IMG/VR virus record: IMGVR_UViG_3300044630_001218
Span: 1-64,000 of that record
Length of the DNA: 64,000 bases
Reading direction: 5' to 3' (one strand)
Source: a virus
Under the pieces are notes generated by a model. It saw nothing but the letters and a program-made list of their open reading frames with translations, had not been told where the DNA came from and did no database searches. Of this stretch, positions 1 through 64,000 are shown in pieces; within the stretch, counting starts at the first letter, position 1, and each line of letters begins with the position of its first letter. The position numbers and the translations under genes are program-made.

Positions 1-149
1 TTCGCATTGGGCGTGAGTTGGGTAATGATTCTTCCGTCGGTCATTGTAGATAAAAGGAACATGATGTATGGCCTACCTGCGCTGTCCAGTTGGGCGATGG
101 CATCCTCAACGTTGTCCAATGAACCGCCCTCGAAATCTGCGTCAATCAT
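1..149 (-). CDS. Hypothetical protein, N-terminal part only (window edge)
   Basis: Open frame starting with ATG at 149 and running off the window; 49 codons are visible, beginning MIDADFEGGSLDNVEDAIAQ. The ATG overlaps the end of the terminase small-subunit gene by 8 bp, so the two are almost certainly co-transcribed from the promoter at 753-781. The visible part is acidic with a likely amphipathic helix. No family was recognised; the position suggests a role near packaging, but this is inference only. Confidence 0.6.
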   Translation of the reverse strand, partial: MIDADFEGGSLDNVEDAIAQLDSAGRPYIMFLLSTMTDGRIITQLTPNA

Positions 150-741
150 CGTCAGCCTCCTCCGCGTCTATGACCACAGAAGTGGAGCCGCCGTTTGTTG
201 CCTTGCTGTTGTTGAGGATCGAGACGTCAATGGTAAGCGAACCGGACCCGCCGCTGCCGCCTTTCGGATTGAGGCCGAGGTTGCGCCGGATGAGCTGGTC
301 TAGCTCGCTGAGTTCCCGTACAGTTCGCGGTCCTCTGACGTTAGCCAGATTGTCTCGTAGCATTTTAATGGCAGAGGCGGCGACATAAGCCTGATACTTG
401 TCCGCCGGACTGGACTGATTCTCTGCCACCTCAAGTAACGACTGCTGCTCTTGATCGCGTGCTGCCAGTTTGGCATCGGCTACCACAGCGGTTGTAGATT
501 CCTCAAGGTTCTTGGCAAAGGGTTCGGTTTCGTCTGGTGTGTCGAGTACAACGTCTTTGAGCCAACGGCACACGGTATCGAAGCTGATGTCCAGCTCTTC
601 GGCGATACGCATTTTAATTACGCCGCCTTTATACATATCGATGGCTCGCTGAACCTTTGCGGCTTTAGCTTGTCTCTTCTCAGTACGCTCTTCTCGCATT
701 GCTGCGGTCGGCGACAACTTTTTCTCTTTTGCTTTAGGCAT
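142..741 (-). CDS. Terminase small subunit-like DNA-binding protein
   Basis: 199 residues from the chosen ATG. The N-terminal 60 residues are basic (MPKAKEKKLSPTAAMREERT) and lead into a helix-turn-helix-like stretch, about residues 36-65, with VIKMRIAEELDISFDTVCRW. Central and C-terminal parts are helical and acidic, ending in EEADDD. Small terminase subunits bind the packaging site through such an HTH and recruit the large subunit. The gene is divergent from, and directly next to, the large subunit, which supports the call. An upstream in-frame ATG at 756 lies inside the predicted -10 box (753-758), so ATG 741 was preferred. It could also be a transcription regulator of the divergent promoters. 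Confidence 0.6.
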   Translation of the reverse strand: MPKAKEKKLSPTAAMREERTEKRQAKAAKVQRAIDMYKGGVIKMRIAEELDISFDTVCRWLKDVVLDTPDETEPFAKNLEESTTAVVADAKLAARDQEQQSLLEVAENQSSPADKYQAYVAASAIKMLRDNLANVRGPRTVRELSELDQLIRRNLGLNPKGGSGGSGSLTIDVSILNNSKATNGGSTSVVIDAEEADDD

Positions 742-752
742 CGTTAGGACCG

Positions 753-781
753 ACATAACGGCAAAAACAATTACTTGTCAA
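753..781 (-). promoter_or_regulatory. Promoter for terminase small-subunit operon
   Basis: On the minus strand TTGACA (781-776), a 17-bp spacer and TTATGT (758-753), with ATG 741 eleven bases further on. Its -35 box overlaps the -35 box of the plus-strand promoter at 775-803. Confidence 0.6.
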
Positions 782-803
782 ACCTTTTTTGTTTAGCTAT
801 GTT
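775..803 (+). promoter_or_regulatory. Promoter for terminase large subunit, near-leaderless
   Basis: TTGTCA (775-780), 17-bp spacer, TATGTT (798-803), then six bases to ATG 810. Transcription would start at or next to the start codon. The -35 hexamer is shared with the divergent promoter on the other strand. Confidence 0.6.
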
Positions 804-809
804 GCCCAC

Positions 810-2621
810 ATGGGCCGACCGCGAAAATACGATCCAGACAAAGTAACAACTTCAGTACTCGAACCGAGGATTGATCCTGCCAGTAACAAGATGGATGTCG
901 GAGGTTTCCTGATTCCGATTACCAATACGATTACCGCATTGCTGTGGGGCTTCGCTAACCACCCATCCAACAAAGCCAAAGAGTTCTACTTCTGGCGGGT
1001 TGCCGATCTGCTGTGGAACAGGGACGACCTACCAGAACACATGTTCCTCAAGCATCCGTGGGCGGAACAGATCATCCGTGAGTGCATCGAGAACAAGTAC
1101 CTTGCAGTAGGTGGTGCTGCGTCGAGCGGCAAGAGCCATACCCTCGCTGGCTACGGCATTATCACATGGCTGGCGAAACCGAGGGACACCCTTGTTCTGA
1201 TGACCAGCACCACTTTGCGGGAAGCTCGTAAGCGGATTTGGGGTTCGGTTATCTCGCTGCTGTCCGTCATTGACGGAGCCCCGATCAATATTCGGGATTC
1301 AATCGGATCGGCAAACTACATTGATGAGAACGGTCAGACCTTCGATAGGGCTGGTCTCTCCCTCATTGCGGCGGAGAAGAGCCGTACGCGAGAGGCGATT
1401 GGCAAGTTCATCGGTCTCAAACAAAAACACGTACTACTAATTGGTGACGAATTAGGAGAACTCAGTGAAGCAATTCAGCAAGCAGCTCTTGCCAACTTGA
1501 GTAAGAACCCCCGATTTGAGTTCAAGGGTCTATCCAACCCCGCCAGTAGGTTTGATTCGTTCGGTATTTGGTCAACGCCAAAAGACGGCTGGGAGTCTAT
1601 CACGCCGGATGTGGACGACGAGTGGGTCACAAAGTGGGGCGGCAAGTATATCCGACTCGACGGCGAACGAAGTCCCAATGTGGCGGCTGGCTACACGGTC
1701 TACCCGTTCTTGCCGACAATTGAGAAGATCGCAGAGGACAAGGCACTGTTGGGTGAAACCAGTAGGGCCTACATGCGAATGGTGCGTGCCGTGTTCTTCG
1801 ACAGCGATGAGGCAGAAGGTATCTACGGCGAGTCCGAGATCCTGAAGGCTAGTGCCATGAAGCGTACGGAGTTTGTCGGGCCTACTACCTTGCTTGCTGG
1901 AGTGGACCCCGCATTCACCAACGGAGGCGACAGAACGATCCTGTACACAATGAGGGTTGGTCAGTTCACGGACGGGCAGTACGGCGCACAGTTCGAGGAT
2001 TACTACCATCTGAACGACGACGCTACCAATAAGGCGGTACCGAGAACGTACCAGATTGTCCACCAAATTAGAGACATGTGTAAGAAGTTAGGGATCAAGC
2101 CGGAGAACGTAGCGGTTGACTCGACTGGTGCTGGCTCTCCGTTCTGCGACGTGCTTGCCGGAGAATGGTCGGATCAATTCCTGCGTGTCCAGTTCGGCGG
2201 CAAGGCTTCAGACAGACGGGTAAGCATGAACAGCAGACTCACAGGCGAGGAGCTGTACACCAACCGCGTGTCGGAGCTTTGGTTCGTCGGCAAAGAGTTC
2301 CTACGTACCCAACAGCTGCGCGGCATCTCAGACGTGCTGGCGAAGGAGATGTGCGTGCGACGGTACGAGATGGTCAAATCCGGTACCCTGCGAGTCAAAG
2401 TCGAAACCAAAGCCGAACTCAAGCAACGGATGGGGCAGTCACCGGACATTGCGGATGCCGCCTTTATCACGCTCGATCTCGCAAGGCAACGGCACGGACT
2501 TTTTGCAGTGGACCCGCCCAAGAAGACGGAGGCAGGTCTGTTCGGCGCGTCGATGCCGAGGACCATGCGAGATCTCGATGTCGTCAGTAGATCAAAACAC
2601 ACTCAGCTGGTGTACGATTAG
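810..2621 (+). CDS. terL: Terminase large subunit (packaging ATPase/nuclease)
   Basis: 603 residues. Starts MGRPRKYDPD; the ATG at 810 was preferred over an in-frame TTG at 789 because it sits six bases after a -10 box. Walker A-like GGAASSGKS lies near residue 105 and Walker B HVLLIGDELGE near residue 215. The C-terminal RNase H-fold nuclease shows acidic residues in LLAGVDPAF, VAVDSTGAG and SPDIADAAF. The protein powers DNA translocation through the portal and cuts concatemers during head filling. Length and motif order fit phage large terminases. It is separated from the portal gene by about 28 kb, which is unusual. Confidence 0.93.
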   Translation: MGRPRKYDPDKVTTSVLEPRIDPASNKMDVGGFLIPITNTITALLWGFANHPSNKAKEFYFWRVADLLWNRDDLPEHMFLKHPWAEQIIRECIENKYLAVGGAASSGKSHTLAGYGIITWLAKPRDTLVLMTSTTLREARKRIWGSVISLLSVIDGAPINIRDSIGSANYIDENGQTFDRAGLSLIAAEKSRTREAIGKFIGLKQKHVLLIGDELGELSEAIQQAALANLSKNPRFEFKGLSNPASRFDSFGIWSTPKDGWESITPDVDDEWVTKWGGKYIRLDGERSPNVAAGYTVYPFLPTIEKIAEDKALLGETSRAYMRMVRAVFFDSDEAEGIYGESEILKASAMKRTEFVGPTTLLAGVDPAFTNGGDRTILYTMRVGQFTDGQYGAQFEDYYHLNDDATNKAVPRTYQIVHQIRDMCKKLGIKPENVAVDSTGAGSPFCDVLAGEWSDQFLRVQFGGKASDRRVSMNSRLTGEELYTNRVSELWFVGKEFLRTQQLRGISDVLAKEMCVRRYEMVKSGTLRVKVETKAELKQRMGQSPDIADAAFITLDLARQRHGLFAVDPPKKTEAGLFGASMPRTMRDLDVVSRSKHTQLVYD

Positions 2622-2771
2622 AACGGGTAGGTTGCACTCTACGCAACTTTGCTGTCGGCGAACGACAACAACCGTAAAATGTGGTCGATCGAATACAGAT
2701 CTGACCATTCATAATGCAAGTGAATTGCAGGAGACGCACGTCAGAAAAGTTTGAAGAGTTCTAGGAAGTGT

Positions 2772-2832
2772 GGTAATTCATAATAACTCAGTAATTCAAT
2801 CAATATGAATTAATGAGTTATTATGAATTACC
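2772..2832. repeat. Long AT-rich palindrome, copy 1
   Basis: Perfect 19-bp arms (2772-2790 and 2814-2832; outer arm starts GGTAATTCATAATAACTCA) enclose perfect 7-bp inner arms TAATTCA (2792-2798) and TGAATTA (2806-2812), with a 7-base centre. The flanking bases (TAGGAAGTGTG before, CTAAAGGCTAGAG after) recur around a second copy at 29866-29924. It fills most of the gene-free stretch 2622-2881 between the large terminase gene and the next, convergent, gene. It may be a bidirectional terminator, a replication or packaging element, or a protein-binding site. Confidence 0.85.
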
Positions 2833-2881
2833 TAAAGGCTAGAGTATTTATAATGTAGGGGTCTGGCCGTACCGATTGGTA

Positions 2882-3166
2882 TCAAAGCCTTTTGCTGACC
2901 TTCTCCCATGCGGGCCAGAAGAGTTCGTCCAAAGCGCGGACGATTGGCTCTTGGTTGTAGGTATCGCTGTACGCGGCCCCAGACAGGTACAGCGCAGCCT
3001 CAACCATTTCGTGGCGTAGCGTCTCCTTAAGGAGCTTCGCATCCTGTATCGTCTTCCTGTCCAGCTCAATGACTTTGCTGTCCGGTATGTACTGACCGTA
3101 CGTGTCTTCCAGATCCTTGACCTTAATCGGTATCCTGTATCCGGCGATGTGCACACTTTTGAGCAT
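2882..3166 (-). CDS. Small zincin-like protein with HExxE motif
   Basis: 94 residues, convergent with the large terminase gene. Residues 49-60 read TLRHEMVEAALY, giving H52-E53-xx-E56 instead of the usual HExxH. A downstream acidic helix, EPIVRALDELFWP, sits where small zincins carry the third ligand. Compact phage proteins of the ImmA/SprT-like minimal protease type have this layout, and some phage versions have HExxE, so this may be a variant or an inactive enzyme. The gene is isolated on the minus strand and has a weak promoter candidate upstream (3182-3209). Function unknown. Confidence 0.6.
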   Translation of the reverse strand: MLKSVHIAGYRIPIKVKDLEDTYGQYIPDSKVIELDRKTIQDAKLLKETLRHEMVEAALYLSGAAYSDTYNQEPIVRALDELFWPAWEKVSKRL

Positions 3167-3181
3167 CAGGCAAGAAGGTAC

Positions 3182-3209
3182 AGGATAAAGGGTACAGGGT
3201 CCAGTTCAA
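3182..3209 (-). promoter_or_regulatory. Candidate promoter for the small zincin-like gene
   Basis: Minus strand TTGAAC (3209-3204), 16-bp spacer, TATCCT (3187-3182), fifteen bases before ATG 3166. The TATCCT box is part of the dispersed CAGGATA/TATCCTG motif found around this genome. Confidence 0.4.
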
Positions 3210-3234
3210 TGTCAGAAAATTATTGCTTGATTTC

Positions 3235-3258
3235 TTGACAAAAATAAACCAGTATCTC
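3235..3258 (+). promoter_or_regulatory. Candidate promoter before 3263, poor spacing
   Basis: TTGACA (3235-3240) precedes GTG 3263, and TATCTC (3253-3258) ends four bases before it. The spacer is only 12 bp. An alternative -35, TTGATT at 3227-3232, gives 20 bp. The layout resembles the leaderless promoters elsewhere, but this copy is the weakest. Confidence 0.35.
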
Positions 3259-3262
3259 CCTC

Positions 3263-3553
3263 GTGCCCGCTCAATTCAAACGAACCCCCGACGGTAAGAT
3301 CAAATACCACGGTGAATTGTTTTCCGGTTTTAACAAGCCGAGGAAGGCCCCTGCTGGAGACCCTAAAAAATATGTCGTGTTGGCGAAGAGCGGAGACAAG
3401 GTGCGCAAACTGAAGTTCGGTCAGCGCGGATACAAGGATTTCCTGCAACACAAGAGCGAGAAACGTCGCGCTAATTTCAAGTCTCGGATGAACTGTTCTT
3501 CCGAAAAGAACAAACTAACGCCCAAATGGTGGGCGTGTAACTACAACTGGTAA
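3263..3553 (+). CDS. Conserved phage protein of unknown function
   Basis: 96 residues from GTG. Basic and aromatic: PAQFKRTPDGKIKYHG at the start and KRRANFKSRMNC...KWWACNYNW at the end. Short phage proteins ending in a Phe-Lys-Ser-Arg...Trp-Trp-Ala-Cys pattern are common beside virion genes, and the two cysteines could bind metal. First gene of the plus-strand virion block 3263-17568, with 5 bp to the next gene. No Shine-Dalgarno sequence; GTG lies just after a candidate -10 box. Function not known. Confidence 0.7.
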   Translation: MPAQFKRTPDGKIKYHGELFSGFNKPRKAPAGDPKKYVVLAKSGDKVRKLKFGQRGYKDFLQHKSEKRRANFKSRMNCSSEKNKLTPKWWACNYNW

Positions 3554-3558
3554 TTATT

Positions 3559-5184
3559 ATGTCATTAAAGTATAAATCACAAGAGCAATTAGCGGCAGAA
3601 CGCTCTGTTCGTGAAGCTAAAAGAGAAGAACGCAAGCAGAAATACGGACCTAATATCCCCGACGCTGAAGAGAAAAAGAGAATAGACTCGGCGGAAATGG
3701 CCGCTAGAGCTGCGGATGTAGCTAAACGTGCAGCCCAAGCTGAAGGCGCTACCGAGGAGCAAGCCATGGCAGCTGGTGAAGAAGCACGCTCTTTCTCTCA
3801 AGCCACGCCAGCTGAACGTTATTTTGCTGAAGCCCGTAGGCGAGATAAAGAAATGTTGGGCGGCTTTAAGACTTACGGCGACAAAGCACGCTTTGACCAG
3901 ATGAACGCCGTGCGTAAACTTCAAGGTAAAGAAGCACTAGATGCTGACCCTTTGAAGCAGTTCGATAAAGACATGAGTAAGTCGATGGCTTTTGGTGCGG
4001 AGAGTTCCCTCAACACACCGGAAGGTCGCCAACGCGCCATGCAAGCTGGTGTTAAAGCTGGACTGTCTTTCAATGACGCCGACGCTGCTGTTCAGGGCGC
4101 GTTTAAACGACTGCAAGAAATTGGCGAACGAGATAAAGCACTCAAAACAGTGCCGGAACAATATGGTCCGCCGAAGGAACTTGCTGGTGCGCCGACTACA
4201 CCGACGACTCCTAAACCACCTTCAGCTACGCAGACCGCCGCCGCCGAGTTGCCAACACAAACCCCAGAACAAGCCGTTAGGGAACAAGTTGGTAATGTAG
4301 TCGCCGGAGCTACTGGCTTTAACGAGGGGGGTCGGAACGCAGCACTCCAAGCAGCCCAAGGAGGAAGTCTTGCAGCCAATCTTATGCGCCAATATAGCAA
4401 GGGCGCTATTAATAAAGAAGTTGATGCTATAGCCGAAGCTGGTGGTCGCACGCGAACTTCGTTAGGTAGGGAGTCTAAATCCCTCCTCGAAGAGTATAAC
4501 AAAGCTAAAGGCGCTACTGTTAAAATGCAGCAACTAGCTAAAGGAGCTACTCAAGGATCTCCTCTAGCTAAAGGTCTTGCGACAGTAACCCAAAAAGCAG
4601 CAGAAGCGGGAACAAAATCAACTGACGCACTTAAAAAATTACAAGCGGCAGCTGAAAGAAGCGGGGCACAGAAAGCCGCCGACTTCGGTAGAAAGGTACT
4701 CGGCAGTAAAGTCTTAAAAGGTGTTAGCCGTCTCGGTAATATTGCTCAAGTGGCCGAACCTATTTTGGAAGCGTACAAGTACAACAAGAACCCAGAACTG
4801 TTTGATGAGAAGATGGAAGCAATTCTTGAACGCAACGAAGCTGGTATTGCACCGACTATAGGAGCGGCTGTACGAGATGTTGTACCAACACCAGTTCAGG
4901 CTTTCAACCCGAACTATAGTCCGGTTAGTACACTTGCAGCTACTATTGTTTCTCCTCTTGAGTCTTTTCGTCGTTATAGTGAAGCTAAAGGTGAGGCGGC
5001 TTATCAAACAGGAGCCGCTGAGATCGCACGCCGGAAAGGTGATGCGCTCACTGAGCAACGTAGGTCTATGGTTTCCGACGAGGAGTATGCTAAAATGAGT
5101 GCTGAACAAAAACGTGAGTCGTCTATAAAAGCCGCTGAGGCGTTGAGACAACTCCGCGAAGCAGCTCGCAAACGTAATCAGTAA
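3559..5184 (+). CDS. Putative internal virion protein, Ala/Lys/Glu-rich
   Basis: 541 residues. The first 110 residues are a charged, probably coiled-coil helix (KREERKQKYGPNI). A Pro/Thr-rich hinge, PTTPTTPKPPSATQT, lies at about residues 211-230, followed by long alanine-rich helices with Gly/Ala patches. The C-terminus is again a charged helix ending LREAARKRNQ. No catalytic motif was seen. It sits directly upstream of another helical protein and the giant virion protein, an arrangement like the internal core or ejection proteins of podoviruses. That role is inferred from position and composition. Confidence 0.55.
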   Translation: MSLKYKSQEQLAAERSVREAKREERKQKYGPNIPDAEEKKRIDSAEMAARAADVAKRAAQAEGATEEQAMAAGEEARSFSQATPAERYFAEARRRDKEMLGGFKTYGDKARFDQMNAVRKLQGKEALDADPLKQFDKDMSKSMAFGAESSLNTPEGRQRAMQAGVKAGLSFNDADAAVQGAFKRLQEIGERDKALKTVPEQYGPPKELAGAPTTPTTPKPPSATQTAAAELPTQTPEQAVREQVGNVVAGATGFNEGGRNAALQAAQGGSLAANLMRQYSKGAINKEVDAIAEAGGRTRTSLGRESKSLLEEYNKAKGATVKMQQLAKGATQGSPLAKGLATVTQKAAEAGTKSTDALKKLQAAAERSGAQKAADFGRKVLGSKVLKGVSRLGNIAQVAEPILEAYKYNKNPELFDEKMEAILERNEAGIAPTIGAAVRDVVPTPVQAFNPNYSPVSTLAATIVSPLESFRRYSEAKGEAAYQTGAAEIARRKGDALTEQRRSMVSDEEYAKMSAEQKRESSIKAAEALRQLREAARKRNQ

Positions 5185-5188
5185 TTAT

Positions 5189-5980
5189 ATGGCCCAATAC
5201 GAAGAAACCGAAGAGGACGTCTTCTCGTATGAGAGAGATGTGGAGCCGATGGTCGGTAGCTACTTCAAGTCCTTGCAATCTAGTGGTATTGATTTCAATA
5301 CTCAGGTTCGTATGGCTGAATCCGAGCGCAAGAGACTTGAGACGAATCTTTTTAATGAGGCAGCTGTCCGTGCAAACGCACAAAAAGTTGAGATCACTCG
5401 CCTCCAACTAGAGAATGCTAGGCGCGAATCTTCTTCTAAGATCGGCAACATGCAGAGAGTTGCTGAACTCCAGTCGATTCTATCCACTGCAATGAGCGAT
5501 AAGGTCTCCGATGACGAGAGGCCAAAACTTGTTAGCCAGATCGGAATCCAGTATGCCCCACTGATTGGAACGAGTGAGGTAGCTAAGACGATGTTCACCT
5601 CCGCACAGAAAGGCGTAACTGGTTCGACTCGTAAAGCGAGCACAGACCAATTCCAAATGACTAAAGGGTTTATGGACGACCTCGATAAGGTTAAACTCGC
5701 CAAAGACTATGCTGGTAAGCCGATAGATGAGTTCGAAGATGAAGGCAGTCTCGGTATGGTATCTACTGTCATCGATCTCTACGGAACCCCCGAACTCCAA
5801 GCCCAAGCGGCAGAAGCTACTGCAAAAGAAAAACTTGGCATTGCACGTAAAATCCGTACAGACTACTACAAGTCCGTGATGAAAGGACAGTCGGCACCGC
5901 AAGGTACCACAACGCAAAGCCCTAGATCTCTGTACAAAAAATCTCCTACCGTGAACCCGCTACTGGGAACACCACCTTAA
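5189..5980 (+). CDS. Putative internal virion protein
   Basis: 263 residues, mostly helical and charged (ESERKRLETNLFNEAAV; ITRLQLENARRESSSK), ending in a Pro-rich tail NPLLGTPP. It follows the 541-residue gene by 4 bp and precedes the giant gene by 29 bp, so the three form one unit. No Shine-Dalgarno sequence precedes ATG. The layout, two helical proteins before a very large one, matches podovirus ejection-protein clusters, but there is no sequence match to a named family. Confidence 0.5.
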   Translation: MAQYEETEEDVFSYERDVEPMVGSYFKSLQSSGIDFNTQVRMAESERKRLETNLFNEAAVRANAQKVEITRLQLENARRESSSKIGNMQRVAELQSILSTAMSDKVSDDERPKLVSQIGIQYAPLIGTSEVAKTMFTSAQKGVTGSTRKASTDQFQMTKGFMDDLDKVKLAKDYAGKPIDEFEDEGSLGMVSTVIDLYGTPELQAQAAEATAKEKLGIARKIRTDYYKSVMKGQSAPQGTTTQSPRSLYKKSPTVNPLLGTPP

Positions 5981-6009
5981 ACAACACAACACCAAACTAA
6001 ATTCCCACC

Positions 6010-9000
6010 ATGCTGGAAATTAAATCGTACGACGACTGGACCGAAGAGGAAGAAGAACTCGCGGAAGATCCCGTAAGCAACATTAAGAAGTACACGGATT
6101 ACGTCCGGCTGAACTATTCCAAAGCCGGTATCCTGAATCCTGAAACCGATAGCGAAATCGCTGCCGGAGTACAAGACAGGCTTAACGAGGAAGTCTTTAC
6201 CGAAGACATGACCGAAGAAGACCGTAACGGAATCTTCTCTAGTATTGTCGGACCGGATAAGAACGATGATGCGGATGCGCGTTTTGTGTTGGACTACTTG
6301 AAGGCCGAAGGGCAACAGGACGATGCTCGCGTACAGAATCTCACGCAATATCTCTCGATGAAACAACTTGCACCTGACCGTGCAGAAGAGTTCCGCCAGC
6401 CTGTAGCTGACATCATCGGCGACCGCAAGCTAGTTCGTGACTCTCGTGTCGCGGCTGCTGATCGCGGTGACTTCAGCGTTGTTGCCATCGAGGAAGACAA
6501 CGGAGACCGCACTTTCTATTCCGGCCCTTCGGCGAAACCCGAAAAGGTATCCGGCGAAATTGACTCGCTTATTAAAGCCGGAGCTATTAGTACTTCTGAT
6601 TTGTCCAGTATTTCCGGCTATGTCAAACCAATTAACGGCGGGCTTAGTACTACATCCGAAGCGACACGGTATGATATTTTCAGAAGTACCGTAGGCGAGA
6701 AGGCTAAAGCAGATAAAGAGTTAGGTGGCTTGCTACAGAACCAAGCTGGTACGTTGCGACAACAGAAAGAGGAAGAGCAACGCACTACAGGCGAGGCTGT
6801 GCTTGAAGGCGCAAAGACCGTCATTGCCTATCCGTTCGCTAAACTTGCTGACGCAGTTATGGCGGCTGGTTCTTTCCTTACCGGAGAAGAGAAACCAGAA
6901 CCGAAGTATGCACCAGATACAAAGCTGTCCGATGTATTAGGCAGTGACGAAAACCTTCGCAAGAAGTTTTCCGCCGAAGAGATTGAGAAGTTCAGTGACG
7001 CTATGGTAGCTGACGCTGCCGGAGCCGTGTTCCGTGCAGACAAGCCGGAAACCGGTATCACGACGGACAGCATGGGTAACCCGATTATTGCCGCTGCGCT
7101 GCTTCCGAGAGACGATCTGTTTGAGAAGGCACTCGCTGCCGCTCCGCTCAACAAAGACCAGCAGAAGATGGCTCGCGTACGCCGCGATCAGTTGCTCGAC
7201 ACCACAGCACCGGAACTCCTTAAAGTGATTCTTGAAGAGGAACCTGATGCTGTCGGTATGCTTGCCAAAGCGAAGGCCGACGGACTTAGCGATGCTGAGT
7301 TTGTAAAGACTTACGTTAGCGATTCGAAAAACTACAGCGGCTTTGAGACACGACTTGAGCAGTTCGGTAAGAGCGCATGGAAGACAGTAGCGGAAATCCC
7401 ATTGGGTCTTGCTGCGCTTAGTGGTAATGAGTGGGCCGCGAAGGAAATGGTCAAGATGAACAAGGACCAGTCCCGCCGACAAGAGTTCTCCAGAATGTTT
7501 GGAGACGAGTACGGTATTGGATTCCAACTCCTCAACACTATCCCTCAAGTTGCAACCGACATCGGCCTTACCATCGGTACTGGTGGTGTGTTTGCCGGAG
7601 CTAAAACTTTGGCTAAAGCCGGATCTGTTTCCAGCAAGACCGCGCTTCGCAGTATGGCAAAGCTCGGCTTGTCTGGCGTTGACGATGTAGCTGCGCAATC
7701 TTTCCGCACCGCGTCCACAGCAGGTGGCGAGGCAGCTACCTCTAATGCAATCAAAGAAGTCGGGCGTAGTCTCGCTACAAAGTTTGCTGAGAACGCTCCG
7801 GTGTTCACCACTTCGTTCGTGCGTTCCGCTACTTCCACATACGGCTCTATCTACGGCCAACTGCCAGACGAAATGAGCCATGAGGAGAAGCACAAGAATG
7901 CTTTAGGCTACTCTCTCGCTGCTGGTCTATCGACTGGCGTTATCACATCCGGCATGAGCTTCTTGGGCAGGGGCGGTGTTGAAGAGGTGGCTACTAAGCG
8001 TATCCGTGCAATGCTCGGCGGTGAGACCGATGATGCTGTATTAGCAGCCGGAGGTCGCGTTGTGCCTGTCGATAAGATGAACTACCGACAAGCAAAAGCT
8101 GTCTATGAGAATCTCAAGAGTGAGTCTGTACCTGTGACGGACCGTGCGTTCCAGCGTGCAATGCGTGGTGCGATTGGTGGCGCATACAAGAACTACATGC
8201 GTACCACATTCGGCGGAGTGCTTAACGAAGCTACCGAAGAAATGGTGGACCAAGCAATCCAAATGAAACTGGAAGACGCCGCCCTCGATCAAGAGACACC
8301 GCTTAGTGAGAAGGTCAACCAAATATTTACTGCCGGTGTGATCGGTGGTGGTCTCGGTGGTATTGTTGCAGGCGCAACACAGTTCGGTCCCGTCAAAAAG
8401 TCTGAACTAGCACTTGTGTTTGAAGGCCGTGCATCGGCGCTTGAGAAAGTAGCTACACAACTCCGCAAAACAAATAGCAACGCGACTGCCGAAACAGTGC
8501 AGCGCATGATCGACGACGCCAGAACTCGTGCTGCTGAGGTTACACAAGCCGAAGCGCAAGCTAAGATCCAAGAGGAGAAGAACGCCGAACTAGCTACGAA
8601 GAAACCGATCTTTGCAGATCCGGCAGAGAAACAACTATCCGATGAGAAAGAACAAGAGCTTGAGCTTACCATGCTCGGAGATCTTGTTGGCGAGAAAGTT
8701 TCCGCCGCTGGTTTTACTGGCACACTAGAAGCTGACGACAGTGGTTCTATCTTCCTCAACACAAAGGACGGCGAGACAATCCATCTCGGTTCCCGCTACG
8801 AGAAAGCACAAGGTCGTGTTAGCGCATTCCCGCAACTGATGACCTTTGCAAAGGATGAAGGTAAAGTACTTGCCGGTACTCCGTACATCGTTCGCGGTAA
8901 GAAAGCCACATCGAAAGTTGCGATGCCGTCCGTGACGGAAAACAACAGACCTGAAGATTTCCTTGGCGTTATCAAAGACAAAGGCAATATCATACAACTC

Positions 9001-12000
9001 GTCGTTAAAGGCGCGACCCTTATGTCCAATCAAGACCTTGACGGCATGGACATCAAGATCAGCAACGGCTATCAGATTAAAAGTCTAGCACGTTACTATA
9101 ATGTCTCTTTGGATTCACTCCAAGACCTCACGCCGCCACCAACAGATAGCGATGTTAATGCTTCAAGTATTGATGAAATCGAAACTAATGCAGTGAGTGA
9201 TGAGGCTAAGGCTTCGATTGTCACAGCGAAAGAAGTTCTCCAGTACGGCCCTAATCAGAATCTTTTCAAAGCATTTATGGCTGGGGATTCGTCGAAGGCT
9301 AAGTTCAAGCAGACTGTAACGAACCTGACGCCAGACGAACTTAACTTCATTGCACAAAATGCCAACACATTCTTTGACTGGGTATCATCTGACGACACCA
9401 TTCCGGCAGAGACTAGAGGCGCACTACTTCAAAGCGCAGAAGATTTGAAGAGCCGCGTTGCGTTGGCGTACAAATTCCAAGTAGACCAAGCAGCTAAAGA
9501 AGCGTTTGCTAACGAGCCAGATCTTACTGATGAGGAGAAAGCGGCTATTGAAGATGAACTTAAACAAGACCTCGAAGGTGACGGCGAAGAAGCAACAGCG
9601 CCTAAAACCCAACTTACTTCTAAAGAACAAGAAGCTGAGAACAAAAGGTTAAAAGGCGTCATTACTGGCGCACCTAAAGAGCCAACAGCAGTTAAAACCC
9701 GTAAGACACCAGAAGGCAACAGCGTGGTGGAGGGCCCCAGTCCCCAAGACCAACTCAGGAAACTGATGGCAGACTATTCCGATATGGAGTTTGTTGTCCC
9801 AATTGTTGCAACTAGAGAAGGACCCAAAACCTTTGCTGGTGCTACAAAGTATAGGAAGAAGCTGGAGTTTTTGGAGGACATTGCGTATTCAGATGCTGCT
9901 ACCGAGGAGTTCTCTGCTGAACTCGCTGAACTAAAAGTAAGTATGGCTAAAGGGAAGCAAGCTATCGGCTCGCGTCGCCGTAGGTTGCGTATGAAAATGG
10001 CTTCACTTATGCCAGCCGAAGTTGGTTCCGAAGAGACCACACTTACGCAAAGCGAACAAGACCTCGCCTCACAACTGTCGGCAATCGAAGCATCGAGACC
10101 ATTTAAGACATTTGAGGAAGAGGAAGAAGCACAAGAAAAGAGGACCAAGAAAAAACGTGTTGACCACGGCGGTATAGCTGGTGAGGACTGGAGCACCGAA
10201 GATAAACTCAATGTGTTCCGCAACCAAGAAGAAGAATTAGCTTTTAACGACTTGGTGCTCGGAGGTTTCCGTATTTCAGATTTGTCGGCATACGGTAGAG
10301 CAATTGCTGGCCTAACCCAAGAGGACATGGGTTACGGAGAGGTTCCGTTGTTTACTAAGCAACGACTCGAAGGTGATCCAACGGACCCAATGAAGTACCT
10401 CAAGGGTAAACATAAGTTCCTATATAGGAAAGTAATTGAGAACTACCCGCTAGTTACTCCGACTTCTAAAGATGAACCAGTCACGAGTAAGCGATCCTAC
10501 ACGAATGTCGAAACCGGAGAGTACAGGACTATCCCGATTCCTGTGTTCCGCGACGCTAGTTATGATGCAGTTGCTGGTGAGTTTACTAACGATCCGATTA
10601 TTATTAGAGAGCAGATCGACCAGAACATACCTGTAACGATTCCAAAACAGCTTATTAAAAGATCTGAGAACGCGAAAGATGCGTTTAAGATTAATCCTTC
10701 GATTGAGTTTGATCCTGATACCGGTGTCGTCATGTCGGTTATCGACCCAATAACACGCCAACCCATTAGGTTCTCCGGCGAGGAAGCATACGTTAACGGT
10801 AGTTATATCCCGATTAAAGCCCGCAAAACTGAGTCGCTTCTAATGTCATTAGTCGCTCCGTCTGGTAGATACCTATCATCTGCTGGAGAAACAGCAAAAG
10901 GTCGTCAGTCTATAGGACAGCAAGTCGTAAATAATAAAGTCGTACCAGCCAAGAACCTTAACGCCCGTGACTATACTGGCGACTTCCAGAAATGGATGAT
11001 GGGTGAGGTAGCTTTCGACGGAGAGTTTGAGAGGGGGGCTGGGCACCGGTTCCTCAAAAGTGAATTTCAATTAGACGATGACTCCATCTCCGATCTCTCG
11101 TCTTACGCCCTCGCTGAGTATGGTCTGAGTGTCTATGAGTTTGCTATGGGTAAGGCTCTGCTCGACTACGCAGCCAAATCTGTTAAATTTGAAAAGAACA
11201 AAAGCATTACCAAACGACTGACCAAAGCGGCTGAAGAAAAAGGTCTAACTCTCGAACAATATAAAGAGCATCCTGATTTCGCCAGTGAGTTCAACCTCAC
11301 CAAAGAATCACTTAGAGATCTTAATCCTGTTGGGGTAGTCGCTGATTTCTTCTACACTAACAGCAAAGAAGCAATGGCTACCGCCATTGCTGAACGCCAC
11401 CCGAACCTTTCGGGATCAACGGCTCATAATGTCATCACAAAATACGCTGAGTTTTTGTATGAGCGCGTAAACGAGCCGGACGGTGATTTGTTTACCGGAC
11501 CAAAGAACCCACTAAATATCCTTAAAAAGTTCGGTAAAGACTACCAGAACGCGGAGAAGGCTAGGAACATACGAAAGACCGTGTTCTTCCGTGGTATAGG
11601 AGAGGACAACGAAAGTGTACTAGACACGCTATTGGCGACCGGAAAACTTAACGACTATGCACTCGATCCGTTGTTTTCGTCGAGCCGCGACATGGTAGAC
11701 GACGACCCTGAGACAGCCACGACGTACAGAATCAGCTTGCGTGATTCGCTTATCCGCCAGATCAACGATACGCCTGAGTTAAAGCGTGCGATGAAGGACA
11801 TTGCTCTGCTGTTCCATAAAGGTTTTGAAGTCCTTGAAAGCGGAGAGATGATCGTTGACGTCCTCAACAACAAGATCGTTAGCATTACAGGAGATAACCG
11901 CGACATTTCGATGGCGATTGTTAACCGTTTGTCTGGTCTTAAGACGGGTCTGCGAGCAGCTGGTGTTATGTCTGAACTCGGCTGGCTGCCTCCGGTTGCG

Positions 12001-15000
12001 AAGTTTGAAGCAATACCGCCGACAGTTGAGCCCCCTGCTAGTTTCGAGTCGCCGACCGCGTCGAAGGATAGACTTATCGAACTTGTTGACAAAGCTAAAG
12101 AGTCCGCTTACCGCGCTGGTGGTAAGACTACACCGCAAGAAGAGGTAGCATATCGTAACAAAATCATTGAGGCGGTCCGTGTTGCGCAGCCGGAGATCCA
12201 AGAGGCGTTCGCTGCCGCTGAAACGCTCCGCCGTAAGGGCGATCTACGCGAACGCTACGAGCAATCAATTAAGTCTGTATTCAATAAAATGGATACGGAG
12301 ACTATTAATGCGGCAGTCAACAAACTGTCCCAGACCATTAGCAATAACCGGAGTAAACTCGATAAGTTTGACGAACAGATTGAACTGGTTAATTCTGAAA
12401 TCACTGAAGCTGGTTTATCTCTTAGCAATATCTTTAATGAGATTAACGTACAGCGCAGAGCACTCGGTCTTGGTGCGCGACCGGAGTCGGAACTGTTGGC
12501 GGACTTGTCGTCCGAAGGAGAGTTCAAACAACCTACAGCAGCCGAACTGAGTAGCTTAGAAAGACCACAACCTACCGCTACGCCAAAACAAGTTAAGGTT
12601 AAAAAGACTAAAGCGGCGGAAAGAGCCCAACTAGCCCTACCTCAATTGACGGATTCGTACAACATGGCGTTGTCAAATGTGCGTTTCCATACACGTAAGA
12701 AGAACTCTGTCACACGAGACAAGGAAGTGTCTATCGCCCTTATCGAGCGGTTGAACCCTCTTATGCAGAGGATCGACGACGTTATGGTTGACGACATGTC
12801 GGAGACTGAGAAAATTGGAACAGTCGAAGCGATTCTTACGAGAGCCCTAACCGGTGATCCTGCCGATACACGCGCTGCAACCGATTACAAAAAGGCTTCT
12901 GAGTCTATGAAACTCAAAGCCAGTGGTATTGTAGAAGAAACCACCGAGTTGAAGGGTTACGAAAAGATAGCTCGCATGGCTGCACCAGCCTTGATGAAGA
13001 TGCGTAACGACGTTACCCGACTGAACAAATCGGTTAGTAACGTCAACAGTGCGGAACTCGAACAAGCTGCACGCATAGCCAACAGCGAAGACGTCGCCCG
13101 CTATGCTCTTGAGTCGAATGACCCTGAGAGTGTACTCACTGCATTGCGTATTATCAGCAAGAGTAAAGTGGAGCATCATCGTGAAGTGGCGAAGCTACTG
13201 CTGCTTGCGCCAGACTTTGTTCGTTCAGTTAAGTTCGGCATCGTAGATGTCCGTTCGGATTGGGCTGGTATCTACGACTCCGAGTCCAATGCCGTGATGG
13301 TTAACCTGTCTGGCCACAACGGTCGTGGTCTTGCTGACGTACTGCTGCACGAATACTTGCACGCAGCTACTGTTACATACCTCAACGATCCACGTACCGC
13401 CGAACAACGCGCAGCCGTCCAACGCATAAACCAACTTCGTGAACTTGCTATCGCACAAGCCACGAAGAAGGGCCTTATGCGTTACGCTCACGTTCGCAAC
13501 GGTTTGGCTAACAATGCAGAGTTCTTGACCTACACGATCACTGCGCCTGAGTTCCAGTCCATGCTGGCGGCAATGACGCCGACTGGACAACGTTCGATTC
13601 TTTCCCGAATGATTGACGCTATCCTGTCATTCTTCGGTAAGAAGAATACGCTACTCAATAAAGCTATTAAGGAGTTGTTCGACTTCTCACAGATGTCGTT
13701 GGCTAGTTACCACACATTCAACATCAGCTCACGCCGCGACATTGACGGTATCGTTCAGATCGCACAGGACGCCCGTGTTGCCTTTGAGGACAAAGTATTC
13801 TTTGGCTCGATGGTTGAAGACATCCTGACCCGCTACGAAGGAGGTGGCGAAGGTGTATTTGCAGCTGAGAGCACCGGACCTTTTGATGCAGAAGCTGAAC
13901 TGCGTCGTATTGTACCAGCGGGCATCAACATTGAGATCGACAATAATATGGTCGCCGCAATGGGCATCCGCCGCAGCAAGCCCAATACGATTATTATCAA
14001 TCAGGAATATGTTGCAGAGTTGGGTACCGGACTGTCTCAAGCTAACGCTAAAGCAGTAATACGTACAGCAGTGGACGAAGAACTCGCCCACATCGCAGCT
14101 AACTCCGTATTCACAAACGACGACTACCTTGCAATCGCAAAAGAGTTGGGTCCTGATATGGTAAACCGTATCTTGGATATTACCTACTCTAATATGGAGC
14201 CTGACGACGCAATCCGTGCATCTCGCATTGCCGCCGACCGCGAAGCTGGACTTACTGGAGACCTCGACGCCGCCGCTGAATGGGTACGTATGGAGATGAC
14301 TCGTATGGCTACAGGCCGCACAAGAGAAGTGGACATCGCGTTCTTCTACACAAACCCATCATTGCTTGAGCGATTCCTTGAAGGACTCAAGGCGTTTATT
14401 GTAAAACTCAAGCAACAGTTTAGGGCGACACCGACAACAGGCACAGCTGCCCACATCTCGCAAGCATCACGTTCGTTCCGCAAACTGCGCAACGGTGGTG
14501 TGCTTCCGACACCGGAACCCTCTGCCGCTAACGAGTACGGTGATACCACTGCCTTCTTCAACGCCATCAACGGAGACATCGCTGAAGGGCAGGAAGACCG
14601 CACGTACTTCATGTTTCCGGTAGCCGGTACCGGTGCCAGCAAGCAGAAGACTAAGGACTTCTGGAAGATGGCGCAGGATAAGATGTACAACTTGCCGATG
14701 GAACTTCGCAAGTACCTGAACATGAGGGACGGTACTATCTCACAAATCGAGTACACGATTGAGGACTTCGACCGCCGCTTTCCAAAGCTGCGTGACGAGG
14801 CTCTTGCTAGGGGCGCGAGCATCGAGGACATCGGTATGATCCTCGGTACTACTGCTCCGGCTGTACAAGGTGAAGCACGCAAGGAGATCCAAAGGAAAGT
14901 CCGCGAGTTCAAGAAGGACAACGCAACTGATCCCGACCTTGAGCGCAAAGCCGAAGACTATGAAGCTCAACTGACACAGCCAGAAGCTGACAAGTTCTTT

Positions 15001-17568
15001 GCCGCATTCCGTAAAGAACAACAAGCTATGGAAAGTAAGCTCAAGAACTCCGGCTTTGGAGAACTTGTTGACTACCTTGTTGAGTTTAGGAACGAGATCA
15101 ATAAGTACAAAGCAGTCATCAACTTCGACGAGTCGAACGATGTGTACCTCACTAGAACGTTTAGGTTCTTCGGCTCGGAAGGTTGGGCTCTCTTCGCTAA
15201 AGAAGGCGGGGTCGCAATGATTGACGGCAAAGAGGTAGACTTTAACAAGCTCCGTGCCGCCGCCGCTAAACACTTTGAGTGGGAGGTAGATAACGACGCA
15301 AAGCAGAACGGACAAACCCTTACTGCTGAACAACGTGATAAGAAACTAATTGAGTATCTTGATAAGTATCTCGCAAACCTCGAACAAGAAGCGGCTGACG
15401 CTAAGGATTTGGGTGCGATGAACACCGTCCGCAAGGACGTGAACCGTTTGCTTCGTAAGAAAGACTTCGACGCCCCACTGCGTACGCTGTTGGGTGAAGT
15501 CACTGATCCATTTGAGAATGCAGTCCGCACTGTGTACAGTGTCGGCAGACTTGCTGCTAACGAAAAGTTCCTACGCAACTTCGCAAGTAAAGCGATTGAG
15601 ATCGAGGTAGCCAGCCGTACGCGCAAGCCTGACATGGAACTGCTCTTCCCACCGAGTCAATCAGCACAGCTCGGAGACCTTGCTGGCTTGTATGTAAGGA
15701 AGGACATCGCCGCCACTATCCGCGAGGAGTTGGGCATGAACGGAATCAAACAGCAGTCGAAAGCAATGGAGACTTTGAATAGCTTGGGCCGTGCAATGTC
15801 CAAGTTCTCCGGTCTTTCCATCACCGCAAAGACATTAGGATCGGTTGGTTTCTATCCCCGTAACGTATTGGGCGGTATTGCACTGACCACTGCGCAAGGC
15901 ATTATCAATCCGGTGTACATGAAAGAGGCGATGCGCCTATCTATCATCTCCAACATGTCCCTCGGAGGTAATGTTAAAGCAGATACGCAAGAGACTCGCA
16001 ATCAGATTCGCCGACTAACCGAATTGCAAATACTCAAGGACGAGACAAGAGGTCGTATCGCAATGGACATGCTTAATGGTTTCGTCAACTCTACGGATCA
16101 GCAACTGGAAGAGTTGCTTGATGCCATTGTCGAAGCGCAAGGCAGCGGTAACATCGAAAAGATTGTTAAGAAGTTCAACCTCGAAGGAACATGGGCCGCG
16201 ACAAAGCAGGCTGGTGGTTCCACTGTAGAGTTCCTCGCTTCTCTTAACAACGTGATTGATAGTGCGTTCAAACTTAACGCTTACTTCTTTGAGTTGAACG
16301 CACTGAAAGAAGCGTACGGCGATACAGAGTCCGAGTCCAAACTTGAGGTAGACGCCGCACGCAAAGTCAAGCTGACATTCCCGACACACTCGGATCAACT
16401 CAGTCTTGCGAAGGCATTTAACAAGTCGCCCTTCGCAATGATCGCCCTTCCGTTCGTGCGCTGGAAGACCGAAGTGTTCCGTACAATGTTTAACACGGTA
16501 CCACTCGCCGTTGAAGAAATGAAATCAGGCAATCCGGTTATGCGCAGTCGTGGTGTGAAGCGTCTAGTTGGATTCACCACTACTATGATAGGCGGTAGTG
16601 CTGCCTACGGTGCATTGTTCGCTACGCTGTTCAGTTTCCTCACCGATGATGAAGACGATGAGCGTGGTGGTGTGCGTGAACTCAACGAAGAAGAACTCGT
16701 TGCGCTCCGTGAAGGTCTACCGAAGTGGCAACGCAACCACGGCATCTTTGCACAGCTACTGCAAGACGGCTCGGTGCAAGTCATCGACATGTCTAACATC
16801 CTACCGTACAGCCAGCTCACTGACATGGTCGGTTTGGCAACTCGCGGTGACATCAAAGGTATGGCTGACTACTTTAGCTCCGAGATGATCGGCACCCAGA
16901 TCGCTGCCAACACTGCGATTGAGGTCGCACAAAACCGCGACCAGTTTGACCAGCCGATCTGGCTGGCTACTGATAATGCTGTTGTCGCGTTCGGTAAGAT
17001 GGCAATGCACCTAATCGGCGGTACACTACAACCTGCTATTATCGACAAAGTAATTAAGGTCGGTAGGTACGGTGAGCAAAATGCCAAGGAGATCATTGTC
17101 GGTGAGCTTACTGGTGTAAGGCCAATAATCCATAAGACAACTGACATCGAGTACCGTGGCATGCGCAACTTGAAAGAGTCGGCTGATGCGGTTGTGTCCT
17201 TGCTCTATCCGTTGTCGTCCGGTAGGGGACTCAATCCAGATGAAGTCGAAGGCATCATCGACGACCATCAGTCGGCGTCTAACAAGAACCAGCAGAAGCT
17301 ACACAACTTCTTGATGGGTATGCAGTCTATCGGTTCTACTGAGTCATCACTTGCTACTACTGCAAAACAAATGAAGTTCAGTAAGCAACGGTTCGGTGCC
17401 GCCCTCGAAGGGGTAAACATTCCGTGGGTGCCGAACGAACAGTGGTTCCGCAAGATGATCGACAACAAGATGCGGGTTGGTGAACAGGACCCCGATGAGA
17501 TCGCTAACGAAATCAACAGGGTCCTGACACAGAAGGCTGATGTTTACAGTACTAACTTCCTTGAGTAA
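6010..17568 (+). CDS. Giant virion-associated protein (3852 residues)
   Basis: A single uninterrupted frame of 11.6 kb, the largest gene in the window. A zinc-protease motif HEYLH lies at residues 2447-2451 (DVLLHEYLHAATV), with a possible third ligand in NNAEFLTY at E2504. A second segment near residue 2687, VDEELAHIAA, looks like a degenerate relative. Around residue 1858 VFFRGIGEDN followed by PLFSSSRD loosely resembles an ADP-ribosyltransferase start, but this is weak. Hydrophobic or Gly-Ala stretches occur near residues 510-530, 640-660, 775-790 and 3523-3545 (GGSAAYGALFATLFSFL). Polyvalent giant proteins of this kind are usually carried in the capsid and injected or form the ejection channel. 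N4-like virion RNA polymerases have similar size, but no polymerase motif was found. Confidence 0.85.
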   Translation: MLEIKSYDDWTEEEEELAEDPVSNIKKYTDYVRLNYSKAGILNPETDSEIAAGVQDRLNEEVFTEDMTEEDRNGIFSSIVGPDKNDDADARFVLDYLKAEGQQDDARVQNLTQYLSMKQLAPDRAEEFRQPVADIIGDRKLVRDSRVAAADRGDFSVVAIEEDNGDRTFYSGPSAKPEKVSGEIDSLIKAGAISTSDLSSISGYVKPINGGLSTTSEATRYDIFRSTVGEKAKADKELGGLLQNQAGTLRQQKEEEQRTTGEAVLEGAKTVIAYPFAKLADAVMAAGSFLTGEEKPEPKYAPDTKLSDVLGSDENLRKKFSAEEIEKFSDAMVADAAGAVFRADKPETGITTDSMGNPIIAAALLPRDDLFEKALAAAPLNKDQQKMARVRRDQLLDTTAPELLKVILEEEPDAVGMLAKAKADGLSDAEFVKTYVSDSKNYSGFETRLEQFGKSAWKTVAEIPLGLAALSGNEWAAKEMVKMNKDQSRRQEFSRMFGDEYGIGFQLLNTIPQVATDIGLTIGTGGVFAGAKTLAKAGSVSSKTALRSMAKLGLSGVDDVAAQSFRTASTAGGEAATSNAIKEVGRSLATKFAENAPVFTTSFVRSATSTYGSIYGQLPDEMSHEEKHKNALGYSLAAGLSTGVITSGMSFLGRGGVEEVATKRIRAMLGGETDDAVLAAGGRVVPVDKMNYRQAKAVYENLKSESVPVTDRAFQRAMRGAIGGAYKNYMRTTFGGVLNEATEEMVDQAIQMKLEDAALDQETPLSEKVNQIFTAGVIGGGLGGIVAGATQFGPVKKSELALVFEGRASALEKVATQLRKTNSNATAETVQRMIDDARTRAAEVTQAEAQAKIQEEKNAELATKKPIFADPAEKQLSDEKEQELELTMLGDLVGEKVSAAGFTGTLEADDSGSIFLNTKDGETIHLGSRYEKAQGRVSAFPQLMTFAKDEGKVLAGTPYIVRGKKATSKVAMPSVTENNRPEDFLGVIKDKGNIIQLVVKGATLMSNQDLDGMDIKISNGYQIKSLARYYNVSLDSLQDLTPPPTDSDVNASSIDEIETNAVSDEAKASIVTAKEVLQYGPNQNLFKAFMAGDSSKAKFKQTVTNLTPDELNFIAQNANTFFDWVSSDDTIPAETRGALLQSAEDLKSRVALAYKFQVDQAAKEAFANEPDLTDEEKAAIEDELKQDLEGDGEEATAPKTQLTSKEQEAENKRLKGVITGAPKEPTAVKTRKTPEGNSVVEGPSPQDQLRKLMADYSDMEFVVPIVATREGPKTFAGATKYRKKLEFLEDIAYSDAATEEFSAELAELKVSMAKGKQAIGSRRRRLRMKMASLMPAEVGSEETTLTQSEQDLASQLSAIEASRPFKTFEEEEEAQEKRTKKKRVDHGGIAGEDWSTEDKLNVFRNQEEELAFNDLVLGGFRISDLSAYGRAIAGLTQEDMGYGEVPLFTKQRLEGDPTDPMKYLKGKHKFLYRKVIENYPLVTPTSKDEPVTSKRSYTNVETGEYRTIPIPVFRDASYDAVAGEFTNDPIIIREQIDQNIPVTIPKQLIKRSENAKDAFKINPSIEFDPDTGVVMSVIDPITRQPIRFSGEEAYVNGSYIPIKARKTESLLMSLVAPSGRYLSSAGETAKGRQSIGQQVVNNKVVPAKNLNARDYTGDFQKWMMGEVAFDGEFERGAGHRFLKSEFQLDDDSISDLSSYALAEYGLSVYEFAMGKALLDYAAKSVKFEKNKSITKRLTKAAEEKGLTLEQYKEHPDFASEFNLTKESLRDLNPVGVVADFFYTNSKEAMATAIAERHPNLSGSTAHNVITKYAEFLYERVNEPDGDLFTGPKNPLNILKKFGKDYQNAEKARNIRKTVFFRGIGEDNESVLDTLLATGKLNDYALDPLFSSSRDMVDDDPETATTYRISLRDSLIRQINDTPELKRAMKDIALLFHKGFEVLESGEMIVDVLNNKIVSITGDNRDISMAIVNRLSGLKTGLRAAGVMSELGWLPPVAKFEAIPPTVEPPASFESPTASKDRLIELVDKAKESAYRAGGKTTPQEEVAYRNKIIEAVRVAQPEIQEAFAAAETLRRKGDLRERYEQSIKSVFNKMDTETINAAVNKLSQTISNNRSKLDKFDEQIELVNSEITEAGLSLSNIFNEINVQRRALGLGARPESELLADLSSEGEFKQPTAAELSSLERPQPTATPKQVKVKKTKAAERAQLALPQLTDSYNMALSNVRFHTRKKNSVTRDKEVSIALIERLNPLMQRIDDVMVDDMSETEKIGTVEAILTRALTGDPADTRAATDYKKASESMKLKASGIVEETTELKGYEKIARMAAPALMKMRNDVTRLNKSVSNVNSAELEQAARIANSEDVARYALESNDPESVLTALRIISKSKVEHHREVAKLLLLAPDFVRSVKFGIVDVRSDWAGIYDSESNAVMVNLSGHNGRGLADVLLHEYLHAATVTYLNDPRTAEQRAAVQRINQLRELAIAQATKKGLMRYAHVRNGLANNAEFLTYTITAPEFQSMLAAMTPTGQRSILSRMIDAILSFFGKKNTLLNKAIKELFDFSQMSLASYHTFNISSRRDIDGIVQIAQDARVAFEDKVFFGSMVEDILTRYEGGGEGVFAAESTGPFDAEAELRRIVPAGINIEIDNNMVAAMGIRRSKPNTIIINQEYVAELGTGLSQANAKAVIRTAVDEELAHIAANSVFTNDDYLAIAKELGPDMVNRILDITYSNMEPDDAIRASRIAADREAGLTGDLDAAAEWVRMEMTRMATGRTREVDIAFFYTNPSLLERFLEGLKAFIVKLKQQFRATPTTGTAAHISQASRSFRKLRNGGVLPTPEPSAANEYGDTTAFFNAINGDIAEGQEDRTYFMFPVAGTGASKQKTKDFWKMAQDKMYNLPMELRKYLNMRDGTISQIEYTIEDFDRRFPKLRDEALARGASIEDIGMILGTTAPAVQGEARKEIQRKVREFKKDNATDPDLERKAEDYEAQLTQPEADKFFAAFRKEQQAMESKLKNSGFGELVDYLVEFRNEINKYKAVINFDESNDVYLTRTFRFFGSEGWALFAKEGGVAMIDGKEVDFNKLRAAAAKHFEWEVDNDAKQNGQTLTAEQRDKKLIEYLDKYLANLEQEAADAKDLGAMNTVRKDVNRLLRKKDFDAPLRTLLGEVTDPFENAVRTVYSVGRLAANEKFLRNFASKAIEIEVASRTRKPDMELLFPPSQSAQLGDLAGLYVRKDIAATIREELGMNGIKQQSKAMETLNSLGRAMSKFSGLSITAKTLGSVGFYPRNVLGGIALTTAQGIINPVYMKEAMRLSIISNMSLGGNVKADTQETRNQIRRLTELQILKDETRGRIAMDMLNGFVNSTDQQLEELLDAIVEAQGSGNIEKIVKKFNLEGTWAATKQAGGSTVEFLASLNNVIDSAFKLNAYFFELNALKEAYGDTESESKLEVDAARKVKLTFPTHSDQLSLAKAFNKSPFAMIALPFVRWKTEVFRTMFNTVPLAVEEMKSGNPVMRSRGVKRLVGFTTTMIGGSAAYGALFATLFSFLTDDEDDERGGVRELNEEELVALREGLPKWQRNHGIFAQLLQDGSVQVIDMSNILPYSQLTDMVGLATRGDIKGMADYFSSEMIGTQIAANTAIEVAQNRDQFDQPIWLATDNAVVAFGKMAMHLIGGTLQPAIIDKVIKVGRYGEQNAKEIIVGELTGVRPIIHKTTDIEYRGMRNLKESADAVVSLLYPLSSGRGLNPDEVEGIIDDHQSASNKNQQKLHNFLMGMQSIGSTESSLATTAKQMKFSKQRFGAALEGVNIPWVPNEQWFRKMIDNKMRVGEQDPDEIANEINRVLTQKADVYSTNFLE

Positions 17569-17653
17569 GTACGACAAACGTTTGCCAGAAGAAGCAAGCT
17601 GCGAACCATAGGAACCAGCCGCCCAAGAACAGGAAGCAAATGACCTCCATCAT
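17552..17653 (-). CDS. Tiny membrane protein (33 residues)
   Basis: MMEVICFLFLGGWFLWFAAC is almost entirely hydrophobic and aromatic, followed by a short polar tail ending LTQGS. One transmembrane segment is predicted. ATG 17653 overlaps the stop of the upstream 41-residue gene (ATGA), and an AGGAGG-like sequence lies upstream inside that gene, one of very few Shine-Dalgarno-like sites here. Its 3' end overlaps the end of the giant gene by 17 bp in convergent orientation. Role unknown; a lysis or superinfection function is possible but not shown. Confidence 0.5.
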   Translation of the reverse strand: MMEVICFLFLGGWFLWFAACFFWQTFVVLTQGS

Positions 17654-17775
17654 CCGCCTCCTTTCTTGGCGGACTGAACTGCTATGAATCCTTTCTTCAT
17701 GGCTTTCAGTTCTTTGATGTTGCGGTCGTGGAACCAGCGTAGTAGCTGGCTCTTCTCTGCGAACTCAAGGTGCAT
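17650..17775 (-). CDS. Small basic hypothetical protein (41 residues)
   Basis: Starts MHLEFAEKSQLLRWFHDR and ends KKGFIAVQSAKKGGG. Helical and basic. It overlaps the downstream membrane-peptide gene by 4 bp and is preceded by an A-rich leader (AACAAAAAGAAAGATACATC), the usual translation context of this minus-strand block. No family recognised. Confidence 0.5.
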   Translation of the reverse strand: MHLEFAEKSQLLRWFHDRNIKELKAMKKGFIAVQSAKKGGG

Positions 17776-17812
17776 AGATGTATCTTTCTTTTTGTTTGTG
17801 GTTCGCATTCAA

Positions 17813-18028
17813 TTACAGCTTGTACTTAACACCATAGTTAGCAGCCCTAATACGCCATAGCTTGTCGCTCTTGCCTACAATCTGGTGTTCAACTATCAAG
17901 TGTCCATTATTGAGGGTGATCTTCGGTTGGCACGCGCAGTCGAGAGTAACCTCGTGCTCGTGTCCTGTATCCTTGTTCGGTACGCTGTGTAGTTGGCTGT
18001 TCTTGCGGTGTTTATTTGTTATCTTCAT
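17813..18028 (-). CDS. Conserved small phage protein, unknown function
   Basis: 71 residues. Contains HEHEVTLDCACQP followed by LNNGHLIVEHQIVG, a pattern (C-x-C-x-P then a Gly plus hydrophobic-Val-x-His strand) seen in small proteins of many phages, probably a little zinc-stabilised fold. Six bp after the stop of the preceding minus-strand gene. Function unknown. Confidence 0.6.
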   Translation of the reverse strand: MKITNKHRKNSQLHSVPNKDTGHEHEVTLDCACQPKITLNNGHLIVEHQIVGKSDKLWRIRAANYGVKYKL

Positions 18029-18034
18029 ATGTAT

Positions 18035-18277
18035 TTATTGTATTGAGTTGTTGATGAACTCTTCGATCTGCTTCTTAAGCCACGACGAATCAACACGTAG
18101 GGCACAGGCGGCGACTACTGTATCGGCAAACGCATCCGCTACCCGTGCTAGTTGCAGCGAGCCGGATCGTATCGAGATGCCGTTTACATATGCGGTCACG
18201 AACTTTGCATTGAGTGTGACGTTGGCTTCGAGCGTGAGGATGTCACGACCGGTATCAATTTGTACTTTGTCTTTCAT
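18035..18277 (-). CDS. Hypothetical protein (80 residues)
   Basis: MKDKVQIDTGRDILTLEANV followed by beta-strand-like segments, then an alanine-rich helix LARVADAFADTVVAACALR and a charged C-terminal helix. No motif recognised. Closely spaced with its neighbours (6 and 22 bp), so it belongs to the same operon. Leader before ATG is A/T-rich without Shine-Dalgarno sequence. Confidence 0.6.
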   Translation of the reverse strand: MKDKVQIDTGRDILTLEANVTLNAKFVTAYVNGISIRSGSLQLARVADAFADTVVAACALRVDSSWLKKQIEEFINNSIQ

Positions 18278-18299
18278 AATTAGTTTGTTTATTAGTTGC

Positions 18300-18917
18300 T
18301 TACAGTGAACGGAATTTGTCGATGTGCATTAGTGCTTCACCGAGCGGGCCTTCCGGTGCCCCGTATTTATCTAGCAGAACCATGAGTCTGTCACGCTTTT
18401 CCTGTGGCTGCTGCCGGATACAGGATACAAGGTTGAGCATCATGTCGTCGGTTGGGTTCTTGAACTGCCACTTGTGGAGTTCGAAACCGCGAGCAAGAGT
18501 CGAACTCAAGTTCGATAGGCAGTCAGCCATCAGTATCCGTCTAGTTGTGTTGTCATCTAATGGGTCTGGCGTGGGCGGCACATGAGATAACGAACTCGTA
18601 TGGTACAAACCTTCGGTTGCAGGATAGAACTCCATAGCTGCACTCGCTATGAACCCACCGACCAGCGGCGAGTACGCGGCAATTACAATCGGGTCGTATG
18701 AGTTTACTATCATCTTCACCTTGTACCCAGTGACGACTCGTACATGATGTGTGCCGTAACTACCAGTCACCTCGTGGTACTGGTGTGGTATCTCCGACAG
18801 CATGATCTCTGGTTTGTTTCCTAACTGGATATGACGTTCCCAGTCTAGCATCATACCTTCGATCAGTGCGTCCGGTTTCTTGTATCTCTTTCTGAACTGT
18901 GCTCTAGTTAATTTCAT
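18300..18917 (-). CDS. Hypothetical protein (205 residues)
   Basis: Begins MKLTRAQFRKRYKKPDALIE; a mixed alpha/beta central part includes VRVVTGYKVKMIVNSYDPIV and a hydrophobic Gly-Ala stretch, VGGFIASAAMEF. The C-terminal helix has charged repeats (QQPQEKRDRLMVLLDKYG). No catalytic motif. It is the first gene downstream of the MoxR/DUF3150-like/VWA trio on the same strand, 32 bp after the VWA gene, so it may be co-transcribed and may be an accessory of that module. That link is inference from position. Confidence 0.6.
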   Translation of the reverse strand: MKLTRAQFRKRYKKPDALIEGMMLDWERHIQLGNKPEIMLSEIPHQYHEVTGSYGTHHVRVVTGYKVKMIVNSYDPIVIAAYSPLVGGFIASAAMEFYPATEGLYHTSSLSHVPPTPDPLDDNTTRRILMADCLSNLSSTLARGFELHKWQFKNPTDDMMLNLVSCIRQQPQEKRDRLMVLLDKYGAPEGPLGEALMHIDKFRSL

Positions 18918-18949
18918 ACTTCTTATTTCTTTTTAGTTGTTTTATTTTA

Positions 18950-20353
18950 TCACACATCAGTAATCTCGATAACCTCACCAGCTTTAAATGCACTGGTATG
19001 GGCACCAGTTGACAGCCAGAGCAGGGGGAACTCGACATTGGTGATGTCTTTCAGATCATCCGAGTATCCGTCCGTTAGGTAGACCATGACATCCACATCC
19101 TGCGCATGCTCGGCTACCCAATCAAAGGCTGGCTTGAACTTCGTACCACCCCCGCCCTTGAGTTTGGCTGGCACGGTGTCGCCTACCTCAAGAGTCAAGT
19201 CATCGGCTACCACATGCGAGACGGATAGTAGGTGCAACTTGTCTGGCTTGAGGTCATCGAGTACCGCTTGTGCTTCGCTGAGGAAGCGGTCGTAGGTGCG
19301 CTGTCCAATTGAACCGGAGGTATCCAGTACCAGTACTATCTCTCCGGCGTTGCGGGTGCGGCGACCAGCGGCGACGAGTCCAGTTGTCTGGAAGATCGGG
19401 TTGTTGAACGGCGCATCCCATCCGTTGCGTGAACGCTTTGTCAACCACTCACGTAGCAGGTCGGGCCAGCTCAACGAGGAACTGGTACGCTGTGACTGCA
19501 AGCGGTTGGCAGTTGTGCCCTTGTCACCTTGTTGGCGGCGATCTATTTCGTCGGCGATGAAGATCGAATCGTTGGCTTCTTCGATGCGGTCGATGACTTC
19601 CTGCTTGGACTCACCGTCTTCGGCTTCCGGCTCGAACGTATCCGGTGCGCCAGTGCCGACAAAGTCCGACAGATCATCTCCACTATCCAACTCGTCAGTG
19701 TCGGTAGCACTATCACCCCCGCTGTCAGGATCACTAGTAGTACTGTCTTCACTGCTCTCCTGCTCATTGCCTTCGCTGTCTTCGCTGTCGTCTTGATCGC
19801 TGTCTTCATTGTTATCATTGTTGGTATCATTGTTGGTATCATCTTGTTGTTGGGATGGTTTAGGATTAATCTCTTGGTTCTGTTGTGGTTTAGCTAGTAT
19901 GCGGTAGAGTTGCTCGGCTGAATTGTTGCCGGACAACTGCTCGTCAAGGAGCACGCCCTCGATGAGGGGGAATACTTCCTTGCCGATCTCACGGTTGCGG
20001 TTGGCGATCATCGCATTGATGATGTAGTCAGCCGCAACATTAGCAGTCTTCGAGTCGGGTAGTTTGGCGAGACGCCAGCCGTGACCGAGCAGTGCGTGCA
20101 ATGCTTCATGCACTAGCAGGAATGCAATGAGGCCAGCACCGTTTGGTTTGTTGGCTAATTTGTTGATGCCATCCCTGTTGAGTAGCAAGGTGGCACCGTC
20201 CGTTGCGCCGTATGGTACAGCGTCCGACCACTGCCAGCTCATAGACATGAGCTTGCTGTGTGCGATGAACCAGTACCGACCTGTTGTCCGCATGGCTACG
20301 GACAACGGGTGGTTGGTGGCGAATGATGTGGGGTCTATCATGTTTGTTTCCAT
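18950..20353 (-). CDS. Metallopeptidase-VWA protein (DUF2201/CobT-like)
   Basis: 467 residues in three parts. The N-terminal metallopeptidase-like domain has HEALHALLGH at residues 82-91, a HExxHxxxxH zinc site, followed by AADYIINA. Residues about 155-235 are an extremely acidic, low-complexity linker rich in Asp, Asn, Glu and Ser. The C-terminal von Willebrand A domain has a MIDAS start LDTSGSIG at D344-G351 and later YLTDGYSDD. MoxR AAA+ ATPases act with VWA proteins as chaperone pairs that load metals or remodel partners. Encoded 20 bp after a DUF3150-like gene and downstream of a MoxR ATPase, it is the likely ATPase partner. The substrate is unknown. Confidence 0.85.
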   Translation of the reverse strand: METNMIDPTSFATNHPLSVAMRTTGRYWFIAHSKLMSMSWQWSDAVPYGATDGATLLLNRDGINKLANKPNGAGLIAFLLVHEALHALLGHGWRLAKLPDSKTANVAADYIINAMIANRNREIGKEVFPLIEGVLLDEQLSGNNSAEQLYRILAKPQQNQEINPKPSQQQDDTNNDTNNDNNEDSDQDDSEDSEGNEQESSEDSTTSDPDSGGDSATDTDELDSGDDLSDFVGTGAPDTFEPEAEDGESKQEVIDRIEEANDSIFIADEIDRRQQGDKGTTANRLQSQRTSSSLSWPDLLREWLTKRSRNGWDAPFNNPIFQTTGLVAAGRRTRNAGEIVLVLDTSGSIGQRTYDRFLSEAQAVLDDLKPDKLHLLSVSHVVADDLTLEVGDTVPAKLKGGGGTKFKPAFDWVAEHAQDVDVMVYLTDGYSDDLKDITNVEFPLLWLSTGAHTSAFKAGEVIEITDV

Positions 20354-20373
20354 TTGTATTTATGTGGTTGGTA

Positions 20374-21246
20374 TTACAGACCGAGAGCGGCAAGAGTCTC
20401 GTCAGCTTTTACAGCTGCGGCTTCCGCCTTCTGGGCAATGCGAACACGCTCGTCTTGCGTCAGCTCGCCAGCAGGAATGCGAGCAGCGTCAGCTACTGCA
20501 AGTACAACTTGCTCGATCTCCGGTAGCTCGAAGAAGTTGAGCTTCTGCACACGCTGTGCCTCTTCACGCAGCTTGTCGAACTGCGACAGGTGCAAGCGGT
20601 CAGCGTTGCGCAAGCGGTTGGAGAACTCTGCGATCACAGCTTTCAGATCGTTGATCGGGCCAGCGTGTGAAGCACGGAGCATCTCTGTCACCTGCCGTTG
20701 CGAGTCAGCACGCACGCGGTTGGCAACCTCTTCGGTGAGGCCGACAAGCACGGCATCGTCAACCGCAACAGGCTGGTTGATGATGGTCAAGTTCATGGTG
20801 AACTTGCTCGCCACCTCCGTAGCAGTAGGGATCTGCACCTCGTTGACGAACGAACCTAATTGCGTATGCAAGGAGGTGAGTAGGTCAGGATAGGTAGCGA
20901 GGATATCCTCACGGACGGTATCGAGTTCTGCTTGCGCATCATCGAAGATGTTCTGCACTTCGGCGACATCCTTGATGCGGAGGTAGATGCCTCCGGTCTG
21001 GCAGAGCGAACCGCAACGGCGGACGGCAACGCCTGTCCGTTGTTGCAGACTGATAGCACGACCGACTGCCGTGCCTCGCGCCGTGAGGATCGTGTTGTAG
21101 ACACGAGCCGCATTGCGGTCAGCTCCAGCGGCAGTCACCGCCCTCGTTGATGCACTACGATTGAGTGCGTTGGTTGCTGGTGCCGTGGTGCTGAAGTGGC
21201 AGAGCACGATGGATTGGAATGCCTTGAGTTGTTGTGTAGTAGTCAT
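20374..21246 (-). CDS. DUF3150-like protein between MoxR and VWA genes
   Basis: 290 residues. After an Ala/Thr-rich start it is almost all helix, with long amphipathic stretches such as VQNIFDDAQAELDTVREDIL and RLRNADRLHLSQFDKLREEA, ending AAVKADETLAALGL. Proteins of this length placed between a phage MoxR ATPase and a VWA/metallopeptidase gene are often annotated DUF3150; I base the assignment on context and helical layout, not on a search. Spacing is 39 bp to the ATPase gene and 20 bp to the VWA gene. It could be an adaptor or the structural target of the ATPase. Confidence 0.6.
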   Translation of the reverse strand: MTTTQQLKAFQSIVLCHFSTTAPATNALNRSASTRAVTAAGADRNAARVYNTILTARGTAVGRAISLQQRTGVAVRRCGSLCQTGGIYLRIKDVAEVQNIFDDAQAELDTVREDILATYPDLLTSLHTQLGSFVNEVQIPTATEVASKFTMNLTIINQPVAVDDAVLVGLTEEVANRVRADSQRQVTEMLRASHAGPINDLKAVIAEFSNRLRNADRLHLSQFDKLREEAQRVQKLNFFELPEIEQVVLAVADAARIPAGELTQDERVRIAQKAEAAAVKADETLAALGL

Positions 21247-21285
21247 GTTGTATTTCTATTCTGTTTGTTTTGTTTTGTTGTTTGC

Positions 21286-22368
21286 TTATGCGAGGATGAG
21301 GTCACGGCTTTGTGGGTGCTCATCCAGAGGGATGCCTCGGCGTACGGCAGAGCGTGCACCGAACTCACGAATGTCGCCACGGCAACGGAGCAGTAGGGAT
21401 ACAAGCCAGTCGAAGCCGCCGCTGTGTACGGCAATGGCGATGTCCTTGACGCCGCGAGTAGCGATGGCAAGGCAAGCGGACACGAGGGCGAACTGCACCG
21501 CAGGATCTTCCGGTACCTTAAAGGAATCGGGGTCAGCCTTGAGGGTGGCGATGTCCGGCAACTTGTCCACATGCTGGAGGAATGCGAAGTAAGTAGACGC
21601 CGCACGATCACCGACCGAACCTCGCACGAACTTGCGGAACGCTTCCGGTTTGGTGGCGCGGAATGGGTGTGCCAGTGCTACCGCTTCCCATGTACGAGGA
21701 CATGGATGGGGCACGCCATCGTACGGCATGACGACAGGCGGGTTGAAGTGGTCGAGTCCGTCACCGCTAGTCGTACCAAACTTGAGGAACGCTGGCACAT
21801 GAGACCCGCTTGCCGTCAGCTTGGCTTGACTATCGTACCAATCAAGCCAGTCCCCGACATTGGGTTCGAGCGTGACCTTGACGCAACGCTCGGTGAACGG
21901 GGCATCCTCAACGGCGGATCGGGTGCCGTCCTGTCTGCGGTTGGAGGCGCAGACTACGAAGACATTCGAGCCTAACACATGAGGTCCAACCATCCTGTCA
22001 CCGGATGCAGGGTACAGGGAACGGAGCAGGGCACGAACCGCAGGGTCATAGTCGTTGCACTCGTCGAGGAACAAGAGCACAGGCTCGTCACCTACACGCT
22101 TGGCAGTAGGCCAAATGTCCGGTGCGTAGAACGACATGTCATCGCCGTCTGGTTTGCCGTATCCGATCACCTCTTGCGGGCCCTGCCCGTTGAGGTTGAC
22201 ACAATACACCTTGCGTCCCATCTGCGGGGCGAGGATCTTGGTGACGATGCTGGTCTTGCCAGCACCACCGCTACCCACGATGAACAGGAAGCGGTCGGTT
22301 GCTACTGCGATCTCCGCGAGGTCGAGGAGTTCGGATGGTTTGGTTGGGTTAATGGAGTTAGTTGTCAT
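21286..22368 (-). CDS. MoxR/CobS-type AAA+ ATPase
   Basis: 360 residues. Walker A GSGGAGKTS at residues 32-40 (K38), Walker B VLLFLDECN at about 97-105 (D102, E103), and a sensor-1-like VFVVCASNRR near 140. A conserved NLNGQGPQEVIGYG stretch follows Walker A, typical of MoxR/CobS ATPases, which use ATP to remodel VWA-domain partners. It is the first gene of a three-gene set with a DUF3150-like protein and a VWA-metallopeptidase, transcribed from the promoter at 22436-22464. In host cells such pairs mature metalloenzymes or complexes; the phage role is unknown. Confidence 0.88.
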   Translation of the reverse strand: MTTNSINPTKPSELLDLAEIAVATDRFLFIVGSGGAGKTSIVTKILAPQMGRKVYCVNLNGQGPQEVIGYGKPDGDDMSFYAPDIWPTAKRVGDEPVLLFLDECNDYDPAVRALLRSLYPASGDRMVGPHVLGSNVFVVCASNRRQDGTRSAVEDAPFTERCVKVTLEPNVGDWLDWYDSQAKLTASGSHVPAFLKFGTTSGDGLDHFNPPVVMPYDGVPHPCPRTWEAVALAHPFRATKPEAFRKFVRGSVGDRAASTYFAFLQHVDKLPDIATLKADPDSFKVPEDPAVQFALVSACLAIATRGVKDIAIAVHSGGFDWLVSLLLRCRGDIREFGARSAVRRGIPLDEHPQSRDLILA

Positions 22369-22435
22369 ATTATTTTTGTTTGCTTTTGTATTAGAGGGCC
22401 GACCATTTGTGCTGTCGCAGTCGGCGTTGCGATCA

Positions 22436-22464
22436 TCTGTAATTCAGTTTCCGCAGTAGGTCAA
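22436..22464 (-). promoter_or_regulatory. Promoter of the MoxR/DUF3150-like/VWA operon
   Basis: Minus strand TTGACC (22464-22459), 17-bp spacer, TACAGA (22441-22436). Predicted transcription start near 22429, leaving a leader of about 60 bases rich in A before ATG 22368. Unlike the plus-strand promoters this one is not leaderless. Confidence 0.55.
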
Positions 22465-22474
22465 TACCTTTTTC

Positions 22475-22675
22475 TCAATTATTTTCTTTTGAGATTGTGG
22501 CAAGCCGTATGGTAGCGGCCAAGTGGATGGCACTACCTGTATCCGGCAACGCTTCAAGTACCTTGCCGTTGTGGATAGGGTAGACCGCAACGGATTGGAG
22601 GTCGTTGTTGTCGTCGGTTATCGCTTGGAAAACAAACGGCATACCCTCCGGCAGGATCTCTCGTACTACTCTCAT
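22475..22675 (-). CDS. Hypothetical protein (66 residues)
   Basis: MRVVREILPEGMPFVFQAIT with alternating strand-like segments (SVAVYPIHNGKVLEALPDTG) and a C-terminal helix. Its ATG is 2 bp after the stop of the Api92-like gene. The MoxR promoter follows just downstream. No family recognised; possibly a small beta fold. Confidence 0.55.
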   Translation of the reverse strand: MRVVREILPEGMPFVFQAITDDNNDLQSVAVYPIHNGKVLEALPDTGSAIHLAATIRLATISKENN

Positions 22676-22677
22676 GG

Positions 22678-23157
22678 TTAATCCTCCCCCTCGATTAGTT
22701 CTTCCATGTCGTAGCCGAAGTAGTCCACCGCGAACTGATTGATCTCGTCGTTGTCGTCGGTGTCCTCTTCGTGCGACATGCCATTCGATATGTGTGCCGT
22801 GCCAGCAAAGCCCATGCCGAACTCGACATAACGCAGGACGAACTCATCGTTCGGGAACTTCTTCGACAGGGCAGCGATTGCTTGGCAAGGCGGAGACCAC
22901 GCAGTCATAAAGGTAGCCTGTTGGATGTGATCGCTGTTAAGCATGAACTGCTCGAACACATCTCGTTGCTCTTGCTCATCGAGATCCCACTTCGTACCCC
23001 AATTATCAACTCGCCAGTCGTACCATCCGCTACCTTCGAGTAGTTCAGGCGGTGTCGGCTTGATCTTCTCGAACGATAGACTATTCTTCTGCAAGTAGGA
23101 TTGCAGTTCATCGGATGGGGATTCAATTGTCAGTATGTTTTCGCACCAGTTTGGCAT
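22678..23157 (-). CDS. Api92/YubB-like ferredoxin-fold protein
   Basis: 159 residues. The start MPNWCENILTI, the central WRVDNWGTKWD and the later TAWSPPCQAI are hallmarks of the Api92-like/YubB family (DUF1281), found on plasmids, phages and integrated elements. The family has a ferredoxin-like fold and no known enzymatic role. The C-terminus is acidic (HEEDTDDNDEINQ). Leader before ATG is A-rich (AACAAATAGAAAACAAATAC) with no Shine-Dalgarno sequence. Confidence 0.7.
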   Translation of the reverse strand: MPNWCENILTIESPSDELQSYLQKNSLSFEKIKPTPPELLEGSGWYDWRVDNWGTKWDLDEQEQRDVFEQFMLNSDHIQQATFMTAWSPPCQAIAALSKKFPNDEFVLRYVEFGMGFAGTAHISNGMSHEEDTDDNDEINQFAVDYFGYDMEELIEGED

Positions 23158-23177
23158 TGTATTTGTTTTCTATTTGT

Positions 23178-23342
23178 TTAGTTATCTTTGTTGTGGTCAC
23201 TCATTACTTGTTCGAGGATTACCTTTAGCTCTATTGCTGTCTCACTATCCCCGCCAGAGTATTCATCAGCGAGAGCAATAGCTTCCGTTGCGATTTCTTT
23301 GAGGGCTTCGATTGTTGCTAGTAGTTTTTCAATGGTAGACAT
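23178..23342 (-). CDS. Hypothetical protein (54 residues), helical
   Basis: MSTIEKLLATIEALKEIATE then SETAIELKVILEQVMSD: two amphipathic helices, probably a small coiled coil. An in-frame ATG further upstream would add residues encoded by a 55-bp repeated leader (23340-23394) that also precedes the gene at 23708-24046, so the ATG at 23342, right after that leader, was chosen. Confidence 0.55.
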   Translation of the reverse strand: MSTIEKLLATIEALKEIATEAIALADEYSGGDSETAIELKVILEQVMSDHNKDN

Positions 23343-23394
23343 ATGTTTGTTTCTATTTGTTAGGTTGTGCTCCAACTATGCGGTAAGCTACGCA
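23340..23394 (-). repeat. Duplicated 55-bp gene leader, copy 1
   Basis: Near-identical (2 mismatches) to 24044-24098. On the minus strand it reads TGCGTAGCTTACCGCAT..., a short hairpin-like GTTG/CAAC pair, then AACAAATAGAAACAAAC and the ATG. It supplies the same 5' leader to two unrelated genes. Confidence 0.8.
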
Positions 23395-23406
23395 TCCAGT
23401 TAAGTG

Positions 23407-23706
23407 TTAGTCGTTGCCCTTCGCAAACTGCATGAAGGCATAGGCAAGATTGTCTATGAGGTCGTCGAGTTCTACATTAGGATCATCCATAGAACAAGTC
23501 GCATAGATGTGCTGTTCGATAGGCCCCCACACTTCAAGCTCCTGCTGGTCAGCAAGTGCTTGCCTGTCCTCGCCATTGGCATCCGCGAGGATTGCTTTGC
23601 GTAGTCTCTCACCAGTCCAGTCGTCATGGCATGATGACAGGTAGAATGATGCCGCTAGTTTATATGCTTCGTCGCTCGTATTCATATTCATATTTTTATT
23701 GTTCAT
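23407..23706 (-). CDS. Hypothetical protein (99 residues)
   Basis: Acidic helical protein; the core reads EAYKLAASFYLSSCHDDWTG and later DDLIDNLAYAFMQFAKGND. Start ATG 23706 lies 1 bp after the stop of the preceding gene; later in-frame Met codons are alternatives. Two cysteines are scattered, with no metal motif. Function unknown. Confidence 0.55.
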   Translation of the reverse strand: MNNKNMNMNTSDEAYKLAASFYLSSCHDDWTGERLRKAILADANGEDRQALADQQELEVWGPIEQHIYATCSMDDPNVELDDLIDNLAYAFMQFAKGND

Positions 23707-23707
23707 G

Positions 23708-24046
23708 TTATTGTGGTTTGATTCCTGTTAAATCTGCAATGGCGTCGATGATCGCATACCATTGCGGGTCGTTGTCTTCTGGATCGGAGTCCCTCAAATC
23801 GCGGAGGGAGTTCTGTATTCTCTGGATCTCTTCGTGTTTGCGGTACTTTTGTTTCGGGTTAGACGGCTTGTGTATCCCACACACAAGACAGCAGTCGTCG
23901 TCGCAGTCTGGTGTGTCCTCTTCGCAGTCAATGCAATGGGAGTACTCGTCGATTCCAATGTCTAATGCGTAAGCAAAGACAGCGGATGGGCCGCCACTAT
24001 CGTAGTGCTTGATTGCTTCTTCGTATTGTTTCTGTGTTGCTTTCAT
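23708..24046 (-). CDS. Cysteine-rich hypothetical protein (112 residues)
   Basis: The centre carries CIDCEEDTPDCDDDCCLVCG, a dense cysteine/aspartate cluster likely to bind zinc. It is flanked by a helical start (MKATQKQYEEAIKHYDSGG) and a helical charged end (IQNSLRDLRDSDPEDN). ATG 24046 follows the duplicated 55-bp leader (24044-24098). No family recognised. Confidence 0.6.
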   Translation of the reverse strand: MKATQKQYEEAIKHYDSGGPSAVFAYALDIGIDEYSHCIDCEEDTPDCDDDCCLVCGIHKPSNPKQKYRKHEEIQRIQNSLRDLRDSDPEDNDPQWYAIIDAIADLTGIKPQ

Positions 24047-24098
24047 ATGCTTGTTTCTATTTGTTAGGTTGTGCTCCAACCATGCGGTAAGCTACGCA
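24044..24098 (-). repeat. Duplicated 55-bp gene leader, copy 2
   Basis: Second copy of the 23340-23394 leader, two substitutions. Between it and the next upstream gene end (24129) lies a CAGGATACAGG motif (24104-24114). Confidence 0.8.
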
Positions 24099-24128
24099 GT
24101 ATCCATCGTGCAGGATACAGGCTTCGTG

Positions 24129-24221
24129 TTATCTGAATCGTGTGTTGTCGTTGTCCTGCAACAGGGCAGAGATAACGACAGCCAGCAGGATCAAGAGTAT
24201 GATTACTAGTGGGGTTGTCAT
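24129..24221 (-). CDS. Tiny membrane protein (30 residues)
   Basis: MTTPLVIILLILLAVVISAL is a clean transmembrane segment, followed by a charged tail LQDNDNTRFR. ATG 24221 overlaps the stop of the peptidase gene (ATGA), which suggests translational coupling. No lysis partner is nearby. Role unknown; it resembles the 33- and 28-residue membrane peptides elsewhere in this block in size only. Confidence 0.55.
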   Translation of the reverse strand: MTTPLVIILLILLAVVISALLQDNDNTRFR

Positions 24222-25270
24222 ACCAGTACGGGTTTGTGTTTTGCTGTGACAGAATAACTATCTAGTTCTTCTGACATCTCATAGGAGATTAGTAGTTCTT
24301 CGAGGTCATCGGTCGTAGCCTTGTCGAGTTGGTCGTAGTACCTGCAATAACCGAAGTCTTCGAGATCCGCTATTAGTTTATCTCTGTAATCGGAGTGCGG
24401 TTGGAATGTATCGGCGGCTAGTTCCTTGTCGATGTCGTCCCATGTATTGTTCTTCGACCACTTCCATTTACTCGTCGTAGTGTACGACTTGTATGTGGGC
24501 CAGTTGTCAACAGGCTTGTGCGACCAGCGGTGGTTGCCCATCGTGGTTGCGATTGCATAGGCTAGGTCACAGGCAATCTGCAACTCGTCGAGATGCACGA
24601 CCTCGGTGTGTGAGTGCGGGTTGTGGTAGCCAGATGATATGTTAATCATCGAGACGCCGAGGCCGCGACTCGCAAGCTCGCCGATGTCGGTGACGCTACC
24701 TGTATTCTCGCTGTGCCTACTGGCTTGCGGCAAGGCAAGCACGGCAGCAATGAACTCATCCGATGCACAGGTCATGCCGTTGGTATCACGAATGACATCG
24801 AAGGTTCGGTTGTTCCTATCCGCTTGCAGGACAAAGGACGCATGGTCGAACCATGTGAGTGGCACTTCACCGCTACCAATACACCCGACTTCCTCGTCAC
24901 GAACGAACACCGCTGTGCAATGATTGAGTCTGTGCAACATCTCAAGTGCAAGGTAGATACCACACTTGTCGTCGCCGCCGACACCGCATTGCTTGTCGTT
25001 GCCGTCCACTGCGGATAGTACATTGTCCTTCAGACGCAACGACATGAAGGGCGCATAGCTATGCACCTGATCCATGTGTGCTAGGAAGTAAGGGTGTGGG
25101 CCAGTCGGCCCGCCTTTACGGATTAGCAGGTTGCCTCTGTTGCGTATGATGGTGCAACCCTTCGGGGCGAGGGACGAGATGACCTGCATGGCATGGTCAT
25201 TGCACTTCTTATTTTGTGACGGGTTCTGTATCTCGAACACCGCCTTCAGCATTTTGTTATTCACTTTCAT
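24218..25270 (-). CDS. M20/M28-like zinc peptidase
   Basis: 350 residues. Candidate di-zinc ligands appear in the order expected for M20/M28/M42 peptidases: YFLAHMDQVH (H65, D67), GGDDKCG (D100 or D101), VRDEEVGCIGS (E126, E127), LQADRNN (D151) and SSGYHNPHSHTE (H216/H219/H221). The C-terminal 90 residues (Trp-rich, then acidic helices) lie beyond the catalytic core. These enzymes remove amino acids from peptides or act on related amides, in the cytoplasm. A phage copy is uncommon. It could recycle peptides or inactivate a host peptide or acyl-amino signal; the substrate cannot be read from the sequence. Confidence 0.75.
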   Translation of the reverse strand: MKVNNKMLKAVFEIQNPSQNKKCNDHAMQVISSLAPKGCTIIRNRGNLLIRKGGPTGPHPYFLAHMDQVHSYAPFMSLRLKDNVLSAVDGNDKQCGVGGDDKCGIYLALEMLHRLNHCTAVFVRDEEVGCIGSGEVPLTWFDHASFVLQADRNNRTFDVIRDTNGMTCASDEFIAAVLALPQASRHSENTGSVTDIGELASRGLGVSMINISSGYHNPHSHTEVVHLDELQIACDLAYAIATTMGNHRWSHKPVDNWPTYKSYTTTSKWKWSKNNTWDDIDKELAADTFQPHSDYRDKLIADLEDFGYCRYYDQLDKATTDDLEELLISYEMSEELDSYSVTAKHKPVLV

Positions 25271-25284
25271 ATGTATCTGATTTG

Positions 25285-25304
25285 TTATTCGGTTAACCGA
25301 ATAA
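25285..25304. repeat. Perfect 20-bp palindrome in intergenic gap
   Basis: TTATTCGGTT followed directly by AACCGAATAA. It is a variant of the CTTATTCCGT...ACGGAATAAG hairpin that separates the other genes of this block, with changed but compensating bases. Confidence 0.7.
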
Positions 25305-25317
25305 GGATTGGTTAGGG

Positions 25318-26808
25318 TTAGGCTTCTACTTCTGTGTCCGCTTCGGTATCGGCATAGACATAGTTGCCTTGTTCATCTCGCTTAACACGAGGGTCGGTGT
25401 AGAGCAAGTAGATTCCATCGGGCATCTCGACGGCATCATCATTGTGTGCGTACTCGCCGCTACTCTCGTTGCCGATTTCTATTGCGTCATCGGAGAGGAT
25501 GTTCTCTCCGTTGTGCGCTTCTGTGATGTCATCGTCGTGCGCCCATGCTCGTCTGCCGTAGTTCGATTCATCCAGCAAACTACAATCCTCTCGCAACTCG
25601 TAGTCCCCGTTGTGTGTACATACTACATCGTCATTGCAGTACCACTCTTCGTACCGATCGACATATGTCGCATCGTCAATATGGGATCGCCCGCCGTGGT
25701 GCAGAGTCACCATGTTCTCGTCATCTTCGAAGTCACCTGATCCATCTGTCTGGTCAAGGCTACCGACAAGGTAGCAACCATCAATAGACGAGGACTTGCG
25801 ATTGCGTAAGCACCCATCGCTGTACCAGTAGCGCATCGAGTCAACATACGGATACTCGGAGAAGTTGTAGTGATCCACACCACCGAGGCTTATCCTAATG
25901 TTCCTAAACTCAAGACCAATCTCGCCGATGCAGGAATCATGCACACACTTGTTGATATTGTTGGCGGCGCAGAACTCTTTGACCACATCGAGAACAGCAC
26001 GAAGTTTGACGCTGTTGCGGGTGTGGGCATAGACCCTATCTAAATACAGGTCATCTGGGTTAGTGCCGTACCACACTAGCGCACGACCACTATGCTCGCC
26101 GCGTCCGTTGGTAATTGTTATCATGCCTAGCTTGCCGATCCTTTGTAGGTAATCGTACAACTCGAACCTCGACTCATTTTCGCCAGCCATACACGAGCCG
26201 AACTGACTATCGCTCTCGCTGGCATAGACATCTGATATGTTGCCAGTGATGAAGTCGCAATGATACTTCATGCTGTCTATGATATCAGGTATCTTGGACA
26301 GCATATCGTTGGTGATATCCTGCGTGAGCGGTGTCATGCCGAGCATCTTACGCAGGGCATTGATAGCGGCTACAGGACGCATGTAGTCTGACCAACGCGA
26401 CTTGCTTTCGTAGTTGTAGATGTACTCTCTGGTGTACTCTACAAGTCGGGCACCAGACTTCTCGTCCAGTACGAACGGAGGTCGGTTGGTGTGCTCGCTG
26501 ATCGCTTCCAGTCCTGCTGCTAACGGGATGTCTTTGTGCTGTCCGTTATCCAGTAGCGGTACAGGCAAGGACAGCCTTACCTGTGCTCCCTTGATTAGCA
26601 TATCCCACACTCCGTATGTTCGGTATCTCTCGATCGAACCTGATGGTCGGCGGTGTGCGTCTATGCAGTATGTCATTAGACCTGTATCCTTGTTGTAGAT
26701 AACGAGGTCTTGTGGTATGTAGTCTACTCCGCAGAACAATGCGGCTACTGCTTCGCTGACGCTGATCGAATCTTCATCGACCAGCTGTATGTCTTTTCTA
26801 TATCTCAT
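25318..26808 (-). CDS. Large hypothetical protein with Asp-rich C-terminal repeats
   Basis: 496 residues, unrecognised. The first 400 residues look like an ordinary mixed fold, including a two-residue-spaced CMAGENESRFELYDYLQR segment and a Tyr-rich part. The last 110 residues are acidic and contain spaced repeats such as WAHDDDITEAHNGE, LSDDAIEIGNESSGEYAH and NDDAVEMPDGIYLL, each with a DDA-hydrophobic-E core. Such repeats could bind cations or form a beta structure. Its leader (26809-26916) carries a copy of the intergenic hairpin. Large for this block of small genes; function unknown. Confidence 0.6.
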   Translation of the reverse strand: MRYRKDIQLVDEDSISVSEAVAALFCGVDYIPQDLVIYNKDTGLMTYCIDAHRRPSGSIERYRTYGVWDMLIKGAQVRLSLPVPLLDNGQHKDIPLAAGLEAISEHTNRPPFVLDEKSGARLVEYTREYIYNYESKSRWSDYMRPVAAINALRKMLGMTPLTQDITNDMLSKIPDIIDSMKYHCDFITGNISDVYASESDSQFGSCMAGENESRFELYDYLQRIGKLGMITITNGRGEHSGRALVWYGTNPDDLYLDRVYAHTRNSVKLRAVLDVVKEFCAANNINKCVHDSCIGEIGLEFRNIRISLGGVDHYNFSEYPYVDSMRYWYSDGCLRNRKSSSIDGCYLVGSLDQTDGSGDFEDDENMVTLHHGGRSHIDDATYVDRYEEWYCNDDVVCTHNGDYELREDCSLLDESNYGRRAWAHDDDITEAHNGENILSDDAIEIGNESSGEYAHNDDAVEMPDGIYLLYTDPRVKRDEQGNYVYADTEADTEVEA

Positions 26809-26820
26809 TTGTTTATTTCT

Positions 26821-26906
26821 ATTCTTATTTGTTTTGCGTGCTCATACCATATGAACAGCGTGCTACCCTTATTCCGTTGACGGAATAAGAGTAGTATCGC
26901 TAATCA
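26821..26906 (-). repeat. Intergenic hairpin element, copy A
   Basis: Core hairpin 26868-26889: arms CTTATTCCGT and ACGGAATAAG around TG. Outer arms AGCG-tg-CTAC and GTAG-tat-CGCT also pair. The 68 bp 26821-26888 are identical to 28041-28108. It fills the gap between the 496- and 177-residue genes. Confidence 0.85.
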
Positions 26907-26916
26907 TGTAGAGGGA

Positions 26917-27450
26917 TTACATTTTCAGATAGTCAAGGTTGCGTTGGGCTGACTCGATTGCATCTTCCGTAGTGAACGGGCAATACCAGTTCCTGAGCGG
27001 GTCTTCGCCAGTCTTGGCACAATACAAATCATACAATGCCCAGCACCTAAAGGAGTGCAGTATCCTGCCTAGACAACCCGCCTGTCCGAGTTCGATGAGA
27101 GTGACCTCATCTATCTCGTCACCTTCACGCTCATCGAATCCTGCTATCGGTTGGTAGTCACCACATCCAGCGATGCTGTCTTGATAAACTACATACCAAT
27201 GCTTGCCGTCTTTACGACCCATGCTGACATACTGAATATCCATATGCCAACTTTCTGGGCAACACCTGTCATCGCAAGGCCAAGGTACTCCGACATCCTC
27301 GGCATCAGACTCCCACTCGAAGTCACCTTCTGGCGTGCCATCGAACAAGCCTTCGAGTGTGGGGGTTTCGAGGTTGTCGATCTTGTCTGCATAAACAGAC
27401 TCAACCTCATTGGTCAGCTCTTCTATTATTTGTTTTTGTTCTTTAGTCAT
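26917..27450 (-). CDS. Hypothetical protein (177 residues)
   Basis: An acidic start (MTKEQKQIIEELTNEVESVY) leads to a Cys/His/Trp-rich middle, PWPCDDRCCPESWHMD, and then strand-like GKHWYVVYQDSIAGCGDY. The C-terminus is helical with LRNWYCPFTTEDAIESAQRN. Several cysteines suggest a metal site. It lies between hairpin copies A and B. No family recognised. Confidence 0.6.
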   Translation of the reverse strand: MTKEQKQIIEELTNEVESVYADKIDNLETPTLEGLFDGTPEGDFEWESDAEDVGVPWPCDDRCCPESWHMDIQYVSMGRKDGKHWYVVYQDSIAGCGDYQPIAGFDEREGDEIDEVTLIELGQAGCLGRILHSFRCWALYDLYCAKTGEDPLRNWYCPFTTEDAIESAQRNLDYLKM

Positions 27451-27468
27451 ATTTCTATTTGTTTACTG

Positions 27469-27534
27469 CTCATACCATATGAACAGCGTGCTACCCTTAT
27501 TCCGTTGACGGAATAAGAGTAGTATCGCTAATCA
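27469..27534 (-). repeat. Intergenic hairpin element, copy B
   Basis: Core hairpin 27496-27517 with the same arms as copy A and the same outer arms; the flanks GCTCATACCATATGAACAGC and GTAGTATCGCTAATCA are identical to copy A. Confidence 0.85.
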
Positions 27535-28029
27535 CTTGTTGAGGTAGATAACCTTTGCGTTAGCATCATCTATCGGGTCTATCTTGAATCGCGCTTCACT
27601 CTCGTCATCGTGTGGATACCACCTATCCCCACAACATTGGCAGTCTTTGCCATCGCGCACGCCATTCCAATAGAGTCCGTTCTTCTCTGCGATCTCGTTC
27701 GCCACCACATAGTTCGGGGCTTCGATGATAACATTGCTTGGGCCGTATGTCTTACCACCACTATTATTCTGGTGGTAGTGGTAGAATCTAATCGGCGGCA
27801 GCGTTAGCAACGCTGCATCTTGCTTCACTCTGTAGATAGAGTTGCTTAATGCGACTTCGATATCCCCGAACGCACTCTGCGGGAACCACCAGTCGTGATC
27901 TTCGTCGCAGTTCGGATCAATAAGAGGCTTAAGCATCTCAAGCACTCTCTTGCGCATCTCTCTAGTGCGCTTCTGCATATCCTCTAGTTCTTCAACTAGA
28001 TACTCGGCATACTCATTGTATTCGTTCAT
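27532..28029 (-). CDS. Conserved phage protein with CxxCG site
   Basis: 165 residues. A coiled-coil start (EYLVEELEDMQKRTREMRKR) is followed by a conserved-looking half: FYHYHQNNSGGKTYG, VIIEAPNYVVANEIAEKNGL, and GKDCQCCGDRWYPHDDE. Proteins pairing an Asn-Ser-Gly-Gly stretch with a DCxCCGxRW zinc-like site occur in many phages and carry no known function. Stop lies just inside hairpin copy B; start follows copy C. Confidence 0.65.
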   Translation of the reverse strand: MNEYNEYAEYLVEELEDMQKRTREMRKRVLEMLKPLIDPNCDEDHDWWFPQSAFGDIEVALSNSIYRVKQDAALLTLPPIRFYHYHQNNSGGKTYGPSNVIIEAPNYVVANEIAEKNGLYWNGVRDGKDCQCCGDRWYPHDDESEARFKIDPIDDANAKVIYLNK

Positions 28030-28040
28030 ATTTGTTTTCT

Positions 28041-28125
28041 ATTCTTATTTGTTTTGCGTGCTCATACCATATGAACAGCGTGCTACCCTTATTCCGTTGA
28101 CGGAATAAGGGCAGAGTCGCTAGTC
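28041..28125 (-). repeat. Intergenic hairpin element, copy C
   Basis: Core hairpin 28088-28109. 28041-28108 is identical to copy A, but the outer arm on the gene side is changed (GGGCAGAGTCGCT), keeping partial pairing. Confidence 0.85.
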
Positions 28126-28267
28126 ATTTGCCTATGACTGGCATCATCACGACATTGCCATACAAGACTGGCGTTGGCGTTGCTAACTTGTCGAGCGCAT
28201 CACGGCTCGCAAGATAGATGATGGCGGCGTCAACCGATGCGGTGCTTGTGGTCGCGTCAATGTTCAT
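28124..28267 (-). CDS. Hypothetical protein (47 residues)
   Basis: MNIDATTSTASVDAAIIYLA followed by a Pro/Val-rich end. The ATG at 28267 overlaps the stop of the upstream 62-residue gene (ATGA), so translation is probably coupled. A longer in-frame start was rejected because it would run through that gene. Function unknown. Confidence 0.5.
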   Translation of the reverse strand: MNIDATTSTASVDAAIIYLASRDALDKLATPTPVLYGNVVMMPVIGK

Positions 28268-28452
28268 GGCTTCACCTCCACTTGCTCGAATGCTTGAGCC
28301 AACGACACGCCAAATGGCTTTGGCTGTTGCTGTGGCTTTGGCGTTGTCGTGACGAGATCGACAAGCGGGCGATGCCATTTGATGACATTGGGCTTGCTGA
28401 TGTTCTCTTCGAGGAGCGCAAAGAATCGCGCATGTTCTTTTGTCTTTCTCAT
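28264..28452 (-). CDS. Hypothetical protein (62 residues)
   Basis: MRKTKEHARFFALLEENISK with a Pro/Gln/Lys stretch (TPKPQQQPKPFG) and an acidic end. Start ATG 28452 is preceded by an A-rich leader (AGAAAAATAAAC). It lies between hairpin copies D and C with one coupled gene. No family recognised. Confidence 0.5.
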   Translation of the reverse strand: MRKTKEHARFFALLEENISKPNVIKWHRPLVDLVTTTPKPQQQPKPFGVSLAQAFEQVEVKP

Positions 28453-28473
28453 GTTTATTTTTCTATGCGGGGT

Positions 28474-28530
28474 TATGAACCGCTTGCTGACCTTATTCCG
28501 TTGACGGAATAAGACCAGACAGCGAGTCAT
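28474..28530 (-). repeat. Intergenic hairpin element, copy D
   Basis: Core 28492-28513: CTTATTCCGT, TG, ACGGAATAAG. Outer arms CGCTTGCTG and CAGACAGCG differ from copies A-C yet still pair (CGCT/AGCG and CTG/CAG), which indicates selection on structure. Confidence 0.8.
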
Positions 28531-28616
28531 CACCATGAGCCGTTCATGTATTGAATGGCGATGATGCCGTAGACGGCAATGATGATGCCGATTAGGATTG
28601 CGAGTGTTTCTTTCAT
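28530..28616 (-). CDS. Tiny membrane protein (28 residues)
   Basis: MKETLAILIGIIIAVYGIIA is one transmembrane segment, followed by IQYMNGSW. Start ATG 28616; it sits between hairpin D and an inverted CCTGTATCCTG repeat. A conventional start with no overlap and Lys/Glu before a clean hydrophobic run make it credible despite its size. Role unknown. Confidence 0.5.
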   Translation of the reverse strand: MKETLAILIGIIIAVYGIIAIQYMNGSW

Positions 28617-28634
28617 GGTATTTGAATGTGGAAA

Positions 28635-28671
28635 CCTGTATCCTGAAAGGGTTGGACTTGCAGGATACAGG
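28635..28671. repeat. Inverted CAGGATACAGG repeat (11-bp perfect arms)
   Basis: CCTGTATCCTG (28635-28645) and CAGGATACAGG (28661-28671) around 15 bases; a further GTGCAGGAT follows. One of several REP-like copies in gene-free DNA of this genome. Confidence 0.8.
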
Positions 28672-28681
28672 GTGCAGGATT

Positions 28682-28703
28682 CTTATTCCGTTGACGGATT
28701 AAG
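28682..28703 (-). repeat. Intergenic hairpin element, copy E
   Basis: CTTATTCCGT (28682-28691), TG, ACGGATTAAG (28694-28703); one mismatch. Directly downstream of the 126-residue gene on the minus strand. Confidence 0.7.
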
Positions 28704-28705
28704 GA

Positions 28706-29086
28706 TTACATTGCGGCGAGCAGGGCAATGAGCTTCTTCACGCCCTTGGCATCCAAGGCACGAGCCATGTGAGCGAGTTGCTCTGGCGTGACACCTTTGC
28801 CGCTTGGCTTGTCGCTTGGCTTGCTTGCCTTGCGTCCGCCACCCGCCGCACGCAAGCGGAAGCCAGCATCGCAAGCAATCTCGCCCGCCCACTTGTTGGA
28901 ATAGCCCTTGCTAACTGCGAACTCTACGAACGCGCGGCGGAATGCCATTGGATTGGACTTGTCCGCCTGTGCATTCCATAGCGCAAGCAAGGCATCCATG
29001 AGTTTGACTTCTGCCTTGTGGACTGCTTCCATGAACGGAAGAAGTGAAGTGAAGTCAATGTTTTGTTTTTCTGTTTTGTTTTGCAT
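28706..29086 (-). CDS. Hypothetical protein (126 residues)
   Basis: Start chosen at ATG 29086 (MQNKTEKQNIDFTSLLPFME), after an A-rich leader. The first 75 residues look globular and helical (VKLMDALLALWNAQADKSNP; YSNKWAGEIACDAGFRLR), followed by a Gly/Lys/Ser basic linker, AAGGGRKASKPSDKPSGKG, and a C-terminal helix rich in Ala and Leu. This could be a DNA-binding protein, but no motif is recognised. First gene of the minus-strand accessory block. Confidence 0.55.
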   Translation of the reverse strand: MQNKTEKQNIDFTSLLPFMEAVHKAEVKLMDALLALWNAQADKSNPMAFRRAFVEFAVSKGYSNKWAGEIACDAGFRLRAAGGGRKASKPSDKPSGKGVTPEQLAHMARALDAKGVKKLIALLAAM

Positions 29087-29117
29087 ACTTTTTTGTTTTC
29101 GTATTTGTTTTAGTTGA

Positions 29118-29161
29118 GCGATGCGCTTATTCCGTTGACAGAATAAGAAGAGACGCATCGC
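29118..29161 (-). repeat. Intergenic hairpin element, copy F
   Basis: CTTATTCCGT (29126-29135), TG, ACAGAATAAG (29138-29147), enclosed by perfect 8-bp outer arms GCGATGCG (29118-29125) and CGCATCGC (29154-29161). The outer arms differ in sequence from the other copies but pair perfectly. Upstream of the first gene of the minus-strand block. Confidence 0.8.
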
Positions 29162-29380
29162 CCTTCACATACTAGGGAAACCACACCTCGCACACGCCAC
29201 GCTTGCATCATACCGCAAACGCTACTTGCGCCCTGTATCAGGCATCAGGGAACATGAATCAGGATACAGGCTACGGGTAGGATGGTTCTTTTTTTCACAG
29301 ACGCGCGCGTATAGGTAACCTCCTTGAGAAAAAATAATTTTACTTGACAAATTAGGTATTGACACGAGAGTATGGTGCCT
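29162..29380. other. Gene-free stretch with CAGGATACAGG copies
   Basis: Divergent region between the minus-strand block and the plus-strand genes. CCTGTATC (29232-29239) and GATACAGG (29263-29270) form an inverted pair. Two TTGACA hexamers (29344-29349, 29359-29364) and TATGGT (29371-29376) precede ATG 29381; the spacers (21 and 6 bp) are not ideal, so a promoter is only possible. Confidence 0.5.
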
Positions 29381-29614
29381 ATGAGCGACAAGCAATCCTA
29401 CTACGAGCGGTTCAAAGAGGAACGTAAGGCCTATCAGAAGGCGTATTACACCAAGAATAAGGAGTCGCTGAAGCGTAAAAAGGAGCTAGATGCAAGCCTA
29501 AAACCAGAAAAACTGGAAAAAGTGCGGGATTATCAGCGAAATTACTACTTGACAAACCGTCAGAAGTTGCTGGAACGCAAACGGTTACGCTATCTGGAAG
29601 AAAAATCTGCGTAA
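29381..29614 (+). CDS. Small basic phage protein with YYxKN repeats
   Basis: 77 residues of Lys/Arg/Tyr-rich helix: YQKAYYTKNKESLKRKK and YQRNYYLTNRQKLLERK are two related repeats. Proteins with repeated aromatic-Tyr-x-x-Asn-Lys/Arg blocks are common in phages and may bind nucleic acid. ATG 29381 was chosen over ATG 29372 because the latter lies inside a TATGGT -10-like box. Function unknown. Confidence 0.6.
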   Translation: MSDKQSYYERFKEERKAYQKAYYTKNKESLKRKKELDASLKPEKLEKVRDYQRNYYLTNRQKLLERKRLRYLEEKSA

Positions 29615-29865
29615 CTGTGACCTGCATCCTGTATCACGTGACCTGTTTCATGTGTCACGTAGCCTAAAAGGGTACAGTGTGTAGGATACAGTACAAAGTG
29701 GACGCTTTGTGTACAGTTTTTGATACGTTAGCACATTTCGCGGACGGACAGGCGCGGTAAACGGTTCCGGTTACAGGATTCAGAAACAATTGGACACGAC
29801 TTTTGGGCTCTTAAAAAATGAAAAACTGAGATTTCTAAATGTCTGAAAACTTTTAGGAAGTGTGC

Positions 29866-29924
29866 TAATTCATAATAAACTCAATAATTCAATTAATACT
29901 GAATTACTGAAGTATTATGAATTA
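29866..29924. repeat. Long AT-rich palindrome, copy 2
   Basis: Outer arms TAATTCATAATA (29866-29877) and TATTATGAATTA (29913-29924), inner arms TAATTCA (29885-29891) and TGAATTA (29900-29906). Flanks TAGGAAGTGTG and TCTAAAGACTAGAGA match those of copy 1 at 2772-2832, so the repeat unit is about 90 bp. Confidence 0.8.
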
Positions 29925-29991
29925 TCTAAAGACTAGAGATTTATATATAAGGTTTACAAAAATCAATTTTTCATTTTTTGAAGGAAATAAC

Positions 29992-30020
29992 TTGACGAAT
30001 TGGGCGGTTGTGGTAAGGTC
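29992..30020 (+). promoter_or_regulatory. Promoter, near-leaderless
   Basis: TTGACG (29992-29997), 16-bp spacer and TAAGGT (30014-30019), six bases before ATG 30026. Confidence 0.5.
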
Positions 30021-30025
30021 CGCTC

Positions 30026-30580
30026 ATGGCACACCGCTACGGAGACCAACGCGAGGACGGTAAGATCTTCATCGGTTACAAGACCACCTGCAAGGACGGC
30101 GAGCATTGGGTTACTGCGGATCGCTTTGCCGTGATGAAGCTCAACGCAACCGTTCGCTACTTCGAGCGCAAAGAATTGAAGCTCAAGAAACCGAAACGGG
30201 TCACGATCTACACCCACCCCCATCTGCGAACCCGCCCCTTCAAGCCGAGACCGCTCAGACAAAAACGAGAACTGACCCAAAAAGAATTTGACACGCTGCC
30301 CTTTGGCCCCTATACCGCTCCCACCATGACAACACTACAAGACATGACCATAATCCCGAACTACTCGAAGTACGCCATCACTCCTGCTGGCACAGTGCAT
30401 CGGGTTCAACCTGCAACACGCGGACGCACTGCTGGTTTGCAGCATCGCGTTACGCCCGTCATTCATCCGAAGGGCCATCAGTGGTGTGTGCAGATCACAG
30501 ATGACAACGGCAAGCGCAAACGCATTCCGATCAAGAAGTTGATGGAAGAGGTGTACGGCAACGCTGAAACTATTTCTTGA
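30026..30580 (+). CDS. NUMOD4/HNH-associated-like DNA-binding protein
   Basis: 184 residues. N-terminal part is basic with short strands (KDGEHWVTADRFAVMKLN); a Pro/Arg-rich linker spans about 75-105. The C-terminal part, IIPNYSKYAITPAGTVHRV then HPKGHQWCVQITDDNGKRKR and RIPIKKLMEEVYG, resembles the NUMOD4-type and start-of-HNH layout used by phage homing endonucleases, but no full HNH catalytic triad is present. It may be a free-standing DNA-binding protein or a decayed homing nuclease. Its last 20 bp form part of a 27-bp direct repeat with 31069-31095. Confidence 0.55.
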   Translation: MAHRYGDQREDGKIFIGYKTTCKDGEHWVTADRFAVMKLNATVRYFERKELKLKKPKRVTIYTHPHLRTRPFKPRPLRQKRELTQKEFDTLPFGPYTAPTMTTLQDMTIIPNYSKYAITPAGTVHRVQPATRGRTAGLQHRVTPVIHPKGHQWCVQITDDNGKRKRIPIKKLMEEVYGNAETIS

Positions 30581-30587
30581 CTTGTTC
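30561..30587 (+). repeat. 27-bp direct repeat, left copy
   Basis: Identical to 31069-31095. Begins ACGCTGAAACTATTTCTTGA and covers the end of the upstream gene and the -35 box of the next promoter. The two copies bound a 508-bp unit carrying one gene. Confidence 0.9.
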
Positions 30588-30604
30588 AATAGGTTATCTA
30601 CGCT
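30577..30604 (+). promoter_or_regulatory. Promoter, near-leaderless (left duplicate)
   Basis: TTGACT (30577-30582), 16-bp spacer, TACGCT (30599-30604), six bases before GTG 30611. The -35 overlaps the stop codon of the upstream gene. Confidence 0.55.
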
Positions 30605-30610
30605 CAATAC

Positions 30611-31075
30611 GTGCCCGATACATTTCTAGACTCGATAGAAGATCGCCTTATGCAGCTAGGTGGTGCTTCGGGTATTGTCGGTTTTGAGAAATTAAGGAGG
30701 ACTTTACAGCAAGGTACGGTACCTAACGCTGCTAAAAGACTAGTTGCAGCTAAGGCTCTTGCTAAATACGTCCCTCCAATTGATGCTGCTATTGAGTTAG
30801 GGCAAGCGGGGGACTTAATCGCGAACCCAGAAAAAAGAGAAGGCCATGCAGAAGCTGGTAAGGAATTAACAAAAAAGACACTACCATACCAGCTCGGTAA
30901 AGCCTTTCTTACCCCAACTGACTCCGCTTCTAAGTACGGGGCGTATAAAGAGGAACTAGACAAAAAGGCTTTTGAGAAGTATTTTGAGGGAGAGCCTTGG
31001 GCTGAGTGGGCTAAGAAGGAAAATGCTGAGGTAGCGGCTAGACGCGCAAAAGGGTCGGGGACAGCTGCACGCTGA
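30611..31075 (+). CDS. Hypothetical protein in a repeat-bounded insertion
   Basis: 154 residues from GTG. Helical, Ala/Lys/Glu-rich (GYLARALA-like pattern absent; reads AAKRLVAAKALAKYVPPIDA and ELGQAGDLIANPEKREGHAE), ending in a basic tail RAKGSGTAAR. No family recognised. Composition is similar to the internal virion proteins at 3559-5980. It has its own duplicated promoter and lies between the 27-bp repeats, so it looks like an insertion upstream of the portal gene. Confidence 0.6.
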   Translation: MPDTFLDSIEDRLMQLGGASGIVGFEKLRRTLQQGTVPNAAKRLVAAKALAKYVPPIDAAIELGQAGDLIANPEKREGHAEAGKELTKKTLPYQLGKAFLTPTDSASKYGAYKEELDKKAFEKYFEGEPWAEWAKKENAEVAARRAKGSGTAAR

Positions 31076-31095
31076 AACTATTTCTTGACTTGTTC
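31069..31095 (+). repeat. 27-bp direct repeat, right copy
   Basis: Second copy of 30561-30587. It covers the last codons of the inserted gene and the -35 of the portal promoter; similarity continues with substitutions for about 13 bp to the -10. Confidence 0.9.
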
Positions 31096-31112
31096 GATAA
31101 GCTCTTTACGAT
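31085..31112 (+). promoter_or_regulatory. Portal gene promoter, near-leaderless (right duplicate)
   Basis: TTGACT (31085-31090), 16-bp spacer, TACGAT (31107-31112), eight bases before GTG 31121. Confidence 0.55.
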
Positions 31113-31120
31113 ACTACGCT

Positions 31121-33367
31121 GTGACGCAAAATCCGCCTATGGTTCCATCTGGTCTGAACGAGTTCGACCTGCTTAACCTCGACCCGCAAACTCTGACGCC
31201 ACCGGAATCCCGTATCCGTGACGTTAAGGCTGCAAGCTCGATCTATGACACTCTGCGCAAAGCCGACGAGAAGTCATCGAGCAACCGCGCACGTGTTGAT
31301 GCGATGTTTGACGGTGCGGCACCTTACGATCAACGGGTCTTGTACTCGACTGGCCAAGGCAACCGGACCAACTTGAACTTCGGTGAGGCCCAGCGTTTGC
31401 TTGACGTTTCGATGTCCGCGTATGTTGACCTCTACACCAGCTTGCAGCAACTGATGCGGGTGTCGGTCACGGTCGGCGAGCCAGCCGAACGACAAGAGGC
31501 GGAGGACCTTATTGCTGAGGAGTTGACGCAGACCTTGCGTGAGTGGCCCGAGTTTCATTCCAACTTCCTGCGCCTTTGTACGGAGTTCACGAAGCACGGT
31601 GTCGGCGTGTCTTACTTTGAAGACCCGAAGAGCTGGCGCTTTCGTGTTTGCGGTCTGACTGACTTCCTCATACCGAGGCAAACCCCTGCGTCTGAAGAGT
31701 CAATCGAAGTTGCTTGTGCCCGCCGCCAGTACCTGCTTCATGAACTTTATGGCTTCATCAAGAACGAAGAAGCCGCTGCGAAGATGGGCTGGGACGTTGA
31801 CGAAGTGAAACGTATCATCTCGAAGAACGCACGTACTACTGGCCGTAACGGCAGCAACACCTACGCCGATTGGGAAGTGACCCAACGCGAGATGAAGAAC
31901 AACGATTTGTATACTGGTCTTGAAAATACTACGGTGTCCGTCATCCACATGTGGGTCCGTGAGTTCGACGGCAGTGTGTCGCTTTTGATGTTTGCCGAAG
32001 AGACACCGAAGACTTTCTTATTCCGCAAGAACTCGATGTTTGAAAAACCGGAACACGCCTACGTGATGTTCTCTTACGGTGTCGGCACCAACGGCACCTA
32101 CCATTCGGTACGCGGTTTGGGCAACCGGATCTTCAACCACATCCAGACCAGCAACCGCATTCGTTGCCAGATGATTGACTCTGCGATGATGGGCGGTGCG
32201 GTGATGATCCAACCGGAGACGCAGCGTGCGCTTGAGGACTTATCGTTCACGATGTACGGACCGTACTCGATCCTTTCGCCTAACGTCCGTATCGTCGAAA
32301 AGGCCGCGCCGAACTTGACCAATACCATGCAGCCAGCACTTGCTGACCTGCAAAACCAGTTGGCAATGAACGTTGACCTTGTGTCAACTTACGGCAACCA
32401 AAGCAGCCCGTACCGTAACCAACTCCAGACCGAACATGATCTCGCGGTATCGAGCCGCTTGACTGGTTCGACCATTAACCTTTTCTACTCCAGCTGGTCT
32501 CGCTTGCTTCGTGAGATCGTACGCCGGATCGTTACCAACCCACAGCGTGATGAGTATGTCACACGCTTCTACAAACGTTGTGCAGAGCGCGGCATCAGCA
32601 AAGAAGTCATCGCCTCGATCAACCATGACAAGACTGTCGCAGTACGCGCTATCGGTGCAGGTTCCGCCGCGAACCGCTTGCTTGCCTTGCGCGAACTTAA
32701 CCAGATTGCTGGTGGCTACGACGAAGTCGGACGCCGCAATCTTCTCCGCGACATCACTTCGGAACGGGTTGGTCGTGATCTGGTGGACCGCTACGCGCCA
32801 GCAAATCCGGAGCCACGAATGACCGTCGATGCGAAGATTGCGTTGCTAGAGAATCAGGCTATGCAGTCCGGCCAGCCCGTTGCCGTTCTCGATAGTGAGC
32901 TACACGGAATGCACCTCCGCATGCACGCTCCACTTCTGCAACAATTGGTCGGTGGCATCCAGTCTGGAGAAGTCGATCCGATGCAGTCGCTTCCGCTTGT
33001 TGAGGCTGTGTACCAGCATTGCGCCGAACACACCAACTACCTCGCCGCTGATCCTTCCGCCAAAGCCGAAGTTGCCGAGATGAAGCAGCTTCTGCAAATC
33101 GCCGAAGAAGTCATCACCAACTTCAACCGTAAGCTGCAAGCCGAGCAACGCAAGGCTATGGAGGCTGGTCAAGTCGAAGGCGGACAGGAAGGGCAGCAAG
33201 GCCCGACGCCTACCGAACTTAAGATGCAAGAGCATCAGCTTAAGATGCAGATCGCTCAACAGAAGGCTGAGATCGAAATGCGCATCAAGCAAGCGAAGGC
33301 GGACCAAGACCTCGCCCTCAAGGACGCGGAACGCGCATTGAAACTATCTGGTAACACAACCCAATAA
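31121..33367 (+). CDS. Portal (head-tail connector) protein
   Basis: 748 residues from GTG 31121 (VTQNPPMVPSGLNEFDLLNL); a TTG start upstream would begin inside the -35 box and was rejected. The N-terminal half is alpha/beta with SIYDTLRKADEKSSSNRARV and a long central segment SVRGLGNRIFNHIQTSNRIR typical of large podovirus portals. The C-terminal 120 residues are a Gln/Lys-rich coiled coil (KMQEHQLKMQIAQQKAEIEM). Portals form the dodecameric vertex through which terminase packs DNA. Position before scaffold and capsid supports the call. Confidence 0.8.
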   Translation: MTQNPPMVPSGLNEFDLLNLDPQTLTPPESRIRDVKAASSIYDTLRKADEKSSSNRARVDAMFDGAAPYDQRVLYSTGQGNRTNLNFGEAQRLLDVSMSAYVDLYTSLQQLMRVSVTVGEPAERQEAEDLIAEELTQTLREWPEFHSNFLRLCTEFTKHGVGVSYFEDPKSWRFRVCGLTDFLIPRQTPASEESIEVACARRQYLLHELYGFIKNEEAAAKMGWDVDEVKRIISKNARTTGRNGSNTYADWEVTQREMKNNDLYTGLENTTVSVIHMWVREFDGSVSLLMFAEETPKTFLFRKNSMFEKPEHAYVMFSYGVGTNGTYHSVRGLGNRIFNHIQTSNRIRCQMIDSAMMGGAVMIQPETQRALEDLSFTMYGPYSILSPNVRIVEKAAPNLTNTMQPALADLQNQLAMNVDLVSTYGNQSSPYRNQLQTEHDLAVSSRLTGSTINLFYSSWSRLLREIVRRIVTNPQRDEYVTRFYKRCAERGISKEVIASINHDKTVAVRAIGAGSAANRLLALRELNQIAGGYDEVGRRNLLRDITSERVGRDLVDRYAPANPEPRMTVDAKIALLENQAMQSGQPVAVLDSELHGMHLRMHAPLLQQLVGGIQSGEVDPMQSLPLVEAVYQHCAEHTNYLAADPSAKAEVAEMKQLLQIAEEVITNFNRKLQAEQRKAMEAGQVEGGQEGQQGPTPTELKMQEHQLKMQIAQQKAEIEMRIKQAKADQDLALKDAERALKLSGNTTQ

Positions 33368-33374
33368 TACGAGT

Positions 33375-34265
33375 ATGGCAAAAGATCGAGTTGAAGTAAT
33401 GCGTGGGGCCTTTGAGTCAAAGTATGGCACACCCGCAGACCCCAATAAAAACGTTCTTATTGGCATGAAAAGCGGTAAAGCTGTTTACGGGGATGCGCTT
33501 GATGCTACCGACACCAAAGGTTCAAACGTAATCAATAATACCCCATCACAGAACCAAGCAATCATGGACCAAATGTTTGGTCAGATGGCTAAGTCCGGTG
33601 GTATGTACAACCCATCTCCATCTGCTATTGCTAAGATGGATCAGATGTACCCACCTACCGCTGCTGACTCGAAAGTAACCACGAGGGCCGATAACAAGCA
33701 GATGATCGGAGCTAATTCGCCGGAGGCAAAAGCGATGCGCGAGTCTTCGGCTGGCGATGCGCGGTTTCTTCAAACTCTTTCCAGACTAAACGCTAGACCG
33801 AACAGAACCTCAGCGACGGAGCCAACACAAACACCACCGCCCGATTTGCAAAAAATAGCCGAAGAATCCCGAGCTAGGGCGGCGAGTCCTTTCACAACAG
33901 GACCTCTGACATGGCCCATCGGTCAAGCACCTCCTCCCAGTGTTCAGGATTTTGGTAGTCTTGCTTTGTCGAAACCACAAGCTGGTTCAAACAAACCCAG
34001 TATTTTCGAGGGTAGGGATGTGACCAATATGCCTTTTTCGGAACGACAACTGTGGGATAAAAATGTGCCCCCAAACATTACTGGAGTAGACTCGAATGGG
34101 CTTTTAATCAGTAATGAAATCGCTTATGGCGGAAGGGATAAGACAAAAGATAATGCGTGGATAGAGGATTACTATAAGAAAAACCCGCCTAATCTAACGG
34201 GATTTCAGCCAGCAAATGATAATGGTGTAGTTCTTAAAGGGCTTCTTAATTCGAGTAATAAATAA
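33375..34265 (+). CDS. Putative structural protein (296 residues)
   Basis: Mostly disordered: rich in Asn, Pro, Thr, Ser and Met (MFGQMAKSGGMYNPSPSAIA; TEPTQTPPPDLQKIAEESRA), with a short charged start MAKDRVEVMRGAFESKYG. No fold recognised. It is 7 bp after the portal gene and before the small pre-scaffold gene, so it is probably a minor head or connector-associated protein. Confidence 0.5.
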   Translation: MAKDRVEVMRGAFESKYGTPADPNKNVLIGMKSGKAVYGDALDATDTKGSNVINNTPSQNQAIMDQMFGQMAKSGGMYNPSPSAIAKMDQMYPPTAADSKVTTRADNKQMIGANSPEAKAMRESSAGDARFLQTLSRLNARPNRTSATEPTQTPPPDLQKIAEESRARAASPFTTGPLTWPIGQAPPPSVQDFGSLALSKPQAGSNKPSIFEGRDVTNMPFSERQLWDKNVPPNITGVDSNGLLISNEIAYGGRDKTKDNAWIEDYYKKNPPNLTGFQPANDNGVVLKGLLNSSNK

Positions 34266-34266
34266 T

Positions 34267-34295
34267 TTGACAAACCGCGAACTTCGTGGTTTTCT
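34267..34295 (+). promoter_or_regulatory. Promoter before scaffold operon, near-leaderless
   Basis: TTGACA (34267-34272), 17-bp spacer, TTTTCT (34290-34295), five bases before ATG 34301. The -35 is consensus, the -10 is poor. Confidence 0.45.
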
Positions 34296-34300
34296 TCCGC

Positions 34301-34591
34301 ATGCTTTCTTCTAAACCTGTTGTACCGCAGACCATTGAACGCTGGTTCAGTGATCCCACCCAAGCAGCAAAGCTCCGTGAAATGCTAGAAGATTCAGTCT
34401 TCGAGGCGGCAGCAGCTACCCTACTTTCCGCAGCACGGCCCACATTCATGGCTCTGACAGACACGGAACGCAACGCCCAACGCCAAGCATGGCTGGCTGG
34501 ATACCATGACTTTGTGAATGATCTCCTGAAGTTGACTAAGGCCCCAGCAGCTAAAGGCCAGAATCTCGAAGAATGGAGCCACTACGAATAA
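34301..34591 (+). CDS. Hypothetical head-module protein (96 residues)
   Basis: MLSSKPVVPQTIERWFSDPT, then helices AKLREMLEDSVFEAAAATLL and AQRQAWLAGYHDFVNDLLKL. A GTG at 34286 is in frame but precedes the predicted transcription start. Small helical proteins with a WLAGYHDF-like motif occur before scaffolds in other podoviruses. Spacing to the scaffold gene is 3 bp. Role unknown. Confidence 0.6.
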   Translation: MLSSKPVVPQTIERWFSDPTQAAKLREMLEDSVFEAAAATLLSAARPTFMALTDTERNAQRQAWLAGYHDFVNDLLKLTKAPAAKGQNLEEWSHYE

Positions 34592-34594
34592 CAT

Positions 34595-35731
34595 ATGAGC
34601 ACACCAACACCTGAATCAGCGCCCGCTTTGGACGCCGCCACCCCTGCCGATAACGGCGGGTTCGTCGAATCCCTTGACTCGTACTTCGCGTCGATGGAAA
34701 ACCCCGCACCGGAACCTACCCCAGAACCGACGCCGGAGCCCAAGGAAACCGCACCGGAGCCCAAGGAAACCACACCGGAACCTTCTGACAGCAAACAGGA
34801 CGCCCTTGCCGAACTCGATTCGGTCGAGCCTAAAGACTGGACACCGGAAGCAGCTCGTCGATTCAAGGAACTCAAAGCCGAACTCAAGACCTACCGCAGT
34901 AGGTCTGAGGAACTGGAGCAAGTCGCGGCTCAGAAGGAAAGCCGACTTCAGGAATTGGAGGCACTCGCCAACAATCCAGAGTACCAGCAACTCCAAGACC
35001 GGATTGCTGAGTACGAGAAGAACATGCTCGTCACGAAGCTGGAGCAGAGCCACGCCTACCAGACCCTTGTTGAGCAGCCACTTGCCAACCTCGTACAGGA
35101 AGCCGATAACATTGCCGAGAAGTACTCGCTCGACTCCAATACTCTCCTTGAAGTCATTGCCAGCGACGACGAGGCCGCGCAGGAAGAACAACTTTCTGAG
35201 TTACTTGCCAACGCCAGCGACCGCGACAAGTTCCGCATCTACAAAATTATCGAGGAGACCAAACCAATCCTTGAGCAACGTAGGGTTTTGCAGGAGCACG
35301 CTGAGGCGGCTCTGCGCGAAGCTGAGGAGCTTGACAGCGTTCGGAACCAGCAGAGCCTTATCGAGCGTGTGCAACAGCGTCAGGAGGCTGCTAACGCAGT
35401 TGCTGACAAGCTCAAGAACAAGCTCACGTTCCTTTCCGGCATGGAGGGTGTGGACCTTTCGGCCTACGCCAAAGAAGCGGCAGAGCTTGAACCCTCTACC
35501 CTTGACCCTGTAACCGGAACCTATCACGCGATTGCTGCAAAGCTGTTGCCGAAGATGGCCGCTCAGTACATCAGTCTCCAGAAGGAGATCGATTCGTTGA
35601 CCGACCGCCTTGCCGAGTACGACCGTGCCACACCAAAGGCTGGTGGCGGATCGCTCGCTACGGCTGGCGCACCTGTCGCCGCTGACGGCAAGTCATTCCT
35701 TGATGCAGTCTCTGCTGCATTTGGTCGCTAA
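34595..35731 (+). CDS. Scaffolding protein
   Basis: 378 residues. A Pro/Glu-rich repeat region (PEPTPEPTPEPKETAPEP) lies at about residues 37-65, followed by long acidic coiled coils (LKTYRSRSEELEQVAAQKES; YQQLQDRIAEYEKNMLV) and a Gly/Ala end AVSAAFGR. Scaffolds with this highly charged, mostly helical layout assemble the procapsid and are later released. Placement directly before the capsid gene and after the portal region fits. No protease gene was recognised nearby. Confidence 0.75.
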   Translation: MSTPTPESAPALDAATPADNGGFVESLDSYFASMENPAPEPTPEPTPEPKETAPEPKETTPEPSDSKQDALAELDSVEPKDWTPEAARRFKELKAELKTYRSRSEELEQVAAQKESRLQELEALANNPEYQQLQDRIAEYEKNMLVTKLEQSHAYQTLVEQPLANLVQEADNIAEKYSLDSNTLLEVIASDDEAAQEEQLSELLANASDRDKFRIYKIIEETKPILEQRRVLQEHAEAALREAEELDSVRNQQSLIERVQQRQEAANAVADKLKNKLTFLSGMEGVDLSAYAKEAAELEPSTLDPVTGTYHAIAAKLLPKMAAQYISLQKEIDSLTDRLAEYDRATPKAGGGSLATAGAPVAADGKSFLDAVSAAFGR

Positions 35732-35978
35732 TCAAATTCGACAGCTTCGTACAAATTTGTATTGACAACTAATGCGATTTGTACGAAGCTACCCGCAACC
35801 CCAAAAGTTGCGACACCGACGGTCCGCTCCGTACCAGCCAAAAGCAAACACGGTTCTAGTAGGTGAGACACTTGAAAGGTAACTTGAAGCTAAGGCCCAT
35901 GCGCCTGTCGCCCCGCTTCTGCGACACCCGTGTATTCTTTAACTTTAACAACCTTTTAACTTCTAACTACCTACTACT
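35732..35978 (+). promoter_or_regulatory. Structured leader of the major capsid gene
   Basis: 247-bp gene-free leader. Perfect 14-bp inverted repeat AGCTTCGTACAAAT (35743-35756) / ATTTGTACGAAGCT (35777-35790) with TTGACA (35762-35767) in its 20-base loop. A second stem, CGCAAC...GTTGCG (35794-35812), and a third TGTCG/CGACA pair (about 35906-35927) follow. The last 30 bases before ATG are A/C/T-rich without Shine-Dalgarno sequence. No clear -10 box is correctly spaced from TTGACA. Likely sets capsid mRNA level through stability, transcription or protein binding. Confidence 0.65.
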
Positions 35979-37274
35979 ATGGCTGTAAACGCTGGACAAC
36001 TCTTTTCGCAAACTGATGCGAATACCGCAATCGATACGGTCCTCACACAAGAGGCTAACCGTATCGGTCAGGACATTCATCGCCGCACGCTTCACGTGTC
36101 GCCTTGGATGGACCTCATCAAACAGACTGCCTTTCCGGACGGAATGGGTTACACCCTCGGCACTCTGATCTACGACCGTGCTCTCCCGACCACGACTGCT
36201 AACGGCTCGACCCTTGGCACGAACTGGATCGACGTGGGCGGTGCAACCGCTGATTCGCTTGCTACTACTAGCACCCTCGATCAGATCATCACTGGTTCCA
36301 AAGACACCAACATCGGTGCTGGCACCAACAACGCTAACGGCAAGTCGTTCATCTCGTTCGCTCGCCAACTCAAGCAGTACTCGTTGAAACGAGCCACCGT
36401 TGAGTCGCCGCGCATCAACGTGGAAGACCTTCGTTTCGCCGCTTATCGCACCGAGCAGCTCCGCGCTGTCATGGATGCGCTTACCGACGCGACCAAGTAC
36501 TCGTGGGAAGAGCGTTATCGTGACGAGTATGACCGTATCTGCGCTAACTACGTGATCTGCGAAGCGAGCGGTACTGTCATCACTTCGACTGGTAAAGAAG
36601 GCAACGCTTCCGCCGACATCGACTTCGGTGCCGCTGGTGCTACTCCTTCCGCCAACATCTCGAACAAGATCCTTGACTCGATCTACTTCCGCTTGGTCCG
36701 TGCCGGAGCTGGTACGAACGCCTACGGTCGCGAGAACGCACGCCCTGTCTTCGCCCTTGTCTGCTCGTCGGAAGCCTCCTACGCGCTGCAAACCGAAGCT
36801 GGTTTCCGTGACGACGTTCGCTACAACAATGCGAAGGTCTCGGAACTCATCGCTCCGCTTGGCGTCGAGAAGTCCTTCCGTGGTTTCTACCACTTGATCG
36901 ACGACCTCGCTCCTCGCTTCACCGATGACGGCGACGGCAACCTCACCCGCGTTCTGCCCTACACCGCTTCGAGCGGCGTGGTCACTCCGAACGCCTCGTA
37001 CGAGACAGCCCCGATCGAAGCTGCTTACATCCTTCACCAAGACGTGATGGAGTCGCAGATCCCTGAGCCGATCAGCGGTTCTAACGGACTCACCTTCGAT
37101 CCCGTCAACTATCGCGGTAAGTTCGCTTGGAAGAACATCCCTTCCATCGACCTCAACCCCGATGGCACAGTCGGCTTCTTCCGTGGTGTTCTCGCTTCTG
37201 CCTCGAAGCCCATCAAAACCGAGTTCGGTTTCGTGGTGCTCTTCGCTCGCACAAGTGCAACTCCTGCTGCCTAA
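35979..37274 (+). CDS. Major capsid protein
   Basis: 431 residues. Starts MAVNAGQLFSQTDANTAIDT, with NRIGQDIHRRTLHVSPWMDL and IYDRALPTTTANGSTLGTNW. The layout (short N-arm, long beta-rich body, WKNIPSIDLNPDGTVGFFRG near the end) fits large HK97-fold podovirus capsids. It is preceded by the scaffold gene and a long leader and followed by two terminators, as expected for a highly expressed gene. An N4 gp56-type family membership is possible but not proven here. Confidence 0.85.
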   Translation: MAVNAGQLFSQTDANTAIDTVLTQEANRIGQDIHRRTLHVSPWMDLIKQTAFPDGMGYTLGTLIYDRALPTTTANGSTLGTNWIDVGGATADSLATTSTLDQIITGSKDTNIGAGTNNANGKSFISFARQLKQYSLKRATVESPRINVEDLRFAAYRTEQLRAVMDALTDATKYSWEERYRDEYDRICANYVICEASGTVITSTGKEGNASADIDFGAAGATPSANISNKILDSIYFRLVRAGAGTNAYGRENARPVFALVCSSEASYALQTEAGFRDDVRYNNAKVSELIAPLGVEKSFRGFYHLIDDLAPRFTDDGDGNLTRVLPYTASSGVVTPNASYETAPIEAAYILHQDVMESQIPEPISGSNGLTFDPVNYRGKFAWKNIPSIDLNPDGTVGFFRGVLASASKPIKTEFGFVVLFARTSATPAA

Positions 37275-37281
37275 TTAACCC

Positions 37282-37313
37282 GCCGGAGGTTCTCTAAATA
37301 GGGGACCTCCGGC
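37282..37313 (+). terminator. Stem-loop after the capsid gene
   Basis: GCCGGAGGT (37282-37290) and ACCTCCGGC (37305-37313) pair perfectly; G-U pairs extend the RNA stem to about 13 bp with a UAAAUA loop. No long T-run follows, so it may attenuate or protect the capsid mRNA rather than fully terminate. Confidence 0.6.
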
Positions 37314-37329
37314 ACATCTCTTTACGACA

Positions 37330-37503
37330 ATGCCGACTCTTGACGACGCTCCTATTGTTCCTAAAATCACTGGCGCTGATGTTGCTGCTGACGATCTGAT
37401 TCAGATCTATGACGTTTCGGCTCAACGCCCCAAAACCATCACGATTGCCCAACTGATCGTTGCACTTGATGCACTTGACGCTGGCGCTCTTGCTGACAGC
37501 TAA
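37330..37503 (+). CDS. Small structural-type protein (57 residues)
   Basis: MPTLDDAPIVPKITGADVAA, then DDLIQIYDVSAQRPKTITIA and an Ala/Leu/Asp end. The motif DxxADDLIxIYDVS...K.IT is frequent in small phage virion proteins and in fibre-attachment segments. It lies between the capsid gene's stem-loop and a strong terminator, so it may be a minor capsid-associated or decoration protein. Confidence 0.6.
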   Translation: MPTLDDAPIVPKITGADVAADDLIQIYDVSAQRPKTITIAQLIVALDALDAGALADS

Positions 37504-37511
37504 CCTGAATC

Positions 37512-37553
37512 GGCACCCTGTAGCCTAAAAACTACAGGGTGCCTTTTCTCTTT
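37512..37553 (+). terminator. Rho-independent terminator of capsid operon
   Basis: Perfect 12-bp stem GGCACCCTGTAG (37512-37523) / CTACAGGGTGCC (37532-37543), 8-base loop CCTAAAAA, followed by TTTTCTCTTT. The best intrinsic terminator in the window. Confidence 0.92.
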
Positions 37554-37613
37554 ACAAAAGGTTCCAGATCTGCCAACCTATTTCTGTAACCGAAAACATC
37601 AATTTCCAAAACA

Positions 37614-37850
37614 ATGCCCGCCTACATCCCAATGCCCGAAGGTCTTCAGCTCCCTGAAGAACCACAATTTGATCTTCCTGTAACCTTCGAGGTGCGTGAC
37701 AATATGCTTTACGCTCTTGCTGTTGGGGGCCTACCTGTTCCGCAAGAGGGCGAAGAGCCTGAAGAGATGGAAGAGGAAGCACCAGAAGGCGGAGAAATGG
37801 ATTTCATGGCTGCTGTCGAAGCTGGTATGAAGAAACCACAACCTAAATAA
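37614..37850 (+). CDS. Hypothetical protein, paralog of 38776-39087
   Basis: 78 residues. PAYIPMPEGLQLPEEP then strand NMLYALAVGGLPVPQ, an acidic Glu-rich run (EGEEPEEMEEEAPEG) and a helix FMAAVEAGMKK. The same order, P(M/L)P(E/D)G..LPE, LxxGK/LPVP, Glu-rich linker, F(M/L)xA(V/I)E.(G/A)MK, occurs in the gene at 38776, so the two flank the lysis genes as paralogs. Function unknown. Confidence 0.65.
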   Translation: MPAYIPMPEGLQLPEEPQFDLPVTFEVRDNMLYALAVGGLPVPQEGEEPEEMEEEAPEGGEMDFMAAVEAGMKKPQPK

Positions 37851-37854
37851 CACT

Positions 37855-38007
37855 ATGAAGACCACAGCATTGGGTATCCTGACTATTGTTGCCACGCTTG
37901 CTAATGTGGGCGTGCAAGTCCTTAAAGGTGGCGCACCTGATTTCATGGCTGCGTTTGCCGCTGTAACCGCCGGAATCGGCCTAATCAAAGCTCGCGACAA
38001 CAAGTAA
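37855..38007 (+). CDS. Small membrane protein, holin candidate
   Basis: 50 residues. ALGILTIVATLANVGVQVL and FMAAFAAVTAGIGLI are two hydrophobic segments, separated by KGGAPD and ended by a basic tail KARDNK. Two short membrane helices with a charged end, directly before a second membrane gene and the amidase, are the usual layout of a phage holin. The ATG of the next gene overlaps its stop (TAATG). Confidence 0.6.
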   Translation: MKTTALGILTIVATLANVGVQVLKGGAPDFMAAFAAVTAGIGLIKARDNK

Positions 38008-38183
38008 TGACTACAGACCAAGGCAGGGACCTACTGCACGGCGTTGCTGGCACTGTGGCCCCTGCCCTTGGGGTCATTACTTCGTTCCAAGAGCAACTAG
38101 AATGGGGCTTGCGCATGACCTCACTGACAATCGGTATTGTCGTGGGGTTGCTTTCCCTATTCCGACTGCTTAAGAAACTCTAA
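38007..38183 (+). CDS. Small membrane protein, lysis-associated
   Basis: 58 residues. An amphipathic start MTTDQGRDLLHGVAGTVAPA precedes one transmembrane segment, MTSLTIGIVVGLLSLF, and a basic tail RLLKKL. Translationally coupled to the holin candidate upstream; the amidase gene follows 41 bp later. It may be a second holin, an antiholin or a spanin-like partner. Confidence 0.6.
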   Translation: MTTDQGRDLLHGVAGTVAPALGVITSFQEQLEWGLRMTSLTIGIVVGLLSLFRLLKKL

Positions 38184-38224
38184 ATAGGTCAAGTATAACA
38201 CGACCTACAACGTAGATCCTAAAC

Positions 38225-38779
38225 ATGAGCACCATCGGAATCTGCATCGGCCACAGCCGCAGCGGCGATAAGGGTGCCGTCAACACAAAAGGTGCAAGCG
38301 AACACACCTTCAATAGCAAAATTGGGCACATTACCGCCGATTTGCTACGAAAAAAGGGATATACAGTGCATGTTGTTGACGAATATAAGGGGGGGTCCTA
38401 CTCCTCAGCGATCTGCTGGCTATCGGACCACCTTGCAAAACTCGGCGTAAATGTGGCTGTTGAGCTGCACTTTAACTCTGCCGGACCGTTCGCTCAAGGC
38501 CATGAGTGGTTGCACTGGTTCCGTAGCACAAAGGGGCAGCGTCTGGCATCCTGTTTCAATCACGCTTTTAAGGAATCCTTTCCAGAAGCTCGTGTACGCG
38601 GCGTCAAGTCCGCTGATAAAGAGGACAGGGGCAGCTTGTTCCTGCGTATTACCCGTTGTCCAGCGGTTATTCTTGAGCCTTTCTTCGGTTCCAATAAGTC
38701 CGAAACGGACTTTTATACAGCCAACCAAACCAAGATGGCGGAGTGTTACGCCAAAGCCCTAACCGATTACTTGACATGA
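38225..38779 (+). CDS. N-acetylmuramoyl-L-alanine amidase (endolysin)
   Basis: 184 residues. Amidase_3-type layout: GICIGHSRSGDKG with zinc ligand H10, VAVELHFNSA (E-x-H-F-N-S, supplying Glu and His), and LEPFFGSNKSE near the end carrying the catalytic Glu. It cuts the bond between N-acetylmuramate and L-alanine in peptidoglycan to release progeny. No signal peptide, so a holin should release it. The stop codon overlaps the ATG of the next gene. Confidence 0.88.
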   Translation: MSTIGICIGHSRSGDKGAVNTKGASEHTFNSKIGHITADLLRKKGYTVHVVDEYKGGSYSSAICWLSDHLAKLGVNVAVELHFNSAGPFAQGHEWLHWFRSTKGQRLASCFNHAFKESFPEARVRGVKSADKEDRGSLFLRITRCPAVILEPFFGSNKSETDFYTANQTKMAECYAKALTDYLT

Positions 38780-39087
38780 AAGGAATGATCCCACTGCCCG
38801 ACGGCATCGCCCTACCGGAAGACGCTTCGACCAAACCCTTTAGCCTTAGTGGTATGTTCCTGCTCCGTGGGGACAAACTGATGGCTCTTGAACTTGACGG
38901 AAAGCCTGTACCTTGCGGTGAGTATGAGGAGGAAGAGGGTGAAGAAGAGGAAGAAGGCGGTGAGGAAAAAGAACACGGCTGCTGTGGAGCATACAAGGAA
39001 GGCGAGATGTGCAAGGACTGCCCTAAACAAGAAGGCGGGTTCCTTGTTGCTATTGAGCGAGCCATGAAACCCTCAAAACGTAGTTGA
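38776..39087 (+). CDS. Hypothetical protein, paralog of 37614-37850
   Basis: 103 residues from ATG 38776 (MKGMIPLPDGIALPEDA); an upstream TTG lies inside the amidase gene and was rejected. It shares the order described for 37614 but inserts a cysteine cluster, HGCCGAYKEGEMCKDCPK, after the Glu-rich run (YEEEEGEEEEEGGEE), probably a zinc knuckle. A consensus promoter for the next gene starts three bases before its stop. Confidence 0.65.
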   Translation: MKGMIPLPDGIALPEDASTKPFSLSGMFLLRGDKLMALELDGKPVPCGEYEEEEGEEEEEGGEEKEHGCCGAYKEGEMCKDCPKQEGGFLVAIERAMKPSKRS

Positions 39088-39112
39088 CAAAGCACTTAAC
39101 ACTGCCTATCCT
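39084..39112 (+). promoter_or_regulatory. Promoter for the fibre module, near-leaderless
   Basis: TTGACA (39084-39089), 17-bp spacer, TATCCT (39107-39112), seven bases before GTG 39120. Near-consensus in both boxes. Confidence 0.75.
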
Positions 39113-39119
39113 GTAGGCC

Positions 39120-39452
39120 GTGAGCGCAGCAAACTACGATCTCTCCATCTCTTGCGGCGAGGACTTCAACTTCACGTTGCGAGTCCTTGACGCCTTTGAC
39201 GATCCAATCAATTTTACTGGATCTAGTTACGTCGCGGAGATCCGCGAGGAACACAAGAAGCCGCTTATTGCAGCATTTGCAGTAACATCTTTGGGCGACG
39301 GCACACTCAAGTTCGCCTTAACAGACACCCAAACAAAGCTCATTAGCCCCACTCGAAAGTACAAGTGGGACTTCTTTTGGACCCAATCTGGTATCACAAC
39401 TAAACTCCTTTACGGCAGCGTGACTGCTGTATCCAACATCAGTAACTTGTAA
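39120..39452 (+). CDS. Ig/BppU-like tail-fibre accessory protein
   Basis: 110 residues from GTG. SAANYDLSISCGEDFNFTLR then DDPINFTGSSYVAEIREE and KYKWDFFWTQSG...LLYGSV form the strand pattern of the small beta-sandwich family common before tail-fibre genes (NYDxxIxxGxDFxxxLxxxD). The gene at 44363 is a paralog with the same pattern. Stop overlaps the next ATG (TAATG), so it is coupled to the collagen-like fibre. Confidence 0.65.
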   Translation: MSAANYDLSISCGEDFNFTLRVLDAFDDPINFTGSSYVAEIREEHKKPLIAAFAVTSLGDGTLKFALTDTQTKLISPTRKYKWDFFWTQSGITTKLLYGSVTAVSNISNL

Positions 39453-40936
39453 TGGCCTCTAACGAAACATCGAAATATAAGTTGTCTGTAGTTGAGGGCA
39501 CTGAATTAAAGCTGTCTCTCAACGGCGCTCAAGGACCAATCGGACCAGCCAACACGCTGTCGATTGGTACTGTCACGACCGCCGAAACTGGTGTGCCAGC
39601 AGCGGCTAGTATTACTGGTTCCAGCCCGACGCAGACGCTTAACCTGACTTTGCCGAAAGGAAATACAGGCACAGGCGCTGTTGTTATGGTTGGCTCAACT
39701 ACAACTGGCGCTGCTGGTAGTTCTGCCTCCGTCACCAATTCTGGTACGAGTAGTGCGGCTGTCTTAAACTTTACTATTCCGCGTGGCAACACTGGAAATA
39801 CGGGCGCAACCGGTCCAGCTAATACTCTTTCGATTGGCACTGTCGGAACTGGCGTAACGCCATCCGTTACTATTACTGGTGCAAGCCCCAACCAGACCCT
39901 TAACTTTGTACTCCAAAAAGGTGATAAAGGCGATACAGGCGATACTGGTCCCATCGGACCAACTGGCGCGTCGTCGAGTGTGTTTCCTTATTTTGCCAGA
40001 ACAACTTCGACCAGTGGCGACCCATCCGTAACATTCATTACGTGGAACCAATCGACTCAAGTTAATGCTACATTCCTAAATATTAATCATATTGGATCTG
40101 ATGGTAATGACTACGATGTATTCCTTGCTTTAATTAAACAGAATGACTTTGTAATTGTTCAAGCGCAAGGAGACTCCGATAAGTTTCAAAAGTTTCTAGT
40201 TACTGGTGCACCAACTATTATATCAAATAGTTATGTTCGGATTCCAGTAACTAATGATTCTTTCGGAACCAGCCCAACAAACTTTACACATAACGATCCC
40301 GTTCTTTTCATTATCCAGTCCATCGGCCCTACTGGCCCGACTGGACCATCTAATACACTCTCCATCGGAACTGTAACTGCCGGAGGAATTGGTGTTGCTT
40401 CTGCCACGATTACTGGTACTTCGCCAAACCAGACGCTGAATCTGGTTATACCTACTGGTGCAACTGGCGCTACAGGAAATACTGGTACAGCAGCTACTAT
40501 CACTGTTGGCTCCGTTGCAACTGGTGCGGCTGGCAGTTCTGTAACGATCAACAATAGCGGAACAAGTGCCGCAGCTGTTTTCGATTTCTCTATTCCGAAA
40601 GGCGATACTGGAGAAACTGGTCCGATTGGCCCTTCGATTGAGTCGCTCATCATCAACGAAACTACGACGGCGCGCACGCTCTCATTGACGGACACTAATC
40701 AGTACATCCGTTGTACAAACGTCTCTCAGACATTTATCACAGTGCCGCCGGAATCCGCAGTCGCATGGACCGAGGGCGCAGTCGTCTATTTCCGCCGCGA
40801 CTCTACTGCTGGCGCAATTAGCCTGACCGCTGGTTCCGGTGTCACAATCAACAACGGCAGCATCGCGCCAACTATTCCAGTCGATCAGAACTTCGCTCTC
40901 AAGAAAGTAGGAACGAACATTTGGGATCTCATCTAA
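39452..40936 (+). CDS. Collagen-like tail fibre protein
   Basis: 494 residues. Several Gly-x-y blocks: GAQGPIGPA, GNTGNTGATGPA, GDKGDTGDTGPIGPTGA, GPTGPTGPSN, GATGATGNTG and GDTGETGPIGPS, separated by repeats around TLSIGTVTT...TITGxSPxQTLNL. Such blocks form trimeric collagen-like rods in phage fibres. A globular insertion of about 130 residues sits in the middle, and the C-terminal domain (TDTNQYIRCTNVSQTFITVP) is a common end of this family. Probably host adhesion. Confidence 0.82.
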   Translation: MASNETSKYKLSVVEGTELKLSLNGAQGPIGPANTLSIGTVTTAETGVPAAASITGSSPTQTLNLTLPKGNTGTGAVVMVGSTTTGAAGSSASVTNSGTSSAAVLNFTIPRGNTGNTGATGPANTLSIGTVGTGVTPSVTITGASPNQTLNFVLQKGDKGDTGDTGPIGPTGASSSVFPYFARTTSTSGDPSVTFITWNQSTQVNATFLNINHIGSDGNDYDVFLALIKQNDFVIVQAQGDSDKFQKFLVTGAPTIISNSYVRIPVTNDSFGTSPTNFTHNDPVLFIIQSIGPTGPTGPSNTLSIGTVTAGGIGVASATITGTSPNQTLNLVIPTGATGATGNTGTAATITVGSVATGAAGSSVTINNSGTSAAAVFDFSIPKGDTGETGPIGPSIESLIINETTTARTLSLTDTNQYIRCTNVSQTFITVPPESAVAWTEGAVVYFRRDSTAGAISLTAGSGVTINNGSIAPTIPVDQNFALKKVGTNIWDLI

Positions 40937-42550
40937 ATGGATCTGAAGCACATCATCCCGCAACAGCGTAGGCGGTCCGCAGGACCTGCTTTGGATATTC
41001 AGTATTCGGTAGATAGGACGAACGTCCCGCGTGTCGGACCGACTCCGACATTTACACGCGCAAGCTCAGGCACGTTCGTGAATGAGAACCGACGTATTGT
41101 CGGAAAAACGACCAGCACCACTTCACTCAATCCGGCATCCGTTCCGGTCGGCGGTGTCGCTGTATTCGCTGTCCCATCCGGCAGCGTTGTCGGTTGGCTC
41201 AATGACTCCGTCGTCTCCGTCATGGTTGACTCGGACGGCAACGATCAGGTTGACGCGCAAGCACACGTCACCGGAACCCTGCTTCATAAGACCAATACCG
41301 CGATCACCCTTCTCGTCACCAGCAAAGTCGGCACGGCAACAGTATCGAGTTGGTTCGTGTCTTATCGTGGGCAGCGCATCACGCACGATCCGGTTACAGG
41401 CAGGTGTTTGGGTACATTGATCGAGCAAACAAGGACGAATTTATTACTCCAAAGTCAGAATTTCGGAACAACTTGGACTGATGATATTGCGCGAATATCC
41501 ATCTCCATCGACCAGACAGTAAGTCCGTCCGAAATAAACGACGCCGACAAAATATCAGAAAATACTACAATTTCAGAAAGAAGGATATGTATTCAAAGTT
41601 TAAACTTTACATCTGGAACGACGTATACATTTTCTTGCTATGTTAAAGCCGCTGAAAGAGAAATAGTTCAATTGGGGTTTGGCACAAGTATTGGGGCTCA
41701 GTATCAAAATTTTATTGTTGGTGGCGTTAATGCGGGCTCATTAGGGGGCGGATCTGGAACAACCGCCTCTATTCAAACGTTAAAGAATGGTTGGTACAGA
41801 TGTACTGCTACTATCACAGCTTCTGCAACTGGTTCCAGTCAAGTAACTGTCGGACCTAATATTTCATCAACGGCACTAAGATGGGCTCCGTATGTCGGCA
41901 CAATCGGTAGCGGAATCTTTGTTTGGGGCGCTCAACTTGAAACCTCACTAAACGCAACCAGCTACATTCCGACAACCGCTGTTAGCACAGCGCGAGCGCA
42001 AGACTTGCATACGATTACGGGAGCCAACTTCTCGTACATGTACAACCAGAGCAGCGGGACTGTTTTCTGCTCTCATGAGGTTTCTCCGTTTAATGGCACT
42101 CACGGAGTCTACGGGATTACAGCTTCAATTAGAGCAGCAGCAGGTATTACTGCGGTCAGAAATAATTCTACATTGCTGGTTACGGGAGTGTATAGTTCGC
42201 CTCCGAACTTTGATAGTCAGGCGTCTTTTGCTTCTAGTGTGTCAGCATCTGGTCAAACAAAAAGTGCGATTGCCGTTCGCACAGATGATTTTGCTTACTC
42301 CGCCAACGGATCAATTTCAACGGATAGTTCAGGCACACTAAATCCGATCATGGATAGATTTGTGATTGGGGCGACAGGCAATTTATCAGGCCCGCAAGTC
42401 GGTAGTAACATATTTTCCGCGATCCTCTACTATCGTGATCGCCTACCAAACGCCGAACTCCAAACCCTAACCTCTACCGTATCAGAAACTATCGTTTACA
42501 ACGGCGTTGCCATCTGGTACAACGGTGAAGGACTCATTGAAACATCATAA
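40937..42550 (+). CDS. Tail fibre/tailspike protein with carbohydrate-binding modules
   Basis: 537 residues. RVGPTPTFTRASSGTFVNEN and GRCLGTLIEQTRTNLLLQSQ are typical phage fibre heads. A jelly-roll-type segment YTFSCYVKAAEREIVQLGFG...NGWYRCTATITA leads to WGAQLETSLNATSYIPTTA, the usual end of a carbohydrate-binding module. The C-terminal part resembles a laminin-G-like lectin (LPNAELQTL). Adjacent to the collagen-like fibre without gap. Likely recognises surface polysaccharide. Confidence 0.75.
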   Translation: MDLKHIIPQQRRRSAGPALDIQYSVDRTNVPRVGPTPTFTRASSGTFVNENRRIVGKTTSTTSLNPASVPVGGVAVFAVPSGSVVGWLNDSVVSVMVDSDGNDQVDAQAHVTGTLLHKTNTAITLLVTSKVGTATVSSWFVSYRGQRITHDPVTGRCLGTLIEQTRTNLLLQSQNFGTTWTDDIARISISIDQTVSPSEINDADKISENTTISERRICIQSLNFTSGTTYTFSCYVKAAEREIVQLGFGTSIGAQYQNFIVGGVNAGSLGGGSGTTASIQTLKNGWYRCTATITASATGSSQVTVGPNISSTALRWAPYVGTIGSGIFVWGAQLETSLNATSYIPTTAVSTARAQDLHTITGANFSYMYNQSSGTVFCSHEVSPFNGTHGVYGITASIRAAAGITAVRNNSTLLVTGVYSSPPNFDSQASFASSVSASGQTKSAIAVRTDDFAYSANGSISTDSSGTLNPIMDRFVIGATGNLSGPQVGSNIFSAILYYRDRLPNAELQTLTSTVSETIVYNGVAIWYNGEGLIETS

Positions 42551-42562
42551 ACAAATACTACT

Positions 42563-43453
42563 ATGCCAATCGACTTAGGAAACGCACCAACTGGAACGCC
42601 GCCAACGGCTGAAGAGAAGACACAGATCCTCTCCGCTTTGGGTATTCCAGACGTATCGACCCGCTCCGGCGCAGAGAACCTCTCAAACAAGACCCTTGTC
42701 AGTCCGGCCTTTAGTGGCACGGCGACTGGTCAGTTGGAGCTTCCGACGCAAGCGTCGTCGTCAGCTAATAGCGTTATGACGCGAAATCTACATGAGCAAG
42801 AGTTTCACCAAAACTTTTGGGCTCCGATCAATTGGGTCACGCCTACTGCGACAGCAAATGCTAGTGGATCGGTATCTGGACAGAATGCTGTTTTGGGTGT
42901 GACGGTTTCTGCAGTAACTGGCAACAACGTATATACATCAGATTTTGACAGCATCTTTGCTAACTCTGGTTCCGGTTCTAACAATCGTTTTAGTGGTGCG
43001 AATTTTACCATGTGCTTTGACGCGCAATGCAACGTATTCAGTAACAATGAGATTAGATTACTTTATGGTGTGACGAATTCTACCACATCACTAGCCGCCG
43101 CTGGTTTCGCCGTAGTATGGACTTCCAGCACGACATTAAAACTTCAGATTCACAATGGAACTACGCTGCAAGAATCGCCATCTCTAACAATACCATCTCT
43201 TTCGATCAACAACTTTCATAGATATATGGTCGTTTGGAGTGGATCAACTCTAACTCTGTACAACAAGCAATGGGCTCCAACTGGAGTCCAGACCCGTTGG
43301 TCATTGATTGGCTCGTTTACCGGAACTTCTTTACCGACGACCACTTCGGGGACTAAGATTGTTGCTTCAAGTGTCGCAATCGGGGCGGGTGCAAATAATT
43401 CAAACTTCCGAATCCGCAGCTTTTATGTAGCCCCATTTGTGGCAACTATCTAA
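42563..43453 (+). CDS. Tail fibre protein with lectin-like end
   Basis: 296 residues. PTAEEKTQILSALGIPDVS and SNKTLVSPAFSGTATGQLEL are attachment-type segments seen in fibre N-termini. The rest is beta-rich with Ser/Thr/Asn, including LHRYMVVWSG-like strands (actual NNFHRYMVVWSGSTLTLYNK), similar to glycan-binding domains. It follows the tailspike-like gene in the same unit. Role inferred from context and composition. Confidence 0.65.
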   Translation: MPIDLGNAPTGTPPTAEEKTQILSALGIPDVSTRSGAENLSNKTLVSPAFSGTATGQLELPTQASSSANSVMTRNLHEQEFHQNFWAPINWVTPTATANASGSVSGQNAVLGVTVSAVTGNNVYTSDFDSIFANSGSGSNNRFSGANFTMCFDAQCNVFSNNEIRLLYGVTNSTTSLAAAGFAVVWTSSTTLKLQIHNGTTLQESPSLTIPSLSINNFHRYMVVWSGSTLTLYNKQWAPTGVQTRWSLIGSFTGTSLPTTTSGTKIVASSVAIGAGANNSNFRIRSFYVAPFVATI

Positions 43454-43458
43454 ACCCG

Positions 43459-43782
43459 ATGACCGACTACCTCCTCAAGTTCCCGTCCAGAGACGTCGCC
43501 ATCCAGTTTGGCGCGTCTACTGGCCTTGCCGTGCAGGATGACGACGGCAACTGGTACCCGAATCTTGCATCCCACGAACATGCACTTTTGGAGATCGGGC
43601 CCCACAACGGAGAAAATTATTGGATTTTGTTCCGCGATCTGGTCGGTATCCCCATCCCAACTGGCGGCGAAGCGTTCATCTATTGGGCATCCGACTGGAG
43701 CGTTCTGGACGAAGACGGTCTGGAAACCCACATCCCACGGCCTGTAAATGATCCCGATGTCCCGAACGTCTTTTGGGCTTAA
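43459..43782 (+). CDS. Hypothetical fibre-module protein (107 residues)
   Basis: TDYLLKFPSRDVAIQFGAST then DGNWYPNLASHEHALLEIG and an acidic end. Compact alpha/beta. Similar small proteins between phage fibres and lysis genes often begin with DYLLKF and contain an AxxxxG pattern; function is unknown. The following promoter begins three bases after its stop. Confidence 0.6.
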   Translation: MTDYLLKFPSRDVAIQFGASTGLAVQDDDGNWYPNLASHEHALLEIGPHNGENYWILFRDLVGIPIPTGGEAFIYWASDWSVLDEDGLETHIPRPVNDPDVPNVFWA

Positions 43783-43785
43783 TCC

Positions 43786-43814
43786 TTGACCCCGAACCCC
43801 AAACCCTGTAGACT
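43786..43814 (+). promoter_or_regulatory. Promoter, near-leaderless
   Basis: TTGACC (43786-43791), 17-bp spacer, TAGACT (43809-43814), six bases before ATG 43821. Confidence 0.7.
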
Positions 43815-43820
43815 CCTATT

Positions 43821-44078
43821 ATGACTGACACAATCCTCAAACAAAATGCCGGACGCGGTGGTGCTGAAATTGTGAAGGGCCCCATTCAAATTCCAGCGGG
43901 CAACTATTGTGCCATTGAATTCCTCACTAGCGGCGGTTTTTTGGTTGCTATGAACGCGCCCCTTTTGGAGGGGAACCAACTGAGCCTAAGCCTTCCTGCT
44001 GGATTTCGTATTGACACCCCAATTATTGGGGGCTCCGGCATTGTCAATGCAACTGCAATTCTATATCGATCTGTATAA
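43821..44078 (+). CDS. Small beta protein, tandem paralog 1
   Basis: 85 residues. MTDTILKQNAGRGGAEIVKG shares the first 15 residues almost exactly with the next gene. A short beta-strand protein with GYCAIEFLTSGGF-like strands (actual GNYCAIEFLTSGGFLVAMNA) and a Gly-Pro-Leu turn. Probably a small virion or fibre-associated protein. Has its own promoter. Confidence 0.6.
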   Translation: MTDTILKQNAGRGGAEIVKGPIQIPAGNYCAIEFLTSGGFLVAMNAPLLEGNQLSLSLPAGFRIDTPIIGGSGIVNATAILYRSV

Positions 44079-44095
44079 CTTAAAGTTTTTATCTT

Positions 44096-44356
44096 ATGAC
44101 TGACACCATCCTTAAACAAGAAGCCGGACGCGGCGGCGCCGTAATTGTGAGTAACGGAACACCTCCGGCTGGCGAATACTGTAGACTTCATTGGGTTTCC
44201 TCCGGCACAATTACGACGGCCCTAAACGCACCGCTCCTTACCGGAACCCAAACCGGAATCACGTATCCTGCAAACAGCAGCATTAAGACCACGATCATTG
44301 GCGGGACTGGCGTAATTACCGGAACCGCTATCTTCTACAAAGCAATTATCGACTAA
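44096..44356 (+). CDS. Small beta protein, tandem paralog 2
   Basis: 86 residues, 17 bp after paralog 1. Same order: MTDTILKQEAGRGGAVIV, PPAGEYCRLHWVSSGTITTA, ALNAPLLTG, then TTIIGGTGVITGTAIFYKA. The pair arose by gene duplication and has diverged in the middle. Function unknown. Confidence 0.6.
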   Translation: MTDTILKQEAGRGGAVIVSNGTPPAGEYCRLHWVSSGTITTALNAPLLTGTQTGITYPANSSIKTTIIGGTGVITGTAIFYKAIID

Positions 44357-44362
44357 GCTAAA

Positions 44363-44740
44363 ATGCTCGCCGCCAACTACGATATCACGATCGACCGTGC
44401 AGCTGAATACAGCTTCGTTCTGACCATCCAGAACCAGTTGCAGCAGCCGATTGATTTGGACCCGCCAGCGGCGGCAGCTTACGGTTTCTTTGCCGACATC
44501 CGCGATGCCGTTACGAAGAAAGAAGTGGTGTCATTTACGCCGACCATTCTTGACGATGGCAACAACGGTCAGGTAGCCTTCAACCTTTCAGAGGCGAACA
44601 CGCTTTCGTTGAAGCCTTCCGGTAGCTACGAGTACGATATCTTCATGCAACGCGCCGCCACTATGGAACGCTTGCTTTACGGCTCCGTTACGGTGCGGGC
44701 CAACATCACCAAAGGAGCACCAGTAGACCCAATTAGTTAA
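44363..44740 (+). CDS. Ig/BppU-like fibre accessory, paralog of 39120
   Basis: 125 residues. LAANYDITIDRAAEYSFVLT and YEYDIFMQRAATMERLLYGS match the pattern of the 110-residue gene at 39120 (AANYD...; Y.WD...LLYGSV). It likewise sits directly upstream of a long fibre gene (4 bp), which suggests that each member serves the fibre it precedes. Confidence 0.65.
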   Translation: MLAANYDITIDRAAEYSFVLTIQNQLQQPIDLDPPAAAAYGFFADIRDAVTKKEVVSFTPTILDDGNNGQVAFNLSEANTLSLKPSGSYEYDIFMQRAATMERLLYGSVTVRANITKGAPVDPIS

Positions 44741-44744
44741 GACC

Positions 44745-46994
44745 ATGCCCTCAGACACCTACATCTTGACCGTTTCAGAAGCCGGAGTTTCGGTTCCGTC
44801 CACCCACGCCAGCACCCACATTACTGGCGGCAGCGACGTGATCCCAACTGCGACATCGAGCACTAGCGGCCTGATGAGCGCAGCCATTTTTAACCAGCAC
44901 GTTACTAACACCGCTAAAGTCTCCAACGCCAACCACACTGGCGACGTCACTGATGCTTCCGGTGTCCTTACTGTTAACAAGATTAACGGCGTAGCTCTAT
45001 CTTCTTTCCCAAACAACACAGTTTTAAAAACTACAACTGGTGGTATTATTGCGGCTGCTACCGCTAACGACTACCCAACGCTAAACCAGTCTACAACTGG
45101 CAACGCACTTACGGCGACAACCGCTACAACCGCTACAAATATCGCTGGCGGTGCTATCGGTTCAGTGCCATACCAAACTGGATCTGGAGCCACAGCACTA
45201 CTCGCAGCCGGAACCGCTGGATATGTTCTCAAGTCGAACGGATCAGCCGCTCCTTCATGGGCTCCCGTCGATCTTTCTGCTGGAATCTCTGGCAGTCTTC
45301 CTGTCGCTTCTGGCGGCACTGGCGCAGCTACCTTCACTGCTGGTGTCTTGAAGGCGAACGGAACGAGTTCGTTTACCACTGTCGCTGCTCCAGCTGGAGA
45401 TCTTGTTGGAACATCTGATTCGCAGACGCTTACCAATAAAACGTTTGGTAGTGGTGTTACTTTTAGCACAGCTATTCCAGTTACTTCCGGCGGCACTGGT
45501 GCGGCTACCTTCACTGCTGGTATCTTAAAGGCGAACGGAACAAGTTCATTCACAACTGTGACTGCTCCAGATGGAGCTATTGTTGGGACAACTGATACCC
45601 AAACCTTAACGAATAAGACTCTTACTTCTCCGACAATTTCTGGTGGCACAATTTCTTCGCTGTCATCCCCTATCGCAGTTGCTTCCGGCGGTACTGGCGC
45701 AGCTACCCTTACTGGTTATGTAAAAGGAACAGGCACTACAGCAATGACTGCTGCTGCTACAGTTCCGGTTGCTGATCTTACTGGAACTCTACCAGTCGCA
45801 AACGGCGGTACTGGCGTAGCTACCCTTACTGGTTATGTAAAAGGAACAGGCGCTACAGCAATGACTGCTGCTGCTACAGTTCCGGTTGCTGATCTTACTG
45901 GAACTCTACCAGTCGCAAACGGCGGTACTGGCGTAACTACTTCGACTGGTTCTGGCGCAAACGTACTTGCAACTTCACCGACTTTAGTTACTCCTGTTTT
46001 AGGCACACCAGCAGCTGGCAGTATCCTCACTAACTGTACTGGTTTGCCTCTTACTGCTGGCGTAACAGGAATACTGCCAATCGCCAATGGAGGCACAGCG
46101 AATGACGGCACTGCCGTAACAGCACTTACATTTGACACACTCAAATTTAAAACATCTAGCCAATCAACTGGCGCTCTTTCGGAGGGCCAGCTTCGTTGGA
46201 ACGGGATCGACAAGACACTGGACCTTAAAATGTCTGGCACTTCTGTCACGCAACAAGTTGGTCAAGAGGTGCTAATGCGGGCAACGGCCTCTCAGAATAT
46301 TCTAAACGGACAAGTAGTCTATATCGACGGTTCTTTTGATGGGATGCCCGAAGTTGGTTTGGCTTCCAATAATTCGTTGTCGGCTAAGTCGGTTGTCGGA
46401 CTCGCTACAGAAAATATAAATATTGGTGAATCTGGTTATGTTACCTTAACTGGATTGGTGCGCGGCTTAAACCTAACTGGATATACCATCGGACAAGAAG
46501 TATGGCTATCAACTAGCGGTGGGATCACGGCAACTGAGCCAACGTATCCTGCACACAAAGTACGTGTTGGATACGTTTCTCACGTAGACGCCTCTACAGG
46601 TTCTATTTACGTAACCCCAAAATATTTTGAGAACGGTCTAGTAAATGGCACTGGCAAGATTGGTTATATTAATGGTTCTGGCGGTATTGTTACACAGAAT
46701 ACAAGCAAGACAACTGGCGTTACCCTTAACACAACAAACGGGCAGATTACGATGAATAGTGCCGCCCTCTCAGCGAACACAACTGTTTCGTTTACTCTTA
46801 CAAACTCCAAAATAGAAGCTGGTGATGTTCTCATCCTGAACCATATTTCCGGCGGCACTAACTTCGCATCATATGTCCTGAACGCTAGATCAGCTGCTGG
46901 TTCTGCGACAATTGATGTCCGTAATGTGACTAGTTCATCACTGTCAGAAGCAATCGTAATCGCCTTCGCTGTAATCAAATCTGTAACAATTTAA
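44745..46994 (+). CDS. Long tail fibre protein with GGTG repeats
   Basis: 749 residues. About residues 180-430 hold repeats of the form LPVA(S/N)GGTG-A-T-...-KANGTSSFTTV and LTNKTLTSPTISGGTI, classic for phage fibre shafts. Two of them are nearly identical at the DNA level (117-bp tandem repeat, 45704-45937). The N-terminus (SVPSTHASTHITGGSDVIPT) is the usual fibre start, and the last 250 residues are a globular end. Likely a trimeric shaft with a receptor-binding tip. Confidence 0.82.
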   Translation: MPSDTYILTVSEAGVSVPSTHASTHITGGSDVIPTATSSTSGLMSAAIFNQHVTNTAKVSNANHTGDVTDASGVLTVNKINGVALSSFPNNTVLKTTTGGIIAAATANDYPTLNQSTTGNALTATTATTATNIAGGAIGSVPYQTGSGATALLAAGTAGYVLKSNGSAAPSWAPVDLSAGISGSLPVASGGTGAATFTAGVLKANGTSSFTTVAAPAGDLVGTSDSQTLTNKTFGSGVTFSTAIPVTSGGTGAATFTAGILKANGTSSFTTVTAPDGAIVGTTDTQTLTNKTLTSPTISGGTISSLSSPIAVASGGTGAATLTGYVKGTGTTAMTAAATVPVADLTGTLPVANGGTGVATLTGYVKGTGATAMTAAATVPVADLTGTLPVANGGTGVTTSTGSGANVLATSPTLVTPVLGTPAAGSILTNCTGLPLTAGVTGILPIANGGTANDGTAVTALTFDTLKFKTSSQSTGALSEGQLRWNGIDKTLDLKMSGTSVTQQVGQEVLMRATASQNILNGQVVYIDGSFDGMPEVGLASNNSLSAKSVVGLATENINIGESGYVTLTGLVRGLNLTGYTIGQEVWLSTSGGITATEPTYPAHKVRVGYVSHVDASTGSIYVTPKYFENGLVNGTGKIGYINGSGGIVTQNTSKTTGVTLNTTNGQITMNSAALSANTTVSFTLTNSKIEAGDVLILNHISGGTNFASYVLNARSAAGSATIDVRNVTSSSLSEAIVIAFAVIKSVTI
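45704..45937 (+). repeat. 117-bp tandem repeat in fibre gene (2 copies)
   Basis: Copies 45704-45820 and 45821-45937 are almost identical; each encodes 39 residues (TLTGYVKGTG then TAMTAAATVPVADLTGTLPV). Recent in-frame duplication. Confidence 0.85.
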
Positions 46995-46999
46995 CGCAT

Positions 47000-48157
47000 A
47001 TGCCATTTGAAATAGCATCTCTATCATCTAGTGATACAACGATAAAAGTCTTGCGGAATAAGCCATTTAACATAGCTTTGAGTAGTTTTTTATCCATATC
47101 CTCTGATGAGGCGTTTGGTTCTCCGAAATTTTCAAGTGGCCTCTTTTATTCGGTAAGATCAAATTCTTGGGATCAATTTAACAGAGAGGGTTATGTGGTA
47201 GTTAGTCCGTCTCTTAGTTCGAACAGTACTCCCAACACAACTCGGGAGTTGTACCTGTGGAGTTCTCTTTTTGCATCTATTACATGCGATAATCTACCGT
47301 CCGGTGTTAATTTTTTTAAAGAACGAAACTCAATATATTATTATTGCGACCCATTTGATTTATTAATTAATTCATACCCATCTAATACTAGACTTTATGG
47401 AACTATAAACACTTCTGGAACATATGAATTTTATTTAAAAGCAAACATACTCTTTGTACCAAATCAGTATTATAAAGTTACAGCGGACTATCTTAGTTAC
47501 GGCACCTTTTCCCTACCTCATGACTCATATTCACAATTTGTAGCTTCCCTAGTGCCTGAACCTTCTGGTAATGTAGCACAACCATTACAAATTGGAGAAG
47601 AAAGAGATAGAGACATAATTCGAGTCTCTAGTGATACCATTAAAGTAACTTTAGTTGTGGAAGACCCACCTGATGAAGTTAATTCTAACCCTAATCCTAA
47701 CCCCAACCTTAACCCGACTCAAGCAACTACTGGATCGAGTACAAGCGAAGTCGAGTTGCATGTGGTACCAATCACGACTTCAACCCTTACTTCGTCCGCT
47801 AGATCTATTACAGTACCGTTTACCGCAACTCGAATAGCGACTACTTCTGCACCCACACAGAGCTTCATGGTTAAATTCGGCGGAGTTAATGTGATGGACG
47901 CGGCGTTTGTTACCACTTCAATTGCAGCTACGTCTTGTGTAATTTCTGCAAAAATATCAAAAACATCTTCGTCAATGTTTAGATTTGATATTTCAATAAA
48001 CAGCAGCATTGATGGTGTACAACAACAATCTATAACACGTACTAAATCTGTTTCTATTTCAAGTTTCTCAAACTCAAATCTAAGTTTACACGCAACCAAT
48101 GCTGCTGGATCAAGCGCACCTATTATCTCTAATTACGGAAATATAATTAACGTCTAA
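47000..48157 (+). CDS. AT-rich tail-associated protein (385 residues)
   Basis: Two halves: a beta-rich, Ser/Asn/Tyr-rich first half (KVTADYLSYGTFSLPHDSYS) and a Ser/Thr-rich second half, with an Asn-Pro linker NSNPNPNPNLNP at about residues 228-239. Base composition is clearly AT-richer than its neighbours, which suggests recent transfer or a tip domain under fast change. No family recognised; location among fibres suggests an adhesion or fibre-tip protein. Confidence 0.55.
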   Translation: MPFEIASLSSSDTTIKVLRNKPFNIALSSFLSISSDEAFGSPKFSSGLFYSVRSNSWDQFNREGYVVVSPSLSSNSTPNTTRELYLWSSLFASITCDNLPSGVNFFKERNSIYYYCDPFDLLINSYPSNTRLYGTINTSGTYEFYLKANILFVPNQYYKVTADYLSYGTFSLPHDSYSQFVASLVPEPSGNVAQPLQIGEERDRDIIRVSSDTIKVTLVVEDPPDEVNSNPNPNPNLNPTQATTGSSTSEVELHVVPITTSTLTSSARSITVPFTATRIATTSAPTQSFMVKFGGVNVMDAAFVTTSIAATSCVISAKISKTSSSMFRFDISINSSIDGVQQQSITRTKSVSISSFSNSNLSLHATNAAGSSAPIISNYGNIINV

Positions 48158-48174
48158 TAGACTAGAATTAAAAT

Positions 48175-50805
48175 ATGGCAGTCTCACAATTACCACAAGC
48201 CCCGTATAGGCAAGACCGCAAGATCTTCCCAACCCCAATTATTGGGGATGTCTTGTTCAGTGAAGTACGTGACTGCAATCGTGGCAACCCGTTCCCTGAA
48301 TACGGAACCCCGTATCCTAACGCCAACAAATGGCCTAACCATAAACTGGTTTATATTAAGCCAGTTGATATCGAGCGCAACGAGATCTTTGAGTTCTTTT
48401 ATGCAGCAGAGCGCGAGAATCAGGATCTCTACAACTTCGCTTTCGGACTACGGAGTATTGGCAATAGGGAGTTCCGCACAGTTACTCGTACCTATGTCAC
48501 GCTCCGTGAGAACTTCAAGCCGACAGATATCGAGTTTGGTACTCCGATGCTGAACGTACCGGAAGATAAGTTTGAAGGAGTCAATTACGTTTTCTACGAC
48601 AAGGAACAGCAGAACACGCAGCAGGAAGAACTGAATGCTCTGTTCGTTATTGAGGCCCACAGCTACGTGGAAGAGGCTGTGCTCGACGAAGTACTGACGC
48701 TTTCTACTGAGAGGCAAGATCCTTTGCCGCCTAAGTTCCGTGTGCTGTCGCCCACTACTACGACAGATGAATTGGCAGAAGGATCGGTCGAAACGCCAGT
48801 ACTTACAGGCGACCAGCTCGCAGCGACTGAGGACCAACTCAATACGAATCTCAAACGCAAGCGTACCGTTTCTCGCTCGTCAGCGGAGAACACCAGCTCG
48901 TTGAGTGGTAAACAAGTCACTAATGATCTTCAAGTCGCTAATGTAGTAGAGACCATTGTGCCAGATGGCACAACGATTACTACATCCGCTCTTACTGTTG
49001 ATGGCTCCGTCGAATCATTGGGCAACGGACAAAGCATTCAGCGTGTCATAACTGCACCGGAACTGTTCGCCGCAGAATCGTATTCTGCTGAAAGGCCGGA
49101 CGTTGTTCCGGAAAAGTTCCGTACTGCCATTCCGACAACTACGGAAGAGCGGAGTATAGAAGGAATAGCCGAAACGCCAGTTCTTGAAACTGGTGATATT
49201 TCTGCTACAGAACAACAGCAAAATGTTCACGTTAAGAGGACTAGAAAAACTAGACGCGATACAGCGGCTCTTCCTAAATCTCTCACTCAAAAAGCCACCA
49301 CTAACGATAAGCAACTTGCTACCGTTACTGAAACCCTTCAGGTTGGTGATACCGCCACACAGCCGTCGGCGCTTATTGATATCCAAAGTGAGGCTTTGGG
49401 CGACGGTACATATGTAGTTCGCAAAGTCGAAGTGCCTGAACTTTTTGAAGAAAAGGCTTTCGGTGTTGAAAAGTTTGACAATATCCCAGAAAAATTCAGG
49501 GCTGAAGTTCCAACGAAAACCCAAACCACAAATAAGATTGGGCAAGTACCGGAACCCCAACTCGCAACTGGAGAACTTTCAAGAACTACACAGCAGCTGA
49601 ATGAGTTTGTCTATAAAGAGCAAATCACTAAGCGTGACGTGACAAGCAATGTCGCACTTCCCGAAGTCCAGAGAGCTTATGTCGAAGGAACAATTGCCAA
49701 AGTTAATGAGAAACTGTCAACAAGCCCGACGATTGAATCTGGTCTACTGATTTCTGAATCCGCCGCCACTCCTATTGGAGATGGTAAATTCATTGTTCAA
49801 ACGGTTAAAGTTAATGAATGGCCACAACTTACAAGCTCTGAGTGGGACAACGAGCTTCAGGTACAGGTGCAAAAAACGGAACAATTTGTTGCTCCGTCTT
49901 CGAGTTTTACTGAAGTAAATACTTCTTACCGCGCAGTAAATAAAGATAGATCTCTGAAGGTTACGGAAACTGAGCCTACAGCGGCTCTTTCTTCATACGT
50001 AATGAGTTTCCCGATTCAGGTTGATGTCCGACTTCCAGATGTGCTTAAATCAATTTCTGTAGTATGGGCAGAAGACTTAGCTGAAGGCAATTACGACTCT
50101 CAGTGGCAGGGCTCTAGTAGCGGTACGTCGTATGGTTTAACGGGCAGTGAGAGTGCCTCTTCTGAATCTTCAGCCAGCATTAAGCCAGAACTTATAATCG
50201 ACATTGAACGTCCATGGGGCGCAGATGTGTCCGCAACAGCGTATTACTTCTTCCTAAAAGGAAACAATAATGTAATAAGTGAATCAGCATTTTTAAGTAA
50301 AGTTTCCCGAATAGCTGGAGCAGCACAACGCTGGCCCACCTTTAAACCAGTATCTCATACTATTGTACTAACTGGTGGCTCTGCTCAAGTTCAAGCTAAA
50401 GTCAATTGGAGCGCAGCTAGATCTGCATCTAGCTCATCCAGTACAAGCGAAAAAACTACAGGACAAGGAACTAGCTACGGCGTTGGCACATCTTTAAACG
50501 CCGTAACAATTTCCCCAACAATTCATGGGGCGATTACAATTAGTGGCGCAGAAGCCAAAACAAAATTAGTCACGTCTAATTGTAATTCGGGAACAGGTCC
50601 AGTAAGCAACTTTCCTTTCGTCCTAACGGCAGCAGCAGCAAGTCACACCTTAAACGCGGATGTAAATCCTAAAACATTAGCGGCCACAACCCCTACTGTA
50701 ATTCCAACATCAGGAAAATACATCCTTAAATCAGAAGTTGTGCCCTACAAATGGGGCTGGGCCCGCTGTTCTGCTGTAGTTCTTGACGCATCAGTATTAG
50801 CATAA
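48175..50805 (+). CDS. Large structural protein with threefold repeats
   Basis: 876 residues. Three related blocks of about 127 residues start near residues 187, 316 and 441: each has KFR followed by a Pro-Thr-Thr patch, then a GxxETPVL or GQVPEPQL patch, A/RTxQQLN, and a Lys/Arg-rich end. Before them is a globular domain (MLNVPEDKFEGVNYVFYDKE); after them is a Ser-rich segment and a C-terminal domain. Similar repeat-bearing proteins occur in tail regions of podoviruses. Probably a tail or baseplate spike component. Confidence 0.6.
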   Translation: MAVSQLPQAPYRQDRKIFPTPIIGDVLFSEVRDCNRGNPFPEYGTPYPNANKWPNHKLVYIKPVDIERNEIFEFFYAAERENQDLYNFAFGLRSIGNREFRTVTRTYVTLRENFKPTDIEFGTPMLNVPEDKFEGVNYVFYDKEQQNTQQEELNALFVIEAHSYVEEAVLDEVLTLSTERQDPLPPKFRVLSPTTTTDELAEGSVETPVLTGDQLAATEDQLNTNLKRKRTVSRSSAENTSSLSGKQVTNDLQVANVVETIVPDGTTITTSALTVDGSVESLGNGQSIQRVITAPELFAAESYSAERPDVVPEKFRTAIPTTTEERSIEGIAETPVLETGDISATEQQQNVHVKRTRKTRRDTAALPKSLTQKATTNDKQLATVTETLQVGDTATQPSALIDIQSEALGDGTYVVRKVEVPELFEEKAFGVEKFDNIPEKFRAEVPTKTQTTNKIGQVPEPQLATGELSRTTQQLNEFVYKEQITKRDVTSNVALPEVQRAYVEGTIAKVNEKLSTSPTIESGLLISESAATPIGDGKFIVQTVKVNEWPQLTSSEWDNELQVQVQKTEQFVAPSSSFTEVNTSYRAVNKDRSLKVTETEPTAALSSYVMSFPIQVDVRLPDVLKSISVVWAEDLAEGNYDSQWQGSSSGTSYGLTGSESASSESSASIKPELIIDIERPWGADVSATAYYFFLKGNNNVISESAFLSKVSRIAGAAQRWPTFKPVSHTIVLTGGSAQVQAKVNWSAARSASSSSSTSEKTTGQGTSYGVGTSLNAVTISPTIHGAITISGAEAKTKLVTSNCNSGTGPVSNFPFVLTAAAASHTLNADVNPKTLAATTPTVIPTSGKYILKSEVVPYKWGWARCSAVVLDASVLA

Positions 50806-50817
50806 TACTCTAAAAAT

Positions 50818-51372
50818 ATGGCTGAAGAAGATAAGGACGATTTCCGTGCGAAAGAAAGCGCCGCACGTGAAGAGAGGCGTGCAAAAGAAAATGCTTCGCG
50901 TGAAGAGAGGCGTGCAAAAGAGAACGCATCGCGTGAGGATAGGAAGGCGAAGGAAAGCGCATCGCGCGAAAGGAGTCAGGGAAAGGCCCCAAAGGGAACA
51001 TCGGAAAGAAAGGCCGCAAGGGAGGAAGCTAACAAGTACGACATCGACACAAAAGGGATGTCTACTAGAGAGATTAAAGGGGCGGTGTCCGAAGCCAAAG
51101 CGGTCGAGGAAGACATGATGAAGTTTATTGAGAAGAGTCTCGGAAACTTTACAGCCAAAAAAGGCGGGGAAGTCGCCCCGACAAATACACCAGCTACGAC
51201 TACTAGCAGAATCACAGAAGACAAACCATCTCCATTAACACCAGCTGGGGGGACTCCAAAAGGTAGGGGTGGTGGTGGTTCTAGTATACCGGAGCCACCT
51301 TCTAGTGGGATATATGTGCTCGGCTCTGTCGATGGCGAGATTGAGTGGTTTGAAACTGATAGCTGTAATTAA
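50818..51372 (+). CDS. Repetitive charged protein (184 residues)
   Basis: The first 50 residues are 11-residue repeats REERRAKENAS, REERRAKENAS, REDRKAKESAS, a strongly charged helix. The middle is a Lys/Glu-rich helix. The end is a Gly/Pro linker and IYVLGSVDGEIEWFETDSCN. Short phage proteins often end with a (I/V)LGSVDGxxxW motif like this. It is coupled in position (1 bp apart) to the next gene. Function unknown. Confidence 0.6.
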   Translation: MAEEDKDDFRAKESAAREERRAKENASREERRAKENASREDRKAKESASRERSQGKAPKGTSERKAAREEANKYDIDTKGMSTREIKGAVSEAKAVEEDMMKFIEKSLGNFTAKKGGEVAPTNTPATTTSRITEDKPSPLTPAGGTPKGRGGGGSSIPEPPSSGIYVLGSVDGEIEWFETDSCN

Positions 51373-51373
51373 A

Positions 51374-52138
51374 ATGGCAAATCCAAAAATACCAATCAAT
51401 AGTTATTATGGGGGCGATATAAATATTGTCCAAATTAAAAGTCGTGCGGGGGAGTATAAGATACCGTGTAGGTGTTGTATTTCTTGTTATAGCGGGTCTC
51501 CTAGTGGGCCTAATGTATTTGAAATCACAGAAGATGAGTTTTACGACATCGCCACTGCAACTAGTTACACAGCAACTATAAGTGGTTCGGTGAGCGCAAA
51601 ATACATTAGATATCTTAGCGGCCAATTCTGCCAACTCGGACAGTATACAAATTTTAAAGGCGAGGGAGTTTCCGAAGCCCTCATCAATTTGAGTGAGACG
51701 CGAATATCAAGTGGTTGTCAGCTAAACTACCTAAACTTAAGCTATGTACAAGACACATGGCACGAAAACTGGACAGTTATTGAGGGTCCCCCGTGTGATC
51801 CCCCTGTAGAGGAGACAAGCGGAAACGACTACTCTCAAGACATTATAAAGTTTGGATTTCTATCATCTCTTTGGAGCGCAGATGATAAATTTTATTTGCA
51901 GCTAGACTTTCCTAACAATACTTATCAAAGTAGGGGTGTTGTAGATGGCACATTTTTGTTTTTACCTGACTACCAACAACCACCTTCAGGATATATTCAA
52001 TCAAATGGGGGTTGTTCTTTTTCTATAAACGGGAATGTTGTGAATCTTATAGCTTATGAATATGTCACACCATATGGCCCGCCCCCAGAATTTAGACCTA
52101 TTTTTACAGCAAATCTTTCTTTTGAGGTTAATATGTAG
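51374..52138 (+). CDS. AT-rich hypothetical protein (254 residues)
   Basis: Start ATG 51374 (MANPKIPINSYYGGDINIVQ), one base after the previous stop; a longer in-frame start inside that gene was rejected. Beta-rich and Tyr/Ser-rich, with a cysteine cluster IPCRCCISCYSG near residue 30. AT-rich like the 385-residue gene. No family recognised. Position suggests a tail-tip protein. Confidence 0.5.
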   Translation: MANPKIPINSYYGGDINIVQIKSRAGEYKIPCRCCISCYSGSPSGPNVFEITEDEFYDIATATSYTATISGSVSAKYIRYLSGQFCQLGQYTNFKGEGVSEALINLSETRISSGCQLNYLNLSYVQDTWHENWTVIEGPPCDPPVEETSGNDYSQDIIKFGFLSSLWSADDKFYLQLDFPNNTYQSRGVVDGTFLFLPDYQQPPSGYIQSNGGCSFSINGNVVNLIAYEYVTPYGPPPEFRPIFTANLSFEVNM

Positions 52139-52168
52139 TAGTTTTTGGTTTAACATAACAATAATCTA

Positions 52169-52591
52169 ATGAATTGCCAATATAGAAATATATCTTATCC
52201 TATTTGCGGATTGGGGTTATATAAAGGAATGCCAAGTATAGGAATGTGTAATTTGTGTATAGAGAAAGAAGAAAATACTATTAAACACGCGCAGACCGTG
52301 TTAGATAAAAAAAATATCAATATCCGGCTAACGAATCAAGTTGAAGCTCAAGTCGAAACCCAAGTTGAAGCACAAGTTAAGTCTCTAGCAAAAGCAATAA
52401 CTAAATGGGGCTCGTCCGGATTTCAAATAACTGACCCATCTGTATTTAATCAAAGAATGACAACCTGCAAAGGATGCGAGTTTTGGGACTCAGAGGCACT
52501 CAACGGCACTGGACGCTGCCGCAAATGTGGCTGTTCCACATGGGCCAAACTAAGGATGGCCACTGAAAAGTGCCCTATTGACAAGTGGTAA
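52169..52591 (+). CDS. Zinc-ribbon phage protein (140 residues)
   Basis: The C-terminal 50 residues contain TTCKGCEFWDSEA...GRCRKCGCSTWAK...TEKCPIDKW, a four-to-six cysteine zinc ribbon ending in the CPxxKW pattern common to small phage proteins. The N-terminal part has further cysteines (YPICGLGLYKG, GMCNLCIEKE), then an imperfect V-E-A-Q-V repeat. Function unknown; may act in head or tail completion. Confidence 0.65.
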   Translation: MNCQYRNISYPICGLGLYKGMPSIGMCNLCIEKEENTIKHAQTVLDKKNINIRLTNQVEAQVETQVEAQVKSLAKAITKWGSSGFQITDPSVFNQRMTTCKGCEFWDSEALNGTGRCRKCGCSTWAKLRMATEKCPIDKW

Positions 52592-52599
52592 AGAATTAC

Positions 52600-52628
52600 T
52601 TGACAACTGATAGCCGACAACCTACCCT
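52600..52628 (+). promoter_or_regulatory. Promoter before adaptor genes
   Basis: TTGACA (52600-52605), 17-bp spacer, TACCCT (52623-52628), ten bases before ATG 52639, so a leader of only a few bases. Confidence 0.65.
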
Positions 52629-52638
52629 CTGACCTGTA

Positions 52639-52767
52639 ATGAAAACTAAGACCAAAAAGCAAGTAGCCTACCTGCTCAGTAAGGTTAGCCCCCTCAGTAA
52701 TAAGGAGCAGGGCAAACTGAAGGGTGAGCTTCACAGCGGTGAAGTCAAAACCAAACCCAAAAAGTAA
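52639..52767 (+). CDS. Small conserved phage protein (42 residues)
   Basis: MKTKTKKQVAYLLSKVSPLS then KEQGKLKGELHSGEVKTK. The pattern (K-K-Q-V-A-Y-L-L-S-K then L..E-L-H-S-G) is widespread in small phage proteins near tail genes, with no known function. Stop overlaps the next ATG (TAATG). Confidence 0.65.
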   Translation: MKTKTKKQVAYLLSKVSPLSNKEQGKLKGELHSGEVKTKPKK

Positions 52768-53711
52768 TGCCCGCCACTACGGTAAATCAGCTGGTTCCGA
52801 TGCTCAGTCAGTACATCGAACCAGACGGCGAGTTCAAGACAAGCCTTAATCAGGTCTTGTCTCGTATCTACAACATGGGGACTTACCGTGATCTTACTAT
52901 CCAGTACAGTCTGCCTGTTGTTGACAATTGCGTTACGCTGCCGGACGAAGCTGATTCGGTACTTCACACCATTGTGGATAACCAGCCAGTGCCCGTCCGT
53001 TCTTTGTGGCACGACTTCAAATCGGTCGGCATGGGGGTCGGCGCAGCTGACCTTACATGGGGTCTGGTTGACGCTGGTTTTCACCCGTTGAAGCGGTTGA
53101 TTACTACCGCTACCGATACTTTGCACATTGTTCCGTCCGACCAGTCACCGACGAAAACCAATTTCAATCCTAATGACGGCGGCGAGATCGTGGTCACAGC
53201 GACAGATGGCGATAAGATTTATCAGTCAACCACCGATACCGTATCTGATAACGACGTCCCTCTCACGTTCGCAGAGGACATTAACGCTGTGATTAGTATC
53301 CGCTTCGACGGTCTTACGGATGCCTACGACATCCGAACTACTGCGGGTAATTCCGATACCACAATTGCCACAGTCGGACCGGATTCCGGCGTCACTCGCT
53401 ATCGTAGGTTCAGACTGAACCGTTCGACCAATGACGAGACTGTCGTTCATGTTCTCTGCAAACGAGCCTTCCAGCCTGTGCGCTCCGATAACGACATCGT
53501 GTATGTCGGCAATGTCGGTGCTTTGAAGCACGGTCTTATGGGCCGCTTGATGGAGGACAACGCTGATATCGAGCGTGCTGAATACCACTGGAACAAGTGC
53601 ATGCAGCTAATGGAAGAGGAAGCCGCCACCTCAAGGGGCGCTGCCATTCCGAGGCTGAATGTTGATCCATACGGTACTGGCAACCTTAATCGTATTTACC
53701 AACTGTACTAA
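52767..53711 (+). CDS. Tail tubular protein A-like head-tail adaptor
   Basis: 314 residues. A helical start (LVPMLSQYIEPDGEFKTSLN) leads to a beta-rich middle and a helical end MEDNADIERAEYHWNKCMQL, followed by IPRLNVDPYGTGN. The mix of an N-terminal helical segment, Fn3/beta core and a final EEEAA helix resembles tail tubular protein A/gp11-type adaptors, which join portal and tail. Position near the end of the structural module fits. Assignment is by layout only. Confidence 0.6.
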   Translation: MPATTVNQLVPMLSQYIEPDGEFKTSLNQVLSRIYNMGTYRDLTIQYSLPVVDNCVTLPDEADSVLHTIVDNQPVPVRSLWHDFKSVGMGVGAADLTWGLVDAGFHPLKRLITTATDTLHIVPSDQSPTKTNFNPNDGGEIVVTATDGDKIYQSTTDTVSDNDVPLTFAEDINAVISIRFDGLTDAYDIRTTAGNSDTTIATVGPDSGVTRYRRFRLNRSTNDETVVHVLCKRAFQPVRSDNDIVYVGNVGALKHGLMGRLMEDNADIERAEYHWNKCMQLMEEEAATSRGAAIPRLNVDPYGTGNLNRIYQLY

Positions 53712-54235
53712 TGATAGTTATTAAACCTTCCGGTGAAGACCGGAAACAAGCACGCGCTGAAGCCAAAGCGATGGGTGTGCTCAGGGGCTCAATCGCAAGA
53801 GGTCGGGGCAACGAGATTGGAATGATGGGCGAGATGCTTGTCCACCGCGAGATCGGAGGCAGTAGAGTAGGCGACATAAACTTCGCTTACGACATCACTA
53901 TGCCAGACGGCGTAACCATTGACGTGAAAACGACTAAGGCCGCTAGTGTGCCGGAACCCCATTATGTGGCTCGCGTGTACGGTGCAGAGTCCAGTGCAGA
54001 AAAGATAGGCAGCAAATGTGATGTCTACTATTTCGTTAGGTGTAACCAACAAATGACTCTCGCCACTATTATTGGTTGGTTGCCAGCAAAAGAGTTTATT
54101 GCGAAAGCAACCTTCCTGCCTAAAGGCAATGTTGATCCAAATGATGGCAAGCTATCTTTCTCTGATGAGTTTGTGGTACCCATCTCAGAACTGAACCCGC
54201 CCTCCGTGAAGATCACGAAGAAGCGGGTTCGTTAG
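53711..54235 (+). CDS. PD-(D/E)XK-like nuclease
   Basis: 174 residues. GNEIGMMGEMLVHREIG near residue 35 offers the helix-borne Glu, then NFAYDITMPDGVTIDVKTTK gives D...DxK, the catalytic core of restriction/Holliday-junction-type nucleases, followed by a strand CDVYYFVRC. Such phage enzymes resolve branched DNA or trim ends during packaging. ATG overlaps the stop of the previous gene (TAATG). The last codons form the terminator stem at 54193-54230. Substrate unknown. Confidence 0.7.
   Translation: MIVIKPSGEDRKQARAEAKAMGVLRGSIARGRGNEIGMMGEMLVHREIGGSRVGDINFAYDITMPDGVTIDVKTTKAASVPEPHYVARVYGAESSAEKIGSKCDVYYFVRCNQQMTLATIIGWLPAKEFIAKATFLPKGNVDPNDGKLSFSDEFVVPISELNPPSVKITKKRVR
54193..54230. terminator. 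Stem-loop at the convergence point
   Basis: GAACCCGC (54193-54200) and GCGGGTTC (54223-54230) pair, with an inner CGTGA/TCACG stem. It lies inside the last codons of the nuclease gene, where plus and minus operons meet with 4 bp between stop codons, so it could serve both directions. Confidence 0.6.
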
Positions 54236-54239
54236 TTCC

Positions 54240-56396
54240 TTAGAAGTCGCCACCTTGATCGATGTCGTACGCCTCTGAGAGATCGATCTCCCAGATCTTG
54301 CCGCCACCTTGACCCTTGCTCCGTACCGGACGGACGTTCTTGTTGTGCTGACTTACCTCTTCGAGGACCGTCATGCCGCGACGGACGAACTCCAGATTTC
54401 CGCTGTTGCCGACGCTACGACCGCCGTTACATTCTTGTAGCACAACGGTGAACTCAGTAAGAGTGCCACGCCACTTGGTAAGAGATACGGTTTCACGGAC
54501 CTTCTTAGCGAAGAACTCCACCATTTCCGCAATAGCAGAACGCGAGCTATTGTCGTAAGCTGCGGCTTCGATGAATGAGTCGATATAGGTCTTAACGCCG
54601 AATCGGTTGGAGTCCTTTATCTCAATCGGTACCTGCCAGTCGTAAAGCCACTTGAGGAAGAACGGCAGTTCGGTGTTGATCGTGTTCTCTACGAACTCGT
54701 TTGAGCCGAACTTCACCTTGTGTCCGCTATTGATGCGCAACGCAATGATCTTGTCTCGGTTACTACTGTCAAGTGACGGCAGAGCGGCAAGGGAGTTGGC
54801 ATCAAGGTTGAGGGACATCATAACCCTACCGGACCACGGCAACGGAATAGCATCCGCATACTTCGCATGGTACTCAAGTCTAGGGTTGGCTACACACCTC
54901 TTGGTAAGCTCGACGAACTTACGCTGATCGGCGTAGGTCGCTGCTGCTGTCTGGTCGTCCACAACCCAAGCGGCAGATCCGCAGAGGTCACGGTTAAAGC
55001 TGGTCTTGCCTGACAGATAGTCCGAGGCATCACTAAACCCGCCGACCGAAGCACCAATAATTTTGTTGGTGAGTAGGGTCTTACCGTGTCCGGCTGGTCC
55101 CAATAGGATCATCAGTTGCCCTTGATCGAGTCGGCATTCCAGCACCGCTTTGTACAGGCGTTGGAACCACGCTAGGAAATACGGCAGCGTTTCCTTGCCG
55201 TCACTGTCCTTTGCAAAGAACGGCATGAGATATGAATGAATCCACGGCCAGTTAGCTGGATCTCCATTGTCGGCTGGCTGCACGGCGTTTGCCCTACAGT
55301 TGTTGAGGATCTTTCTGCCGTAGTAGTCAACCACTCGCTCTTTGGAGAACACGACAGGCGCGACCTCTTCGACACGGCAGTCGTTGGAGATAGTGAGGAT
55401 AGCTTGTTCGATCTCCGACACCGTCTGGTTCTTCTTGAGTTTAGGGCTAAAGCCAGCCTTGCGCAGTTCGAGCACCAATTGTTCTTTCGGTATTACCACA
55501 GGTCCGCCGTTGAGGAGCTTATAGAATGACTTGCCGTTGAACCAGTATTGGTCTAGTAGAGTAGACAGTTTCTTCTCCTCGTACTGGTCGACGAACTTCT
55601 TACCGAAGATCGAACCCCACGACTTGAACCCTGTACCCGCACGGTCTGAGTAGCAGATCATTCCGTCTTCCCGTACCTGACAGCCGTCGCGGTCGATGCC
55701 GTCGTCAATCCAGAACAGTGGTCCGCGAGCACCTACGGTAAACTCACCTTTCCATCGGTTCGGGAACTTACGCGCAACTTCCGCTGCAATGTCATCGAGC
55801 GGGATGTTGGTTTCGTCGGTCTTGATTGGTGTGTCGTTTGCCGATTTCAGCAACACGGTACGGACAAAGGATATGGAAATAGGGTCCCCGATACGGGTCC
55901 AGTCTGCGCCCAACTCAAAGTACTGCGACACCTTCAAGCTGGTCTTGTCGAAACCAGCAAGCAGCATCGATGCTTTGAGCGCGTCACTCAACCGCTTCAT
56001 AAAGGAGTCGGCAAGTGCTGGAGCGAGTGGAAGTGGCTTGTCAAATTCCCACACAAGTCGGATGTAACCAGACTGAGTTTTGGTACGCCATGTTGGCATG
56101 TGTCCGCCCTCGCAGCGGATCTTGAGAGTCTCGTCGATCTTGTCCCAATCGACAGGAGCGTCGAAGTCAGCGACAAATCCGTGTATCTTATGTACTGGAT
56201 TGTCTTCGCTGATGCGGGCGTTTGGGCTGTCGCCCTCTGCCATAGAATAGAAACAGTGGTCGGTGTTTGCATCGGCGCACCATGCCCGATACTCAGCCTT
56301 AGAGGCAAACTGTGGTTTGTTAAATGATAGGGTTGATGGGTCGTCGATTACGGTTACTGTAGTTGCGCGATGATTTTTAAGGTATCTGTATTTCAT
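54240..56396 (-). CDS. Primase-helicase (AEP-like plus SF3-like helicase)
   Basis: 718 residues. An N-terminal primase-polymerase-like part shows IHGFVADFDAP (D77, D79 as metal ligands) and SGYIRLVWEFD. The C-terminal ATPase has Walker A LLGPAGHGKTLLTN (K439) and Walker B AAWVVDDQTAA (about residue 489), followed by an Asn-rich sensor, VMMSLNLDANS. These proteins make primers and unwind DNA at the replication fork. It is the last gene of the minus-strand replication operon, downstream of DNA polymerase. Confidence 0.82.
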   Translation of the reverse strand: MKYRYLKNHRATTVTVIDDPSTLSFNKPQFASKAEYRAWCADANTDHCFYSMAEGDSPNARISEDNPVHKIHGFVADFDAPVDWDKIDETLKIRCEGGHMPTWRTKTQSGYIRLVWEFDKPLPLAPALADSFMKRLSDALKASMLLAGFDKTSLKVSQYFELGADWTRIGDPISISFVRTVLLKSANDTPIKTDETNIPLDDIAAEVARKFPNRWKGEFTVGARGPLFWIDDGIDRDGCQVREDGMICYSDRAGTGFKSWGSIFGKKFVDQYEEKKLSTLLDQYWFNGKSFYKLLNGGPVVIPKEQLVLELRKAGFSPKLKKNQTVSEIEQAILTISNDCRVEEVAPVVFSKERVVDYYGRKILNNCRANAVQPADNGDPANWPWIHSYLMPFFAKDSDGKETLPYFLAWFQRLYKAVLECRLDQGQLMILLGPAGHGKTLLTNKIIGASVGGFSDASDYLSGKTSFNRDLCGSAAWVVDDQTAAATYADQRKFVELTKRCVANPRLEYHAKYADAIPLPWSGRVMMSLNLDANSLAALPSLDSSNRDKIIALRINSGHKVKFGSNEFVENTINTELPFFLKWLYDWQVPIEIKDSNRFGVKTYIDSFIEAAAYDNSSRSAIAEMVEFFAKKVRETVSLTKWRGTLTEFTVVLQECNGGRSVGNSGNLEFVRRGMTVLEEVSQHNKNVRPVRSKGQGGGKIWEIDLSEAYDIDQGGDF

Positions 56397-56463
56397 AAAC
56401 GTTGTGTCGGTTGATGACGTGCCGACTGCACGGTTGTTGTTTTGGGTCTACACAAGCAAACTA

Positions 56464-58236
56464 TTACTTGGTGTAGTAGTCGAGTACATGTCCCTCAGCG
56501 GCGACCGGAATGTCCGGAATCCACTGCGGGGGTGTGTGCATAATTTCAAGGATCTTTGCAAGAGCTTCTTCAGCTTGTGCTTCCGGTACTTCGCAAACCA
56601 TTTCGTCATGAACGTGCAGGATAACTGGAAATCCTGCCGCGTCAACGCGGAGCATCATGTCTGAGAAAATGTCTCTGGCTAAACCTTGAGACAAGTTTTC
56701 AGTAAGGATACCACCCCATAGGGGGAAGTCCCGCAGCTGCCCGTTACGGACGATCTTTCCGATATGGCGGAATCGATTGACCGAACCAGCCTCCTTCATC
56801 CGCTTGATCTTTCCGTAGCGGAGTGATCGACCGGACGGAAGCTCTAGCTCGAAGGGCTCTCCGACGGCACAGGCGGTTGCCATATTCTGGTCGAGTGAAC
56901 GCCAGAACTTCGGTACTGTGGGCATACGATCGCGGTACAGCTTAACTGCTTTCTCAGCCTCCTCCATAGACATGCCACTGAATGTGGAGAATTTGGTGGC
57001 CCCCATTCCGTATCCGCAGCCCAACGCGATTGATTTCACCTTGTGCCGCAACTGCTTGTCGTACTCTTTCAACGGACCGTTGTCCGGATTGTGTAGTCCC
57101 AACAGCACACCGAACGCATGGTAGATGTCGTCTGAGTCGCGGATGAGGTCGAGGGCTTTCCTGTCTTCAGCAAGCCAGCACAATGTGCGCACCTCGATCT
57201 GTGAAAGGTCAACGACGACCAGCTTGTAGCCCTCTTTGGGTCGGATCATGTGGCGGAAGTTGACTCCGAACATCTCATCCCTCGGAAGGTTTTGCAAGTT
57301 GAGGTTGCCGCCACTGCCACTGAATCGGGCTGTCGGGTTAGCTCCACAGTACATCAGTCCGCCGTAGTACCTGCCGTCAGGCATCGTACCGGAATCGAAC
57401 GCTTCGAGCTTACGGAGGAATGCATTAATGCGGCGGTAGTTCTGCACGCCCCTTGCCCACGGACATGCGTCTTGGAATGCAGCAAACCATTTGTCAGCAT
57501 CTTCATTACCAGCAGCAATAGAGGCTGGTGGTTCGATGCCTTGCTTACGGCACTGCTCGTTAAACGCTTTGCGTGATAGCGGGGTGTGTTCCGAAATCCA
57601 CGGAATGGACTGCTCTGCATTAAACAGCTCAGTGCGGATATTCTCAAGGTTCTTCTTGAGGAGTTCAGTGTCGATCGGAATGCCGCGCTGCCCGACTCTG
57701 CGATTCAAGTAGCTGATATCCCGCTCGGCTTGGGGCCACCTATCAGACAGTTCTTGCCACAAGCGAAGACAGAGTTCGGAGTCTTTAACTGCGTACTCGG
57801 TGACTTCTTTTTTGAAGTCGTCTGTCATCGCGCCCCATTGCTTGCCCTTCATGTTATCACGGGTAGTCTTGTTGACTTCCAGACCGAACACGGTGGATGA
57901 GGCGTTTTTAAGGGATCTCGGTAGGCCCAAGAAGGCAGTCATGTCTGCGGTACAGTGCCATTCAGATGGGCTGCATGGCTTAAACCAGCCAACCTCTACG
58001 CCGTACAGGTAAAGGCTTTGGTCGAAAGCGGCGTTGTGAGAAAGCACAACATGGTCGGTAAGGATCGACCAGTCAAATTCTCTCGGGCATCCGGCATAAA
58101 CAAACCCGTCATCGCCTACAACTGTAACCATATAGGCATCGAATAGCGGGTGGGAGAAATAGCCTCTAGGGCCTAAAGTTGTGATGGAACAATCTCCATC
58201 GTAGTAGGACTCGAAGTCCACTGCGTAAGTTATCAT
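56464..58236 (-). CDS. Family A DNA polymerase with 3'-5' exonuclease
   Basis: 590 residues from ATG 58236 (MITYAVDFES); a GTG-type longer start adds ten poor residues. Exonuclease motifs: YAVDFESYYDG (D7, E9), HNAAFDQ and EYAVKDSEL (Tyr-xxx-Asp). Polymerase motif A VVVDLSQIEVRTL (D343), motif B RHKVKSIALGCGYGMG (about 397-412), motif C HVHDEMVCEV (D544). All catalytic residues are present. It replicates the phage genome. Short N-terminus, no thumb-extension, as in many podoviruses. Confidence 0.95.
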   Translation of the reverse strand: MITYAVDFESYYDGDCSITTLGPRGYFSHPLFDAYMVTVVGDDGFVYAGCPREFDWSILTDHVVLSHNAAFDQSLYLYGVEVGWFKPCSPSEWHCTADMTAFLGLPRSLKNASSTVFGLEVNKTTRDNMKGKQWGAMTDDFKKEVTEYAVKDSELCLRLWQELSDRWPQAERDISYLNRRVGQRGIPIDTELLKKNLENIRTELFNAEQSIPWISEHTPLSRKAFNEQCRKQGIEPPASIAAGNEDADKWFAAFQDACPWARGVQNYRRINAFLRKLEAFDSGTMPDGRYYGGLMYCGANPTARFSGSGGNLNLQNLPRDEMFGVNFRHMIRPKEGYKLVVVDLSQIEVRTLCWLAEDRKALDLIRDSDDIYHAFGVLLGLHNPDNGPLKEYDKQLRHKVKSIALGCGYGMGATKFSTFSGMSMEEAEKAVKLYRDRMPTVPKFWRSLDQNMATACAVGEPFELELPSGRSLRYGKIKRMKEAGSVNRFRHIGKIVRNGQLRDFPLWGGILTENLSQGLARDIFSDMMLRVDAAGFPVILHVHDEMVCEVPEAQAEEALAKILEIMHTPPQWIPDIPVAAEGHVLDYYTK

Positions 58237-58257
58237 GTGTGTCGTGAGGATAAAGTG

Positions 58258-58296
58258 AACCCGCACAATACACCCAATGAGTGTACTGTGCGGGTT
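58258..58296 (-). terminator. Stem-loop before DNA polymerase gene
   Basis: AACCCGCACA (58258-58267) and TGTGCGGGTT (58287-58296) are perfect 10-bp arms; an inner TACAC/GTGTA pair continues the stem. No T-run on the minus strand. It lies in the 68-bp gap before the polymerase gene and may attenuate transcription or control polymerase translation. Confidence 0.6.
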
Positions 58297-58304
58297 GGGT
58301 GTAG

Positions 58305-58535
58305 TTATTCTACTTCCAGATCAAGCTCCAGTTGTTCCGGAGCAGTGCGGATGCGGTCCATCTCGTTATCAAGGGCGGTTGCCACAAGATTCAAAGATGC
58401 TTTCTGAACCATCAACTCAGTAATCTGATCGTTAAGTTGGCGAATGTCGCCGTCGATCTTAGCGATTACGGTGCGGATGGAGTCTGACTCCCGCTTGAGA
58501 AGCGTGAGTGGGTTATCAAGTACGATCGCGCTCAT
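58305..58535 (-). CDS. Coiled-coil protein (76 residues)
   Basis: MSAIVLDNPLTLLKRESDSI followed by IRQLNDQITELMVQKASLNL: a coiled coil ending in an acidic tail LELDLEVE. Overlaps the upstream gene by 4 bp (ATGA), hence coupled. An acidic C-terminus with a coiled coil is usual for small DNA-replication accessory proteins, but no family was recognised. Confidence 0.65.
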   Translation of the reverse strand: MSAIVLDNPLTLLKRESDSIRTVIAKIDGDIRQLNDQITELMVQKASLNLVATALDNEMDRIRTAPEQLELDLEVE

Positions 58536-59161
58536 TGGTCATTCCCTCCTTTGGTAAGACGTGCAGCGAACTCTGCGACTTCGGCTGGTGCATCGTCCTT
58601 GGTGTGTGCAAGGGTAGGAACATACCAGCTGTATTTCCCTTTGGACATCAGTTCAGTACCAAAGTTCCAGAAGCGCGAAGCAACAGAGATATTGGGGTTG
58701 AACGTCTGGAAGGTGAACAAACGCTTATAGGTCAAGCGATATGCGTCCTTCTGAACGGTGATGCGACCGATCTGGTAATTGGTATCACCAATCGGGTAAG
58801 GGAACATAGTATCATCTTCACCGATCTGTGGGATCAAGAGGATGATTTCTGCGAACTCAGTCACGTCGTAGCTGCTTTCGGCAGCAAGTGCTTTGGCGTC
58901 CGATTCGTTGGACACAATCTTGGGGATGTAGTCCTCGCCGAATGGAACGTCTTCTTTCCACCGCTTGGTTGCCCCGATCACGACTACCGGAGTTTTCTGT
59001 TCGGCTTCAAGGAGAACGGAGTCCTTGTCGATAACGACTGAACCGATAGGTCCTTCGATCTCCGACATCTTTTGGATGACGTTGAGGCGTGGGATATCGA
59101 TGTCTTGTGCGGCAAATGCCAGACCAGTCGATGTGCTTGTGCTTAGTGCTTCTGTACTCAT
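58532..59161 (-). CDS. Replication-module protein of unknown function
   Basis: 209 residues. A Ser/Thr-rich start leads to IPRLNVIQKMSEIEGPIGSV, then a beta-rich core VVVIGATKRWKEDVPFGEDY and FFTFQTFNPNISVASRFWN-like strands (actual LFTFQTFNPNISVASRFWNF). Placed in the replication operon between a coiled-coil gene and the RecB-like nuclease, where phages often encode a single-strand binding or annealing protein; no motif proves this. Leader A-rich. Confidence 0.6.
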   Translation of the reverse strand: MSTEALSTSTSTGLAFAAQDIDIPRLNVIQKMSEIEGPIGSVVIDKDSVLLEAEQKTPVVVIGATKRWKEDVPFGEDYIPKIVSNESDAKALAAESSYDVTEFAEIILLIPQIGEDDTMFPYPIGDTNYQIGRITVQKDAYRLTYKRLFTFQTFNPNISVASRFWNFGTELMSKGKYSWYVPTLAHTKDDAPAEVAEFAARLTKGGNDQ

Positions 59162-59234
59162 ATTACTATTTCTCGTTTCTGATCGGTTGTTGCTTGTTGC
59201 TTACTAAAGGGGACAGCCGTAACTCCCTTTCTCC

Positions 59235-60380
59235 TCATTTTGAGGAAAGTGTGTATCGTGTTGAACCAACCTCGACAACGCCGAGATCAATAGCTTCTTT
59301 CTCGAAGCTGTCAACAACAAAAGATTTTTTTCCTTTCGGAGCCTTATCGTGCAGGGCTTTTGAGAGTTGACCCATTGTCAGGTCAGCGGCCTCAATGATC
59401 TCATTAAGTTCAAGTCCGTGCTTAATTGCGAGCTGCGCAAGGTAGTTTTTCTCGATGGTCTTCTTAAGCGCACCCATTGACTTGAGCTTGAGGGTCTCGA
59501 ACTCAACGCCTTCGTGCGCCATGCCCGTAGCCTTGTGCTTGATACCGGATGCCCAATTCTCTACGATCTTGGCTACGACATAGAGCTTTTCGATTGTAGC
59601 TGGATCGTCAACCTCGCCAGAAGCGATGGGTCCATCTGGCAGTAGGTCCGGTCTATATCGTTTGACGACTTCGATTGCGACTGCGCCCAATGCCGGACAG
59701 TGATCCTCATGTCGGCAGAAGCGGCAGTTCACGGTAGGATTAAGGTCATCGATGTCGATGGTCTTGTTCTCCCATTTCGGTCTGGTCGTTTCGGCCTTCT
59801 TGATAACAGTAGAAATCTGTTTGCGCAGGTCGTCCATCTCGAACCGATGGAAAGTACCGACAAGGATCTCATCACGCTTCGGGATTAGAAACGCAAAGTG
59901 AATGGTCTCCAGTTCCGGATACATCTGGAACGCCGCAAGTACGTACGCTTTGGCTTGCCAGTTAATCAGTGGCTCGTCGATCTTGCTGATGCCAGTCTTG
60001 TAGTCCACCTGAAGACCGACGTTTCCTTTCCAAGCTACGATGTCGGATGTGCCGAATGTCGGTGTCTCGCAGTCGAGATCCAGCACAAGGCGCATCTCAC
60101 GGTTGATCGTCACGCCGTCAGTACCACCGAAAACATTTTGGAAGACCTCATCCTCTTCAGCCACCATGCGCTCGTAGATCTGTACTTCGTCGTCGTCCAT
60201 AAGGGCGGACGGATCGCGTACCTCAAGTGCCTCATGGATGCGTGTGCCTTTATCGGAGGCTGCGTTTTTTCCGTCCTTACCGTGGTATCCGGCGCAGAGC
60301 GAAACATACTTGAGGGATGAGGGGCCAAACTCAGCGTGTGCTCGTTCGGAGTGGTCTGGTGTACTGGTTTCTGGATTCAT
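59235..60380 (-). CDS. RecB/Cas4-type exonuclease with Fe-S cysteines
   Basis: 381 residues. GTRIHEAL near residue 46 gives the active-site His, GTSDIVAWKGNVGLQVDYKTG gives Asp and DxK (about 113-133), and NWQAKAYVL the conserved Gln. NCRFCRHEDHCPALG near residue 220 supplies cysteines for an iron-sulphur or zinc cluster, as in Cas4/AddB/DUF2800 enzymes. It probably degrades or processes DNA ends in replication or recombination. Overlaps the helicase gene upstream by 4 bp. Confidence 0.82.
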   Translation of the reverse strand: MNPETSTPDHSERAHAEFGPSSLKYVSLCAGYHGKDGKNAASDKGTRIHEALEVRDPSALMDDDEVQIYERMVAEEDEVFQNVFGGTDGVTINREMRLVLDLDCETPTFGTSDIVAWKGNVGLQVDYKTGISKIDEPLINWQAKAYVLAAFQMYPELETIHFAFLIPKRDEILVGTFHRFEMDDLRKQISTVIKKAETTRPKWENKTIDIDDLNPTVNCRFCRHEDHCPALGAVAIEVVKRYRPDLLPDGPIASGEVDDPATIEKLYVVAKIVENWASGIKHKATGMAHEGVEFETLKLKSMGALKKTIEKNYLAQLAIKHGLELNEIIEAADLTMGQLSKALHDKAPKGKKSFVVDSFEKEAIDLGVVEVGSTRYTLSSK

Positions 60381-61669
60381 ATTTGCGTGTGAAGTGTGTC
60401 CAGAGACAAACGCTTTTGTTCCAACTTGTCAACAATTTTTTCTTCGATTGTTTTTGAGGCGACCAAAACTTTTTGAATTGCAGGGCTTTTTGCGTTTGCT
60501 CGGTGGATACGGCCCAATGTTTGGATGTAGTCTTTGGCGTTAAATGTCGGCGAGATGAGGCTCATCCTCGGATGTCCCCCTTCCGTATCATGTAGCGAAA
60601 CACCTACGCCTCCGGCAGCGATGTTGCAGATGATGACTCTGGACTCATTGTTCTGGAACCGTTGCACGTTGGCTTCGCGGTCGTCGGCAGATTGTCCACC
60701 GACAATGGTACAGGATTCAGGGATAAACTCTGTGAGTGACTTGACTGTATCCACAAAGTTCACGAACACGGCTACGCTGTATCCTTCGCTGCATGCTTCG
60801 GCTACCATGTCTACGATGTCCGGCACCTTTGCAGCTTCGGCAAGTTGCCGTGCACGAAGGATCTCCACTAGGATGTGTGGACTCGCCCCTCCGTCCTCCA
60901 TAAATTGGTCTACGATTTCTGGCGTGACTCCGTGGTCTCTATAGAACTTAGCGATGTCGCCCAATGACGAGAATGCTAGTGGCTCTGTGATAACGTGGTT
61001 GTCAGTAAACGCCGTAGGTAGATCTTTCGGGGTTAGTTTAACACAGTTGCGTGTGTAGAGTTCTCGGTTGAGATCGACAAGTTTTGATACTGGTCCGGCT
61101 ACCCAATTATTCCAAGGGTCTTTGCGGCACCCATATTTCATCATCCATGATTGCCAGCTTTTTAGATTGCCGTCCGGTTTGTTGAGCGAGTGAACGCCCA
61201 ACACAAAACCAATACCTCTCATCTCTGTAGGGTCTTGGCATGCGGTAGCAGACAACAGAAGGTTGTACATGCCAGCCTGTTTGGCGGCGACCATCATCTG
61301 TGCGTTCTGGCTGAACGGAGATTTGCATTTGTGGCACTCGTCCCAAATCAAAAGAGTTTCTTGGGGTAGCTGCCAGCGAAATAGTTTCTTGCCAGCTTTG
61401 ACAAGGAACTGATTACCCCTCTTCAGTTTCTCGTAATTAAGGATAAAGACGGGCGTCACTCCGACCTCAGCAAGTTCGCGCTCCCAATGGGGGATGACAA
61501 TCTTCGGGCAAACCACCGCTACTGGTATCCCCATCTCTTTAGCCACACGACAAGCAATAACGGTTTTGCCTACTCCGGTGTGGCTTGAGTCTAGAGCAGC
61601 CCTACAGTTTGCCAGAGACCGTCGCAGAAAATCAACAGAGCTGAGTTGTTTGGGGAACAGCGTTTTCAC
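60377..61669 (-). CDS. SNF2/DEAD-like superfamily 2 helicase
   Basis: 430 residues. Walker A SSHTGVGKTVIA (K35), DECH box LLIWDECHKC at residues 110-113, motif III LLSATACQDP, and C-terminal motifs AVFVNFVDTVKSLTEF, VIICNIAAGGVGVSLH and IQTLGRIHRANAKSP with the arginine finger. Such ATPases drive branch migration or displace proteins; a coupled nuclease downstream suggests a recombination-replication pair. All motifs are present in order; the N-terminus is short. Confidence 0.88.
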   Translation of the reverse strand: MKTLFPKQLSSVDFLRRSLANCRAALDSSHTGVGKTVIACRVAKEMGIPVAVVCPKIVIPHWERELAEVGVTPVFILNYEKLKRGNQFLVKAGKKLFRWQLPQETLLIWDECHKCKSPFSQNAQMMVAAKQAGMYNLLLSATACQDPTEMRGIGFVLGVHSLNKPDGNLKSWQSWMMKYGCRKDPWNNWVAGPVSKLVDLNRELYTRNCVKLTPKDLPTAFTDNHVITEPLAFSSLGDIAKFYRDHGVTPEIVDQFMEDGGASPHILVEILRARQLAEAAKVPDIVDMVAEACSEGYSVAVFVNFVDTVKSLTEFIPESCTIVGGQSADDREANVQRFQNNESRVIICNIAAGGVGVSLHDTEGGHPRMSLISPTFNAKDYIQTLGRIHRANAKSPAIQKVLVASKTIEEKIVDKLEQKRLSLDTLHTQI

Positions 61670-61932
61670 TCTGATGTAATAATCAAAAGTTTTTCGTTCC
61701 GCTCAATCGATACAATCTTTTTATCGGGCAGCTTTGGGTGGTATTCCCGCAATGATGTGCTAACACTGATGAACGGCCCACCGGAAGGGTCAACAAACTC
61801 TAAGTCTGGGTGTCCGCCAAAACTGATTATCGGACTAACAAACGAGATCAGGTACTTTTTCGGCTTAAGTTTGGTGAGAGTACACGAATGGCCATAACGA
61901 CCCATGATCTTAAATGGTTCAATTTTCTTCAT
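61666..61932 (-). CDS. Hypothetical protein (88 residues)
   Basis: MKKIEPFKIMGRYGHSCTLT followed by strand-like KKYLISFVSPIISFGG and DKKIVSIERNEKLLIITSE. Small beta protein; overlaps both neighbours (TAATG upstream, ATGA downstream), so it is translated with the helicase. No family recognised. Confidence 0.55.
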   Translation of the reverse strand: MKKIEPFKIMGRYGHSCTLTKLKPKKYLISFVSPIISFGGHPDLEFVDPSGGPFISVSTSLREYHPKLPDKKIVSIERNEKLLIITSE

Positions 61933-62156
61933 TACTTGTTACTTGTTTTACGGTTTCTAATTTTACGTTTGATGATATCGAAGAGGGACATGTGTGCGAT
62001 AATTGTATCGAAATGTCGAAGACTTTTTTCGCACGACGGACAGACAGGCTCTCTCAACCGTTCATCCGGTGCGTTGTTACGGCGTCCCTTTCGACCGCAC
62101 ACCTTACAAGCGTAGCGGCGTGACGGCAGCTTAGTAGAACTCTGGTGGTTTGACAT
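61932..62156 (-). CDS. Small zinc-finger protein (74 residues)
   Basis: YACKVCGRKGRRNNAP and EPVCPSCEKSLRHF supply two CxxC pairs of a zinc ribbon, followed by a basic helix IIKRKIRNRK. A longer start was rejected because it would run through the preceding gene. Likely nucleic-acid binding. Confidence 0.6.
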   Translation of the reverse strand: MSNHQSSTKLPSRRYACKVCGRKGRRNNAPDERLREPVCPSCEKSLRHFDTIIAHMSLFDIIKRKIRNRKTSNK

Positions 62157-62397
62157 GTCTGAAGGGGTTTCCGCTTTTGGGTGGCTCTTCACCGTCCATC
62201 CAGAACGTTGCTGCTTTGGTTGTTCTGGCAAAGCCGACACATTTCAGGATCTCAAAGCATCCTGTAGGGTTTTGCTCTGCCAGACGCATTGCTTCTGTTT
62301 GCGCGGCTTCGAGTGTAGCGTGACGCACTCGTGGTGCGCTTTTGTTGTATCGGTATACGTAGTAGTATGGTTTCATCTGCTTAGTTGTAGTTTTCAT
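62131..62397 (-). CDS. Hypothetical protein (88 residues)
   Basis: Start chosen at ATG 62397 (MKTTTKQMKPYYYVYRYNK); ATG 62376 (MKPYYYVYR) is a good alternative. Basic, then a helix EAAQTEAMRLAEQNPTGCFE and a C-terminal WMDGEEPPKSG. It resembles short phage proteins that bind DNA or modify host enzymes, but no family is certain. Confidence 0.5.
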   Translation of the reverse strand: MKTTTKQMKPYYYVYRYNKSAPRVRHATLEAAQTEAMRLAEQNPTGCFEILKCVGFARTTKAATFWMDGEEPPKSGNPFRHVKPPEFY

Positions 62398-62590
62398 CCC
62401 TGAAAAGTTTATTGAGTTTGCTGACAGCTTTGCCGGAATGGATGACGTTGATGTCGTTGTAAAGCTCAATTAACAATCCTCGAAACTCGTCGCGTTGCTC
62501 AGTAACTGACGCAAGCGTACGCCGTTCAAGTTCGAGTAGTTTTTTATAGTACTCTATTTTGTCGGTCGTTGTCATTTCGTCAATTATCAT
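62381..62590 (-). CDS. Small coiled-coil protein, paralog of the next gene
   Basis: 69 residues. Core TEQRDEFRGLLIELYNDINV and GKAVSKLNKLFRD parallels the upstream 78-residue protein (RDEYKDLLIRVYDDLFV; GEAVRDLKILMG). Overlaps it by 11 bp. Tandem duplicate; function unknown. Confidence 0.6.
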   Translation of the reverse strand: MIIDEMTTTDKIEYYKKLLELERRTLASVTEQRDEFRGLLIELYNDINVIHSGKAVSKLNKLFRDENYN

Positions 62591-62816
62591 CGCTCCCTCC
62601 TTCCATAGCGGAGAGGGTATCAGTTAGCTGAATAGCACCCATCAAAATCTTTAGGTCGCGTACTGCTTCGCCCATATTACGGTGCACAAACAGATCGTCG
62701 TACACGCGGATAAGTAGATCCTTGTACTCGTCACGCATTCGCTTTGCGTGTTCCAGCTCCGCCTCAAGCCGATCCAAATCAAATGCGCTAATTGTTACAT
62801 CATGTGTCCTGCTCAT
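62580..62816 (-). CDS. Small coiled-coil protein, tandem paralog
   Basis: 78 residues. LEAELEHAKRMRDEYKDLLI followed by GEAVRDLKILMG. Paralog of 62381-62590. Overlaps the gene upstream by 17 bp. No motif; helical. Confidence 0.6.
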   Translation of the reverse strand: MSRTHDVTISAFDLDRLEAELEHAKRMRDEYKDLLIRVYDDLFVHRNMGEAVRDLKILMGAIQLTDTLSAMEGGSDDN

Positions 62817-63012
62817 TGTTCCTGTTTCGTTTTAGTTGTTTCTGGTTTTCGTTATAGAACTTCGTAGCCATCTCAGAGTAATACCGTTCGAGCAGCAAGC
62901 CCACAGCATCTTCTACTGTGGAATAGTCCGTCTCGAAAAACTCCTCTGGAATCATCAGGCCAATGCGGCCCAACATTTGGGCGCATCTTTTGTCGGTTTC
63001 TGCTTCGCTCAT
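62800..63012 (-). CDS. Hypothetical protein (70 residues)
   Basis: MSEAETDKRCAQMLGRIGLM, EEFFETDYSTVEDAVGLLLE then basic tail QKQLKRNRNN. ATG 63012 overlaps the stop of the upstream gene (ATGA). Helical; function unknown. Confidence 0.55.
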   Translation of the reverse strand: MSEAETDKRCAQMLGRIGLMIPEEFFETDYSTVEDAVGLLLERYYSEMATKFYNENQKQLKRNRNNEQDT

Positions 63013-63239
63013 TGTTTCAGTTTCTCGATTTCTTGAATCAACTTGCCCACAGCCTTCGCGATGTAGGGCCACTCATCAAGGTCAAAGCGAAGATTTTTTT
63101 CATCGCCCTCATCTGGAAATTGTCTCATTTCAATAAACGGTCCAGCGGCTTCGTCCACAATGCTGATCTCTGTGGCGAGTTGGCTGAAGATTGATTCGCC
63201 TTTCGGCAGCACTGTTATTCTTGATGTTATTGTGTTCAT
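63009..63239 (-). CDS. Hypothetical protein (76 residues)
   Basis: Start ATG 63239 (MNTITSRITVLPKGESIFSQ). Beta-rich first half, acidic (FPDEGDEKNLRFDLDEWPYI), helical end. Overlaps next gene by 4 bp. Function unknown. Confidence 0.55.
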   Translation of the reverse strand: MNTITSRITVLPKGESIFSQLATEISIVDEAAGPFIEMRQFPDEGDEKNLRFDLDEWPYIAKAVGKLIQEIEKLKQ

Positions 63240-63424
63240 GTTCCTGATCGGTAACGCTATTGTGTGGGGGCTAGATGAAAGCCTGATAATAGCTTGATTG
63301 TGTCGTTGTCGTTTTTTGTTATGTTCCCGTGCGGGAATGCAGCCTTTTTGCTCAGAGTGCGCGGCTCGATCCACTGACCGCTACTGCCAAAACTGTCGTG
63401 TTTCCCTCACGGTGCGGGAAATTG
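63240..63424. other. Gap before tRNA, hairpins and candidate zinc-ribbon frame
   Basis: TTCCCG (63324-63329) / CGGGAA (63332-63337) hairpin; a second TTCCC...GTGCGGGAA block follows (about 63400-63420). A plus-strand frame beginning at ATG 63337 encodes FCSECAARSTDRYCQNCRV, two CxxC pairs, but it continues across the tRNA to 63540, so it is listed only as a candidate. Confidence 0.5.
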
Positions 63425-63499
63425 TGGAGCCCCTTGACGGAGTCGAACCATCATATCAAAATTACAAATTTCGTGTAATAACCGTTATACTAAAGGGGC
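63425..63499 (-). tRNA. tRNA-Thr (anticodon UGU), CCA encoded
   Basis: Minus strand: acceptor GCCCCTT (63499-63493) pairs with AAGGGGC (63435-63429). D arm GTA/TAC. Anticodon stem CGAAA/TTTTG with loop TTTGTAA, anticodon TGT. T arm GATGG/CCGTC with TTCGACT loop. Discriminator T, then CCA at 63427-63425. All four arms fold; the variable loop is four bases. It reads ACA threonine codons and may adjust supply in a host with different codon use. Confidence 0.88.
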
Positions 63500-63505
63500 A
63501 AAATA

Positions 63506-63703
63506 TTAGATGCAGTTGTCCTCAAGGAACTCACGCTTGAACATGGACTCAGTGATATCGGGATGCCATGCCATGTAGGTCATGACTGTCCGGAACACTG
63601 TGACAAGTTCCTCTAGCGGAGCGTCTCGCGGAAACGAGAACTCCATCTTGCTTCCTTCATGTGGAATCTCCACGCTGATCTTCATTCGTCGGTCGTTGTT
63701 CAT
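63506..63703 (-). CDS. Hypothetical protein (65 residues)
   Basis: Start ATG 63703 (MNNDRRMKISVEIPHEGSKM) overlaps the stop of the upstream gene (ATGA). Small alpha/beta, with a helix LEELVTVFRTVMTYMAW. It ends 6 bp before the tRNA. Function unknown. Confidence 0.6.
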   Translation of the reverse strand: MNNDRRMKISVEIPHEGSKMEFSFPRDAPLEELVTVFRTVMTYMAWHPDITESMFKREFLEDNCI

Positions 63704-64000
63704 GGTTGTGGGTCTGGGTATTTGATTTCGCAGTCTTCGCAGATGTACCCGTAAAGCCAATGATAAACTTTACGGCGACCACATTTGCACTCGTCGTCGA
63801 TTGGGGATTCTGGTTTAAGATCACAATCTGTGATCTTGCGGCGGTAGGTTCCGTTGCGGACAATCGAAGGAGTCACCCAATCTGAAACGTACACAGGCAA
63901 CCAGTGGTCTTCACCGACATACACTTCATCACCGTCCTGTAGTTTTTCGCCTTCTTCTAGTTTGCGATACGCTACAGTCTCGACGCGATACTTTATCGAC
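63700..64000 (-). CDS. Phage protein with YRxLExGE motif, truncated at window edge
   Basis: About 99 residues visible and open to the window edge. YRKLEEGEKLQDGDEVYVGE then DHWLPV and YRRKI match the common phage module that starts Y-R-x-L-x-x-G-E and then G-D-E-x-x..W..V. The C-terminal ECKCGRRKVY...ICEDCEIKYP is a zinc-ribbon CxC...CxxC. First gene seen of this minus-strand operon. The true start lies beyond 64000. Function unknown. Confidence 0.65.
   Translation of the reverse strand, partial: SIKYRVETVAYRKLEEGEKLQDGDEVYVGEDHWLPVYVSDWVTPSIVRNGTYRRKITDCDLKPESPIDDECKCGRRKVYHWLYGYICEDCEIKYPDPQP

Follow-up and report, generated by a model that had tools for sequence, protein, structure and literature searches.

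Introduction

Module boundary (linker) sequences are short sequences shared at gene edges that permit phages to exchange modules. The RNase III sites of phage T7 are of another kind, consisting of helices around an internal loop, and one of them lies ahead of the first gene. Five RNase III sites occur in the ~7,000-nt early transcript of T7 (PMC4858673). Cluster K mycobacteriophages carry ESAS, 17-bp imperfect inverted repeats beside a 13-bp SAS (GGGATAGGAGCCC). These repeats lie upstream of many gene starts, with a consensus that varies by subcluster; changes in their arms generally do not support RNA pairing, and the authors favoured DNA-protein binding (PMC3203893). In integron attC arrays, single genes are separated by structured, imperfectly paired repeats, and gene content is variable.

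Here, we analyse hairpins between the genes of a leftward cluster in a window of 64,000 nucleotides, part of a 66,279-bp virus record. Like the T7 early RNase III sites, several of these hairpins lie between genes of a polycistronic mRNA. Unlike in T7, the sequence is unrelated, the host is probably another, the upper stem has 13-14 bp, a second hairpin shares a strand with the first and the element is linked to a stop codon; cleavage is here a prediction. As with ESAS, the nearest parallel on description, inverted repeats stand ahead of many genes, but RNA pairing is strongly supported here, and the SAS 13-mer was not found in the whole window with up to 2 mismatches. The cluster resembles attC arrays in its single genes, its structured and imperfectly paired repeats and its variable gene content, but six records lack an integrase match, the RNA is selected and the exchange is explained by homology. 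It differs from phage linker sequences in that a covarying RNA structure forms the boundary. Literature searches returned nothing specific on phage linker sequences and nothing directly relevant on covarying intercistronic phage hairpins. We class the element as a variant of intercistronic mRNA hairpins, outside both the Rfam families and ESAS.

Hairpins in the gaps of a leftward gene cluster

The leftward cluster begins near 29,160, and the adjoining rightward genes begin near 29,370. Its order is gene 1, a tiny gene, a short two-gene pair, a DUF7296 gene, a 177-aa gene, a 496-aa gene and an M42-type peptidase gene. The first genes are small and few have a known family; a protein-family search left nearly all cassette proteins without any family. 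We regard the cluster as a set of small, variable phage genes that are probably early. Elsewhere in the window, a single 3,852-aa ORF (6010-17568, + strand) likely encodes a large virion protein. Downstream of the hairpin cluster, an ATPase gene (phrog_1297; 18950-22368, - strand) that is conserved in 13 related contigs adjoins a gene for a DUF2201 VWA-like metallopeptidase.

An earlier note on this DNA had described seven hairpins, at 25285, 26868, 27496, 28088, 28492, 28682 and 29126, and all seven are borne out. With up to 3 mismatches, TTATTCCGTYRACGGAATAA matches exactly these seven places in the window, against none in 100 dinucleotide shuffles. The hairpins are confined to gaps of the leftward cluster, with no other match in the 66,279-bp record. 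All genes around them run on the minus strand, and their transcript is therefore the reverse complement of the strand first described. The hairpin previously drawn as 10 bp with a 2-nt loop fits better as a 9-bp stem that closes a 4-nt loop and carries a 5-bp extension, and the apparent mismatch at 29126 (C/A on the + strand) is a U-G pair in the mRNA.

The seven copies had also been taken as one family, and here uniformity does not hold. The copies at 26868, 27496, 28088 and 28492 (class A) are one ~68-nt element with a common architecture. Those at 29126 (class B) and 28682 (class C) have only the apical ~22 nt in common with class A, and the copy at 25285 is a lone 8-bp palindrome with a base pair reversed (CGG/CCG).

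All features that follow are on the minus strand. Class B (29108..29164; model match E 2e-5) occupies the 5' leader of gene 1 and is made up of a GCGATGCG lower stem, a 6-nt bulge and a CTTATTCTG-UCAA-CGGAATAAG apical stem; its lower arms are its own and covary. Gene 1 (28706..29089; about 127 aa from the ATG at 29089) has no assigned function and is conserved in 6 phages. Class C (28679..28706), 3' of the gene 1 stop, is an imperfect apical hairpin, CTTAATCCG-UCAA-CGGAATAAG, joined directly 3' to a CCTGTATCCTG...CAGGATACAGG hairpin (28635..28678) of a different repeat family that recurs elsewhere in the genome. Class A element 1 (28466..28532; 76.6 bits) comprises hairpin 1 and the beginning of hairpin 2, both described below. 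The basal UGA of element 2 (28062..28129; 78.5 bits) is the stop of the gene at 28124-28378, and that of element 3 (27470..27537; 80.0 bits) is the stop of the DUF7296 gene (27532..28029; 165 aa), a variable cassette gene in place of which the relative G001 has two unrelated genes. The 177-aa gene (26917..27450) has no assigned function and is 97% identical to its G001 counterpart. Element 4 (26842..26909; 79.0 bits) lies ahead of the 496-aa gene, and a single compensated base pair separates its hairpin 1 from that of the G001 ortholog. The 496-aa gene (25318..26808), again with no assigned function, is the last in the hairpin array. Between it and the M42-type peptidase gene (24218-25270) stands the lone 8-bp apical hairpin TTATTCGG-UUAA-CCGAATAA (25285..25304), which has no lower stem.

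Other repeats share the intergenic space. The CCTGTATCCTG/CAGGATACAGG family occurs at 28635-28678, 29224-29277 and 29614-29690 of the window and in gaps of the relatives; its members are often inverted pairs in gaps and are spread genome-wide. A second intercistronic element, GCGUAGCUUACCGCAURGUUGnAGC, is present at 24073-24097 and 23369-23393 (- strand) and in L041, L046, L047, L048, L050 and L053, often directly 3' of a AAGTCAAGAC/GTCTTGACTT hairpin and ahead of an A-rich leader. Its loop GCUU could pair with a downstream AAGC to give a possible pseudoknot, and it has no Rfam match.

Architecture of the element

In mRNA sense, the order is stop codon, hairpin 1, hairpin 2, A-rich leader and next start codon. 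Class A begins with a basal UGA and a 10-position lower helix (one mismatch within the window group), followed by a 2x2 or 3x2 internal loop, a 13-14 bp upper helix and an apical loop of 4-8 nt. The return strands lead into a second, smaller hairpin and then an A-rich stretch, and the next AUG mostly lies 70-105 nt past the basal UGA. This UGA ends the upstream gene in frame in 16 of the 30 copies checked; in 9 the upstream stop lies 4-56 nt earlier, and for the other 5 none was found by the 30-codon rule.

All 31 copies examined also offer an alternative fold, in which the lower stem's 3' strand would pair downstream to form hairpin 2. The pairings are GCGGTT..AACCCGC, GCTGTTCATA..TATGAGCAGT and GGCAGTT..AACTGC, and in one G001 copy two bases are missing from each arm. 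Hairpin 2 has a mean folding energy of -7.0 kcal/mol versus -2.87 ± 0.34 after shuffling of the downstream part (25 distinct versions), with several single versions not significant against shuffled downstream sequence. Hairpins 1 and 2 are mutually exclusive, and hairpin 1 is favoured by a mean of 4.2 kcal/mol. The preference reaches 4-14 kcal/mol in many copies; in the CATATGG type, the two pairings are near balance, within about 2 kcal/mol in many copies.

Covariation and the strand of selection

We aligned 28 distinct class A copies, drawn from the window and from eight contigs of related uncultivated phages. The consensus structure pairs in 98.2% of 616 cells (28 copies, 22 pairs). Two-sided change affects 10 of the 22 pairs (67 cells), more than in any of 500 shuffles, and the covariation score is 0.367 compared with 0.140 ± 0.013 for shuffled alignments and ≤ 0.068 when slid by 1-3 columns; the copies are related within and between genomes, and the shuffle counts are not probabilities. 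RNAalifold, unaided, gives essentially the same structure. The lower stem alone occurs as CGCT/AGCG, AGCG/CGCT, CGCG/CGCG and TTGCCC/GGGCAG. Judged from the aligned copies, two-sided changes on such a scale would be hard to explain without selection for pairing. The earlier observation that outer arms differ yet pair with their own partners extends across nine phage records, and the proposal drawn from it, that structure is kept rather than sequence, gains strong support from two-sided covariation among the copies of relatives.

The pairs also tell the strands apart. In mRNA sense, class A shows 64 G-U pairs versus 1 A-C across the 616 cells, or 36 versus 1 once the U-G pair that is invariant in class A (columns 8-58) is set aside. 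An A-C in mRNA sense is a G-U on the opposite strand, so selection sees the mRNA and not the DNA duplex or the opposite RNA. The argument is limited to class A; near the loop, class C and some class B copies carry a mismatch, A-C or C-C. Structure, mRNA strand and position show that the element is a cis-acting structured RNA between the genes of the leftward cluster.

Distribution among related phages

An exact-core scan of viral contigs gave no match because the relatives carry a swapped base pair. Looser patterns, together with protein searches, recovered eight related contigs with class A elements: G001 (3300043436_002669), G002 (3300027956_000009), G003 (3300037493_003531), G004 (3300044535_000442), G005 (3300008263_000034), L045 (3300032287_002340), L046 (3300027741_000074) and L053 (3300034068_000558). 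The copies in G004 and L045 were added by patterns with variant loop lengths. G001 is ~97% identical to the window over parts of the cluster, but where the window has CTTATTCCG/CGGAATAAG, G001 has CTTATTCGG/CCGAATAAG, with one base pair reversed in copy after copy. The covariance-model search suggested in the earlier note was run with the class A copies and found a further copy in a phage outside the training set, giving one new lineage, L048/L049 (E 6e-10), whose upper stem is different (GCCGTTAGCTAG...CTGACTAACGGC).

Searches further afield were negative. The singletons L079, L080, L082, L084, L085, L087 and L088 were judged unrelated from context, and blastn of the region against named phages gave no match. 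A pattern scan of 84,980 cellular genomes returned 24 scattered stretches, one site each and in unrelated phyla, which we take as chance or unrelated hairpins. The class A element is restricted to this phage group in the collections searched. In Rfam searches, tRNA alone exceeded the gathering threshold in the window and no family exceeded the curated threshold in six relatives; weak mir-251 matches at 26849 and 27477 were below threshold and are taken as chance.

Gene exchange at the elements

Between the conserved first and last genes, gene number and kind vary among phages. The window has the DUF7296 gene and the 177-aa gene, G001 has genes of 124, 147 and 177 aa, G003 has genes of 93 and 180 aa, G005 has one of 159 aa and G002 has none. 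Similarity between the window and G001 ends 29 nt ahead of the start codon of the exchanged gene and sets in again 3-10 nt short of where its stop codon ends. The elements are thus the edges of exchange.

The tyrosine recombinase domain Phage_integrase (PF00589) had no match in six records, some of them possibly fragments, and the simplest reading is therefore that cassettes are exchanged by ordinary homologous recombination through the repeats. The repeated ~90-nt element would supply the homology, and single genes could be swapped without damage, as a by-product. The hairpins had earlier been proposed as possible recombination sites for cassette exchange. That exchange occurs at the elements is correct, but sequence homology suffices, and the search of those six records for a tyrosine recombinase was negative.

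The end of the array differs as well. In the window and L050 it holds the 496-aa gene and the M42-type peptidase gene, and in some other phages an unannotated protein of 422-442 aa and a glutamine-amidotransferase/GGACT protein. These are alternative gene pairs in one place (window 24218-26808 versus L031 10212-12650, L053 7462-9866 and L048 6764-9203).

Discussion

So, what might the element do? Of the functions raised in the earlier note, an mRNA processing or stability signal is favoured by the asymmetry of G-U over A-C and by fixed helix lengths with variable loops. By analogy with T7, its most likely form is an RNase III-type intercistronic site, a tentative assignment to which we give slightly less than an even chance, with cleavage itself inferred. 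Helix lengths and the internal loop are near-constant while loops and upper-stem letters vary, which fits an enzyme that measures double-stranded RNA better than a loop-binding protein. This fit and the T7 precedent lead us to prefer RNase III-type processing and end protection. As in T7, the elements lie between genes of one co-directional cluster, and class A offers about two helical turns of double-stranded RNA with a small internal loop.

Under the processing model, host RNase III would recognise the element and cut it at the internal loop, dividing the polycistronic mRNA gene by gene. Each upstream product would keep the stable upper stem as protection of its 3' end, and each downstream product would carry hairpin 2 as protection of its 5' end. 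The early RNase III sites of T7 share this layout. The phages searched have no match to the RNase III Pfam family PF14622, which a Bacteroides control genome does match, so the enzyme would have to be that of the host. SD-like motifs occur in the leaders of only 3 of 37 genes; the leaders are A-rich, with A at -3 and -6. SD-less leaders with A at these positions have been described for Bacteroidota (PMC6847099). The likeness suggests a Bacteroidota host, which is likely but not certain.

Some features sit less easily with processing. The apical sequence CTTATTC/GAATAAG is common to classes A, B and C, yet RNase III needs no particular apical sequence. The shared sequence may have arisen by common descent with gene conversion, or may point to a partner with sequence specificity, and it may count against RNase III. 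Class C and some class B copies, with their mismatch near the loop, also fit the RNase III model less well.

The hairpin pair could instead work uncut, insulating neighbouring genes or tuning stability or translation. Terminating ribosomes would open the lower stem, hairpin 2 would form and the A-rich start would stay unstructured for SD-less initiation. The stop codon within the lower stem is suggestive here, as are the two exclusive pairings in every copy, close to balance in many CATATGG copies, and the A-rich leaders with few SD-like motifs, as in Bacteroidota (PMC6847099). Against this, hairpin 1 is strongly favoured in many copies, neither state covers the start codon and no ribosome finishes translation ahead of class B, which stands before gene 1. 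We consider an uncut element possible but unlikely. A more doubtful proposal is a previously undescribed bistable intercistronic RNA family, present across a group of uncultivated phages, in which a terminating ribosome or a cut at each gene boundary would switch the shared strand between the two hairpins and set the expression of each gene, and which would also be the homologous joint of the cassette array.

It is less probable again that an RNA-binding protein of phage or host origin, such as a translational regulator or antiterminator, recognises the apical stem. Such a partner could account for the apical stem sequence that classes A, B and C share within a genome, and for a 3' arm that is CGGAATAAG in 6 of 7 window copies and CCGAATAAG in seven G001 copies, which suggests concerted change. 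The loop, however, varies freely (UCAA, CUGA, UUAG, CUCAA, UUGAG, CUCCAA or 8 nt), L046 and L048 have an apical stem of other sequence, and no candidate binder was identified.

Signals at the DNA level, whether operator palindromes (an earlier suggestion that is now disfavoured), attC-like recombination sites or palindromes that template switching corrects during replication, with covariation as a by-product, appear very improbable. The core is nearly palindromic and single-gene cassettes do differ among phages at the elements, but neither a DNA signal nor template switching would favour G-U on one strand, the internal loops are kept unpaired, a Phage_integrase domain is absent from six records and ordinary homology explains the exchange. 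Intrinsic terminators or attenuators without a clear U-run are scarcely credible, even with stable hairpins directly 3' of stop codons, as the genes on either side of the elements are co-directional and belong to one cluster, no U-run follows hairpin 1 or 2 (in line with the earlier remark that these are not typical terminators) and scans called class A elements neither terminators nor promoters.

The element would be a new structured RNA family, repeated at most boundaries of a fast-changing phage gene block and backed by covariation in the window and eight related contigs, with a covariance model ready for further searches. If RNase III-type processing is the correct reading, the element would link two subjects that are mostly treated separately, gene-by-gene cutting or protection of mRNA and the swapping of single accessory genes, and each swap would leave control intact.
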